64,000 nucleotides of DNA. It comes from Rhytidiadelphus loreus. Taxonomy: Eukaryota; Streptophyta; Bryopsida; Hypnales; Hylocomiaceae. Each line of letters opens with the position of its first letter. Position 1 is the first letter of the stretch. This document shows, in pieces, positions 1-64,000 of this stretch. The stretch spans positions 83,285,093 through 83,349,092 of the forward strand of contig OX344763.1 in NCBI GenBank assembly GCA_947034895.1, in the 5' to 3' direction. Below the pieces are notes generated by a model, which saw nothing but the letters and a program-made list of their open reading frames with translations, had not been told where the DNA came from and searched no databases. Made by a program: the position numbers and the translations under genes.

Positions 1-190
1 AAACACATACGATGAAATACAAGACATATACAAAATTAACACTATTTAAGAATGATAGCAAAGACGTAAAACTTTGCAAAAATCTTAATCAAAATTTCTG
101 AAAGTTTAATTGAAGTATTGATAAAAATGACTTGCCTTACATGTCACATCTACGTCGTGACCGGTTTAGGAGGTTTAGGTGACTAGTGGC

Positions 191-243
191 CACCAGTTAC
201 CGTTGCTATTACACGGGAGTAGTAACTGGTGATCACCGGTTAC
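191..243. repeat. Short hairpin with three copies of a 10-mer
   Basis: CACCAGTTAC (191-200) is followed by its exact reverse complement GTAACTGGTG (222-231), with a 21-nt loop. A third copy with one mismatch (234-243) forms a second near-palindrome with the middle one. No function is apparent. Confidence 0.6.
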
Positions 244-275
244 CATCGTCTCTCTTGTTTGGGTAGGTTGGCCCT

Positions 276-362
276 CTCGCTTTGGCGCGAGTATCAGTTC
301 CAAATTTTCTCATTTGGAAAGGCTGTCCTACTCGCTTTGGCGCGAGTTTCAGTTCCAAATTT
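276..362 (+). repeat. Two-copy 32-bp direct repeat with internal stem
   Basis: Two 32-bp units (276-307 and 331-362) differ at one base and lie 55 bp apart. Each starts with CTCGCTTTGGCGCGAG, which can fold into a short stem-loop. This may be promoter or terminal DNA of the transposon-like unit that begins about 300 bp downstream. Confidence 0.6.
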
Positions 363-637
363 GCTTGTAGGTGATGTTGGGTCCTATGAAATCAGTTGGT
401 GCATGGACGCGTCGTGCTGTGAGAGAGTTCGCGGGTACGGTTGGAGTTCAATTCCTAGGAAACTTGTTAGCTAGAGTGATGGTATGAGGCATTGGAACTG
501 AGGGAGTGCTTGGTGACTGTCCAAATGGGGCGCTTGCGCAAGAAAGAGAAGGTTGTAGTTAGATTGACGACACGGAGGCTAGGGGTGCGCAAACGAAGGA
601 GGGGAAGCCCGATTTTGGGAGTGACAAGGAAGCATTA

Positions 638-1552
638 GTGAAGTTTGAACACCAGCATTCCAAATCCGCTCGTTTAGGGTCGGGTGTGACGAGTGGAAAT
701 GAGGAAGACCTCCAAGTGTTGGAGGGGGCTCAGAGAACTACTGCAAAGACGAAAGGGAAGGGAAAGGACATGTCGCTTAAAGTTTTCAGGTTTGTCGAAG
801 ATGTTGAGGACGAAATTGCAAGGTTGAAGAAGCCCCCCCGACAACTGAAGAAGTACAATTTCAAGACGGAGTTTGGACTCGAAGATGAAGGCAAGAATCT
901 CCATCACTTTTGCAAGAACACCGTCTCTACGGACTCTTTGAGGAAACTTTTTGGGAAGCCATATGGGGATTCGAGGCAGGCCGGGTATGCTTGGGGTAAT
1001 TGCAGTGTGGAGGACGTTGTGGATAGGGTGAAGTTTTTGCACCCGATTCTCTACCAGCACAGAGAGGATGAAACACCGAATCTTGTCACGATTCGCTTTG
1101 CTGAAGGGGTGGCTCCTGAGTATGAAGAAGGAAGCGGCAAGGTCAATTGGTGTGCATTTGGGGAGGAGACAAATAAGCGTCAACGTAGTCGACACACGTT
1201 AGATCGTTAGAAGCTGGAAGAATTGAAGAAAGCAGTGGCTGCGGCCAACACTGAGGACGGAAAGAAACAAATCGACATGCAAGGCAAGGAATGGCGCGGA
1301 TTGAAGGTGGAGTCTGGTGTGTAGGTGAAGACGGAGGGGGGGAAGGAGGGCAACGACAAAAAGAGAGCCCTGGTGGATGTTCCACAGGAGAGAAGAAATG
1401 CCAGTAAGTCACGTCGCCTTTTGATGGCTGAGTGCGATGGTTTACGCTTGAAATCTGGAATGGCTTCCGGGGTTTGCATCCAAGAAAACGTTGCTGGGGC
1501 ATTCACAAGAGTGGTTTTAAAGAAGTCCGTTGTTGACGAGTGCTTGCTATAA
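638..1552 (+). pseudogene. Transposon-type protein A, N-terminal part (plus copy)
   Basis: One frame runs 638-1552 with in-frame TAG at 1208-1210 and 1322-1324. Residues about 60-150 resemble the protein read on the opposite strand at 13322-12906. Shared marks are an LKK start, an FG pair followed by an (R/Q)AGYA(W/Y) motif, a Cys and an acidic pair, then a VxWxxF block that also occurs in the minus copy near 12780. Two related copies inside TE-rich DNA suggest a transposon-encoded protein with an N-terminal DNA- or protein-binding domain. I do not recognise the family. Both TAGs fall where Gln would suit the sequence. The first ATG of the frame was taken as start; an upstream exon is possible. 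Confidence 0.5.
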
Positions 1553-1719
1553 GTACAACTACTGATGGAAGCAATTCATTGGAATAGCAACACCTTTGGG
1601 AATTGAAGAAAGAGGCAGCACAGAGGCTTCAAGGAGCCTACCTTAATTGCAAACAATGTGAATGGAGTATAGCGTCGTTAGTGAAGCAAGAGCGGTAGAA
1701 GAAGGCATTCATCAAGACA

Positions 1720-2233
1720 TTGGAGGAGGAAGGCAAAGATGTATTCAAGGAAATGATCAAAATGGAAGGAATTCAAGAGCAAATGCAGGAGGACACTATG
1801 AAGGTGGAGGCCGCAAAAGAGGAGGTGGACAAAGCTGAAGCTGCCATGGCGTCATTGACAAGAGGATTCGAAACTAGTCAGCTGCAGTTTGATGCCTTAG
1901 CAGCGGAAAAAGTTCAGCTCAAGGCCGGAAGGAGTAGTTTGAATATCTTGCCATGGCCTATGGTGTACTCTCCCCCGGATCCTCCTTCACCATCATGTGA
2001 TTTCTTGGATGAGAGCAAGTTCTTTAGAATTACAGCTTGTAGTTTGTGTTCATTTCCATTTCCTCAGAATGACGACATTGTAGTATCTTCGTGTAAGCAT
2101 TTGTACCATCCCTTCTGTGCTTCAATAGTTTTTGCCTGAAATTGCAAGTGTATAGCAGAGGGCTGCCAATACTTGTCTCATCTAGAGTGGCATCAAAGCT
2201 TTGGTTGGGGAGAGCCAAATGTCGAGCTTTCAT
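1720..2233 (+). pseudogene. Coiled coil plus RING-like zinc site (plus copy)
   Basis: The frame from 1720 gives a Glu/Lys/Ala-rich coiled coil (residues about 1-75), then a Cys/His cluster: CSLC, then SSCKHLYHPFCA. The frame is closed by TGA at 2137-2139, but the same frame continues with NCKC, EGC and a tryptophan-rich segment that matches the minus-strand copy at 11998-11816 (YHPWCA, SKC, SC, VHPSW). The spacing resembles a RING or PHD-like treble-clef site. It probably belongs to the same gene as the frame at 638-1552; frame changes between them are introns or indels that I could not place. No function is claimed beyond zinc binding. Confidence 0.45.
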
Positions 2234-2246
2234 AGAGGGAGTTAAC

Positions 2247-2470
2247 ACTTGGGTATTCTTAGTACATTAGTATCCTAAGTACATTGGTATCCTAAGTACA
2301 TTCCCGTATTTCTAGTACATTGGTATTCTGAGTACACTTGAAATATTGGGGGGTGGGGTACATTTGTATTCTTTGTACATTCTTTTGGTTGTTCTTTGTA
2401 CATTTGTATTATTTGTGCAACCATTTTTTATTTCATTTGTATTCTTGTACATTTCTGTGGTGAGGGTTCT
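2247..2470. repeat. GTACATT-rich short tandem repeat
   Basis: About ten imperfect units of 16-25 bp carrying GTACATT(G/A)GTAT follow directly after the zinc-site ORF. Similar GTACAT-rich sequence lies at about 7.85-8.35 kb and 13.37-13.47 kb, near the related minus-strand unit, so it may be internal repeat DNA of that transposon family. Confidence 0.5.
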
Positions 2471-2837
2471 CGTAGTAGGGGTACATTAAGTACTTTTCTA
2501 TGATGTGTTTGCTATGACAGTCACTAATCTTCTATGTGTTATGGCAAACTCCTCCCTAAAACTGGACCCTCATACTTCAGCATTCCACATCCCACTTCAT
2601 TTAGTCGAGGAAGAGACAAGTCAAGGGACTTCCTTGGGAAGGGATGTTGACGGTTCAGGTGGAGTTCCTTGTCAGATCCGCAATCAGAGCAATCCTTGAT
2701 TGGCTGAACAAGAGAAGCCACGCAACTCAACTGAAAATGTTGTCATGGAGTACTTTGCTGATGATAAGAGCGGCTAGGCTTGTGAACCTAATCTGGATTC
2801 AGAGTTAGACTCATCAGATGATGAAGGAGATACCACG

Positions 2838-3851
2838 ATGCCTAGTCTGCGTTCAACCTCGGGCACCACCATTTCAGATGTCAATGAGGAGAATGATGTT
2901 GATTTTGAGGATGCTGCACAAAAGAGAATGGACGTCATCAAGTCGTCAGATTTGGGTCCGAAGAACCCCGAGCTGTATGACCAGGAGGGTCCTCAACCAG
3001 AAGTTGCAGGATGTGAGGGGGCGAAGTTGAAAGAATCTAGCGTGACTTCAAAAGAGAGCAACTCTGCTGGCGGAGGATTTCACATTCACGAGCTTCCTAG
3101 GCTAAAGTCAGGACTTCCGAGAGCTCTTTCTAGGGAAGAAGAGGGATTGGTGATTGGGAAGGCATTGGAGCCCAAAGATGGAGGTAGAAGCTCGGTGGTG
3201 ACCAAGTCGGGGTCACAATGCTTGGTAGGGCAGCGAGGAAAAGGTATGGAGGTTGGAAGCAATGAGAACGACATGGAGTGTAGTGGAAAAGGTTTGGAGG
3301 ATAAGGTGGGGGCTGTGGCTAAAGAAGTGGAGGTTTGTAAGCGGATTGTGGACCTTGTGACACAATAGGTGGAGGTTGGGGTGAAGCTGGTGCACGATGG
3401 AATAACGACAGTAGAGTCTGAAGCTACCAGTGTGGAGGTGCAAAGTATTGCAGTGGCAATGGAGGACGCGGGAGTAGTGCCTGTGGAGCCTGGAGCTCTA
3501 GAGACGGGAGCTATGGCTGTGCAGGTGGGAGCAGAGGCGAGATCACCATTCAAGAAGAAGGCGAGGAGGGCCAAAGGGCCAACGGTGTTGAATGACTCAA
3601 AGGCAGCAAATGTATCCGCCCCCGAGAATGTGTGGTCTGCAGATAAGAGGACTTTGAAAGAATTATCAGAGCTTGCTGGGGTTACTGACAATTCGGTTCT
3701 TGATTTGGAGAGTATTGTTTGGACCAAAGCACGTGCTGCTAAGGAGGTTGATGCAATAGTGGTTATCAAGGTCAAAGTCAAGAAGGGAAAAGGTCACAAT
3801 GTAGGTGGCACTTCCTTGTCCAAACGGCCTAGAGTTGCCACTTCGAAATAG
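2838..3851 (+). pseudogene. Acidic/lysine-rich disordered ORF
   Basis: One frame spans 338 codons, broken only by TAG at 3366-3368 (after VTQ, a natural place for Gln). Composition is low complexity: Ser/Glu/Gly-rich, then Val/Glu-rich, ending in basic clusters (KKKARRAK; KRPRVATSK) that look like nuclear localisation signals. It lies between the protein A remnants and the SUVR pseudogene. It could be the C-terminal tail of protein A, since the minus copy also ends in a lysine-rich tail at 10991, or a separate gene. No domain recognised. Confidence 0.4.
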
Positions 3852-4078
3852 GTCCAACGCATGGTGTTTTCTGTGTTGTATTTATTTTTGGTTTTGGTTC
3901 ATTGAACTACGTTGGTCAGCTCGTGTTATGCATATGTATTCTATATTTATTACAATGGATTTGTGAGTCCCCCTCACTCATACCAAATCTTCACTTTTGG
4001 AATCTGATCTAGAATTCCAATGCCTGGAAGGGTATCAAGTGACTTGTATTTTCCGGACTTATTCAAAGTTGGTGGAAA

Positions 4079-5394
4079 ATGCCTGTCCAACACATTTCGT
4101 GGCTGAAGTGGGACACTGATTCACTTCTTTCTTTGTATTATGACGTAGGAATGTTGTTGTTGGGATGGGGTAATAACCAGGCCCAGACTTGGTATGATGC
4201 TCAAGATTTGTCTAAGGGGCTCGAAAAGACTCATGTCCAAGTTGCTGAATTTGATGTTGCTTTGGCTTATTTTTAGTACATGAATTGTAGTGTGATATAT
4301 GAGCAAGCGTAGGTGCGTCCTACACTTGAGAGCCTGCGCCCTAGGGACTACTGTCAATGTTCCAACAGTTGCGTGGGTGGAGATGGTGCGTGTCCATGCC
4401 AAACAAATCTTGGGGGTCGAAGTACGTATCTTGAAGGCATTCTAGCAGACGGGTTTATTGAGGGGGGCAACGACAGCGATGCACATTTCTGTAAGAAGGG
4501 TGCTCCATGTATCAGGGGTGTGGAAATATGCAAGGGTCATGTTCCTCATATTTTCCTTAAGGAGTGTAATGTCAAGTGCACTTGCAGTAGTGACTGTGGC
4601 AATCGTGTTGTTCAGCAGGGCATGAAGTTTCGAGTAGAGGTCTTTTGTACAGTCCTTACAAGATGGGGGATTCGAGCAGCTAAACGTATACCCAGAGGTG
4701 CATTTGTTTTTGAGCTGACCGGGGAGATTTAAACCAATGTTGAGCTCATTGTTAGAAATAAGTAGCTAGATGCTATACTCAGCTATAGTCTGGCACTTGA
4801 TGCGGATTGGGCTACTGAGCAAAAGGTGGATGACAACAGTGCTTTGTACTTGGATTCAACTCGCTTCGAAAATGTGGCCAGGTTTTTGAACCACAAGTAC
4901 AATGCAAAATCCATTTTCTGATAATTTTCTTTCAGTTTTTACTTCTTTGCGAGGACTGTTGTACTTGGTCTTTACAGCTATGGAAATGGAAACGTACGGT
5001 CTAGTCTCCATTAAATTTAAACTGTGTCTACATTCTTGAATCTCACAATAGAGTTGGACAACGTTTGCCTTTAAATTGTTTCTTAATGTTCAATCCCTCT
5101 GGATTGACCCTTGCACTTTGACATTACAAATGTAGGGATCCGAATCTGGTGGACATACTTGTCTCAATTGAGAATGTGCACCGCCGCTTCTATCATGTGG
5201 CCTTCTTTACTAATCGCAGAATTGAAGTTGGAGAAGAGTTGACGTGGAACTATGGCACAAGTTTCAAATATAAACCATCAGAAAAAAAAATTCATTGTAG
5301 GTGTAATAGTATCTTGTGCAAAGACAAGGTGTTGCCAACTGCGGCGGTTCCAAGCTCAACTTCTAACCCACATAAGCCACGTAGGAGGTGTTGA
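4079..5394 (+). pseudogene. SUVR-type SET-domain histone methyltransferase pseudogene
   Basis: SUVR proteins are plant histone H3K9 methyltransferases of heterochromatin. The frame 4079-4918 has a pre-SET region with Cys clusters (CQCSNSC, CPC, then KECNVKCTCSSDCGNRVVQ) and the start of SET (GWGLR-like WGIRAAKRIPRGAFVFE, then GEI, TN, EL). DSTRFENVARFLNHK follows at 4856-4900. After an intron ending TGTAG near 5136, SET finishes with YHVAFFTNRRIEVGEELTWNYG-type sequence and a post-SET CRCN..LC cluster. The order and spacing fit plant SUVR1/2/4. It is broken by TAG at 4274 and 4310, TAA at 4730 (in the GEI-TN motif) and TAG at 4763, and the 5-prime splice site after NHK is not recognisable, so it is not functional as it stands. 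No WIYLD N-terminal domain was seen. It may be a captured gene copy, because it lies directly after transposon ORFs. Confidence 0.8.
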
Positions 5395-5822
5395 CATAGA
5401 ACTTATGGTGTGAGGCTTTTAAAGGTAGCAATTTACTAGTGATGGACTTTATGTACTGTATGTACATGTACTCTATGTATAAAATGTAGTTTCTTTCAAG
5501 TGTCCTTGATATTCACTCCCTAGGATCTTTTCTTTTGTCAAGTTTGTGATCAACTATAGACATATTCAAATCAAAGAACAACTAGCAAATGAACATCTTA
5601 TTGCTCACCTATGAGACAAGTTCAGATAAGCAACAATAATATATAAAAGTGAGTTAAAAAACTCACAACTATTTATTAATATGCATTGTACCTACAAGTG
5701 GTTTCAATGGGACTCAAAGTACTCATAGTATCTACATATACTTCAAAATTTGAACAAGAGTTTCCACAGAATAGTAGAAACAACCCTAGTAAGGACCTTC
5801 TCAAATGATCAATGCAACATAG
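5395..5822. other. AT-rich spacer, no gene seen
   Basis: Sequence between the end of the SUVR pseudogene and the 3-prime end of the minus-strand transposase pseudogene. It contains several GTACAT motifs and no coding frame that I can support. Confidence 0.5.
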
Positions 5823-8800
5823 TTAACTACCATTGAATGCCCACCACTCCCGTAAAGTATTTTCACATATCCGTTGTGTTTCATTGGACATTTTGTATAC
5901 AGGGGTTTCCTTCACCCTATGGGAAGCAAGAACCATAGGGAATTTGCAAGCCCGAACCAGACGAGCCTCTACATGAGCGTCAACTGCCTTGTTACAAAGC
6001 ACGTAGGTTTTATCTGCACGCCTATACTTCTTGAAATATTTTGCTCAAATCACAACGTCTCCACCTCTAAATATCCCCCCCCATGGATAAGTGATGGACT
6101 CTTGTAACACGAACTTTTTGGCCACACACTGGAGAATGTAGTATTCCGCCCCATCTTTGTTATCTTCCTCTGTAGGTATTATGAAGTTGTTGCCAATTTC
6201 AACCAAGTCACCAACCTCTTCCAAAATACCATCGTACATCTAGTTTGCTTCATCATCCATCTCTTCAATTTGCTAAGCTACAACAGTAGCACTCAAAGGA
6301 TGCAACCTTTGAACCCGCCATTCCTACACATGTGTTGAGTTTTCACACTCAGTCCATTCACCATCTATACATGGGACACAAAAGCATGACAATTCACGAG
6401 TCCTAAGGAGAGTAGGGTCAATTCTAGAAAAGCCTAAAATAGATTAAAGACTTTTGGAGCCTAACAGAGTGTGGCATTTGATACTATTATCAACATGATC
6501 TACATTTGTATCCCCAATCAACCAAAAAACACGAGAAAGAGGGGAAGTTGTAGCTCGTGTGTATGAGCTAGGTACACATGTGTACTTCTCTTCGAGGAAA
6601 TCCACCACTTCAGCAACATTCCGTAAGGGCCTCAAGGGAACCTTGATTTGCTCAGCAGCCAATGTCCTCTTCACCACAGCCCCTGCACCATCCCATTCAC
6701 CCTTTCCATGAGCGGATTCAAAGAAATTCCAATTCATCTTGCAACCTTCAGTGAGCCCAGGATAGCGTGCCACAAAATACATTGTTGTTGCACACTTAAA
6801 TTGTGCACTACAGTCGTCACTATAGACCCAATGCTCCTCCGGAGTTAATCCAAAGTCAGTTAGCCAATGCAACATCAAGCAATGCTAAACAAAAGTAGAA
6901 TCATGGGATTTGTCATCGGAGATATAAAAGTGCATCTGCTTCATAGTCTGGTCTCCTTCTTTCCACATCGTAATGTGAACCAATATGGTCACACTTGTAC
7001 TGAAATAATACAAGCTTTTCACCTCATTTTGAATGGCAAAGCTGTAATTTTTAGCAAAGTCAATGTGGGATAAAACAACTCCCTCAAGTACATTTTCCAT
7101 CATCAACTAGCACTGCTCATCTTGCCATCAAGCTTTGAAGTTGTGCGTGATGAAGGTAGTGACGGTTTTCTCCATGTATGATACAAATTCATGTGCAGGT
7201 GTCTCTTTGAAAGCCTCCCTAATTCTTTTTTTGGGCTTTTCCAATTTGAGCGTCCACTCCCACCTGGTAGTACTCAAAACACTTCCACTTCAAGGTAAAT
7301 GTGTTACAAATAGACAACTCAAGAGGACAAAATGAAAGCAAATGAAAACCACAACTAGAACAATCTCCCATAAGGCATTCCAGTTTATGCCACACATCAA
7401 AAAACCCTTTAGGACACAGATATGCTTCCCACAATAAGGTTATCCGCTCAAAAATGTGGTCATGTGCACAACAAATCCCCTCTGCGTTGCCTTTGCAAAT
7501 AACACAAACACAAACACAATGAATGTGTAGCCCTTGGAGTTTGTCTCTCACACTCCTCAGTCCAATCTTCATGAACTCCATCTGAACGTGGTAAATACAA
7601 CATGTACTTCTCTCCTTCAGTTTCCGCACCCACCATGGCTTCAACCTCTCAAATGCCCTCTGCCGCACACTACATTCCAGATAGACTTCTTTGAAGCACA
7701 AGAAGAACAAGGTTTGCAAAACTCAAAGATGCACAACAGGTACAATGAAGACCTTTTTGTAAACCTTGTATATAACGCATTTACAGAAAATACTAATTGT
7801 AGAGAAAGTATCACCACAATGTACTATAAGTGATGCTTGTGTTGTAGTTTGTACTAGGAACTTTGGATTTCTAAGTAGACATCATACGATAGTACATTAG
7901 ATAAATACACTAGGTACATAAATTGTTAGTTCATGCCTAAGTTTACTGTCAAATATTCTCAAGTACAAAACCATCCTCATACCATTTATACTTGACGATG
8001 CCATATGTACAAAGGGTACATAACTAGCAACATAAAGTACATGACTACCTATTTGTACTAGGTTTTCTATTCAGCCTTAGAGGTTTAAAATAAAAAGTGT
8101 ACAAGCTAAAAGATTCCCCTCGTACAACAAGTAAACAAAGTGCTTAGGGCTATACATTTACACCTTTAACTACTGCAAGAACAATTCTAAACATGTACGG
8201 TATGCCTCATGGCACGGGCTGATAACGTATTTAGAATACTCGCAGTACTAGACAACTCTTCACACTTTCAAGTGTATCCATCTTCTAATTCATATAAAAT
8301 AATATTTATACAAATAGTAACAGTTCCCCACGACGACAGTAACAAAGTGTAGAACTCCTATAATATGAAATGTACGCTGTGCATATTTGCTAACTAATAT
8401 TAAAGAAAACCTTTCTTTTGTGTTACATTGCACACAGAGTCGAATACTTCTAGAGCTGATTTTGTTGTCTTTGTAGCAACTTCTAGCAAACTCGTTTGAC
8501 TAACATGTATCAGGACTCCAAAACATAGGAAAAAAGAGAACTCCCAGACCGTAAGTTTCAACATACCTGAGAATCACATAGATAATGAGTTGGATGAGGC
8601 TCAGCCCAGTTCTTCTGATGTACTTTGTGTTTGATAACGTTCTTTTTGTTTGGGGATACCTTAGTTTGAGCATTCTACCATATCTGAATGTAATGTTTGA
8701 CGTAGTCAGAGAGACCCCCTCTCTTCTTGCGATGTAAGCAAAGCCCTAAAATCGTTTCCTCAATATCATGGGCCTCAATTCTTCTATTTAAAGCAATATT

Positions 8801-9372
8801 GATGCTCTCTATTGATGTTTCCAAAACACGAGACAATGGTCTCACCCCATCAATTCCCAAACTAACTGCTGCATCCAATAGAGCACTCTTCCTGGCTAAC
8901 AGCTCATTGGAGTTAGCCATCTTTACTAACTGCAATTCATTCTTGAAGTTCTCATTAAATGAATGAATGACCTTGGCTTCTTGTGGCCGAGCATAGTACT
9001 CAGGTAGCAAATGGGAAACACTATTATGGCACAATATCTTCTCCACAACATCTCTCCTACTTTGTGAACCAAGGCAGCATCTCAACTCTTGAACTAAATA
9101 TTGTGCTACATGGACTCACGGAGTGAAATTCGGTTCAACTCTTTCACTGATAGATTGTCTTCCACTTCAAAATCGGGTGCTACAAAAGCTAAAATAAGTG
9201 CCTCATTGTCTCTTTCTCTATCTTGTGATCTTTGGCAAGATTTCCTTTCTCTTGCGTTTGCAGCTACCAAAGCGTGCTGCTCTTCGTGTAAGCGAGTTGC
9301 AGTGGCCCTAGCTACTGGACCCGAGCGACTGAAGCCATTTTGCACCCGTTGTCTCTTAGCAATGTTACCCAT
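5823..9372 (-). pseudogene. RNase H-like transposase-type protein pseudogene
   Basis: The start is ATG at 9372, four bases after a good splice acceptor (TTTTTTGTTAG). Exons run 9372-9106, about 9085-8571 (donor CAG/GTATGT) and about 7719-5823. The core (7106-6444) has VVLSHIDFAKNYSF, YISDDKSHDS, HWVYSDDCSAQFK and WNFFESAHGKGEWDGAGA with KR, that is, spaced acidic residues as in DDE/RNase H-fold transposases. A Cys-rich region lies upstream (7600-7300) and CFCVPC downstream (about 6365). Breaks are an indel in an A7 run near 7226, TGA near 7123 (FKA-W), TAG near 7108, 6880, 6330, 6282 and 6240, TAA at 6444 and TGA at 6045. Most TAGs sit at likely Gln positions. It lies downstream of protein A on the same strand, so the two may form one two-gene transposon. 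The family was recognised by motif pattern only. Confidence 0.55.
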
Positions 9373-9543
9373 TTCCTAACAAAAAACTCTACAGTCGAAA
9401 GGCATACACACGTCAGTTATCTCCCGAAAACTAGACTACGTAGTTCAGGAGTTGTGAAGCTAACAAGATCCAATGTAACCATTGCATGCGGGATCATCAT
9501 TTCATAAGACTGTCAAAGAACTCACCCTGAGAAATTGACCTTG

Positions 9544-9891
9544 TCACTTCCTGAACAGAACAGATTCGTAGCTAGCACTCAAAGGCCCACAAAAAAATCT
9601 CACGGAAGAAAGAGAAGGTGTAAAATCGAAGCTAGTGGTGGGATACGTTGCTGAATCTGAGCTAGTGAATAGAGAACGCCTTGACGACCGGTCCTTTGTA
9701 TTGCACTTGCCTATATAGAAATTAATTATTCCTTGCTTAGACACAAAGGTTTCTGAAACGTATTCAAAGTCACTAGTCTCACTAATCGACCCAAAACAAA
9801 TAGAACCCAACTCAGTAGGAAGACTTGCACTGAAATATGATGTAATAAGCTTTTGAACTAGAACAACCGGGCGTTGTGTAGACGTTGCCAT
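9544..9891 (-). other. Unrecognised 115-codon ORF
   Basis: Open frame upstream of the transposase-like gene on the same strand, rich in Ser/Thr/Phe, with no motif I recognise. It may be 5-prime untranslated or intronic sequence of that gene. The rest of 9.4-10.98 kb is AT-rich with no supported gene. Confidence 0.2.
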
Positions 9892-10990
9892 TTTTCATAG
9901 ACGAAGACAAACAGCTTGTGAAAACATGAGCGTCAGTTGTCCACTGCAGAGAAGATTGACAAAACTCAAACCCCAAGGAAAGCTTTGACAAATACGGCCA
10001 AACCCAAACTACAACGCATAGGATCACGCAACACTTCGGAGGTGCACAACAAACCCAACCTTGAGAGAGACAACGATGACGTGGCCCAAGCAAATAGTGG
10101 TAGTGCTTGAACGGACCGACATCCAAGAAGAATTAGATTTGTCAGTAATACGAGGATGCACATTTAAGTAATATTCCTCCAACCAAAGTACAAATCTGTA
10201 CTAAGAGTACTCTTGGTATCAAAATGACAAAATGAAGCACCAAAAAATAAGTAACGAAAAAATTTATTTTTTCCTTAATTAACTAGATGCCATTTTAGAA
10301 CTAGCTGCCAACATCTAGAATCTTCAATTTGATTCCAAAAAGATGGATTTTTCCACTAGATATCGACCCTAAACCAAAACTAACTTATTTCTAAGATTTC
10401 TGCTAGACGTGAGCGTTAAATATAAGAGAGAGAGTAGATTCCGAGACACTGCCCCTCCTTATCTTCATTGCCAAAAAAAAAGAAGCACTTCGACTTCCCA
10501 CGATCAAGATATTTGTACTTTTCTACTTTGAAGCACCCTGTGACATTTTACTAAGAATACTAAAAGTACAAATTTCTCCCATTGAACATGGAATTTGAAA
10601 AAAAGCAGTAATGCACATAGGATCTTTATATGTAACATGCCTAGCAAATAAAAAAAAATATGGACAAAAAGACTTTTAAGTTCAAGCAATATCAAGTGCA
10701 AAGTCAAGTTCTCTTGAAAAATGGCATTGTGACTCAAAAAAGTACAGGGTCTAGCATACTTACACCCTCAAGTGCAAACTGATGCCATAGGCTGTATTGT
10801 AGAGAATCTAGTGTGGTGAATTTTTGAATGAATTCACTAGTGTTGGGTAAATGAACTCCATAGTGTTGCATTTTGATACATATTTTGGAAGGTTCAAACC
10901 TCAAACGCATACTTAGATATATTTTTGTAAAGAGTACATATTTGTTTGTTGCGTACCAAATTCATATTGCGTACCAAATCCATACAAAAT

Positions 10991-11542
10991 CTAACCTAGT
11001 GGCGTAATCTGACTCTTCTTCAATTTCTTTGGTTTTTTCTTGTCTCCTTCACTTTCTTTCGCTGATTCTTTGGCAATCATGTTTCTGGTCTTCCGCTGGG
11101 GCACCTTCACCACCGCCTTAGTCGCTTCCTCAACCCTAACTTCCTCTCTCAACTTCTCGTGCTGTTTTAATTCGGCAACTTCTTCTCTCAAGTTCAATAC
11201 TTTTTCAAATTGGGCATCCTCCTCTTTAAATCTTCTGATGCATTCCTATAACTCAAATGCCTCAACTCCTACCTCGGAAGACATAACACGATACTCATCT
11301 TTCTCTAGAGAATCAACTTCATCTATAGACGATAGACTTGAAAGTATTGGATGTTTAGGACGTACACACTTGGGAACAGGAAGTACGTGATGTTGTACAG
11401 ATTCAATCCGACCGTGGTCACTACCAGTGGCACTGCTATTGCATAGGCTTTGCGAAACAACAGTCTCAGTGGCACTAAGCAGGGCATTTGTCTCTGTGAA
11501 AGTAACAGAAGGTGTCTGAGTGAACATTTGAGATTCTTTCAA
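10991..11542 (-). pseudogene. Lysine-rich C-terminal part of protein A (minus copy)
   Basis: One frame of 183 codons with a single TAG at 11246-11248 (in FEL-ECIRRFKEEDAQ, where Gln fits). Residues about 100-140 form a coiled coil (LREEVAELKQHEKLREEV). The tail is strongly basic (KKKPKKLKKSQ). It lies downstream of the RING-like segment of the same gene. Composition parallels the ORF at 2838-3851 of the plus copy, though I see no convincing residue-by-residue match. Confidence 0.4.
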
Positions 11543-11815
11543 TTGCTCTAAGTAAATTTTCTCAGGATCTGAAAAATAACAAAAAAGAAGAAGTGGTCAG
11601 TTACCATAATGTAATGGACTTCCAGTGTTGCGTACTAATTGAATAGAAGAAATTTTGAACTCTAAAATTTCATGTACACTAGGTACATACCTCACATACT
11701 AAATTCTACACATTCAATTTTGAATAAAATACTAGTTTGGACAATTACATGAGGGTTTAGGGTGAGGAATTGTACCAATATGCAGATGCTTTTCTAAAAT
11801 TGTTGATGTCAAGGC

Positions 11816-13322
11816 TTATAGGAGCCTTTCTTGTTCTTCTTCTAATTTCAGATTTTGACCTAGCTGCTCCAGAAGCAAATGCAATTTTCCAAATCTGAAG
11901 CTCTTGAACCAGGATGGGTGTACTGTTTCATCGCAAGATTTCTTTACACATTTGCTATGAACTCTAAACCAAATCCCTGCGCACCAGGGATGGTACAAAT
12001 GACCAACATGTGCATATGATTATGTCGTTGAGGAGAAATCCGCTCAAGTATAATGCACAGGGTAACAAAGAAATGGTACCCGACCCTAAACAATACTTGG
12101 ATCAAATTGGGATGCATAAGGTCTAGGTTTTAAGGAAAACTCAGTGTCCCCTCTCGTAAGACAAGTAATCTGAGTGGATAAAGCATTAGAGCCTCAAACT
12201 GTCTCTTCAAACATACCAGTGTATTTTCAAGTAATTCATACCTTGAATTGCATTGTTTGAGTTCTAGTATAACTGCCTTGTAATTGGCAATTGTGTCCTT
12301 TATCATTTCGTTGTACGCTTGAAATTTGTTCGACAAAACCTCCACCCCGTGCCCATGTTCAGTCCACAGCTTGACAACTTTCGCCTTCGTTCTATATAGC
12401 ACTCCTTCTTCTTGTGATGCCTTTGTCGACAGTTGAAGATTCTCCTTCCCGACGTTGATGTAATCTTGGGTTACCACATGCAACCATAACTCGACCAACT
12501 TCAATAGGCACATGAGGTATTCCTTTTCTTCTGTACAGTCTTGTCCATCTCGTACAAGTTGCCCATCTTGTACTTTAGTGTACACCTTCTGTTTAGAGTG
12601 TTGTGGGCTCTTCCAAAGTGTGGCAGTAGGGTCATTCAGAAGGTCGTCAATGCCTTTTGCTACGTAAATTTCTTTGTCGTCAAAGCCTGTAAGGTTTGCA
12701 ATGTTGGCCAAATACAGTTTGACCTTCTTCAACCATTTGCTATGTTGATTTCGATTCAAAGTCCCAGCAAACTCCACCCAACTAACCGGCTTCTTCTTCC
12801 GCTTCTCCATAATGATACCTCTAGCAACTAGCAAGGTGCTTCACAATGAACTTAGATATCAAGAATACCCCTGGCAAATCTCTGAAGTACACAACATGAA
12901 AGATTTCAAGAATGCGTGAGTATTTCTTCATATGTACATTTTGAATATGCGTATCCAGCCCTCCCTTGTCTCCCCTTAGCTGGTCCAAAAATGTCTATAA
13001 GGTCTGTCTCCGCTAAGTCAAGTGGAATTTTGAGTTTGTGTGGATTTTTACCAATTTTTGGTAAACCGTACAGTGTCTCAAAGTCCTGTACAGTCAGGGC
13101 ACGTGGAAGAGGATGCTTCTTCAAAGATATCAATTTATCAAGTTCCTTGTGAAAGGAAATCTTATTTGGATTTGCGTTATTGTCTTTTGTCCATCGCGAC
13201 ATGGGCGACGAGGGAGCCAAGTAATCGTCACAGAAACCTTCATCTTCATTGAAGACGTTGGAAAGATCAGTGTCTTTGGAGAAACTGTGGCTTCGAACAA
13301 ACCAGTCTTCGTTGGACGCCAT
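11816..13322 (-). pseudogene. Transposon-type protein A, N-terminal to RING-like part (minus copy)
   Basis: ATG at 13322 follows a plausible acceptor. The segment 13322-12906 carries LKK, FETLYGLPKIGKN, DIFG and GRAGYAYSKCTYEEIL, the counterpart of the plus-strand protein at 638. After frame shifts the match continues (IFHVVYFRDLPG; PVSWVEFAGTLNRNQHS at about 12790), then a helical region to 12130. A TAA after SFP and two single-base shifts lead into CTC-GHLYHPWCAG, SKCVKKSC and VHPSWF (11998-11880), a RING/PHD-like zinc cluster shared with 2040-2233. At least three indels or stops show it is decayed. Function unknown; probably an accessory or DNA-binding protein of the transposon whose transposase-like gene follows at 9372-5823. 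Confidence 0.5.
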
Positions 13323-13483
13323 TGTATCCTAAAACACAAATAAAAAAGTTCCGTAAGTGCATCTAAAAATGTACTTGATGTACCCTTTATTGTACATATT
13401 GTATATTTATTGTACACTGTGCTCATTGTTTCTCGTCGTACGCTCCTCCAGTTGTATTTAAAAACTGACTGAATGTACTCCAA

Positions 13484-14459
13484 TTTCTAAGAGATTGTAT
13501 AATGATTGTACTTGTGAACTAATACAATGTCTATACGAGTGGTAAGAAGAACAAAAGAACAACATTTGCAGAAAAACTTATTGACGGAGTCATAAACCTG
13601 AATTTTGCTTCGAGCTCCAATGCCGCCTCACTCCGTCGGTTCTTTGAATGTGGAGATGCAGCTCCTCACTCCGTCACTTCTTTGAACTGAAATCGCTAAG
13701 TGTACAAGCAGCTTGGTTGATCTACATTTTTTTATTAATAGAGGAGGGAATGTTGAGGAGGAGGAAATCACACTACAAAAAGCACCGCATACTGCGGATC
13801 GTGTCAACTGAATCCCAAATTAGATAGTACGTGCCGGACGATGATTGCTCCAAGATGTATAAATTGTATGCATAATACAAACAAGTACAAACCACAAACC
13901 CTAAAACGTTCTAATAGATTAAGGCTGGAAATTGGAGAAGAAATCTTTGATAGAAAAATTTGAAGGCAAAATATAATTTTTTTGAAAATTGAATGTTGGC
14001 CCATCTCAACTACGATGCTTTCTACTAGAAAACCAAATAAAACAATTAAAAAAAACAATTTAAGGTCAATATTTGGCCTTCATACCAAAATCATATATTT
14101 GCCTAGATATTTTCTTATGTAAATTCCAAAACACTCATTAAATGCCTAGTCTAAGTAGCTAAACATAAGAGCTATGGATTTAGCTCTTTGAATTGTAAAA
14201 ATGAAACCCTAAACTAGGCAAAAAAAGTACAACAATGCTAAAGCTACATCTGTGATAGTACAAACATTAAATGTTTGTACTCCATACGATAAATTTATAG
14301 ATGAAAATCACCTTTTGTTTTGCAATTATCAAAGTATGCAAGATGCAAGACTCCAATCTTTTTTCTTTTTTTTTTAAGTCACAAAAACTATAAGAAAATT
14401 GACTCCAAACTTTCAAGTTGTGCAGAAATTATGCCGTGACTACAAATTTAGACAATCGT
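13484..14459. other. AT-rich spacer, no gene seen
   Basis: No supported coding frame. A 13-bp CTCACTCCGTCGG-like phrase occurs twice (about 13630 and 13665). The Gypsy element is cut off at the right edge of this stretch. Confidence 0.4.
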
Positions 14460-16303
14460 AGTGTACTTTTACCCTAGTTGTGGTAGTGAAATGTCCTCTA
14501 GATGGTCTGGAATGTAGAGCCCTCATTACCATCTTTTGTTGTTTGGGTTCTAGGCACCTCCTTAGTTGGTCATCTGCTCCCATCTTGAATAAGATTCCCT
14601 TGATCAATGAATAGGGGGCTACCTTCTACTGGAAGATACTCTTCTCCTCCCTATTCAGTCCATCCGGGTACCTTTACTAAGTCAGGTAAGTGATGATGTC
14701 CTAAAACTTGGATAGGTTTCTTCCGTCGAGGTAGAAGACCATCTCTTCGTTATTTTCCGGAAACTCATCTGGAAACTCAACAGAGACATCTTCCAAGGCG
14801 CTAGTCCCCTTCTATCTTGATAAGAAGTCTGCATTTGCATTCGACTTTCCGGATTTGACCATGACTTCATAGTTGAACTCTTGAAGTAGCAGCACCCATC
14901 TTGCAATTCGTCTGGAAAGATCCGGTTTGTTGACTAGGTATTTTAGAGAGTCATGATCCGTGTGGAACACAATCCGGTATCCGAGAAGGTAATGCCGGAA
15001 TTTCTTGCAAGCGTACACCACTGCCAAGGCTTCTCGCTTAGTGGTGGTATACTTCCTCTCTGCTAGATTCATCTCTTTGCAAGCATAGTATAATGGGCAC
15101 TCCCTCTGTTCTTTGTCATATTGCCAAAGAATGGCCCCTAGGCACCATCCGGAAGCGTCTAAGGTCACGTGAAATTCCTTACTCCAATCCGGAGAGGACA
15201 AAATCGAGGCTTTCACCAAAGCCGCTTTCAAGCTTTCGAAGGCTCCTTGTCTTTTCGGATTCCAACTAAAGTCTGTATCCTTCTTCAAGAGTTTCGTCAA
15301 AGGAATGGCTTTCTGGGCATATCCTTCAATGAAACATCGGTAGTATCCTATACATCCGAGGAATCCACGGATCTCCTGTACACATGTAGGAGGTGCCAAA
15401 GCAATCGTTGTTTTCACTTTATCAATATCCACCTCCAGTCCTATACGGCTCACCATGTGTCCTAGCAAAATTCCGGACATCATTCCAAAAAAGCATTTTT
15501 CCGGATGTAGTTTGAGGTTCGTCTCCCTACATCTATGAAAAGTTTTCCGTAAATACTCGAGATGATCCGTCCGGGAGTTGAATACTGTAAAGTCATCAAT
15601 GAATACCTCTAGAAAATGTTTTAGGAAATCCTGGAAAATATCCATCATGAGTTGTTGGAATGTTCCGAGAGCATTGCATAACCCGAATGGCATTCTGGTA
15701 AATGCAAATGTTCCCCATTCCATCGTGAAAGTGGTCTTCAGCTGATCTCCTAACTGGATGGAGACTTGATTATATCTAGAGAATCCGTCTAAGAAATTGT
15801 AGCATTCATTTCCGGATACATGATCCAGGATGATGTCTATGAACGGCAGAGGAAAGTAATCTTTCCTTGATGCCGCATTCAGTTTCTGGAAATCCTAACA
15901 GACCCGGATCTTAACCTTCCCTTCCGGCCTTGCCTTCTTGGGAACAACCACAATGGAAGAGAACCATTTGGAGTTGTGGACCAGATATATAAATCCAACC
16001 TCTAGTAAGGTGTCGATCTCCTCTTTAACCCCTGAGCGCCCAAGGGGCCAAAATATGGCCTCTCCATTTTTGAAAGATGTCCTTGTTTGACTCTTATAAT
16101 CTTTTCAATGGTACAGTGAAAGGACGTGTCCTTCTTCATGTATCTTTAGACATGTCTCTACTATCAATCGGTATGGTCAATTAGTGTAGATCTTTTTTTA
16201 GGTGATAGTTTAATTAGAATGAGTATAGAAAGGTTTGGATTTTTGTGAACATGGGCTGGGTGCTTAGGGATTAACCATCAAAGAATATTTGGGGTTCATC
16301 CTG
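14460..16303 (-). pseudogene. Gypsy reverse transcriptase, RNase H and integrase start
   Basis: RT blocks in order: YRMNPKYSLMV, [MITE], KEEIDTLLEVGFIY, VVVPKK, RVC-DFQKLNAASRKDYFPLPFID, FLDGFSRYNQV, TFTRMPFGLCNALGTFQ (about 15690), VFIDDFTVF (YxDD region, here IDDF, about 15590), LGHMVS and GFLGCIGYYRCFI. RNase H follows: FHVTLDASGWCLGAIL, ERKYTTTKREALAVVYA and FHTDHDSLKYL, ending in ADFLSR. After TAG 14812-14814 comes a linker, then LYK-type ILFKMGADDQLRRCL and ALHS..SRGHF, the integrase zinc-binding start, which ends near 14460. Stops are TAG 15895-15897 (VC-DF), TAG 14812, another TAG near 14735 and TAG near 14627. Confidence 0.85.
16029..16270. mobile_element. 242-bp piggyBac-like MITE (TTAA target)
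   Basis: The insert is flanked by TTAA on both sides (16025-16028 and 16271-16274). Its ends are inverted repeats of about 14 bp: CCCCTGAGCGCCCA on one side and, read inward from the other, TCCCTAAGCACCCA. Removing it with one TTAA joins LMV to KEEID exactly, as reverse transcriptase requires, so the insertion came after the Gypsy element. It has no ORF, so it is non-autonomous. TTAA duplication and CCC-starting ends fit piggyBac; Kolobok also uses TTAA. Confidence 0.8.
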
Positions 16304-16305
16304 TA

Positions 16306-18237
16306 CTAGCGTTGTCGGATAGGAACTGCTCCTTCCGTAAGGTCAATTCGGTGTTCTCCTAGCTCTGCCAGAATACCAATTAAGTCGGATGCTACCCATG
16401 CAAAGACATCTATGTATTCTTTCAGCAACATGGTGTATTTTTCCTTCTCTGATGCAGTCATGGAGTTACTCAGGAAGAAGGACTTTTCGGATTCAACCTC
16501 AACCTTCTCATAATCCGAAGGACTGACGATGGTCTTAATCTTTTCCGGCTCCATTTCTTCCAATTCAACCTGGATCTCACTTCAGGGTGCTTCTGTACTG
16601 TGTCCGCTCAAGCCAATAGCTGGAAAATCTCCGTCCAAAATCTATTGTTGAATCCACCCAAAAGAAAGTGGAACATCAATTTCTTCCATGGATCGATCTT
16701 TCAGTTGTACGCTGTTACTTTTGTTAACTGGTTCTTCCGTACCAATCTCTAGAGTGGGTTCCAAAAACTCAAAATCAGTTTTCATGGTAGACATGAAGTA
16801 GCTTGGAACTAAATCTGAATCTTCCGGATCCGACCAGTCTGTGGTGTATCCGTCAGATTCATTAGTTTTCCCGAGGTGCTCCATGTGCTTCCAAGGAATC
16901 CGTATTAGTGGCTTTCCAACCACAAATTCCTTTACTCCCAAATCTACTAGAATTCTCGTGGCGTATAGCCACTATCTGCCGAGCAGCATAGGAAATGGTC
17001 TTCCTTTGCTGACCCGGATGACCACGTAATTCAAGAGGTAAGTGACCATTCCTATTTGGGTAGGAATTTTTACTAACCTTCCTACTGGATATACATGGGA
17101 TTGGTCCGCCATCTGTAATACTTGGTTTGTTGCTTGGAATGACGTGTACCCGAGATCCGCCATCTACATTGCCGCTTCTTCCAACATGCCATTGACTTTG
17201 GATCCGCCATCCACTAGTACGCCGGTTACCATGCATCCTCCTACTTCGACTTCAAGTTCCGGTGCTCCGTAATCCTTGACTTGAGAGAAGTTGACCGCTA
17301 TGGAAGGTAGTTTCAATCTTCTTTTCCGCTTCTTTGTCCAGGCATTCCGGATCATAAACTGATAATTTGCATTATTGTGTAGAAGTTGCCCAATGGTAAC
17401 ATTGGATTTTTGATCCTTGATGTCTTGTATGATGTCATACTCATCGACCTTTAGTTCCGGATCGATGAGAATCGGTACATCGTCAAAGGTGATCTTTTGG
17501 ATTATTTCCGAATCTAGTTCAAAATTATCCAAACTTTGTCTAACTTCTTGACTAATGTCTATAGGTATCAGGTATCGTCCTACCCCTTTTTCTAACTCTA
17601 CTATGGGTTGTTTGATTGGATGGATAACTGAGTGATCAGAATCACTTGAATCCGGATCCTCATGAGAGGGATTGATTCCGGAATTTCTTTTCCGTCTCTG
17701 CTCTCTAATCCTACACTTTTCTACCCGCTTCTTGGTGGAACTCCGAGTTTCTATCCTATAAACTATTTCTACTAGTCTTTCCGGTAGTTCCACCCTTGGT
17801 TGTCATTTATCTGTATTTTCAATCCTGACAATAGAGCCGTAATTCAATCCGGATTGTTCCTAGGGTGGAACTTCTATATGCTTATAGATGGTTCTAACTT
17901 GGGGTGGCTTAGGACACTCACGACTCCTGTGTCCGTACTCCCCACAATTCTAATAGGGTAAGGCAAGTGGTGCTCCTTGCCCTAATCCTTTATGAGGACA
18001 AGCATTGGCATAATGTTCCGGACTCCCACACATGTAACAACATCCGGTAGGAAATCTGGATGGAGGAAAGTTACCTGACCCGGATGCGCTTGCTTCTGGT
18101 CGTGGAAATACGTTGGTCCGGATCAGTTGTTGTGGTGCCCGTCCTCTTTTGTAACTCATTTGAACTTGGAATACCAAATTGATCTCATCTTCATAGTCTT
18201 CATCTTGCAAGGTGTAGTAGACTCCCTCTTCATCCAT
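16306..18237 (-). pseudogene. Gypsy zinc knuckle and aspartic protease region
   Basis: CYMCGSPEHYANACPHK (near 18030) is a CCHC knuckle, and NCGEYGHRSRECP (near 17935) is a second, its first Cys pair disturbed next to TAG 17950-17952. The protease region carries VLVDGGSKVNGM (about 17215), the plant DGG version of the active-site DSG/DTG, and PMLLGR-WLYATRILVDLG (about 16990), the conserved flap-side block. VFAWVASDLIG and the approach to RT follow. In-frame stops are TAG at 17950, 17164, 16972, 16642 and 16306, plus TGA near 17800 and 16585. The frame is otherwise continuous. Confidence 0.75.
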
Positions 18238-18239
18238 GA

Positions 18240-19206
18240 AGTGGACTTGCTTTTGGGGACCTTGATTGCATTCGCTTGCAAAGTGTCCTAGTCGTTCACA
18301 TCTTGAGCACCAAACATTTGTCTAGGTCATTGGCACAATCCATCTTGGCTTCCAGTTTTCCGCCAAATTGACCTTAATTGCCTCCAATGACTCCTAAACG
18401 CTCTTCATAAACTTCAGAATCGGAGAACTTTCGTCTTCTCCTTTCCTTCTTTGGTACTTTTTGCTTCGACTCTCCATCTTCTCGCTCTTTTTGATGGACC
18501 TCCTTAATGACTGAGTCGAATTTTTATAGTTCCCATAGAGTGGCGAATCGTGCCTACCGGATTTGGAATCCCATTTCTTCCAGAAATCCTACCATGTACT
18601 ACTCCACTTGTATGCTCGGAGCTACTTCCATGGTCAGTTTCTTGATCAGTGCCTTCACCCTCTGACCATACTTCCTTACTAACTCGGTTGAACGCATAGA
18701 TATTTTACTAAGCCTCCCCAGTGCTCTGGCCTCTACGCCTACTTCTCGGAATGTCCGGAGAAATGCCTCCATAAGATGTTCCCAGTCTTCCAGATAGCTT
18801 CCGAAACATCCTAATACCATTTCAGCGCCTCACCTTTCAGTAATCCGTGGAAAACCCGATGTTTAGAGGCTAGATCCTCTTGGTTGGCGATTGCAATGGC
18901 CTCAAATTCTCCCATCCAATCGTCTACATCCTTGCTACCATCTCTTTGGAATTTACTGTACCGTAAGCGGATGGAGGTCACCATTACTACTATTTCTTTA
19001 GAGGAGAGGTCCTCTTCTGAATCTACTAGCGCGAGTTCCCTATCCGATGCCACTCTTATGCTTTCCGAATTTTTGATTGCTTTTGGATTTGAGAGACTAG
19101 GCATCTGTTTGGTGCTCCGGTTATGAATGAGTACCAAATTCTCTTTTGACTTGGATGCTGAAATAGATTCGGAACTTCTACCAAAGCTAGGTAATTCGTG
19201 CACCAC
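18240..19206 (-). pseudogene. Gypsy gag (capsid region)
   Basis: Residues around DDWMGEFEAIAIANQ, HRVFHGLLKGEALKWY and LMEAFLRTFREVG fit the retrotransposon gag (capsid) pattern with its WY and F..F..F spacing. The frame shifts by one near 18815. Downstream frame 18820-18240 is broken by TAG at about 18599 and 18557 and TAA near 18530, all where Gln reads naturally, and then loses frame before 18237. Gag forms the particle that packages element RNA; this copy cannot. Confidence 0.7.
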
Positions 19207-19419
19207 AAGTCTTCGAGCAACTTCTTCTAATCGTGCGGAATGTCTTCTGGCTGGAATTCTTCTCTACGGTCTACTTATGAAGTACGGATTAGGTGCTCTT
19301 TCAAGATCTACTTCATTGATTTGAGACTGCAAATCCACACTAACTACCCTTCTTCACTTCAGCAACTCTTTTATAAATTTTCTTTGGAAACTTCTAACTC
19401 TCAAAACAAGCTATCAGAA

Positions 19420-19441
19420 TCCTCGGTAGCGGCGCCAAAAG
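19420..19441 (-). promoter_or_regulatory. Gypsy primer-binding site (tRNA-Asp type) and LTR edge
   Basis: Read on the minus strand, TGGCGCCGCTACCGAGGA (19437-19420) matches the usual plant tRNA-Asp primer site TGGCGCCGTTGCCGGGGA at 15 of 18 bases; all three differences are transitions. The 5-prime LTR should end just beside it: on the plus strand TGTCGTACACGC starts at 19442, giving the LTR terminal ...ACA on the minus strand. The far edge of the LTR could not be fixed because the second LTR is missing. Confidence 0.6.
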
Positions 19442-20508
19442 TGTCGTACACGCAGTCTAAGCGTAGGTATCTTTAACACAACAAATGCGTTAAGATGACT
19501 CGAGTTATCATCCCAGAAGATTTCAGACGTTGTCTTGATCTTAGGTTTCTGGAGTTTGGATTTATCCAAAACTTGACGCTCTAATATATCATGTATGATC
19601 CATTCTAACACACACACTAGTTTCCAGAAATATTGCTTTCCAGAATCTAATTCGGATCCAACTTGATTTGGATTTCCACTCCAACTATCCGTTATACCGA
19701 TTTTTGGTACCTCAGTTTTACCCTTAGAGGATGCTCACTTGTTCTTTCGGAGGGGTAGGGAACATCACCACTCAAGTTACACACACATCCACTCTTAAAC
19801 AACACACACATCCAAATAAAGATACTTAGTCCAGTAAAGGGAAGGACAGTCACCTTCACAACTTTCTGGATTGTTCACCCGGAAAGTAGGTCACATAGGG
19901 ATACACCACCAACCCTCCTTACCACAATGACAGACAATTATCTTTTGGAATTTGCTTTCATCCCCTTCTGAGGTTGGCAGACCTTCCGGTGGTTTGGAAA
20001 TATTCCCCTTGGCAACTGTTGACTTTCGCACAGAACCATTCTTTGGATTCCGGATTAGCTTCTGGACTACTATCGGGCCCCACCGAATCACCGTTCCGGC
20101 AAATTAAAAGCACCGTGCATAGCTCCTCAATTACAATCTAAACTTATCCATAGAGCACCCTGAGTTGAATCTGGATGCCAACAAATCCGGACTCCTCCCT
20201 TGCACACTCTCACTTATACACCCACACACAAGTAACTAAGATGCGATACGCAAGAAAATGATTCCCAAGGTGCTCTCTTGGATGCTCAGATTAAATGACA
20301 AGAAAAGGAATGATAAGCCACAAGCCTGCCCGCCCATTAAAAAACAACACAAAGCGACCAAACGGTCCAACTAAAAATCTGGCCAACTAGTTGTTCTGAA
20401 AAAACCGGAAATAGTTAACTCCTAAAATTCCAGAACAACAGGTCCCACATCCAAAAAAAACGCGTTGGAAACAAAAAGACAAACTAACAAACTAATAGTC
20501 CTAACTAG

Positions 20509-21067
20509 TCACCTGCTCTTCTGGGCCTTCTTTGATGACATTCCGGCCTTCGGTGCTTGCATAGCCAGTTTCTGACAAGCTTTCTTCGTCGGGGTGATCT
20601 TCGTCGCGGATCGGGTCCTTAGGGGACCCAGATCCGTCTCCACGTACTCCAAGCCAGAGGTTGAATTTGTTTCTGCTTCCTCTTCTTCCGACTCCAACAC
20701 TTCCTCCGGATCCTTGATCATCTTCCGCCTCGTAGTCTTCTTCTGTGTGAGATTTACAAGATCAATGGAGGTAGATGGCGGAGGCCAAGGTGGTGTCTGC
20801 TACCTCATGTGTGTGAACTCACCCGGGTGGGTCCGGGCCGGATTGTGAATGATTGGCCCCTCAGTAGCCAACACTTCCGTAACTACTGTAGAAGAAACAG
20901 GATGGGGCGGAAAGAGGTTTACCGTTGAGGGGTGTCTGGTCGCTTGCTCCAAAAAGATGTTCTTCACCGGTGTGGTCCGTGGTGTTGATACCAGATTTGG
21001 GATCCTCCTCCCATCCGTAATGTTCTTCTGGGTTGATGAAGTTCCGGTCGCAGTGTGGGAACCACAA
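20509..21067 (-). pseudogene. Gypsy-associated acidic/basic-tail ORF (third family member)
   Basis: Minus-strand frames end in a segment with LTQKKTTRRK, an acidic run (LESEEEEAETN) and a basic tail (SSKKAQKSR). In order and composition this mirrors the tail at 23286-23594 on the plus strand (KKKKTSKRRR, SGEEEHRSGSG, RKGAAKHAKPSSK). A TAG near 20810 (FTHMR-QTPP) interrupts it. It lies head-to-head with the plus copy, next to the LTR of the truncated Gypsy element, so I read it as a broken member of the same retroelement gene family. Function unknown. Confidence 0.35.
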
Positions 21068-21653
21068 AATCTAGATTTTACACAGTTAGTTAAAATTAGG
21101 GATAAAGTATTTCAACTTGGTAAAAAATTTCAATTTCTGGCAATCTAATTGGAAAAAATTACCAGGATTATGTAATGAGAATATATAAATTATTCTATAG
21201 AGATAAAAGAGTTAAGGAAGGAATTAAGTTTTCGGTCCTAACCGGAAACCGGACTTGGGATACGGATGCGGAAACCGATTCCAAATCCTCTTAGGTATCG
21301 AGAATACATGATGGACCCTACCGGAACCTAGCGGGAGCTAGAATAGGTCACAGGGAACCCAACGGAACCGTAACGGAACTCCCAACGGCAAGAACGAGAT
21401 TCACGGTTGTACTTTCAACAGACAGAATTTTCCGAGAAACGTGGAACGGAACCCTAAATAGTTGGAGGAAGGAAAAATGATAGATGGTTAGGGAAGTCAC
21501 TCCCATTGTTCGTTGTCACACATTTTTTGTGAAGAGTCATTCAGATGTTTAGAGGTTGTTTTGCACTAAAAGGGGAGTAATTAAGGTGTGTTCCGGTTCC
21601 GGTGAGGAGGACGACGGATAGTGAGTGGGAAAGGCGAGCTTCCTTAGAATCAA

Positions 21654-23164
21654 TTGGAAGGAGAGATTTTCAATAAGCAATTCGGAGTGAAAGAAGGGTA
21701 CATCTTGGGAACGATGGTGAAGGCGGAATCTGGAGATGAGGTTGGTCCGGTTAACCTCCGGATTGTGGTTTTGGGAGTTCCCAAGAATCGGCAAGAACAC
21801 ACCCAGTTGGAGGAGGATTTGGTCCAGATCGGTTGTCTAGAGTTGTTGCAACAGCTCTGGAGCCTGAGAGATGAGGGGATGGTCCAAGAGTGGGTAGTAG
21901 AGCAGTCAAACAAGTAGAACCGGACTTTGAGAGCACTACCTCCCAATTGGACAACCAAAGTGTGGAGGACGGTCTACAATTTTCCAAGAGAGGCAGAGGG
22001 TTTGGCATCAAGGACGGACAAGTTTTTTAATGGTAAGTTCTCTCAACCACCAAATCCTAAGGACGGATATACAGGGGCAGACTGTGTAAAGTCTAGGGAC
22101 AGGAGAGTATTAGAATTCCTAGTCCCAATACTATATCCGAAACATCCAAACCAGATTACAGTAACTTTGGCCAACACCATCTTTGGTGCACTATCCGGGG
22201 ACCGAAAGGTTAGCTAGAGGATAGTAATTCAGGATCTGGTGAATAAAATGATAGCGGGTGTTGGGAAGTCCAAGCCTTCCGAGATCAATCCTTTTCTCTT
22301 TCATCTTTACCATTCCTTAGAGCTATTGAGGGATAAGGAGGGCATGGTGTATAAATCAGCTGTAGTTATGCTGAAGTATGACATTAGTCCGGAACCAGAA
22401 GGAGAGGAAGAGAGGGAATCAAGAAGGGAGACCTCAGAACGAGGAAAGAAGAGATCAGAGGAAGGGACCCCTGAATCCGAAAAGGAAAAGGAGACAATGG
22501 AGGAAAAGAGAGAAGAGATCCTCTTTGGCCAGAACGCCAGAAAGAGGATATAATGGAAAGGGTAATTGAGGATCTGGAGGAATACCGATCCTAGTTAGAA
22601 AAGGAGAGAGCAATGATTAGTAGGATCTGTAAAAAGATGGGGATTGTCAATGCGGAAGAGCTCTATAAGAGGATAGAAAGTCTCCTCCAATGGCTCCAAG
22701 ACGAAGAGAAGGAAAGATTGGAAGCCCGGATAGGAGAAATGGAGGATCGGGTCAAGGATCTCCAGTCACAACTGGAGCAAAAGACCATTGAGGCAAGAAA
22801 GGAAAGATGCCTCTCAACAGGATCTAATAATACCCTCAAGCAAATCCGTGGATTCATTAGTCATCCGGGCAATGTCTTAAACAAAGCCAAATTGTTCGAT
22901 GCAGAAGTCCATAAATTCAATCCTATAGTGGCAGCAAAAGTAGTGGGTGTGTTGGTTGAGTTTGGGGAGAAGATGGATAGGATCCTGTTCAAGATTCGAG
23001 AGGTCATGCAGGAAGCTGGTTATTATCCGGATCCGGAAACGGAAAAGGAAACTGACCAAGAGAAGGACGAGACCCCAACCAAAACTCCAGCAATGTCGCC
23101 CTCGTCGTTAGCAAAGCAGAAGGACAGGGACCCCACAACCACCAGGAACTTCTTCCCGACTTGA
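21654..23164 (+). pseudogene. Gypsy-associated coiled-coil ORF (plus copy)
   Basis: One frame runs from 21654 through TAG stops at 21915 and 22215 to about 22550, then shifts by one into the frame 22613-23164. Recognisable blocks are KVWRTVYNF, TDKFF, DRRVLEFLVPILYPKHPNQITVTLANTIFGAL, INPFLFHLYHSLELL, a highly charged linker, a coiled coil (ICKKMGIVNAEEL through LQSQLEQK) and AAKVVGVLVEFGEKMD. All reappear in the split minus-strand copy at 42426-43462 plus 24852-25029, so this is a real gene family. The capsid-like leading part is reminiscent of plant putative transposon protein domains, but I cannot name it. Confidence 0.55.
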
Positions 23165-23285
23165 TTCCGGACTAGGAAAATGGTCTACGCCCGGATCCCG
23201 ATCCAAGAGTCATGTCTGGAAGGAGGATTCAGAACTAGGGACGCCGTAGAACAAGACCACTAAACTAGCACCTAATACTCCAAGC

Positions 23286-23594
23286 ATGATAAAAAAGAAG
23301 AAGACGTCAAAGCGAAGAAGGGATGAGGATGTTGCAAGTCAGAGTTTCAAGGAAGACAAGTCTCCCAATAACTCAGGTGAAGAGGAACACCGGTCCGGAT
23401 CTGGAACAGAATTGGATGAGACCACAGGACCGGAAGATGACTCTGAACCGGATGAGATTTCGCCCTCACAATTCAAAGAGAAGAGTAGGACGCCATGCAA
23501 AGGCAAGGTGGAAGCTATTGTGAAGCCTTCATCGAGTAGGAAGCAGCCAACTAGAAAAGGCGCCGCCAAGCATGCGAAACCTTCATCAAAGTGA
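23286..23594 (+). pseudogene. Acidic/lysine-rich tail of the coiled-coil ORF
   Basis: This 102-codon frame begins with a basic patch (KKKKTSKRRR), continues acidic (SGEEEH, PEDDSEPDEIS) and ends basic (RKGAAKHAKPSSK). It follows the coiled-coil ORF after about 120 bp that hold stops in this frame, and it resembles the ORF at 20721-20509. It is probably the C-terminal exon or frame of the same gene. Confidence 0.35.
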
Positions 23595-23599
23595 CCTAA

Positions 23600-24851
23600 G
23601 AAGTAGGTAGTAAGTTTCATAGGTTAGACATAGGCCGGTGGGCTAGAAACTCAAGTTTTTGATATGATGAAGCAATTAGTCAAATGCTTTTTAGTTCGGA
23701 TACACTTGGACCTCTGGTTCCGGGTTTTCAGGATCTGAGATCCACATTTTGCGGATCGGTAGGGTTGGTAGGAAAGTCAACTGTTAGTGGATAAGGAATG
23801 ACGCATGTCATTCTTTGGTCTTTTTCTTTTTCTTTTAAGACCTTTAGGGTTACTTTGAGTTGTATTGTATTTTAGAGGCCAAAGTTTGTTTGAAACCCTG
23901 GGTGTTCTTACTTTTATTTTTCATTTGCAATCTTATTTCCAGATTTCTACTTCATTTGAGTTGGTCTGAGAAGTCTTGACTCTTTATTGGTATGCCATGC
24001 AATGCTAGAATCATTGCTTAGTGCGAGCTAGCTGGGTTTGCAGGTGCGGGATGAAGGAGTGTCTCTTCCGGATTCTATCTGGATCCGATTCCGGGAATTG
24101 TTGACTTGGTTTACTAGAGCTTCATGTACTAGAGGTTGTCCTGTTTGTTGAAGTTTCTTGGGTGTCTTCCGAGTGGAATAGCCGTTCTTAGGTTGGGTAA
24201 GTCTTCATGAGGGAGATTGCATACTAGCCGATGTCTAGTTGAGGTCGTGTTGTATTCAGAAGAGAGGAACAGGAAAGTGGATGGGATCCTTTAGTTATTG
24301 GGCGGTTGGGTCCTGTTTCTGAGATTGGAGTCAGGTGGGTCTGTCGTTGTATTACTATGAGGACTGTGGGGGTTTCTTGAGTGACATGCGGGTTAGGGTT
24401 GAATATCCGGATATGTTGTGAGGAAGAATCCACGTCCTATTCTTTTATGTATTGTATTAAGTTCTATAGTGAGGCTCCATTCACTGAAAACTACGTGAGG
24501 GTAGAGTATACATTCCCTTCCTTAAACCCAAGAGCAGACCCCTCTGAATTAGAGGTTAAACTTCATATCAGGTTACTTGAATACTAGATCCGGATCCGGA
24601 TCTGGGTAAGTTACAAAGTTTGAGCATTGTTATTTATTTAAGGAATGAAGGAAAGATTGTAAGTGTTAGGAAGAAAGTAAGGTTGAAGTATATAGGCGTT
24701 AAAATAGAGTTTCCGGTTTTGATCCCTGATTTCTATTGTCTTGGGGTTGTGTTTTTCCGCATCCTCTTCCGAATATCTTGAGGAAACTATGAGAAAAATC
24801 CTTTGGGAACAATACACAAGTCATTTTAGGTGTTTTACATCAATTTAACAC
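23600..24851. other. Retroelement-derived spacer, no gene seen
   Basis: Sequence with the same TCCGG-rich word use as the Gypsy block (for example GATCCGGATCCGGATC near 24590), but no supported ORF. It may be LTR or untranslated retroelement sequence. No LTR pair could be matched by eye. Confidence 0.35.
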
Positions 24852-25029
24852 TCAACAGTAGGATTTGTGCTTTTTTGTGTTACAACACGCGAGCACTGGC
24901 TAGGTCGTTGTCTGTGTGCCCAAGTTTAGTTGGGTCGCCTCGGTAAAGTCTCCCCCGGGAATTTCCGGAAACAACGTGGTATCCAGCCCCATAAGCGGAT
25001 CGAGGTGGCCCAATAATTGGTGCATCTCT
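24852..25029 (-). pseudogene. 3-prime part of a gene split by element A
   Basis: Read on the minus strand from the target-site copy, this gives HQLLGHLDPLMGLDTTLF and so on to TAG 24900-24902 and TGA 24852-24854. Joined to the piece ending at 42426 with one copy of the target duplication (GAGATGCAC), it continues the frame ..VVTILVDFEARIEM. That frame aligns with KVVGVLVEFGEKMD..LFKIREVM of the intact-order copy at about 22930-23010. It is the displaced tail of the gene described at 42426-43462. Confidence 0.65.
25020..25029. repeat. Left target-site duplication of element A
   Basis: GTGCATCTC(T) directly outside the left inverted repeat. The right flank reads GTGCTATCTC (42416-42425), the same 9-mer with one extra T. 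A 9-10 bp duplication is typical of Mutator-like and a few other cut-and-paste superfamilies. Confidence 0.6.
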
Positions 25030-25054
25030 TTAAAACACTATATTCATTAAAATG
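25030..25054 (+). repeat. Left terminal inverted repeat of element A
   Basis: 25 bp starting TTAAAACACTATATTC and ending TTAAAATG, exactly repeated in reverse complement at 42391-42415. The next bases (AGAG versus GGAG) are also nearly the same. Confidence 0.85.
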
Positions 25055-25356
25055 AGAGTTTTCCAAGGAAATGAGAGTCTTAGCAATCACAGAAATTCTA
25101 AACTTATAGGATAATTTCTCTCATGAAAATAGAAATGCAATCTAGTGACATACAAAACACGTAAATGATGGCAAAAATCACAATGACTTGAAAAGAATTC
25201 AAAAATATTAACGCATATCACGTATAAAAGAAGAAGAGTGCCACAACAAAGACGAAAAATGATATATATACGGCATATTGTGGACAAGTTTAATGTACAT
25301 ACTTCTACGCAATATGTATCCAAGACTACCAATCGGGATTCTACTACACTCTTCTG

Positions 25357-25995
25357 TCAAGAATTCGAGGTAGTCCTCAATTTCTCCATGGCCTTTAGAA
25401 TCTCAGGTCCCCGACTATAAGTTTTGTTAGATCCTCCCTGTTGGCGGAAATGCTCCCTCCGTTGCGCTTGCAAAGACCTTTGCTCCCAAGAATCCCAACT
25501 CCGACTAGAGCTCTGGGTAGTACATGATCGTCCATCATCTCTTCTTCTGAACCTCTTCACATGAGATGGTCCACTATGACGAGGGAGCGTGGGTGGAATA
25601 ACTGAGGCCTTCAGAACATCCTAACATGCATGAGTGGGAACCTGTAGATTCAACTCCGGCACAGACATTGGATAGTTGGCGTCTTCGTAGAGTTTTCTCT
25701 GTGTCAATTTTCTTGATGCAGACGTCAACTTAGGCGACCCATGACGGTCGTTAGAGCGCAACGGCGATGGTGAACAAGACACCGGCAAGCGCGGCCTTTG
25801 ATCAAGAGGACTATCCACGACCCCTTCTTCAATGGGCACCACAGAAAAGTCCATAGACGAGTTGACAGTGGGAGCAAAGCACAAAAAGTTCCCGGTACTA
25901 AGGATGACATATTGCCCGTAGTCCAAAATAGAGTCGGCCGACACATGGCATTGGAGGTGACCATGAGATGCAAGGGCCGTGGACGTGCTAGCCGT
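25357..25995 (-). pseudogene. Ser/Pro/Arg-rich ORF at the left end of element A
   Basis: The frame opens just after a plausible acceptor (TTGCAATCCAG at 25996) and runs 213 codons to TGA at 25357, with one TAG at 25621-25623 (in HAC-DVLKAS, where Gln fits). It is rich in Ser, Pro and Arg, with SPSPLRSNDRHGSPKL and KRFRRRDDGR; probably disordered and nucleic-acid-binding. It follows the HAD-like gene on the same strand and could be its last exon. No family recognised. Confidence 0.35.
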
Positions 25996-26149
25996 CTGGA
26001 TTGCAACAAGTGTAAATTAGTAATCCACATACCACCCATTCGCAGAGGAACAATGAGGTACAATGATTGCGAAAAGATACGTCTAGGTACAACAATGTAT
26101 CACACATCAGCTCGACCCGATCTAAACTACATATCTCTAAGCCTACCAC

Positions 26150-27313
26150 TAAGTAACACTAGCCGACCCACGAACTACTTCCAAGAGCCTGTCGTACTCC
26201 CGCCGCCCCCTTTCATCGCAGAGCATTCTACGACCAATCCTCCCTTGACCGCTCGACCGAAAAGACCTTAGCCCCTCGTTGCCGTTCACATGCAATCGTT
26301 TGAACTAGGGTAATAGTACATTCATGAGAAATGAGCCCTTGTCCCCATTTCCCCGATTTGACCATGAATCCGGAAGTATTACATTCTCCGGCTTGTTCAT
26401 GATGTGCTTTCGGGGGCTATCGTCCACTATAATGGTATTCTCGCAAGTAAACCACCCTCGGAACCCCGAGAGGAGCAAATCCATATTCTTAAGGAACAAA
26501 TCCTTCTGAGTCCCTGGTTCCTTATAGGACATCAATCTTCTGGCCCTATCCCTGACCTTAACAGTTTTGCAAGAGTCTTGTCCCAAAATATGAATGGGCA
26601 TGATTCCGTCACGGAATAGGTACTTGGAAACCTCATCAGTGGCGGATTTCTTCATGGAGCTCCACACTGAGATAAATGCAATCTTCTCTAATTCAATTAA
26701 GAATGTAGAGCAATTGGGCTAGACGTACACCGCCTTCAACCCCACAATCGCGGCAACAGTCGCAGAATGCGGCTCAGAGTAGTGGTTGAATTGTGCCACC
26801 GACCCCTTGGACTTCCAATCTTCGGCTACACATAAAATCCCATTGAGGTCCAAGACAACGTTGACCCACTTCTCCACCACCCCGGACCTCAATGGACGAT
26901 GGATGGTCTCAGAGGTTCCCTCAAGAGCTATGATAGGATCCAATTCCTGCTAGGAAACGGACGAATTGTGGAACCAGTTACAATCAAAATATTGGCTTAT
27001 TACGTCCAGGAGAAACAGACCATTCAAAAAATCAATGGTGAACAACAACATAATGCAATGCCGAAATATCCTAGGAGCAGATATAATTGTTCGAGAGTTA
27101 TCGTACCTATCTCTCCGTAGCACCCGATAAGTGATCCGCATCAACAAGTCTAGCAGGTGCAATACCCAAATCAAAGGGTTGGGCAATATGTTCATTGGAG
27201 CAGTTAGTGGGTGCAGAGATGTCATTGATGATCGGTGGGGCTTGCATACAAGTGTGAATGCAGGGAGATTGACAAATATCATTCACAATTGGAAGATTCA
27301 GAGGGCCTGCCAT
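26150..27313 (-). pseudogene. FCP1/NIF-type HAD phosphatase-like gene
   Basis: ATG at 27313. Exon 1 (27313-27107) ends in TAG immediately before a GTACGA donor, as expected if a CAG/GT exon end had mutated. A 160-bp intron ends in CTAGCAG, and exon 2 starts at 26946. Exon 2 carries VVLDLNGILCV (the HAD DxDG-type nucleophile motif, here DLNG), FISVWSSM (motif II region), ILGQ-SCKT, KDLFLKNMDLLL and NTIIVDDSPRKHIMN..NVILPDSW (the DD motif of FCP1-like phosphatases). The second aspartate of DxDx is Asn, so activity is doubtful. Other stops are TAG 26719 (VYV-PNC) and TAG 26305. These proteins dephosphorylate Ser residues of RNA polymerase II tails or similar substrates; a role in a transposon is unknown. 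Confidence 0.65.
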
Positions 27314-27520
27314 TGAACATAGAGTACATAATGGTACGTGAGAAAATCATATATTACATGCTCTTAAAATGAGTTTTAGGATACAAAATTGAGATCAAAA
27401 CATCTGAAGTCTAGGACCCACACCCCTTGAGCATGGTATATCTACAAAAATCTGCACCTGCCGCACAACCACTCAAATCAGCTCGATTCGAGCTAAAACT
27501 ACAAAACAATGGACGGGTGA

Positions 27521-30500
27521 TCATTGGGTACAACCTGCTGGTGGATCATCGACGGGTTGCACACCACTTCCGACTTCCACGTCAGATGCATCCAAGGTCA
27601 GGTTGTGCCCAATGGCAACTTCCGCTGACGATGACACCACTTCCAATCCACCAAGGGGCTCATCTAACGGAGAGTCAAGTGTAGCAACCGACGCCGATGG
27701 ATCATCCGTAGGAGGAAGAGGTGGAGATATAGCAGCCGACGCCGATGGATCACCTGATGGAGGACAAGGTGGAGACTGAGGTGCATCGATAGGTAAAGGA
27801 GGACGTTGGCTCAGCGGCACCGGATGGCTTGATGCTCCGCTGACGTTGGACGTAGTCGGATGTTCCTGAAGCAACAACTATGCTGACGACTCCGACGGCG
27901 CAATTGATGCTAGCGGTGAAATCACTTTCCCTGTCAATAGGGCCTGAAAGAAATTCCTGTTCGTCTGAGACTCGTTTTGCATCCACTGCTACGTATTCTT
28001 ATGCATCTGCATACTAAGTTCCCGCTGTTCGGCTTGTTCGGCTCGCAATGTCGCAATAGCGAGCTCAGTTCGCTTCTGCGACAACTCATTCTACTCCTGC
28101 ATTCTTGCGATGGTCTCGTTATTTCTCTGGTTCATATCCGCCATCTGCTGTACGACGCTTGCCATGGTATCTCGTTTCCTTCTCTTTTGCGCAGCCCTAG
28201 ATGGAGTCTGTGAAGAGGGCGGCAGCATCAACGAACCAGAGGATCCGGGGACATCGCCGAACATGCGACTTGTTGGCGTCAGCATATCATCCAGCCGCTC
28301 AACATCCATCAAATCAATGTCTTTTCCATCGTCAGCGTCGTCCGAGAATAACTCCTCAACATCGTCGACTACTGGAGTAGGGGGCCTCTTCAGATGAGTG
28401 CGAGGCGACTCCTGACTGGATCGCAATATACGTCGTGACGATGAAGGGGTCTGTGATCCTGGAGGAATGATGGAAGATTTCACAAGATATCCACTCTCCA
28501 AGAAATCGAACTTGTCTAAAGTCAAGGCCTTGGTACAGATATCTTGCCACCAGGGTTCGAGCTTTGATGGACTTGATGCGTAAATATCAACCGAACTCAT
28601 CTGCACAACCGAAAACGAAATGTAAGACGAAGGGTAGAATCATGTACCAAATCAGCTCGAGTCGAGCTGATCATACATACGAATGAACAACAATGATGAC
28701 AAGTCAATACAATCACCATGACAGAGTTGGTTTCGACCATTATTTCGAGAATAGTTCATACCATAGCAGTGCATGTAAATTTGCCACCTGCAAATCCAGA
28801 GAATACGCACTTGCCAGGATTGCAGAACTTCTTAATGAGCCATAAGTAAAATTCCATCCGTAATTATGTATTGTAAATATGGTACTCAAGCTCGTTGTAT
28901 GCCCGTGCCTTCATGTACCGAGCTGTTTCAGGACAGCCAAACTCTTCTGGAATTTCAACAGGATTCGTATTGCTTGTGCGTTGTAGAAACATGAGCAACA
29001 CTTTCTTCGGCGTCTTTGACACTAGAAGATTGCACAATCTATCGTGCTTGCCCACACTATACATTGCAAAGTCAGCAGTATACGAGCTCAAGACTTCGTT
29101 CGATTCTACGAAGCTAAGTATTTGAGCCTGCTCTTTTTCATTTGCGCAGATGAAGAGCCACGACGGAACTTCCTCGAATGTCGGTTTCTTTGCTTTGCAC
29201 AAAGATGTAATAACTTCGATGAAGAAATGATTATCGACTGTTGATTTCTCCTTCTTCTCAATCCCAGGCAAGTTCCTAAAATCAATCACACCGAGGGCCA
29301 TTCTCCTCGGTGTATCCGATACCCAAGCGTACTTCATCCAATCCGAGTGAGTATTCTTCTCGGTCTCGTACGTGCGATAGTATCCTGCCATCGTGGGCTT
29401 CACAAAGTTCTTCCTGTGCTCTAGGAAGACCTTGAAGAACTCATAGGCGTGCTCCGATAGTTTTGCATAGCTCTTGTTCTTCGATCTGACTTGCTTTGCT
29501 TGAGCAAAGTATGCCTCTCCAGGCCAGTCGAGAAGAACGTCCATGGTGGCTTTCGTAACGCACCAGTCTTTCTTGAACGCCTTCCAATTTTCAGTTATTA
29601 TTTCATTTCTGGCGTTGAGTAGACCGAGATCTGGATTTATTGTATGCAACTCTTTTTTGACTAAATGCTTGCGTTTTCGCCGCTCTGCCCACTCTTTTGT
29701 TGTATAGCAACTATCTAGGACCGATGAGATCGCCTTAATAGTCACCTTCGGATATGGCAGATTGCGCTTCCCACCACATTGGTTAAGAATATGCATTGCG
29801 AGCTTCCCAAGTTCATCATAACTTAAATTCCCGAGAAACTTAAAGAATTCTCTCGTCAACATACAGTTCTCGGGATTCCAATCTGTCCTTGCGTTGAACT
29901 GCTTCTCCGTGTCCGTGTTGATGAGCTCTCCATGCGCGGCATTTGTGATAACATCACTCCAGAGTTTATAGACGTCTTCTGGAGCTGTTATCAACTTTAA
30001 CTCATTAGTGAGTTTTAGCTTCTCCTCCTTGCCTTTCTTCTTGGAAATTTGTAAGCTCTTGTTGACGTCGATCAAGGAGAACCGAACATATACAGCCTTT
30101 TCAAACTCCTGCGAACAATAAGGACAGAAAGGAATCAGCAATTACATATCAACTCGAGTCAATCTGATTTGCATTCAAGGAGGATGTTTTTAATTCTACC
30201 AACTCAAGAAGAACTAAGGAAAGCAATTCAGTTCGAGTCATGCTCATATACATACATGGAATTTTGCTGCGTTACAAGTGTTTTCAACAGTCCACCTGGT
30301 GGCTATGACTGTCCCCACGGACTGAGCTTGCAAGGGATTTTTTGGACACCCCATCTTCATCCACATTGTGCGCGCGCCCAGTATGTTAGTTGCCCACGAC
30401 GGCTTAGCTGCGACGAAATGGTTGACCCGGTTGTAGTAGGCCGAGATATTTCGTAGTTTCTCCCCGTCGCTGGACCAAACAATGAAGTAGTTCCATATCC

Positions 30501-31625
30501 GGAATTGATCTTTGATGTCATCTGGAAATTCACTATTCTCAGAGACAATTTGTTTGCTCGCATCTACACTGTGTTGTCCATTTATTATGTAGAACTTTCT
30601 GTTCTTGATTTCATCCCAGCTAGTTGGCTTAACGTTGACGCCTACTAGCAAAACACATAGTGTTTGCTTTGACGACATGTCTGGCATGTTGACCAAGAAT
30701 GTTACCATATCCTCGACAAGTCGGTTCTCCTTCGATCGAATATTGAACCTGGCCGGAGCTCCAATAAGTTGTTCAATCGATATTTCCTTCTTGTCGTCCA
30801 CCTTGAAGACATATGCGTCCTCACAGGTCGTCCAGAAGCGCTTGTACGCTTCGCTCACAAGCTTTTAGTCTGGTTTCCTGTTTGTGGCTCAGAAGTGGGG
30901 GACATTCATCATTTCCTCTACATCTTTTTCGCGGTGGTGGCCTCTCTTGCACCAAGGATTTCCTCTTACCGCGACTAGAACCAGATGCTTGAGGAGCATT
31001 CCTGCGGGAGGCCTTACTACCACCTCCGCTCACTATGTTAATTGATGTTGACCACGGTTTATTCAGAGCTGTCTGCATTTCGAGCTTCCCCTTGAGAGTG
31101 TTAAAGTCATTGAATAGGGCTTGAATTTTGGAGCAGAGTCATTTTCCGTTGAGAGGGGTCTCGTCGCCGTTCTGATATTCCCTTCTGTCTATTTTTTTTT
31201 CGAGCTCTTTTATCTCGTCACGAAATGGAGTGGGCTCAAGGCTCTGAAGGAAGGGGGTCATGGAAAATGGAACAAGGAGAGAATTCACACAAATTGTAAA
31301 GTGGTACTGCTCTGCACTTGGGATCCCAAGTTTAGCAGTGACACACTTAATTTTTATTATTGGATGCGCGTCAACTTCAACGTCTTTGACTTTCTCCTCG
31401 AACGACAACTGAATGAAGACCTGGGCGTTCTTGAACTTGTAGGAGAAGATTATGAAATTTTTGAAAGGCACCATTGAAAGACTCCAGGATTCAACTCTTT
31501 CGGGTTCTTTAAATTCCCAGTATTCCCCTTCAATAAGGATTTCGTCCAGTCCATCGCATTCTTCGGAGAACTGGACTTCCGATTTCTGGAAGTACATGTT
31601 CAAGCTCTCAAGCTGGTCTTCCATC
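27521..31625 (-). pseudogene. ParB-like plus N4/N6-methyltransferase-like gene (element A)
   Basis: ATG at 31624, one base after an acceptor (ACATACAG). Exons: 31625-30256, 30108-28762 and 28600-27521; introns have clean GT..AG ends (donors GTATGT and GTATGA). The N-terminal 160 residues are unrecognised; then two basic clusters (RGKRK, PPPRKRCR) as nuclear signals; then a ParB/DGQHR-like domain with INGQHS (30568-30582) followed by WNYFIVW and YNRVNHF. A 400-residue helical region follows. After TAA 28864 the frame continues with LIKKFCNPGKCVFSGFAGGKF, which reads like the end of a beta-class N4/N6 methyltransferase: GD.V.D.FAGSG with the Asp lost. The tail is Pro/Gln-rich. Breaks are TGA 31139, a one-base insertion near 30869 and TAG 28089, about 27991 and 27878, all Gln-like. 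Confidence 0.55.
28651..28671. repeat. Perfect 21-bp palindrome in an intron
   Basis: AT + CAGCTCGAGTCGAGCTG + AT, one central base, inside the 28601-28761 intron of the ParB-MTase-like gene. Weaker relatives lie at 30148-30166 and 30229-30240 (intron 30109-30255), 27477-27497 (between genes) and 26106-26126 (half site only). Confidence 0.75.
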
Positions 31626-31663
31626 CTGTATGTTCAGTTACAAATAATTAGTGACAATTGTGA

Positions 31664-32034
31664 TTCAGCTCGACTCGAGCTGATCCGTTCGTTGTTAGCA
31701 TCTCTTAAATTACGTAAGGGTTGTACTTCATAATTTCATTATGAAGTGTATGGTTGTTTCGTCTGTACGTTGGACTTAGAATGTGTTGGTTAGCGGATCA
31801 GCTCGATTTGAGCTGATTCGCATGGTGAATGTTTTGGTATTTCTATTTGAAATCATTATGTTTTAGTGCATTAATATTTTTGAGAAAACTAATTCTGACT
31901 TGTTGCTACATGTGAGCTCGACTCGAGCTGATCTGCTTGGTTTAATTTGTTTATCTATTTCAGATTTGGTCATTAGTATAAAAGAAAATGTGAGTACTGA
32001 ATTGTCACAGTAGATCAGCTCGAATTGAGCTGAA
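31664..32034. repeat. Palindrome cluster upstream of the ParB-MTase-like gene
   Basis: Four copies (31664-31684, 31797-31817, 31912-31932, 32014-32034), spaced 133, 115 and 102 bp, of (A/T)TCAGCTCGANTTGAGCTGA-type sequence. Flanking bases extend the symmetry toward GC(A)..TGC. They lie immediately 5-prime of the acceptor before the start codon, in a likely leader intron or promoter. Possible binding sites for an element-encoded protein. Confidence 0.7.
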
Positions 32035-32149
32035 CTGCAATTACTGGTGGTGGTTTTTTGCTTGGGTTTTTCAGTGACTCTTCACATTTGAATATGAGTT
32101 TATGTGAGTTATGGAGTGACTCTTGCATTGTGTTTCTCTGTTTTAATTA

Positions 32150-32420
32150 GGGTTTCGGTTTTCAACCATAAACCCTAATCAATAAATTGTATACCCTAAT
32201 CGCTGAACCCCAAACCCTAATTGCTAAACCCTAAACCCTAAACCCAAAGTGAGAACCTAAACGGAGACCCTAAATGGCAAGCTGAACCTTGGACATTGAA
32301 CCCTAAGTCCAGTACCCGAAGTGAAAACCTATACATTTGTTGGAGAATGAGAATTCAAACTCACTTGCAAATTTCTGAAGTGATAATCGTAAACAATTCA
32401 GAAAAAAAGACCTAAACCCT
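32150..32420. repeat. Interstitial AAACCCT telomere-type motifs
   Basis: About a dozen imperfect ACCCTAA/AAACCCT words in both orientations, degenerate and short. They are the plant telomere unit but scattered, so not a telomere. Such motifs also occur in plant promoters. Confidence 0.6.
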
Positions 32421-33454
32421 AAACCTAAAAAGCCAGAATAGTAAACAATTCATAATAAAACCCCAAACAAAACAGAAAATATCAGCAAACAAACCAACAA
32501 CACAGAAAACAGGAAACCAGCAATGTACAAAGGATGTCACACACTCACACCTAAAGAACATGTACAAAGGATCTCACACACTCACACCTAACAAACTAGA
32601 GCTACACTCTAAACCCTAAGGAATCAAAAAATTCCAAAATTGTAGAAAACAGTCACGGCCAGCGCCCAGCAAATGAAACCAAGCGAGCAGCAACTGAAAT
32701 AGAATCCCAACGCCCAAGAATTGAAGGAAAAAGCCCAGCAAAACTAACCTTCCTGAAATGTTCCTACGAGCTCTTGAAGTTCGGCGAGCCTGAATCTCCA
32801 TTCCTGTGAGCTCCTGAAGTACGGCGAGCCTCAATCTCCGCCACAATCTCGCTCCGTGAAGTCGACAGCGTGGGCAAGCTCCTCGCAAGCTTGCAATCAA
32901 ACCCTGACGCCTCCAGCAGAAGCCGTGACCTCTTCAACCTCTCAAAACGTAACGCTAGCAGCAGAAGCCCAGAATCTCCTGAATCGCACAAACCAAACTG
33001 AGCAAAACGCAAGAAGCTGAAAGCTTGAATTCTTGAATTTTCAGCTTGAATTAATGAACTAGCACCCGAACCCTAAAACTAGCAAGCAAACTGTGAACCA
33101 TAAACCGAACACAACCAGGCACAATCATGAACACTAAAGCATAAACCCTCTTTAGCTTGAACTTGAGAGAGCAACACCGGAACCCTAAAACTAGCAAGCA
33201 CAATCGTGAACAGTAAAGCCAGAAACCTCAAACCAGCCTACTAAACCCAAAACCAACAAGAATCAGAAACCTCAAACCAACGAAGGTCTAAGCTTAAATT
33301 GTTGAATTTCTAGCTTGATCTTCAAACACCAACAGCGCAAACAAAAAACCAGCAGGTAAAATTTGTAACCCTAAACCGAAAACTAGTTGGGGGATTGATA
33401 GAAAGGACAGCCTAAACCTAAAACAAAGCATACCAAAAAAGCAACAAAGCATAC

Positions 33455-33988
33455 CCAAAACGAGAAAGAAATACAGCGACTCCTAAAAGGAACAAAAAAC
33501 AAAGAACAAGCGTCCCGAGTGCAACAAGAATCGGAAACCAGCAAGCGCAATCGTTCACCAGCCCAAAACGAGAAAGAAACACAACGACTCCTAAAAGGAA
33601 CAGAAAACGAAGAAGAAGCGGAATGAGTCGGAAACCAGCAAGAATCGGAAACCAGCAAGCACTATCGTTAACCAGCAAGTCCCCACCAACCAGCACCCTA
33701 AAGCGAAAATGCAACGCCAGAATCGCCACATGTTAACCAGCAAGTCCCCACCAGCCAACACCCTAAAGCGAAAATGCAACGCCAGAATCGCCACATGTTA
33801 ACCAGCAAGTCCCCACCAGCCAACACCCTAAAGCGAAAATGCAACGCCAGAATCGCCACATGTTAACCAGCAAGTCCCCACCAGCCAGCACCCTAAAGCA
33901 AAAATGAAACGCCAGAATCGCCACAATCTTGAACCAGCAAGTCCCCAACACCATCACCCGAAACCAAAAATGAAACGCCATCATTCCT
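33455..33988. repeat. Minisatellite: 107-bp duplication and 65-bp repeat
   Basis: A segment starting CCCAAAACGAGAAAGAAA occurs at 33455 and 33562. From 33670 a 65-bp unit (AACCAGCAAGTCCCCACC.. to ..CGCCACATGTT) repeats at 33670, 33735, 33800 and 33865, then fades by 33988. Long antisense ORFs here are a by-product of the periodicity. Confidence 0.75.
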
Positions 33989-34287
33989 GTAGCAAACCCT
34001 AAACCCAGTATCCAAGAAGCCCGACGTTGAAATTTTTTTATTCTTCCTTGGCTTGAACTTTACAAACCAACCAAGAGAACCTATGAACAAGAAGAAGGAA
34101 GAACCGAAATCGAATGTGAAGTAAACGTACCTCAGGATTGCTCGCACATGCTCGCACCGCCACCGCTAGGCCGCATCGCCAGCAGATCTCCGACAAAAGA
34201 AAATTGCGTGAAGGTAGGAAGTCCTCAGAAAAGGGACTTGGAAATTGCCTTGACAGTGCTGCAACAGACAAGAGAGAGAAGCAAAAT

Positions 34288-34346
34288 CCTACCCCGATTG
34301 TGCAGGCCCTACCTCGATTCTGCAAACCCTACCCCGATTCTGCAAA
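34288..34346. repeat. Three 20-bp units CCTACC(C/T)CGATT(C/G)TGCA
   Basis: Short tandem run of near-identical 20-mers within the non-coding middle of element A. A further CCTACTCCAATTCTGCAG-like unit lies at about 34460. Confidence 0.55.
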
Positions 34347-34499
34347 GATGGCCGGAAATTCTAACTTCCAAGAAATTGCAAGGTCGAAGCAAGGAAATCC
34401 AACGCAGGAGTGAAAACCAGGAAATTGCAAGGCAGAAGCAAAAACGTAGTGCGCGCCAAACCCTACTCCAATTCTGCAGGCCAAGGTGAACTGACCCCT

Positions 34500-36040
34500 T
34501 CTTGCGGGCAAACCCTGGAATTATTTAGTTTTGGCACAAAAATTTTAATTCATTTTTCCCCCAAGTTCATTAAGGTGAGTCAAGAGTAAGGTAGTGTGCT
34601 CATAAACCGTCACTTTCAGGGCTGATTTGCCTTTTCCACAGGTTTCTAGGGACAAAATGATTCTTAGCTCATTCTTTAGAGAAAGAAAAGTAGATGCGGA
34701 AGCCAATATAAGTAGTTTCATATTTATCCAAGCATTTATAAATTAGTTCTAAATTTTCAAAGATATGGGTCATAGGCACCTATTTATGACCATTGGTGTC
34801 CCAAAATCCATCCTCTTGTGACTTATAAAGAAATGTGCAAAATCACAGCCAATGATTGGTTCTTAAACCCTTAAAAAAAATCTTCTTGAATTCATTAATT
34901 GAGTAAAGAGGTCCATTCAAGGTTTACTTTACATCCATTCTACAGCTACCTACAGGACGATCTCAAGAACAGGGGCGGATTTTGAACTACCTACCTTATA
35001 TCCTAAAACAATGGGCTTCTCTTTTACATACACTCCTGGTAAGCCCAAGCGAGGGGGTCCATCCACCTTGATCCATTTTGCAAATGTAAACATACCTGGA
35101 CCCCGTTAGTGTTGCAAGGAACACACGCTATAGGGACTTATTCTATTTATAACCGCATGGGCCTTTTTATTGATACCAAACCAAATTATTATGTATAAAT
35201 ACTTTTATAAAACGTCATATGATTCTAAAATTATTTTGAGTAAGACAAACTTGAACACCCTAAACCAATTTGAACACCCTAAACCCTTAAACCAACCCTA
35301 AACTATACAAATCATTTAGTGATTTATTGGATTAAAAATTGCAAAGGTACTAAATGTTATTGAATTGCATTTTACATTTAATTGCACGTTTGAAATTATA
35401 CAAGAATTCTAGGAAGTACAATTCAAAAGAGTTAGACTCAACGTTCTCTTCGAATGGCTTATGACCATGATTGGAATTATTGACCATTGGAATTATTCTT
35501 AACTTCCAGTGTTCTGTACCATGATTGCTCTAATTCTATATAACAAGAGAAGTTCATTGGAGGCCGAAGTACAGTGTAGAATTTCCAAATTTGTCCAACG
35601 TATCATCGAATTGCACTTATGTTCTGTACATAAACATTCTTTGACATTAATTAATAGGAAAGGGCCATATATTATATAAAATAATAATGACTTTATATCT
35701 TTAATAACAAGATAGTGTAAAATACTAAAAATTTAAATCGAACCGTAGAATCTTACACCACGGGATTATATATACATATGTATACAAAATTAATCTCATA
35801 AGATTCAACAGACTATGTATGTTGGAAAACAATTACATCTCAAGAAAACTAAAAAGATTACTCAATTTTAATTTTAAAACTAAATTTGCATGCATTCAAT
35901 CAAAGTAATAAAAAGAAGGCACAATTCTATTTCTAAATTTCAAAAAAGCGTAAAGTCCAATTAGTTAGTACACATATGGTAGAAAATGAAAGACAGCACC
36001 TTGCCCTATACTTAAATAATGATAAATTGCAACTTGTACA
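34500..36040. other. AT-rich non-coding middle of element A
   Basis: No coding frame that I can support. It contains scattered ACCCTAA words (about 35.26-35.30 kb). The neighbouring 36.6-37.98 kb stretch is similar, with only short unrecognised ORFs. This may be cargo DNA or an older nested insertion. Confidence 0.4.
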
Positions 36041-36595
36041 TCATTTTAAGTTACATGGCTTTATAATTTTTTGGGCATTAAAGTACCTGGCATGGTCCTT
36101 GCCCCAATATTTGATTTCACGACCAAGGTCATTCAGTTCAGTTTCACATACAAAATCATTGAAAGTGACCACCCAAACGTGCATATTCTTTTGAATGCAT
36201 GAGTTTAGGAATAAATGCAACTTGCACAAACATGTTTTACCATTTTCTTTACGTGAATTTTCGTGACATTATATTTTTTTGGACAGTCATTAAAGTACAG
36301 GGCAAGACCGTTGCCCCAATTTTTAGTTTCACGTACAAAATCATTGAAAGTGACCACCCAAACGTGCATATTCTTTTGAATGCATGAGTTTAGGAATAAA
36401 TGCAACTTGCACAAACATGTTTTACCACTTTCTTTACGTGAATTTTCGTGACATTATATTTTTTTGGATAGTCATTAAAGTACAGGGCAAGACCGTTGCC
36501 CCAATTTTTAGTTTCACGTACAAAATCATTGAAAGTGGGAGACTACGAAGTGCATATTTTTGGGAGTCCTTGAGTAGGTTGGGTGCTTAAGTTTT
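36041..36595. repeat. 185-bp unit in three tandem copies
   Basis: Copies at about 36041-36225 (diverged), 36226-36410 and 36411-36595 share GTGACCACCCAAACGTGC, GAATGCATGAGTTTAGG and the phrase ACCGTTGCCCCAATTTTTAG. The second and third copies are nearly identical over most of their length, then diverge after GAAAGTG. Recent tandem duplication. Confidence 0.75.
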
Positions 36596-37988
36596 TGTTT
36601 GATAAGTTCGTTGGTTTATATTTTTACATTAGATTAGAGGAATATAATCAATAATGAAAACACTTGTTTCTTGGCAGAGATGCTTTGTCATTAGAATTAG
36701 CTACATATGAAATAAGTAGTGAATCTTCTTCTCTATCTATGATCAATATTTGTGGAATTTCAAGTGCAAGAAATCATTGCATAAAGAGAAGCAAAAATGA
36801 AATGGCTTCCCAATTGAGAGCATTTGCATTCATTTGTTTCAAAACATTTGTCACTCAAATTCTAATTTTTATTAAACCCGTAAATCGTGTTTTTATTGGA
36901 TTATGCAAGTGTTTTGATGATTCCTAGAGCCAATCCAAAACAATGAGAAACCCTACCTGTAAACCCTAAACCCTATACCCTAATCCAACAACTACTAAAA
37001 GTTACTGTGAATCCTTCATTATCAATTTATTTATGGAAGATTTAAATTGCCTTTTTGGAGGGGGGAACCCCGAAAGTTACTCATTTTTTTAAAACTAGAC
37101 ACAATGATATTCCAACTTACTAAAAATTGAAAAGGTACTCCTAGGCAACTGCTATATTACTTTTAATACATGGAATGTGAAGATCCCGTGATATTGACGT
37201 TGTAGATAACCAAGAGGCCATGGACCCGAAGTAGAGCCACGATAGTTAGGAAAGTCAACATTTTCTTTTAAAAGGAATCTCATCAACCTTGCTGACACCA
37301 CAATTTTCGTGGGGTCAACTACTGTATCAAACATTCTGTGTCATTTCTTGGGGTAAAGGTGGGCAGGCCCATGGTATTCAGGGATTCCCGACTTTCAGAA
37401 ATTCTCATTTCAAAACATCCTGAAGATGGCGCTCTTTTCTTCCCACCATACATTGAGGTGTACACCGTCACCCCAATTCCAAACCTCATTTCCCACTTCT
37501 TCTTCAATTGTATGAACCTCTCTGCACATTTCTTCTTTCCGGATTGTATTCAGCATGTAATGATTAGTTTTGTGCATGTTTGGGGAGGCTAGAAGAGGTC
37601 TTTAGGAGGATGTTGCTTTCTGTACCATTACATTCTGAGAGGAAGTGTTCTACCGCACTTCGATTACTGTAAGTCAGTCGCAATTCCTCAGCCACTGCAG
37701 TGCTCTACGTTCATAGAATTCGCAGACTTATTTTTGAGATTATTGTTTGTTGATTTTGTATTCATATTCGCAAACTTATTTTTGAGATTTTTGTTCGTTG
37801 GTTCTGTATACTTCTATTCAATCTGTGCATTTCAAAAACGATAATGATGTTGCATTCAGGGTACAAGTCATTTTGATTTCCAAGCACATTTCTCCACAAT
37901 CGAATAATTGCAGTGTGAACTGAACTCCGAGAAGTGCGCCGCAAACCCCAGGTACTATTAATAGACTCATGTTCTAATGGGCCAGCAT

Positions 37989-38659
37989 ATCAGCTCAATT
38001 CGAGTTGATGTGCAGTTTATTCATATGTGAATCCCATGCGGAAGGAATAACAAAGGTCGAGAATAATAATCTATCTCGCTAATCAGCTCGAATCGAGCTG
38101 ATTTACAAATCTTAATATATTCTTTACATTGTCAAGACATTATGTATCATGTCAATCTATTTATGATTCATCTGAACTTAAGAATCATTGTGTGAATATT
38201 GATCGACTATGTACAATGAACCTGAATACATTGAACTTGAATACATTAATTTATTATATACAATGAACTTGAATGCGAAGGTGTAAATCAGCTCGAGTCG
38301 AGTTGATACGCAAATCAATGCAAATCGTCTCTAATAATATTGAAGGTTAGTGAGACTGATATATTGTCCTTGCATATCAGCTCGACTCGAGCTGATATGC
38401 AGTATGACATGAAAGTGGGTGGAATATTCCATACTTTAATCTGTCTGATATGCCTTTATATTTACATTACGTTTCCACGTGTTTTGATTGCATATCTACT
38501 CACCTTTTGCTTAAATATCAAATCATGAACTCATATGTAATTGAGTAAGATGTTCTGGAATATGATAAGGAGTCAACTTCAATATTTTTGTTTCTAATTT
38601 CATAGGAAGACTTGATAATTTGGGAGATCTACAAATCAGCTCGACTCGAGCTGATTTGT
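37989..38659. repeat. Palindrome cluster upstream of the RNase H-like gene
   Basis: Copies start at 37989, 38082, 38287, 38376 and 38635. Two are perfect over 29 bp with one central base: 38372-38400 (arms GCATATCAGCTCGA) and 38631-38659 (arms ACAAATCAGCTCGA). All end before the acceptor at 38770, i.e. in the promoter or leader intron of the plus-strand gene. Same family as 31664-32034, on the other side of the element. Confidence 0.8.
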
Positions 38660-38775
38660 CTCTCGATTGTGGCCTGTTTTATTGAAACTGAATTCTTTAT
38701 AGTACTATTTTGTAAATTTGCATATGAATTAAGTTCTTATCATTATTCATTCTGACATTGTAATATACAGACATC

Positions 38776-41613
38776 ATGAATTCCACGGCTGAGTATTTCA
38801 GTGACATGGACTTCTTGGACGATGAGGTACAAGTGCCTCAGGTAGCAGTTGTGGATGTTCCCGAATGCGAAGGTCTTCCTCGTCGTCTGTGGAACACAAA
38901 GTGTGTAACTCTATACAACGTGGAAGGAGTACTTGTTGGTGAAGGTACCTGTCATAGCGTGAACTCAGACTTGGTGCTTGGAGCGAATGGTCCGCTTGGG
39001 GATGAGAACGTGGCTGTTCATCTTTGTAAATCATTTTCTGAGGCTGACATCCCCGAAGAGAAAGTTTACTCATTGATAGTCTGGCCAATCACATTAGTGC
39101 ACTACCGAGGAGCAAGTCTGCATGACCATGAAGCCCGGGATAATTATAATCGTTTGCAAGCGAGTCTTTTGAATCCACCATCGAGAACATCTGTTCGACC
39201 GTATGCAAGTGACATTCGGAACCCACCTCGTGAGACATGCATAAAAACGAGAGGCCTACTCACTCAAGACTCTATCAATATAGTTTCATGCAAGGTTTGC
39301 TGTAGCAGAAATTGCGTGCAGCTGTTTCCGAGAGAGAAAATTCGAGCCTTTCGGGAACGCATGTACCAGAATTCTACATTCAAGCACAGAGCTTTCATGA
39401 AGACTGAGGTGCATAGACAAATGCATCGTGACTTTACAGGGAAAAGGATGGTGACTATTGATGGGATAGATGTTTGCATGCGAGCGTGGATGTTTATTTC
39501 TGGGGTCCCAGAGTCTACCTTCTACCGCTACCAAGCATATAAGAAGGACAGTCGTGAAGCAACGGTTCATGGCAATACTGGGCAAGTGAAGACTAGGATG
39601 CATACTCAACAAGCTACAACTACATTGAAGTGCATTCTTGAGCAAGAGGCGGATCACATGCCACATCGTACTCAGACTCTCAAGTCAGGAGACAAAGTCG
39701 TCTCCATGATTCTCCCGACAACTTTTCAATGGAAAGGACAGATGGCAAAAATTAACGAAACCAATGTTGCTTTTGGACTGAAAGAGGTCTCTTCATCAAA
39801 CTTGAGCAAGATTAGATCTTCCAGGTTCCCAGAGTACGAAGTAAAGAAGCCTGGAGATAATTTTGTCCGTTGTGCGAAGTGTGACAAACTACGAGAGCTT
39901 ATTAAGGGTACTTTATCTGGATCACAAACTTGTTTGAAGTGGAAGATGTTACTTGATAAACATCTGGCTATAGCTTGAGCACATAGGGAGTTGTACTATG
40001 CAAATCGGTATTGATCCCATAATTTTCCACACGAGTGTTTGACAATTATGCATGACAAGATGGATCATGCCAAAACAACTTCTCCGGTCTTCTCTCATAA
40101 GAGTAAAGAGTTGGATAGCCTAATGAAGTTGCCTTTGTCTATGACTGGCATGATTGCACATGGTCATGCTGATGTGCGGTATGCACATTACGGCTTAGAC
40201 CTTTTCCCCCATGATTCAAATTACACCATTGGTTCAATGGCGAAGTTGTTGCGGGACCTCGAACAACCACCAAAGTCTTCTTCTCGGCAGTTGTTCATGA
40301 ATTCGAGGTCTGCCTCTTTGTTTGATGCGGTCTTGAAAGGCGCAAAGATGTGTGAAGCCTCACTACCCCCACCAACGGACACATTGGTTCTTGCAACACC
40401 ATTGCCACCCATTCTCAATGTGCAAATGGATAACGCTACTAAGGACAACAAAAACAGATTCGTTTTTGGTTTTTGGTCTCTACTTGTGGCAAACAAAATC
40501 TTTCGTGAAGTTTATGTAAATTTTATGATTGTTGGCCACACACATGATGACATTGATGCGTTGTTTGGAAGATGGAGCATGCTATTGAAGAAGGAGAGTT
40601 TTCCAACAATCCCTACTCTCATGAAGTCCTTCATGGATGTGGAATCCATTCCCACTATCCCTCACCTTATAGAAGAGGTGCCAGATTTCAAGGGATTTAT
40701 TGAAGGATCATTTCTTGATGGTGATGACAGGCTCATTGGACACACGAAGCCACAACAAGTCAAGTTCTACCTAGATTTAAGTGGATGTCCAGTCATGAAG
40801 TACAAATTGTTGTGCACTGACGTAGAATGGCTAGGGGAAGAAGGTAGAGGCATTAAGTTGTGGAAAGAAGATGCAGGAGGGCAAAGTTTGTGGCCTTGTG
40901 GGGCACCTTTGCCAATTCCATAGAGGGCAATGAGAGGCATGGAGGACATTCTGAAAGGGATATCTAGATTTGTGAGATATTGGCAAAATTTGTACGATTC
41001 AAATGTAAGTGGAGAGTATCGAAGACGGTATGAGCATTTGATACACTATTGGCATGGTGTGAAGGAAGCATTGCTAGAACCAGTAGATCCATCCTTGGTT
41101 TTGAAGGATGGTTTTTGGCCGACTACTCGTGTTGAAGCAACTCTTGCTGACGAATTAAATGAAGATGGTGAGGTTCGCGAAGAGTTCGGGGAAGATGACG
41201 CCTACGTCGGGCCTTTACGAGGTCGCCTAGAACCATCCTTTAGGGTCGCTCGAGATCTCTTCGAAGGCTACTTTGTTGCAATTTGACCCGCAGATGGTGA
41301 TACTCGACCAGTTTGGTTTGCAAGGGCTTTGTCTAACCCTTTTTGTAATCCAGAGAAACCAAATTGTGTGCTCATTCAATACTTTCGTCCAACATCCCGA
41401 AATGAGGATGTTCAGAACAACTACATAGGATGGGATAGTGAAAGAGGTTTGCGTTGGAAGGTCGATGAAGCTGAACCACCGGTTTGGGAGGAAACAAACG
41501 CCTTGATGATAGCATGGAAGTCTCAAATCAGAAGAGATACTGTGCAATGCATGATTAAGATTCCAGTGGCTCAAATTGAAGTCATCAACCAAAGTCTTGC
41601 ATCATACACATGA
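38776..41613 (+). pseudogene. RNase H-like (DUF7869-type) protein, transposase candidate
   Basis: ATG at 38776, six bases after an acceptor (AATATACAG). One frame holds 946 codons with only four stops: TGA 39976 and 40012, TAG 40921 and TGA 41284; the TGAs sit where Arg (CGA) and the TAG where Gln (CAG) would fit. A Cys-rich stretch (CKVCCSRNC, residues about 170-180) precedes a helical region with a CAKC pair near residue 370. After LTIMHDKMDHAKT comes the core: VQMDNATKDNKNRFVFGFWSLL and VGHTHDDIDALFGR (40425-40570), the spaced acidic/His pattern of the DUF7869 RNase H-like domain found in TE-like proteins of many eukaryotes. A basic C-terminal domain with FARALS and VLIQYFRP follows. As the only transposase-like gene within the inverted repeats it is the best candidate for moving element A. 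Confidence 0.55.
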
Positions 41614-42079
41614 TATTTGAAGTTGTATATGAATTGATGATGTGAATTTGGTTTAATTATGATTTTTCCAACTTCTTCATTCATATAACAGATTTGTTTT
41701 TATATATTTATGTGGTGTAGGTTTCATTTGATTTTTTACTAATTTAATTTTTGTTGCTATATAGATGTTTTGGAGTGTAATTAATGTTTTTAGATGACAA
41801 TGAAATGTTCATACCATATCAATATACTTCCTATTATATTGTCGTGTTTCGTTTATCATAGTTTTTCAATTTGTTTTTTGTTTTTTGTATCATTGAGTAT
41901 ATTTCATTTGAAATTATAGTAGTAATTATTACAAAAAAAAGTGGAGTGGACATATCCACTTTTTATTTTGATAATGTGTAAAGTACTTGTTACATTTTGG
42001 GTAGGGGTTGGTTGGTCGTTACGACTTTCCTGCCTACAAAGCTCACTTAGCAGCACCAAGTCATGTATTTCTGTCATGC

Positions 42080-42165
42080 GTTCATACGAATTCAATAGGA
42101 ATCGAACCCAGACCGCGTGGATGAGATAAATAACCCCTTACAACCAACCACAGAGCTCATGACTT
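42080..42165 (-). other. tRNA-like sequence (possible SINE head)
   Basis: On the minus strand AGCTCTGTGGTTGG (A-box-like) is followed at typical distance by GGTTCGATTCC (42108-42098), an exact Pol III B box. The rest does not fold into a clear cloverleaf. A 12-bp inverted pair CACCAAGTCATG / CATGACTTGGTG (42055-42066 and 42159-42170) brackets it. More likely a SINE fragment than a tRNA gene. Confidence 0.4.
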
Positions 42166-42390
42166 GGTGTCTAGCATAGGACCTAATCTTTACTTATATG
42201 AATTTGAAGATTAGTATTACACAGAACAAAATCAATTGTACATATATCTGACTATCAAAACTCTCATTTTAATGGAAACTAGACTTTAAAACTAGTAGAT
42301 TTTGTGTTTATGAATGCATATTGGCTAGAATTAAAACTCAATTGTTAACGTCTAAATGGACTACTTCATTTTGAGAGGGTCCAATCCTCC

Positions 42391-42415
42391 CATTTTAATG
42401 AATATAGTGTTTTAA
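42391..42415 (-). repeat. Right terminal inverted repeat of element A
   Basis: Reverse complement of 25030-25054 with no mismatch. An additional subterminal copy of the inner part (AAAACTCTCATTTTAATG, 42257-42274) matches 25045-25062 in inverse orientation. Confidence 0.85.
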
Positions 42416-42425
42416 GTGCTATCTC

Positions 42426-43462
42426 AATCCGTGCTTCGAAGTCAACCAAGATTGTCACCACCTTTGTTCCGGTTATATGGCCCTCTCGGTTCATCTAGTT
42501 GTTCCAGAGGGCGGATTTGGTGATCACATCCGCTAGCGGATTGATCAGGTCCCTCAACTTCCGAACCAGATCCGTAGCATCCGCCGCTCGTTTGTTGGCA
42601 GCATTGATCTCCCTCTTCTGCCGACGTTGAACGCTCCTGGAGATGGTTCTGCTCCTGCTCTAGGCTCCGGATCTTCCCTTCCAATTGGCGGACCATCTCC
42701 GGATCTAGCCTCTTGTGAATGGCCTCGACTACTTCTGATTCATCTGCCACTTCCAATGTCTCACAAACGCTCCGGATCAATGCTGTCATCCGTTCATTGG
42801 TTGCCCTCATGCTCCTCATCTAGGCGATTGTTGCTTTGAAGAGGTCTAGTTCCAATTGAGTGTTCCGAAGTGGATTGGAATCCGGAGCCTCATTCTTCCC
42901 ATGCGCATCCGGATTGGTGGTCTTCCGTCGTGTGGACGGATTGTCCAGCAAACCATGTTCTGAACTGGGCTTCCCTTTTTTTTCTTCGGTTTCGGATGCT
43001 TCCGGATCCTTATCCAGGGACAGCCCGTACTTCGAAAAGACTTTCCCTTTGCCAGTACATGATTGTTTCCAGATCACTAAGCATCTCCTACATATGATAT
43101 AGGTGCAGGAAGTAGGGATTGATTGGACTAGACTTCTTGCCTACAATGTTTCCAGCTAACTTATACACGATAGAGTGGATAATTAACCCCCAACTTATGG
43201 GTCGAGGGGCTAGATGTCCCCTTTCTCCTAAAGCTCCAAACACCGTATTTGCCAACATTAGTGTAATCTGGCTGGGCTTTTCCAGATACAGGATGGGACT
43301 AAGGAACTCTAGCAACCGTTGATCTCTAGGATTCCGACAATCAACCACAACATATCCTTCTTTCAGATCGGCTTGGTTCCGGAATCTATCTACTACGAAT
43401 TTATCAGTCTGCCCGGTCCATCCGGATCCTCTACTTGAGGCAAAATAAACTCCTGCCCACAT
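42426..43462 (-). pseudogene. 5-prime part of the split coiled-coil ORF
   Basis: Minus-strand frame from 43462 with TDKFVVDRF, DQRLLEFLSPILYLEKPSQI, LMLANTVFGALGE, SPINPYFLHLYH, then (after TAG and frame changes near 43088) a coiled coil (QLEGKIRSLEQEQNHLQE) and VVTILVDFEARIEM. All blocks align in order with the plus-strand gene at 21927-23010. The frame ends at the right edge of element A and resumes at 25029 on its left side. So this is a retroelement gene interrupted by element A; it gives the relative age: retroelement first, element A later. Confidence 0.6.
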
Positions 43463-43640
43463 TTCTACAGTCCAAACTTTCGAGCGGCCTATGAGCCCTC
43501 AAGTTGGCACTTGGAACTCTGAACTTATTTTTCGCGATTATTAGTTAGTTTTTAGATTAAAAATATGAAAAAACACATTAAAATAGGGTTATCGAGGGGA
43601 ATGCTAGGAAGCGAGCATGGAGCAGCGAGCGGCGAGCAAG

Positions 43641-44070
43641 GAGTGGGGATTGGTGAGCGGGGAGCTAAATATTGGAAGGAAAACCAAAAAAGTAGGAAAA
43701 AATGGATGAAAAAGTAGATGAAAGGTCAAGAATAAATGGACCAAATTAAAAAAAAAAAAAAAAATTTAATACAGAAATTGTAAAAAAGTGTTTGGAGAAA
43801 ATGAAATTTTGTTTTGGGAGAAAATGAATGAAAGAAATTGGAAGAAATGAATGAAGTGGTTGGAAAAATTGGATGAAAAATATGGATGGAAGTTGATGAA
43901 AAACAATGGATGAAAGTGGATGAAAATTAATAGATGAAAGTGGATGAAAAATAATGGATGAAGGTGGATGAAAAATATAGATGACAGTGGATGAAATAAT
44001 GGATGAAAGTGGATGAAGAAATATAGATGAAAGTACATGAAAATTATGGATGACAATAGATTGAAAAATG
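43641..44070. repeat. Inverted partner 1: GGATTGGTGAGC block and TGGATGAAA run
   Basis: GGGGATTGGTGAGCGGGGAG (43645-43664) is followed by about 25 imperfect copies of TGGATGAAA(GT/AA) up to 44070. The same two parts in the same order occur reverse-complemented at 61659-61441, facing inward. Together they bracket an 18-kb stretch with the Mutator-like and second ParB-like genes. Confidence 0.55.
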
Positions 44071-44099
44071 GGTGAAAAAAATAAATTTTACTAGATGGA

Positions 44100-46750
44100 A
44101 GGGGATATTGATTTGGGTTTAGGGTCCATAAAATGGGTGACACATGGTCGAAAAAGAGTGAAATGAGAGGGAAGACATAGAAGATAGAAGGGTTACAGTG
44201 TTGTTAAAAGAACCATTCAGTTGAAAATTATTTCAATAGAAATAACTTATTTTAGGACCATGAAGGATTCCTACAACAAAGGATTCAGGAGTACGATACA
44301 TTTTTGATTTTGCAATGAACTTCTCGGTTGCGACCTATATATAGAGATCACAAGATGAATGGTGATTCGGTACTAGCAAAGGAGATTTTGGCCCTCTGAA
44401 CTGTTGGACCTCTAATGTGGGGCTTCAAATTTTGCTTGAATTTGCATGGGGCTACTTTTACAAAATCATGCTCGTGTCGGTAATGGACTAGGACAAGTGA
44501 ACGGAATTGAACTGCATGAACACAAGAGAGTGGGACAAGCAAACAAAATTGAATTGCATCAACATAAGAGACTAAGATAAGCGGTTTAGGGTGAAGTGCA
44601 CCAACACAATATGATTTAGGGGTTCTCGTAGGGAAGTTGCTAAACATTATTGCTTCACTCTCAGAATTTCAGTCACTGCAGTTATCCTACGGTACCTCTT
44701 ACTTTTTCTGTGAACTCTTCAAAGGTCGCCTTGTACGAATCTAGTAGACCTACTCGCTGTTGTTCACTTATGCCTTCACGGTAGGATTAGTACTTGGAGC
44801 ATCACTATACAATTGAGTGCTGCAACATCACCATTCTTGATTCTAAGAGTCTTTAGGCCGTTGTTTCATGGTCGATGTTTAGTTCAGCATTAGAGCATCA
44901 ACTTTTTTATTATTATCATTTACCTTCCAACTAGCTCACCATCTGAAAGACATTCATCATGCATCTCCTACAGCAGACGACGCACTCATCCGTCAATACC
45001 ATTAGGCTCATGAATTGCATGTCCACTCCGATACCATTTCAAAAGGGACTCTTCTTGTGGTTGGAAAGGCAAGCAAGTCATGAAGTCTAATGTGTTCATG
45101 AAGGAGTATGTAATCTGGTTGAAGAAAATGCATGATGAATGTCACAAAGATGTCAAGCGTGTTGGATAATGATTCAAGTACAGATAACTAGTACTAATCC
45201 TTCATAAACAAGAAGACTAAAAACTTCAAATGAATAATGCGACCCCAAATATGAAAAAAACAAAAAACTTCTATTTCTCTGTCAACTACAAAGACTCTAA
45301 CTACTAGAGTGTAACATCATCTCGTACTACTTCAGTGGTTGCGACACTATCCTTGCTATCTAATGAGTAGGAGTTGAGCTCTACAACACAGACCTTATCA
45401 CAACTAGAAGCTTTGAGTTTTAGAGAAAGGGCGACAAAGACAACTTCATCTTCTTCAAATGCCTCACTACAGCGACATGTGGCCCAAACCTATGAGTTCG
45501 CCAGAGATTGCCTTATCTGACTGTAATGGGCGAACTACACAGCACGTGCCATAAAACAATAAAGTGGGCAAAATTAGGATTACCCTCCTTAAGGGGCACA
45601 ACGCAATGACACCAGATAGTAGAACCTTTGAAGTGGCAGCATCCAAAGGCCTTGAACTATAATAAGATATATACATGTGGACGAGGATTCACTTCTATTG
45701 GAATTTTTAGAAACGAAAAAGAAACGAGGTGGGCATAGAGGGGGGGCTGTCTCGTTCAGTTGGGTAGGGGTTGCCCAACCCCTTGAGCTCAGCATAGGGG
45801 ATAGGCAGGGCACCCAATCAAACTGGGTAGCGAGAGTGGGTAGCGGCTGAGGGTAGGGGACTAAGTCCATCTAGACGAATGAGAGCGGGGGTCCAGCCCG
45901 CTGACTTGGACAGGGGGGCGGGTATGGCATGAGGGAGGGTTGCATAGCTCGTCGAGTTAGCAAAGGGAAAGGGGATGCTAAGTCCGGCGAGTTGGATATG
46001 GGGGGCTCCTTAGCTCATCGAGATGGGCAAAGAAAGAGAGGCTGTCCACCCAATCAAGCAAAGCAAGGAGGGCGGTTTATGTGGTTTAGGTCGAGGTCGG
46101 TGATAGTGAATGAAAATAGTAGAAGATAGTAGGTGAAACTTTTGGATAAGTAGATGAAAAATTCCATGGTTCATGTATAGGGAGGTGTACTGATCTGAAG
46201 GGGAGTTTTTGGGTGTAGGGTGAAGGTATGTAAGAAGGGTGCTAGTGTGAACATAAAAATAAGTATATAAACAGCATCAGATACTTTGCAAAAATAAAAA
46301 CTTCTAATAGGCTAACAACCATACTAATAGGATTTCCTATCACTGTAGTGGATAAAAGGGTTATTTTAAACATCCTTATAACATTAGAACTCATACACAC
46401 TTATTACACTTGAAATTTGCATGTGCATAGAGGTCGGTCCATGTTGTTTGCACATTCATTGATAAAATTCCCATTTGTTGTGTAGACAAACACTTATTTT
46501 GAGGGTAGTGTTTCACAACTTTGGTGGAAGCAAGCAAGGACAGAAATGGAATGGACAAGAGGTTCAAGTCACTTGATTACATATATAGAAACGAAATGCA
46601 CTTAGAGTCTAAAAGGACGGCACTTTCACCTGGAAATATAGCAAGGCTAATGATATGCAAGTAGTGGCCCTTGTAGTCTCACTACATATTCATTCAAGAG
46701 TACGGTAAACACAAAGAGTATTCCTGTTCAGCATAAAAAAACTAAATCTT
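44100..46750. other. No supported gene
   Basis: No convincing ORF. A G-rich stretch (45.72-46.12 kb) gives spurious open frames. The 3-prime end of the Mutator-like gene begins at 46753. Confidence 0.4.
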
Positions 46751-46752
46751 CA

Positions 46753-49700
46753 CTAAATATAACTTAGTATTCCACTGAGAAGAAATGCCTTCACTTCAAG
46801 AAAGCTGAAGCTCGCAGCATGAATAAAGGCATCAGAGTCACACTGTAGATTGCAGATGACTGTAAAAACAAAGTAGAGATGTTTGCAATTTGCCCAGGTT
46901 CCACGCTTCCCCAAGCACTTCAATTTCATCTCCTTGAAATTAGGGCAGGTACAATCGGGAAATGTCGAAATGGTGAGCATATACTTCTCTGTCCGAGGCT
47001 CCACACTGGATATGAAGGAAATTATGCAACCAAATCCTGGATGGGGGACCATGGTTACCCTTTCTATGCGTGCATTTAAAGTCAACGACGAAGCACAGTT
47101 GTTCTGATGCTTAACGGTTGGAGCCTTTGGGTTTCGTCTAATAACATTCCCAGCTTGAGTTTTCGGATACACATCTGGATTAGGTGGAACAAGATAGGCA
47201 TGTACTAATTTGATTCCTCTTTCTCCACCAAAAAGTCTACGCGGTGAAATAACTTGTTGTTGTGGAAGCTAGAAACCGGCCGCCTCAAGCGATAAAATCT
47301 CGGCTTTTGATAGTTTGGTATCCATTTGAACGGGCCAAATAGACGGAACAGATGGTACAGATAATACCCACTTCCATCGATATCCTTTCACGCAACGTTC
47401 GATGTCGTCATTGCAAAAAAAGAATTGCATACGATCATTACAATTTTTTCTATAATTCACCATCATACCTATATATGTTGGCGCTGCTGTAGGTTGATTG
47501 TTTTGAACTATTTGGGCAGTACACTTCTTCCTTGTAATTGCTTGGTCGGCAAAGCATGCCTTTGCGGACGTTTTGGGTAATTTGGCAATATGCCATTGGA
47601 TTTCGTCACACATGCTCTCCTGGATACATGACACGTGAGTAGACTAGTGAGTACATTGAAGTTCCAAATTTTGATCATTTCCCATGACATGCTGCATTTC
47701 CACATCCACGCTTGGAGAGTCGTCTTCCCTAATGGGATTCAGAGGAGCTGCACTTGTTGACACTCTTGAGGATCTAGTCTGAATGCGGGGATGCGAAAAA
47801 TTTACTTTATCTGGCCTTTGAGAATCCTGCTCGCATCCTAGTGGCATTTCTACCTTGCTCTTGTAAGAACCGAAGACTTCCTCACCTTCAAGTTGAGGCT
47901 CCCTATTCACGAACTCCTCAACTTTAGGAATGCTTGAAATAGCTTCCGCCAAGGCCTTAGGATTCCCAGATCATTCTGCTGATCTTTGTGCAACACGAAG
48001 CATTAGTTCTTCCTTCCCTGGACCCGTTCCAGCTTGATTACCCTTTAGATATTGATAATACCTCACCATCTGCATGAAAGCTCGAACAAAATCATCTACA
48101 GTGGCAATGTACAAATTGGTTCCTCGATTGCCGGATTGCTGAAGCCATTTATTGTGTACTATCTCCGCAAGGTTGCAAGACGGCATCTCCGCAAGCTCGT
48201 TTTCATTTAGATCTTGAATAATCAATATCAAATATTGACATAAGATGTTGGAACAAAAATCATCCTCAAAGCATTAACAATGACAAACAATCAGTGACGG
48301 ACTGGAATAGAGATGCAGACTACTAGCCACTACTTCGAAGACATTGTGAGAACATGAAGTCTCAGAAGTCCATAATGAGTTTCTAGTGTAAGGCCCATTC
48401 GGTATCGGCTACGCATTTCGGAAGCACCAATGCATGCATACATTGCTCGTTACTAAACAGTCGAAGCACATTGACAATAAATAAAACCACAGGAATTCTA
48501 TAAGTAGCGAAGAAATAATACATTGGGTACTTTAAGATGAATAAGCTTAAAACCGGCCAAGATTGAAGAAATATTTCAAATGAAAGTGATAAGACTTGAG
48601 AACTTATGAGTTGCAGAAAGCCGCCCCATTGGCGATAACAAAAATGCCAAAATGACAGCTATAGGTCTAATCGACGTTTTCCTTCTTCACAAGTGGCACT
48701 TGAGGACAACCACCACACTCTAATGGCAAGGTACCTCAATTCAGATTCATCCGGAGAAGTGGCGTTCTTGTATTGCTTGCATAGCAATCGATGCTAATCT
48801 TGCAAGTCTCCTCGGATGTCAGCCTTCGTATGCTTTTCCATCGATTGTGTCCAATGGAAGAGGCAAGTTCTTTCACGGTTTTCCATTGCCTCGCTACTAT
48901 CTCCCGATCCATAGATGGTCCTCACAGCATTCTAATTTGCTTGCGCACTATCAGCCATAAATCCCTTGAATTGGATGTTGACCACACCGTGTTGCTCTAG
49001 AATTGAATTCAAATTCCTCCAGAACAGAATTTGGGTTGACGTGTCCTCGGATTGCATGTCACAGATTGTGATTGTCATCACGCGGCAATACATAGAATCA
49101 TACACGTGGCATGCCATTGTCGTCCACCCTTTTACCCTTTTCACGTGATCGAACATCATCCATGAGTCTCAAAGATCTCCATCATTTTGCATACGCTTCA
49201 CTAAGTCCACTCCACTTCCAAGACCCACTTCAGACATTTTGAAAAGAAAAACTTTATCTGACTTTATTCCTTGACTTGGAAATTTGCTCTCCTGAATGAA
49301 AGCCCACGTGTTGGAACCCCTCAACTTTGTAATACTATCAATGACACCAAATCTCCTCAGACATTTGAACGATGTAACCTCGTTCCGAATACTTGGAGAG
49401 CTAAAGTACTTGCACTTGTCCAAAACGGGAACTAGGTCAACGAAGTCAAGCTGCTTTGGATGTACCCCATCTTGGTTGAGTAGTAGTTCGCCTAACAGTT
49501 CTTTTGTAGCCTCAAGCACAATAGAAGAATTTGTTGCAGTCGGGGTTCTCTCCATCTGTTCACCAATTAGGACTCGAGTTCTATCCTTCAAGTCTCGGAG
49601 TTCACCATCCTTAACTGGGTGTTTGTGAACTCCAAGGTGTACGAACGCCCGAGTCATTCCTAGATTTCCTAGGACATAGTATGCTTTCACAGCACACATG

Positions 49701-50692
49701 GCAATACACGAAGGAGGTTATTTGCATATTTTGCATACAAGAGATGACCTCGGTGGATGCAGGTCTCCAACATTGACCGCAGAGAGAGACATACCTTCCC
49801 AATCCAACTCATTCACAACATCATTTCGATTACCACGACTGAGGAACTCACAACTCGCATTCATGCATCTAAGATGCCCCACACAAAAGGATGAGCAAAA
49901 TGTCAAGCCCATATGATTACTAATATTTGTTGTCATTGTTTTGGTCCAGACGTGGCCATCATATCGCTTATCCATGCCCACCATCTGATGAGCATGAGAT
50001 GGAGGTCGGTTAGTCTCTAAAGGAAGCAACTCAAAGATAATATTTCTGTTGAAGCTCGAAGGCAACGTATGAACTCTCTCAATGGAAATCGACTCATAAT
50101 CTATTTTAGACAGTACATTCTGACATCCCTTCTGTGCCCGTAATTGACGCAAACAATGGATTACTGATGCACCATCTGCAGCAGAACTCTCCGCCACAGA
50201 TTTTGGAAGGCTACTTAGGCTAGGCAAAGTAGACACTGAGGAAGGCGTCTCTGAATTCAACCTACGCTCAGGCGAATTTCGGTCAGAGTCCGAACTTAGA
50301 ATGGTTACACAGTCCTCCCGACATTCTACCTTCACAGGAATCAAGGGAAGTGTCTGATACGACGACATAGACGACTGACGCGGTGTACCAATCACTTTAT
50401 CAGCCGGAATAAAGTGAGTATGAACTCCGTAAGCTCTATACTTTCTGGGTTTCAGTCGCCACACACTAGTCCCATCTTGCAAACTAGAAAGTTGATCTAT
50501 AGTATGAATAAGGATCCCTGATTCCGGTTCAAAAACTTCTTTGTCAACGTAGATTGAGTCCTCCCTCAATTGAAACCTCAAACCTAATCGAGTAGCCAAA
50601 ACAACAGCCATGCCATCATCATGCACCGGAAATATAAATGGAACTCCAGCACCGTCAGCACTCATGACGACTGAATTTGAAATGTCCTCCAT
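46753..50692 (-). pseudogene. Mutator-like (MULE) transposase pseudogene
   Basis: ATG at 50692 follows an acceptor (ACTTGCACAG). The N-terminal part is Ser-rich; then a zinc-type block (GLTFCSSFCVGHLRCMNASC; LVCKICK-PPSC; HLGVHKHPV). The transposase core 49171-48500 has MMFDHVKRVKGWTT, VYDSMYCRVMTI, CDMQSED, FKGFMADSAQAN-NAVR and TCLFHWTQS, with Asp residues spaced as in MULE DDE domains. After an intron (acceptor TTCAAG near 48222) a second exon runs to 46753 and includes FPDCTCPNF..NCKHLYFVF, a SWIM-type CxC..CxH site near 46900. Stops: TAA 49718, TGA 49169, TAG 48932 and near 48690 (both where related proteins have Trp), TAG near 48800 (Gln), TGA 47971, TAG 47644 and 47269. Confidence 0.6.
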
Positions 50693-50759
50693 CCCAACTG
50701 TGCAAGTAAGTTGGATGACCGTGACATCCAGGTAGAATATGAAGAAGAAAGTATACAAA

Positions 50760-52440
50760 ACAATTACAGGAATAGTCTAAACAAAATTCACGGTGATATA
50801 TAAATAGGACCATTCAAAGTCTCCGAGATCCATACCAAATAACACTCATCTATGGAAAATGTAATCGATGCAGCATGAATAACTGAAGCGCAACACATGT
50901 ACCAAACAGGAGAAAAACACCCTGAGCTAACATGACTGGAATCGGACAAATTGAGCGCCACTAATGACTTCTAGTGACTTGGGACGTCATAAAATCTCGT
51001 CCAATTTAGGGAAAGTAAATATTCCCTAAAAGTTGGTTGCGATGTACATCGACGATTTTTGGTGTGATTTCAAAATTAAATGGCATAGATCCCAAATTGG
51101 TGTAGCACTTGGAATGTACACAGATTTTACATTGTTGATGGCAATGAAAAACTATTACAAATGCAAAGTGAAAATGTCAATAACTACTGCCCTTTAGGAC
51201 AAGCGCCACATATGGACCTATTAGCATATATGGCGGGGATATCCAATCGACATAATCATCATCAAGAGAAGGAAAGAACATTATATTATCACAGTAGTCA
51301 ATGAATTCATTAATAAAAGTCTGATATTGTGCACATCTTCGAGTCAGCTAACCAAAGGAGGACACAATTATAATATAACAGAGAGCCCTTAACCAGGCAT
51401 CCATATTCCAATTTCATCATAGGAACATTATCATTTATATTAACCGAACTCTCTAATACATCGAAGGCTTGAAGGTGTGACATTATACTCCTTCATCGTC
51501 AACTGTATTTAGTCCATGTTGATGTCTAATGGACTGAATATTTAAACATTAAATCTGTAAGTCTGTATTGAATTGAATAATGGATTTGATAAGTAGATTA
51601 TATTCAAGGTCCTAAACTAGAACATAAATGAGGATTTAGATTGGAAGTCTCTGACTCATAGTAGAATATGGATATTATGAAACAAAATTCCGTAAGATGA
51701 TACATAAAAGGGATGTGATCAAATAAAAATTGAAAAAATATTATTATCAAGCAAGATTATTATTCCACCATTCAAAACTAGTTACCCACATTACAAATTG
51801 TATTCCATATTCACAATTGATTTGTGAAGAATAGAAACTATAGAAGGCGCGAATGACCCGCATACATGTCGGATCCATTTTGACGTGGAGACTCTAATGA
51901 CTGGAGTCCAAGGTAGACTCTAACAAGAACAGCAATCATTTCATGGTCATTCATAAGTCAAGGAGGAGGATATTCATTGATTGTATCATAACATTCTTAA
52001 TGTAGACTAATAGTACCAGCCACGTAAGCTAAAATTTCAGTTAGGGACTTCAAAAAGTCTTAGGTCGGCTATGGAATGAGTTGCCCACGACTCGCAAGAA
52101 TGACTAAACATTAAAGTACCCGAACGTGATATTAATGAACGCCGCAAAGCCAAAGGCCGAACCTAATCCCGATACGAGCACTGCCATCGCTGACCCATAC
52201 CAGCCTTGTTTCCCGAACCACGTTATCTCGTGATATGGGTCTTCGCGCCACAAAACTCATTCTTTTCAAATTCAGACGCCCAATTCCCTATCACAGTGCC
52301 GTCTCTCTACCCAGAGTACTATACAAACTAGCTTATGTGTTTCTGCACTTCAATGTATGGGATTGCATTCTCTACTCGCGCTTGATGCTAGGTTTTCCAA
52401 TTCGGTTCATCGTTGAACTCCTACATCTGTACTGGCACAA
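50760..52440. other. Divergent promoter region between MULE-like and ParB-like genes
   Basis: AT-rich, no supported ORF. It separates two genes transcribed away from each other and so should hold both promoters. No repeat shared with element A was seen. Confidence 0.4.
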
Positions 52441-52450
52441 GGAACTTGAG

Positions 52451-55400
52451 ATGGACAGGCAAGGCCCGAAACTGAGGTCGCGGTGCCACCAACCTAACGC
52501 GCCACACCCGGATTCTCAACCGCCTCCAGTCCGCAACGACGAGCCAGAGGTATGTCCCCATTTCTTTTGGTTTGAATCCAGTAATTAGCTTTGCGTAAGT
52601 TGAGCAGTTCTTCACTACCGAGGGAGGCCCCCTCGGGGGTCAAAATCACGCAGAGGTGAGCTCACGATATCTGGTCACCTTGTACCGCCTGCTTTTTGGT
52701 GTGTCTCTCCATTTTTTTTCATTTGAATCCAGAGATTAGCTACGCGTAAGCTGGCTATGCCCTCCCTACCTCTGTAGCAACCTGAGTTGAGCTCACGATA
52801 TCTGGTCTCCCTTGCCACGCAGCATTCTAATTGTGTCATGTTCAAGCGGTGTGGCTCTCCAATTTTTTTCATTTGAATCCATACATTTTCTTTGCGTAAG
52901 TTGAGCAAGCGCGCCTTGCTAAGGACTTCCCTCTTGGGGATCCGAAGCACGCTGAGGTGAGCTCACGATTTTTGGTCTCCTTTTTACTGCCTGCTTTATT
53001 GTGTGGCTTCGAATTATGTTGATTTGCGTCTAGACCTTATCTTTGCGTAAGTTGCACAAGCCCCCCCTTCCTAGGAAGGTAGTCTCGGAATCTTAAGGGG
53101 GTCTAAATCTAGCTGAGGCGAGCTCACGATATCTCGTCTCCCTTGCTGCGCAGCTCTTTGTAAGTGTCCTGGGCATGCGCCGTTGCTCACCATTTTCTTG
53201 AGTTTGAATCCAGACATTAGCTTCGCAAAAGTTGGCCAAGCCCTCCCTGCCGACGAAGGCCCTCTCGGGGGTCTGAGGCTAGCCAAGGTGAGCTTGCGAA
53301 ACCGTGTCCCTCTTGCCGCCTACTTTTCAGTGAGGCTCCCCATTTTTTGGTTTTTGAAAGTAGAGACTAGTTGTGTGGATGTTGAGCAAGCCCCCCCTGC
53401 CGAGGAAGGCCCTCTCGGGGTCGAGAGGGGGTCTGAGGCTTGCCTTGGTGAGCTCGCAAAACCGTGTCCCCCTTGCCGCCTGCTTTTCGGTGAGGCTCCC
53501 CATTGTTTTGTTTTTGAAAGCAGAGACTAGTTGTGCGGATGTTGAGCAAGCCCCCCCTACCGAGGAAGGCCCTTTCGGGGCCGAGAGGGGGTTTGAGGCT
53601 TGCCTTGGTGAGCTCACAATATCGGATCTTCCTTTCCGCGCGGCTTCCCGTGTGGCTCCCCATTTTTCTGGATTTGTATTCAAACATTAGCTTTGCGTTA
53701 GTTGTACATGCCCTCCCCGCCGAGGAAGGCAGTCTCGGAACCGAGAGGGGGTCTGAGGCAAGCTTAGGTTAACCCTTATATTCAGAGTTGACGAGTTATG
53801 CAAGCCTGGATGGCCGAGGAGGACCCTCTTGGTACCAAGAGGGGGTTTGAACCTCCTGATACTGTGCTCGGAAATCGGGTTTGTCTGTCGTTGATTACTT
53901 CTTCAATGCTATTGAGGGTTGTTATAGTTTATCGTAATTGCTTTTATTGAGTGTGCCTGGCTTCTGGGGTTGACAATCTATGGAAGACTAGGTAGCCGAG
54001 GAAGGCCCTCTCGGTACCGAGAGGGGGTCTATTGTACGTGTGACTAAGCTCATGGAGAGGGACTCTATGGTTCCAAGATTTCTGTTGGGTGTTATCGGTT
54101 TTCATTATTGTATATCCATTTTTTTATGTATTTGCATTTCAATTGTTTGGGCTTGTCTTTTTGATCTTGCTCGTGTGCCGTTCCATCTGTCGATGAGCTT
54201 GCGGAAAAGTAACTGCGATGAAAGTATTTTATGTTTCGTGATTGTGATGGAACAGATTGATTGGGTGTTGTTTCTCTACCAGATTTTTTCTGAATTAGAG
54301 GACTCTGTATGAAAATTAACTTAACCTAATACCATAATTGAATTCTTGTTATTATTGTGCAGATGTATGAACGTGTTGCAGGTGAAGCTCACCGCATAGA
54401 AGCTGTGCAGGAGGCCCCTCCTCGTCCAGAAGGGGTGGACATTGCAATGGCTGATGCTCCCTTGGCAGATGCCCTATTACCTAGGGTAGGCGATATTGAA
54501 GTTCCACCTATATCACCGAGGCAGATGGTAGGCGACCTTGATAACCTCATTCGTGACTTGGATGATGGAGTTGGATTCCAAAATTGGGAGAGTACAATAT
54601 CACCACAATCATCTTGCTGCACGTCGTTAGGGTCATGGGACTTAGAAATTACAGTGTCGCAGAATAGGGATGATTATTGCGATGTTGACGACGTCGACTC
54701 TGGACCCATGTCAGACGATGACATCCTCATATTTTGTTGCGGGATGTTTAGGTCCCCAATAGAGGCTTGTTTGTGTACTATTTTTTAGATCACACTATAC
54801 TATGTCCACCTTAGTGGTCGTATATTGTACCTTTTCACTCTATTTTGATTTTATTTATGTACTCTCTGAAGTTTCATATTCTCATCGCCATTGCAACTTT
54901 TGGACTTTTACAATCTGTCATTTCAATTTGAATCTAACTTCTTGACTCCAATTGTATTGTTAGGGATAGGGCCCAAGTGCTCAGAGTTCTCTAGACGTGG
55001 CTAATAAATCTATCCGCCAAGATGTCATTGAGTTCCCCGCGGAGAAAGATGATTCAGAGGAAGATCAAATACTAGGAGTTGGTCCAAGCTTCATGGAGGA
55101 GGACATTAGGCGTGTTCAAACATTTGATTCAGTCACTATCATCAACAGCTTGAAAATGACGTCTGACGGTAACTCGCGCATGAAGATTCCACTTTGCAAG
55201 TTGGTGCCAATGCCTATGGTGCAGCCCACCTTAACCTACGATTTGACACAGCTTGACAACCAGTTCTCTAGAAGATACGACGAGGGTGCGCGAGTATTTT
55301 ATGTTTCCTTCTCTAACGAGAAGGGGAACACGGAGGTATTTAGTGAAGATGAGAAGAAGGAATGGGGTCCCATTTGGAACTCCATGAATGACACCTTTAA

Positions 55401-58400
55401 CGCTCACTTAAAGTCAATTCCGTCCTTGAAGCACCTTGTGGACTACAAGTTTTTTGTCTGCAATGGCAATCATAGGAGAATTGCTTGGATGAATCGTATC
55501 TAGAGGTTGCACAGCCTTGAACCCGCACGGCATATGAGTGTGGATTCTATTGTCTTGGACAGAAGACAACGAATCAATGTGGCTATGTAAGCTATGCATG
55601 ATATAAATATGTAAGTTGTTCTAGTCTTCAGATGTTCCATTCTTTGTTGAGTAGCTCCAATGCCTACATTGGATGGTTCAGATTGTTTTTTCATTACTTG
55701 CATTCGAGTCTAACATTGTTGTGCTATGACAAGCATACAGAGAACTCGCACGTGAAAACAAACCTTGTCCACACCCTATACCGTGTCCAAAAGTATGGCG
55801 TCATAGAACTTGAGAAGTTCCAAGAGCTCTTGACAGAGGATTAGGTGCAATCATGCAAGTCATACATTCAAATGAGTTGGTATACTATGCCACTGCATTT
55901 ATTTAGTGGTTTCATATTCAAGGTAAGTCATACGTCATTACTAATCATTTGTAATTTTGATTCTATCTTTGCATTTGTGACTCTTTCCCCAATTGGATAT
56001 GACTTGATCCTAACCTTCGATGTGGTGGTTTCATTCATTCAGCAAGAAATTTCTGTTGCAACTAATGCGGCGATACGCAAACTGAAAGAGGAAAATCTAG
56101 ATGTTGAGGTGTCTAGGGAGGCAATCGCAGCCACGATGAGGTCGGCTATAAAGGACTCCACGGATAGGCATTACAAGAAACTCTCTAAAATTGTGGCCGT
56201 CGCCAATCCCGCACTTACTCTAGAATGGCTTAAGGAGGTATGAGATCTTCCATGTGTTAGTCACTAGTCCTGTCTATGATGTATTATAACTCGCCGTTTT
56301 ATTGATGTTTGGTCTCATGCAAATTGAGAGGCACTAGAGTCATAATGCAGTACCTGAGTTGACACTTGAGAAGCTGCAACTTATTGTGACTGTTGCAATA
56401 GAGCCTCGACATAAGGTAAAGTGGCTCAAATGGATGAACGCCAGTACTCACACGAGGGAAGCTCGGCGATTTCCACCATGCCCGATGAATGAGGAGAAAT
56501 TGTCGATATTTCTGGCAAAGGCTTGTTATTATGCAGGGGTATGCTCTCTTACCGCGTCATGTGTTTAGTGCTACACGTTTAGTTGTGCCTCATACAATAT
56601 ACAATACCTAATAATTCATCAAATTGTGCAGCTGGAGGAGGTAGCTGTGGAGATGTTTGAGAACATCACCCACAATGATAGCCTCCCTATCGACATGAAT
56701 GTTCCAGGGGAGCCCCAGTCACTTCTCGAGTATATTGAAACATGGCAGATGAAGCTTTGGGATCAAGCCTACACGGGAGTATTCAAGGGATCGGATGCCT
56801 TCAAGAAGTCGGACTCGTTTGCATCGTCTAGGGGAACCAACCTTACTATAAAAAGATTGATTTATAGGTACAGTTCTGCATTCCTAAATACTTTGTGTTT
56901 ATACTCTATGTATGATATGATGATTATTATGTTTGGAGGTACATGTATTGCATATTGGATTACTAGAGTACCAATCGTAGATCACGACCACAACCAAATG
57001 ATTCTGGTGTCATGACAGTTTCGTGTGATCAATTTCTAACTACCATATGAAGGTAGTAAATATCTTATTTGATTGACTTAAGCAAATTTTGTGGCCCTTC
57101 CTCTGTCATGCATAGGTACTTCAAATTCGAGTTGTACGGGAAGAAGGCCATCAAGAAGGAGGACTTACCCCCCTTTTTTACTACCTGGCTTGAGCGGTCG
57201 TCACCCGACTGTATGTTCTCCACCACGCAATTGCAGAAGTGGACTAGTCCACATTTGCAGACTTGTCCTTGGTATTTGGAGTGTAACTTTGGCGTTACAC
57301 CACCCGAGAAAGAGGCCCTATTTCAGACACTCAAGGATTCTATGGTCACTAATGCGGAGTTTGACGAGTTTGCAGGACTGGATGCGGAGGCCAGGGCTAA
57401 GGCCATCAAGAAATGGGAGGTCTCAGATAAGAAGAAGGTGGAAAAATTGGAGGAGGCGAAGCGGAAAACTGAGGAGAACCTGAAGCGGGTCGAGGAGAAG
57501 AAAAAAAAGCAGCTACTTGAGAAGGAGCAAGAGAAGGAGAGGAAGAAGCGACGGTTGTCAAAGGATGACACGCCTTTGCCCGAACCAGCTACAAGTGCAA
57601 CGGATGCAAACCTTTCATTGTCTGGCTTCTCCCTCACCCAGGAACGCTTGGGGCAAGGCAAGACCCTGTCCGCTAAGATTGTGATACCCGCACCTGGCAT
57701 TGACGAGTGCGTTCTCAACATTGGCTTGAAGAATCTTGACATGGAATCGCTGGCTTTCAAGGATGTTGAAGCCTTCTTAGCCATGGTAATTCTTTTATAT
57801 CCTTATTCTTTTTTATTGCATTCCTAAATTAAATTATAGAATCTGGGTAAATCATAATGATCTCTACATTTACTTGGAACCACTGCCACCGTCAATGTAA
57901 CTCTGAAAACTAGTAATGCATTGACAATGTCTTACATTCTTCGCCTCATGCAGCATTCCAGTGACAAGACACGCTCCATTGACAGAGTCAGTGGATCTGA
58001 TCCAGGTGTAGACTTCGTGATTGTTGATATGCCTGAAGGACTTCCCGTTCCTACTATCTCGGCAACACCTGCTCCTGTTCCAAAGTGGAACAAGTTCAAA
58101 ACCAACTACTTGTTTCATGTATTCGATTTCGCCTAGGAATTCCTCCATGACACTAGTGCACTTATTTTGATTTATCCAGCATCCTCTCCTTTACACCAAA
58201 GTCACATTCTAGGATGTTGTCAATCTTACAAGTTCCGCATTCTAGAGACGTATCTCGGCTCCAATCATCTCCACGTGACATCAGCTGCAGATCAGAAGAA
58301 AACGGTAGATCTCCCTAACTTCAATTACATTGAATTGTAAGAATTTTTCATTCCATTCTACAATATTAAAATCGTTGGTTCTGTAGACTCAGCGGTTCTC

Positions 58401-59302
58401 CATTTCCTTACTCGTGTGAAATGGTGGGCCGAAGACACTTCAAGACTTCCCGTTCCAACTTGTCCCGTCTCAGGCCAAGGTGGGTATAAACCTGGCTAAG
58501 GACGACATCCTTCGAAACCTTGTTTTCAATGAAGATGTGACGATGAATGGGGATGTGCCATGGCGTGGTCCTCGGGAAAAGGGTTGTGAGTTCATGCAGA
58601 TGTTTGTTGAGGCATGTACAGAACTAGGGGACGTAGTTGTTGACTGCACAATAGCGACAAGTATGGTTCTTACAATCACTCAAATTCACTATGCTGCATT
58701 TTACAAATACCCTTCATTGTAAACTCAATTTTATGCTTTTCTGTATCTCAGGATCCACCATCCATGCTTGCCGTGCAACGCATCGTCATATTCTTGCATT
58801 TGAGGAACATAAGGACGTCTATGATGCCCTTATTGCTCTGGTACTTCAACCAACTGTGGTTCCTGAGGCGATGCCGGCCACCTCCGCGCTTGACCTTGCC
58901 GATGAAGATGACGAGGAAGTCGTAGTCCAGAAGGTCAAGACAAAATTTTGATTCAGTAAGTAAGTCACCCCTAATACCGCAATTTAGGCATATTGCTTCA
59001 CCCTGACCTCACAATATTCTAACATGTGGTTCAAAAATTCGTGTAGGCAAAGCCAAGAGTGACATCCTCCAAGCCAGTCCCATTTTTTGCAAATCCATGT
59101 TTTTTTCCAAGCCCCCCGAGATCGTTTCAGCTACCTCTGTTATGCGAAGGCTCTTTCCCAGAATTATGTTGCATAGAACCCTCGAGTTGCTTCTAGGGCC
59201 CAATTCGTGAATCCTTGTGTTCTGGAGTTTGAAGATGAAGAGGCAGTACAATCAGATGTGGATACATCTGATAGTGAGGGTAGTTCCATGTTTGCACTTT
59301 AG
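52451..59302 (+). pseudogene. ParB-like plus N4/N6-methyltransferase-like gene (region B)
   Basis: Exons by splice sites and frame: 52451-52549, 54363-about 54750, about 54966-55610, about 55720-55922, 56043-56237, 56329-56538, 56632-56867, 57116-57785, 57954-58304, 58387-58660, 58752-58958 and about 59044-59302. Acceptors are mostly TGCAG/TCAG. The ParB-like domain ends in YKFFVCNGNHRRIAWMNRI (NGNHR at 55462-55476). A helical middle contains a long Lys/Glu coiled coil (57400-57560). The C-terminus has ALILIYPASSP (58160-58190, where a DPPY motif is expected but not kept) and GDVVVDCTIAT-R-STIHACRATHRHILAFEE across intron 58661-58751, which reads like beta-class motif I (D.FAGSGST..A...R...G.E) with the Gly residues lost. 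An acidic tail ends at 59302. Stops: TAG 55501, TAA 55588, TAG near 55842, 56335 and at 58134, TGA near 58417. Confidence 0.55.
52559..54030 (+). repeat. Tandem array with palindromic core filling intron 1
   Basis: About ten imperfect units of 148-183 bp lie inside the first intron (52550-54362) of the region B ParB-like gene. Each unit has CCATTTTTTT..TTTGAATCCAG, TTTGCGTAAGTTGAGCAAG and GCCGAGGAAGGCCCTCTCGG..CGAGAGGGGGTCTGAGGC. The core is a palindrome: CCCTCTCGGTACCGAGAGGG is perfect at 54006-54025, a T/A variant is perfect at 53824-53843, and it is near-perfect at 53410-53429, 53570-53589 and 53730-53749. Upstream copies are more decayed. Confidence 0.8.
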
Positions 59303-60181
59303 CTATCAAACAGTGTCTGGATAGGCTATTGAACACCGTATTTTGTTGGATTTCATATATTACTCTTTCTTGGTGCTCTCAGGTGACTTATTGTTTTGAC
59401 TTTGTACATTGCGAATTTGTGGGTTAGTCCATATCTTGCCACGTTTTTTTGTACTCTCCAATGGAAAGATAATTTTTAATGTGTCTAAGTTTCTAGGGAG
59501 ATGATTTGTTTTCAAACATAAGCTAGCTTCTTTATTTTTTGTGTTTGATAAGAATTTCCAAAAGAACATTTAGCATGATAGTAGGTTGTCTCAATTCCCT
59601 TTCGGTACTGGTTATTCTCTTTCAAATGGCTTCCTTTCAATAGACACCCAAAATATGATACAGAGATAATAATTTTTTAAGTTGTTGGTTGAAATTGTTT
59701 AGCATAGACTTGTTAATAGGTATGGTCTTCTTGGAAAACATAAAGGATTATTTTATTACATATGAATGTGTGCTTTGGGAAGAACTAGTTTTTTATAATT
59801 GTAATGGATTTATAAATATCTAGTTGATTGTGTATATATGTCTATTCAAGAAATTAACAATGTTGTTTTGCAATGTCAGAGCAATTGTGCAAAAGCTTAG
59901 GCATGCCTACTCCATATTCTACCCTTTAGACATAGTGGCGTTAATGCAAATACATGAATGTGCTATTATAATTCAAGGCTTTTGTGGCAATCTGGTTTAG
60001 GTAATCTGTTTCAAGGCATCTTGGTCTAATTTTGAGTTCCGGAGTATTGCCACTTCAAGCCGTCTTATAGATTATGCGGATGATGTAGGTAATGTTGGGA
60101 TTGAACCCAAATCATTTCAAGCACTACTTTAGCTATACATGAGTTTACAAAGCATTAGGAAGTAGATTTCCTGTCTACGTT
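59303..60181. other. No supported gene
   Basis: AT-rich spacer between the ParB-like gene and the DRM fragment. It could hold decayed N-terminal DRM sequence, but I see no recognisable motif. Confidence 0.35.
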
Positions 60182-60996
60182 GTGGCTTATCAATTTTTTG
60201 TTTTGAAGCCTGTGTACCCAAAGGGGATGAAGGTACTATCATTGTTTTCAGCGATTGCAGAAGCTGAAGTAGCTCTTCACATAATCGGGACCAATCTGAA
60301 CGAAGTGGTGAGTGTGGAGATAGAAGTACCGTGGTGGTTGTCACTTCCACTGAGATTTCATCATGGCTAGAGAAAATTACCAATGCTACCTGATATGTCT
60401 ATGGAAGCTTACGTACTCCTTGTTTGTGACTCTCAATGTTCGTTTCATCGGGTTCATTACGCGCAAAGCTGTTATATTTAAGAGGCCTAGGTGTAGATAG
60501 AATATTTCTCCTGAAAGCAGCTTACGTTGATGTAGACTTGTGCTTGGCTTCACTATTTGGTAGCCAATGAAGTAATTGTTATTGATAACAATTTCTTTGT
60601 ATATACAATGGCTTCTCCCATTTCTATTTTGAAGACCAAATATATAAAGGTGATCAAAGTACTGTCTTTGTTTTCAGGGATAGAAGGAGCTGAAGTACTT
60701 TGTCAAAAGGTTGAGAAGTAAACCACGGAGGTCATAGAGGGAGCCCGCCATTACCTGCAGACATGGTGGGCATTAACCAATCATAAAGGCTATCTTAAAT
60801 TGGACTATCAAGATGTGAGATAACTTAAAAGAGATGTCCTGAGCAATCTTGTATCGAAGTATTGTGGCTTAGATTTAATTGTTGGTGGGAGCCCATATAA
60901 CAACTTCACCAACAACAACCATCACACACGCATACAACTTGATGGTGAGCATTCTACTAATTTTTTTGAGTTTTTACGTATCGTTGCAACTGCCTA
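60182..60996 (+). pseudogene. DRM-type de novo DNA methyltransferase pseudogene fragment
   Basis: DRM enzymes are the plant de novo cytosine-5 methyltransferases guided by small RNAs. Fragment 1 (60200-60325) reads PKGMKVLSLFSAIAEAEVAL, then GTNLNEVVSVE, the DRM motif I region (usually LSLFSGIGGAEVAL and VVSVE). Fragment 2 (about 60640-60990) repeats motif I as KVLSLFSGIEGAEVL, then TNHKGYLKL..QDVR, LKRDVLSNLVSKYCGLDLIVGGSPYNN and GEHSTNFFEFLRI, matching the motif IV region (GGSPCNN) and beyond. The catalytic Cys of PCN is Tyr (60896-60898). TAA and further stops interrupt fragment 2. Two motif I copies about 440 bp apart point to an internal duplication. Only the middle of the catalytic domain remains. 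Confidence 0.75.
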
Positions 60997-61440
60997 TGAG
61001 TACATTTGGACTGGTGACAATGCATCAACACACCATGCCAAGTAGATTGATGTAATTGAATAATTGTATCCTTTCACTATTATCAGCAATAAAATTTGAA
61101 AACATTTTTGATATTGAGTTAAAACTTTTTTTTGCCAAGTTTGAGATCTTGATGTCTGATAATTCCTTTGCATAGTCAATAGACAATGCATACCTCATTG
61201 TTAGTGTGCACAGTATTCAGAAGAATGCTAAAAGAAATTTAGCATGTGCCGTGTATGAATAGATGGCACCATTGAATGTTTAGCCTCAAAGTGTTCCGCA
61301 CTTGTAATATTGTTTATGACATGGCAGAAGTTCAGAGTGCTTTCAGGATCCCATGTAAGGGCCATGGGTTTGTTCTCTTGTAATGTTCAATGGTTTAAAT
61401 GTGGTGCTGGGCCAATTAATACATCGTAAATTGATTATCG

Positions 61441-61659
61441 TCCAATGTTTTCATCCACTCTCTCCATCCACTATTTTCATCCAATTTTTTCTTCTAATTT
61501 TTTCATCCAATTTTTTCATCCAATTACTTCTTCTAATTTTTTCATCCAATTTTTCATCCAATTTTTCCTAAATTGTCATCCAATATTTTATATTTTTTTG
61601 GCTAGTTTATTTTTCTAAATCAGAAAATCCCCACTCCCTGCTCACCAATCCCTGCTCCC
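61441..61659. repeat. Inverted partner 2: TTTCATCCA run and CTCACCAATCC block
   Basis: About a dozen TTTTTCATCCAATT units (61445-61580), then CTCCCTGCTCACCAATCCCT (61634-61653). This is the reverse complement arrangement of 43641-44070. The similarity is clear in the GC-containing block and periodic in the AT-rich run. Confidence 0.5.
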
Positions 61660-61831
61660 TATTCCACGCTTGTAGTCTAACTATTTGATCTTTAGAGCTA
61701 CTTTTTCGTTTTTTTTGTGAACTTTATATATATATTCTACTCTATTTCTAGTATCTAGTGTAAAAATAGACTTATTTTATCTTCCAAGTGTGAAAATGAT
61801 TCAAAACTATTAAAAGAAGTAGTTAGTTTGG

Positions 61832-61872
61832 AAAGATAAAGATAAAGATAAAGAAAAAGAAAAAGAAAAAGA
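61832..61872 (+). repeat. (GATAAA)n/(GAAAAA)n microsatellite
   Basis: Seven purine-rich hexamers, first AGATAA-type then AGAA AAA-type, followed by an ACTAGGGTTT motif. Confidence 0.7.
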
Positions 61873-61879
61873 AACTAGG

Positions 61880-64000
61880 GTTTCGGAGGCATATCGAAGC
61901 AGTCGCGTCGTTTGCGACGTGCTGCACCCGCTCCCGATCTCCCCCCTTTCTTGACTTAAATTCCCTTTCCTTCCTCTCATTCTCCCCCCTGAAGTGCAGA
62001 TTGTAGAATTTCTCCTAGTGCTGTAATCCTTGCACGTGTTATTTGCGTAATTGTAATAAAATTGAAATTGTTTATTTGTGTTGTGAAAAAAATTTGAGTT
62101 TGTGCATTGTGGTGCAATTGTTTGAGTTTTGGGAAATTGATTGTGAATTTGAGGATTTGAAGAGAATCATAAGCCATTTCGAGAGATCAAGGGCGATGTC
62201 AGTCAGCGAATGCGGGGTGATCTCAGAGGAATTGCGGCGAGACTTTGATGATTGAATTGACCGATTGTACAATGGTTCCGACCAGCTGCGGTTCCTGAGT
62301 TGCAGTGATCAATGAGAAAGATTTTAGGAGAAGTGCGTACAGGTCGGCGGATCGCAAGAGGTGAATTTGGTGCTGGTCGTGTCGATTGTAAAACTGTGTC
62401 GGAGTTGATCGGTGGGAAGATAGTGAGAAGGGAAGCAACGCTGCAGAAGATCAAAGCTGCGGTGCAAGTGAATTCAAAGAGACCTTGGGGTGACCAGTTG
62501 GTCACCAAATTGGTTGATTGGAAGTGGAATTTGTGAGCCTGCAATGCCGAATCAGACCGGTGAAAAAACTCAAATCCATTTTATTTTTTTATTTTTTTAA
62601 AAACATTTGTATGAATTCATGTGTGTGATGATCAAGTGGACTGATTGAGCGTCTAGAGTGCTCTGAACCCATCGAGCAAGGAGAGATCAGCAAGAAATTT
62701 CGAGAAATTCCGCAAATTCGAGAAGAAATTGAAAATTGAGTGATCGGTGCGGTAACCAGATAGAGCGGTCTTCGAAAATTTGGTACAAATTTCTTGCCGC
62801 TTCTGAGTGTGTAAGGATCTACATGATGAGGTGAGACCAAAATCGAAAGAAGATTTCCAAAACAAAGAACAAACCTTCGTGATCGGAGGTTGTGAGATTG
62901 GCGTCGCAGGAAGAAAGCGCCGGCGCAGACAAGTGCGGCAGCCTGTCCGGCAAGCAGACAGACCGGCTCCTCTTCCGATACCCTCCCAGCTTCTCGATAC
63001 CTGTCTGCCTCGATTGGTACCCCTTGGTTGGTACTCGATACCCGGGCTCCTTCGAGTTGAGGCCCTTCCCCAATTGATATCCGTTCGATCCAGTTGATAC
63101 CCGGCCTCACAGTCTTGGAGTTTATATCCATGGTTTGGGGGAGGGTATAAAATTTTGGGACATTTTAACCTAATTATTTGACCAAAAACAAACTAAAATA
63201 AAGGCACAAATTTTTCGAACGGCCCAAAGGGCCGTACCCCTGGTTTGGAATTAATCCATTTGGGAGTTAGAATTAGGGTTAGGGATTTATTATTTGTTTT
63301 GCATCAATGTTATTAGAGTGTCATATTGAAAATTGCATATACATGTTGTAAGTGGAAGTTTTGTGTGGAATGTAGGTAGAATATACTAATTTGCACGTGT
63401 TTGGCCATATTGTCCTTGGTGGTGTGTGTGCGGACTTATTGTGAGTTATTCTAAAACATTAACTCTTATTCTTTTGCTGAATACTAAGAATATTAATACT
63501 ATTACTTATAAAGTCGATAAGTCCTGCATTGCACATGCATTCATTACAAGTCAGTCCACATTTGAACTATTGTCCCAGAACTATTGTCACAAGCCAGTAA
63601 TACACTAGATAGGACTGAGACGTCATACATCCGTCAATAGCATCTATTAACGGACAACATGAGTCGTATCCTGGGTTTTAGTGGGAATAAGAGTAAATAA
63701 ACCTTTTAATCTAATAAACTAGTACATTGTGACTTTTGAATACACTACGCTAACCTTATATAGTTCATTCCTTGGTGTTCAAACTCGGATTTAGTTGAAT
63801 AAAGATTAGATTCCGGAAAATATATTACAACGCTCCACGCTCTACCCTCACATGCTAACTCCCTTGGGGTTATTGAGAATTTTGGTAGAATTCCCTACCA
63901 AAGTGGTGAGAAATAGCCTTAAATGCGTGAAACATGTAAAACTTTACATTTTCACTAATTTTAGGTCTTATTAATATAATTAGGTAGTTAAATTAGTAAT
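61880..64000. other. No recognised gene
   Basis: Several overlapping ORFs of 60-180 codons on both strands (62.2-63.1 kb) show no motif I recognise, and their mutual overlap makes any one doubtful. A repeated phrase GATACC(C/T) (62.97-63.10 kb) gives local periodicity. Downstream to the window end is AT-rich non-coding sequence. Confidence 0.4.

What the first reader, a model, noticed from the sequence alone, without database searches (positions are those of the whole stretch)
25030..42415. A 17.4-kb DNA transposon whose removal repairs the gene it split
Perfect 25-bp inverted repeats at 25030-25054 and 42391-42415, a 9-bp duplication (GTGCATCTC / GTGCTATCTC), and an independent test: joining 42426 to 25029 on the minus strand with one target copy gives a continuous frame that aligns with the related ORF at 22930-23010 (KVV..LV(D/E)F..). 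Boundaries are therefore supported three ways. The cargo (ParB-like/methyltransferase-like, HAD phosphatase-like, RNase H-like) is not that of a standard plant superfamily that I know.
Basis: partly seen in the sequence, partly recalled or inferred. Interest (0 to 1): 0.92.

Follow-up and report, generated by a model that had tools for sequence, protein, structure and literature searches.

The report
Giant plant transposon with palindrome code
A very large jumping gene in a moss-like plant genome carries, next to its two genes, repeated mirror-symmetric DNA tags whose spelling changes together from one family of the jumping gene to the next, which suggests that it makes a protein that recognises its own copies.

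Summary
The transposon is real, but other copies in the same 407-Mb genome move each edge 4 bp inwards (25034-42411) and show a 4-bp target duplication (TTAA here; exact in 10 of 13 other copies), not 9 bp.

It encodes a DUF7869 transposase (broken here, open in another copy) and, divergently, a protein with a ParB-like region, a beta-class DNA-methyltransferase-like fold that seems to lack catalytic motifs, and apparently a NIF phosphatase-like end. A 21.5-kb Ectocarpus Sola1 element with a ParB-methyltransferase gene is in print (PMC12477816), so the kind is known.

New, as far as my searches show: 14 palindromic sites, none in exons, upstream of both genes and in introns. The core occurs 659 times genome-wide; its reversed control, 0. 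Related elements carry symmetric variants in one common frame; four types track the transposase tree, and three beta-type elements have matching sites at both genes. A 474-bp derivative keeps only ends plus palindromes. I propose self-recognition, probably anti-silencing, analogous to Arabidopsis VANC. Binding is inferred, not shown.

The parts
25034..42411 (.). whole element, 17,378 bp
   Evidence: edges common to other copies
25034..25058 (+). left terminal inverted repeat, 24 of 25 paired with the right one, first 21 perfect
42387..42411 (-). right terminal inverted repeat
25030..25033 (.). target-site duplication TTAA, left
42412..42415 (.). target-site duplication TTAA, right
38776..41610 (+). 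transposase gene (DUF7869, PF25273), one exon, broken in this copy by in-frame stops; 949-codon open frame in another copy
30959..31624 (-). accessory gene, first exon region: N-terminal domain
   Evidence: collinear with P. patens P0173
30247..30921 (-). accessory gene, ParB-like domain (FYIINGQHSVDAS)
28763..30117 (-). accessory gene, helical region plus beta-class methyltransferase-like domain without canonical DPPY
28091..28639 (-). accessory gene, next exon (end of methyltransferase-like domain, then disordered region)
   Evidence: similar to P0202/P0203
26308..26949 (-). NIF/FCP1 phosphatase-like region, probably the 3' exons of the same gene (P. patens gene model P0202 runs into it)
31665..32033 (.). 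four palindromic sites TCAGCTCGANTCGAGCTGA (0-1 mismatch) upstream of the accessory gene
37990..38654 (.). five palindromic sites (0-2 mismatches) upstream of the transposase gene
30149..30246 (.). two decayed palindromic sites in the presumed intron between the ParB-like and methyltransferase-like exons
28652..28670 (.). perfect palindromic site in the next presumed intron
27478..27496 (.). palindromic site (1 mismatch), outside the exons as I drew them
26107..26125 (.). palindromic site (3 mismatches), beyond the 3' end of the accessory gene

Best explanation
It is a giant cut-and-paste DNA transposon, most likely of Sola type (TIR, 4-bp target duplication, three conserved aspartates in the transposase). 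Shown by sequence: two divergent genes, transposase and a ParB-like/methyltransferase-like/NIF-like protein; a palindromic DNA site repeated upstream of both genes and between exons of the accessory gene; nearly one site type per element, changing between element clades while its frame stays the same; a short gene-less derivative that keeps the ends and the sites. Inferred: the element's own ParB/methyltransferase-like protein binds these palindromes as a symmetric dimer and so recognises its own family. Most likely result: it keeps the element's two promoters, and gene-less derivatives, open against host silencing (an anti-silencing factor, as VANC is for Arabidopsis VANDALs, by another kind of protein). 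The methyltransferase-like part is probably a DNA-holding pseudoenzyme rather than an active methylase.
Confidence: 0.55

Rival explanations
1. The palindromes are transposition enhancers: the ParB-like protein, or the transposase, binds them to bring the two far ends together, or to load transposase, during mobilisation.
For: The gene-less 474-bp derivative keeps the ends and three palindromes and little else; ParB proteins are known to bridge DNA (recalled).
Against: In the eight full copies read no site is nearer than 1 kb to the left end or about 3.7 kb to the right end; sites sit before the genes and between exons, which a role at the ends does not need.
Confidence: 0.2
2. The palindromes are operators of an autoregulatory circuit: a transposon-coded repressor (or activator) acts on the two promoters, limiting copy number; nothing to do with host silencing.
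For: Clusters before both genes in the eight full alpha copies and in the three beta elements read at both genes.
Against: Sites also lie between exons and in a gene-less derivative, and one array holds 24 core-like sites in 2 kb, more than an operator needs.
Confidence: 0.15
3. The accessory protein is an active adenine methylase that marks GANTC in the palindrome and so tags its own DNA with 6mA.
For: Fold is that of CcrM and M.BceJIV; the alpha core contains GANTC; published authors propose such marking for the algal protein. Two of 24 sequences (P0180, P0181) keep a Glu at the motif I position.
Against: The strand that should carry DPPY ends D-[FL]-R, with D and R invariant in 24 of 24 sequences, and the motif I acid is absent in 22 of 24 (by eye); the gamma and delta sites printed have no GANTC and the commonest beta site has none.
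Confidence: 0.07
4. The palindromes are ordinary host transcription-factor sites captured by the element.
For: Position before genes; plant factors bind palindromes (recalled).
Against: Of the 50 listed places of 659, 39 are within 15 kb of a listed transposase or accessory gene and 8 are in gene-less derivatives; the type changes element clade by clade, at both genes at once in the elements read, which a fixed host factor would not drive.
Confidence: 0.05

Closest known systems
Sola1-1_Ec32, 21.5-kb Sola1 element of the brown alga Ectocarpus (PMC12477816, passages read)
   Same: Giant Sola-type element; opposite-strand gene coding a ParB-like plus DNA-methyltransferase protein of 1104 aa; authors cite green and red algal cases and suggest binding and modifying its own sequence
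   Different: No palindromic sites described in the passages read; moss-like host; methyltransferase-like domain here seems inactive; NIF-like end here
VANC / VANDAL anti-silencing system of Arabidopsis (PMC5735166, passages read)
   Same: Short motifs repeated in noncoding parts (upstream, introns) of the TE, tandem growth, co-divergence of motif and factor, an unrelated TE with the motif responds
   Different: VANDALs are Mutator-like (recalled), motif YAGTATTAY is not a palindrome, VANC is another kind of protein; binding and demethylation were shown there, here only inferred
Bacterial ParB-parS and the ParB-related anti-silencer VirB (starts of abstracts seen in the listing; the rest recalled)
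   Same: ParB-like fold with cognate sites; VirB counters silencing near promoters
   Different: Eukaryotic transposon gene, fused to a methyltransferase-like fold, CTP motif apparently not kept
Beta-class adenine methyltransferases CcrM / M.BceJIV
   Different: Catalytic DPPY not seen in 24 of 24, motif I acid not seen in 22 of 24 sequences

Membership tests
Sola superfamily of DNA transposons | 4-bp target-site duplication (recalled from Bao et al. 2009, not held) | tested here: met
   10 of 13 other copies plus the window copy and one derivative
Sola superfamily of DNA transposons | DDD-type transposase (recalled) | tested here: inconclusive
   three conserved Asp (D420, D545, D587), but catalytic role and third residue not tested (E627, 119 of 120, is also conserved)
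Sola superfamily of DNA transposons | transposase sequence related to Sola1, Sola2 or Sola3 | not testable with these tools
   no Sola reference sequences available; Pfam gives only DUF7869
   duplications are 4 bp
ParB family | ParB/Srx fold | tested here: inconclusive
ParB family | palindromic cognate sites bound by the protein | tested here: inconclusive
   sites present and co-diverging; binding not testable
ParB family | CTP-binding arginine motif (recalled) | tested here: inconclusive
   INGQHSVxAS in place of it by eye
Beta-class DNA methyltransferase | fold | tested here: met
Beta-class DNA methyltransferase | catalytic motif IV (D/N/S)PP(Y/F/W) | tested here: not met
   D-[FL]-R at the end of the first strand of the domain in 24 of 24 sequences, (placed by secondary structure, an inference)
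VANC-type anti-silencing system | motif arrays in noncoding parts of the TE, co-diverging between TE clades | tested here: met
VANC-type anti-silencing system | a TE-coded factor that binds the motifs | not testable with these tools
   candidate protein only
VANC-type anti-silencing system | loss of DNA methylation and derepression by the factor | not testable with these tools
   needs methylome and expression data

The most novel reading that the evidence does not exclude
A prokaryote-derived ParB/pseudo-methyltransferase protein has become, in giant plant transposons, a self-recognition factor with a family-specific palindromic 'password': each element clade has its own symmetric site, placed before both genes and between exons, retained by gene-less derivatives, and rewritten in concert when the clade splits. 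It would be a second, independently evolved sequence-specific anti-silencing system in plants, beside VANC, built on ParB.
Probability: 0.4. Interest if true: 0.88.

Novelty: new variant of a known kind. Interest (0 to 1): 0.72.

Why it matters
Published authors could only suggest that ParB-methyltransferase proteins of giant transposons bind and mark their own element. Here are concrete candidate sites, four distinct types, and a gene-less derivative as a natural reporter, so the idea becomes directly testable. If true, it shows a bacterial chromosome-segregation fold turned into a eukaryotic transposon's way of telling self from non-self, and offers sequence-specific tools for opening silenced chromatin.

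Tried and rejected
Rejected: 9-bp duplication. GANTC as the common mark: in the alpha core, not in the gamma and delta sites printed nor in the commonest beta site; GANTC in the whole element is 84 against 63.8 expected from base composition, not convincing. Palindrome as terminal transposase site: none near the ends. Single sites compensating base by base inside the alpha family: not seen (3 symmetric against 124 one-sided). A sequence-only search of PDB with the accessory profile gave nothing of weight (best E 0.13, an arginine methyltransferase motif I stretch).

Led nowhere: one scan of viral contigs with six peptide patterns found nothing; one scan of genome contigs found one locus, L001, a 4.3-kb contig filed under a cyanobacterial MAG, most likely plant contamination; no paper of the library names DUF7869; Bao 2009 and Petroll 2025 are not held. 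The ten literature searches listed nothing that, by title and start of abstract, describes these sites; I read passages of three papers only (PMC12477816, PMC4455052, PMC5735166), so novelty goes no further than that. A full-protein alignment A2 was made and not folded. Two further possible element pairs on C4 were not fetched.

Not answered: the genome search for the empty site and for further copies of the 474-bp derivative.

Full report
What is there. The window lies on an 85-Mb contig of a 407-Mb, 489-contig assembly. Homologues of the cargo are found in Physcomitrium patens, so the source is most likely a moss; it is not named. Comparing with other copies moves both edges 4 bp inwards: matches to the left 500 bp start most often at query base 5 (21 of 41) and matches to the right 500 bp end most often at 496 (17 of 40). 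Of 13 other copies whose ends I paired by hand from those lists and fetched, 10 have exact 4-bp duplications of ten different sequences and 3 do not; the window copy has TTAA. The element is therefore 25034-42411 and the 9-bp duplication is a mistake. With one TTAA kept, the flanks give an open frame through the junction, and the alignment to the related ORF at 22613-23164 runs across it (30.8 bits against 27.3 under the 9-bp model); this support is modest, for a stop lies upstream in either case.

Genes. On the plus strand, 38776-41610 is one long exon related to DUF7869 proteins (4.7e-43; 590 relatives at E 0.001). Three aspartates are strongly conserved. The window copy has four stops in it by alignment; one of eight full copies has an open frame of 949 codons. 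The genome search scored 133 of 1533 candidate places. On the minus strand, from 31624 down to about 26308, lies a gene collinear with P. patens proteins of 716-1232 aa. Its parts: an N-terminal domain of uncertain kind, a ParB-like domain (leaning, not firm), a helical stretch, a beta-class methyltransferase-like fold, a disordered stretch, and a NIF/FCP1-like phosphatase region, into which the P. patens gene model P0202 runs. At the strand end where the methyltransferases have DPPY, these proteins have D-[FL]-R, with D and R the same in 24 of 24 sequences, and the motif I acid is missing in 22 of 24 (Glu in P0180 and P0181); I infer a pseudoenzyme. The two genes are a unit: 50 of 99 listed accessory genes have a listed transposase in divergent order within 25 kb, 5 in another order, 0.73 expected at random positions.

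The palindromes. Thirteen copies of TCAGCTCGANTCGAGCTGA with at most 3 mismatches (14 by a core scan) occur in the window, each inside the element, none in 100 shuffles. None of the 14 lies in an exon as I drew the exons, although these are 41% of the element. They sit in a cluster before the accessory gene, a cluster before the transposase gene, and between exons. The eight full copies read have 13 or 14 of them at corresponding places (by eye; further hits of the same scan in four of the copies belong to another tandem repeat). The exact core is present at 659 places in the genome, the reversed pattern at 0. Only the first 50 places are listed, on C1: 39 lie within 15 kb of a listed transposase or accessory gene. 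Eight more lie at five loci that are copies of a 474-bp element: its ends are 93-94% identical to those of the big element over 44-48 bp, the copy read in full has a 4-bp duplication ACAA, and inside are three palindromes and no coding match. The other three belong to a repeat that I did not identify.

A family-specific code. Upstream regions of 16 hand-picked diverged transposases (80-87% identical to the window domain), one from L050 and seven of the eight full copies were scanned (the eighth, C3_64.07, dropped out because its domain match is split). The 24 of 24 hold palindromes in one frame, GCAnnTYAG-N11-CTRAnnTGC (2 to 27 each, 0.08-0.34 in mononucleotide shuffles). The inner bases fall into types: alpha AGCTCGANTCGAGCT, beta AGCGCNNNNNGCGCT, gamma AGGTTGNNCNAACCT, delta AGGTCGNNNCGACCT. 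On a tree of the transposase domains the types need 3 changes, the least possible; shuffled labels need 10.6 on average and never so few in 200. Limits: alpha is not one side of a branch; two delta labels rest on one site each, gamma rows also score as delta, and one alpha row has two beta hits. In beta elements the accessory gene was read in three cases, and these three have 6 or 7 beta sites before the first exon, one just after the ParB-like exon, and no site of another type. The exact beta 21-mer occurs 125 times, control 0 (100 listed). Of 29 listed clusters, 14 have a listed transposase within 5 kb downstream, 8 more a listed divergent accessory gene within 20 kb, 7 neither (both gene lists are truncated). 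Outer bases of alpha sites pooled from nine loci pair symmetrically beyond shuffles at offsets 8, 10, 12 and 14, weakly at 11, not clearly at 13 and 15-18. Inside the alpha family single sites mostly decay on one side (124 one-sided, 3 symmetric departures). L001, from another source, with a transposase 55% identical, has the alpha core with another outer part.

How it most likely works. The stretches before both genes, between exons, and gene-less derivatives share one site type, and the type changes with the clade. This is what is expected if a factor coded by the element recognises the site. Odd-length palindromes with a free central base point to a symmetric dimer. The ParB/methyltransferase-like protein is the natural candidate: two DNA-handling folds, coded beside the sites. 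The closest worked-out case is VANC, which binds motifs in noncoding parts of its own TE, lifts DNA methylation there, and co-diverges with the motif (PMC5735166, passages). VirB, related to ParB, is called an anti-silencer (starts of two abstracts in the listing). I therefore favour anti-silencing by self-recognition; a transposition enhancer and a simple autoregulatory operator are the main rivals. Binding, the identity of the binder, and the effect on silencing are not shown.

Known or new. The gene pair is known in kind: Ectocarpus Sola1-1_Ec32 is a 21.5-kb element with an opposite-strand gene for a 1104-aa ParB-like plus methyltransferase protein, and its authors cite green and red algal cases and suggest that such proteins bind and modify their own transposon (PMC12477816, passages). 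What I did not find in print, within the searches named under Tried and rejected, is the palindromic site, its co-divergence and its retention in a gene-less derivative. Hence: new variant of a known kind.

Noticed in passing
G000 contig C3: 71 of 132 listed transposase hits (one further hit, on C443, left out) lie on C3, 21% of the genome, 66 of them beyond 38 Mb; perhaps a sex chromosome or a large non-recombining region (a guess).
   Followed up: partly
L051:2322-2795: 474-bp gene-less derivative with the big element's ends, 4-bp duplication ACAA and three long palindromes; copies at L058, L059, L063, L064.
   Followed up: partly
L056, L057, L060: Three alpha sites flanked by a shared sequence (CATTTGTTT...) in a repeat that I did not identify; each lies 20-30 kb from a listed diverged transposase.
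   Followed up: no
L067 (C1:76791400-76793400): Array of about 28 tandem 57-bp units, most with a beta palindrome, upstream of a transposase; the kind of tandem growth described for VANC motifs.
   Followed up: no
window 54997-55503: A second ORF with a ParB-like look (FFVCNGNHRRIAWMNRI) outside the element; no Pfam match.
   Followed up: no
window 49169-50758: Two minus-strand ORFs of 176 and 346 aa without Pfam match, possibly another mobile element.
   Followed up: no
window 14812-15723: Reverse transcriptase and RNase H domains of a retroelement.
   Followed up: no
window 52557-54030, 33602-33990 and 36137-36537: Tandem repeats of about 150-160, 65 and 185 bp, the last two inside the element; the 185-bp repeat seems to vary in copy number between element copies.
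   Followed up: no
L001: A contig filed as 'uncultured Synechococcales cyanobacterium' carries a 947-codon open frame of this DUF7869 transposase family, most likely contamination.
   Followed up: partly
window 32160-32250: Short telomere-like AAACCCTAA runs inside the element.
   Followed up: no
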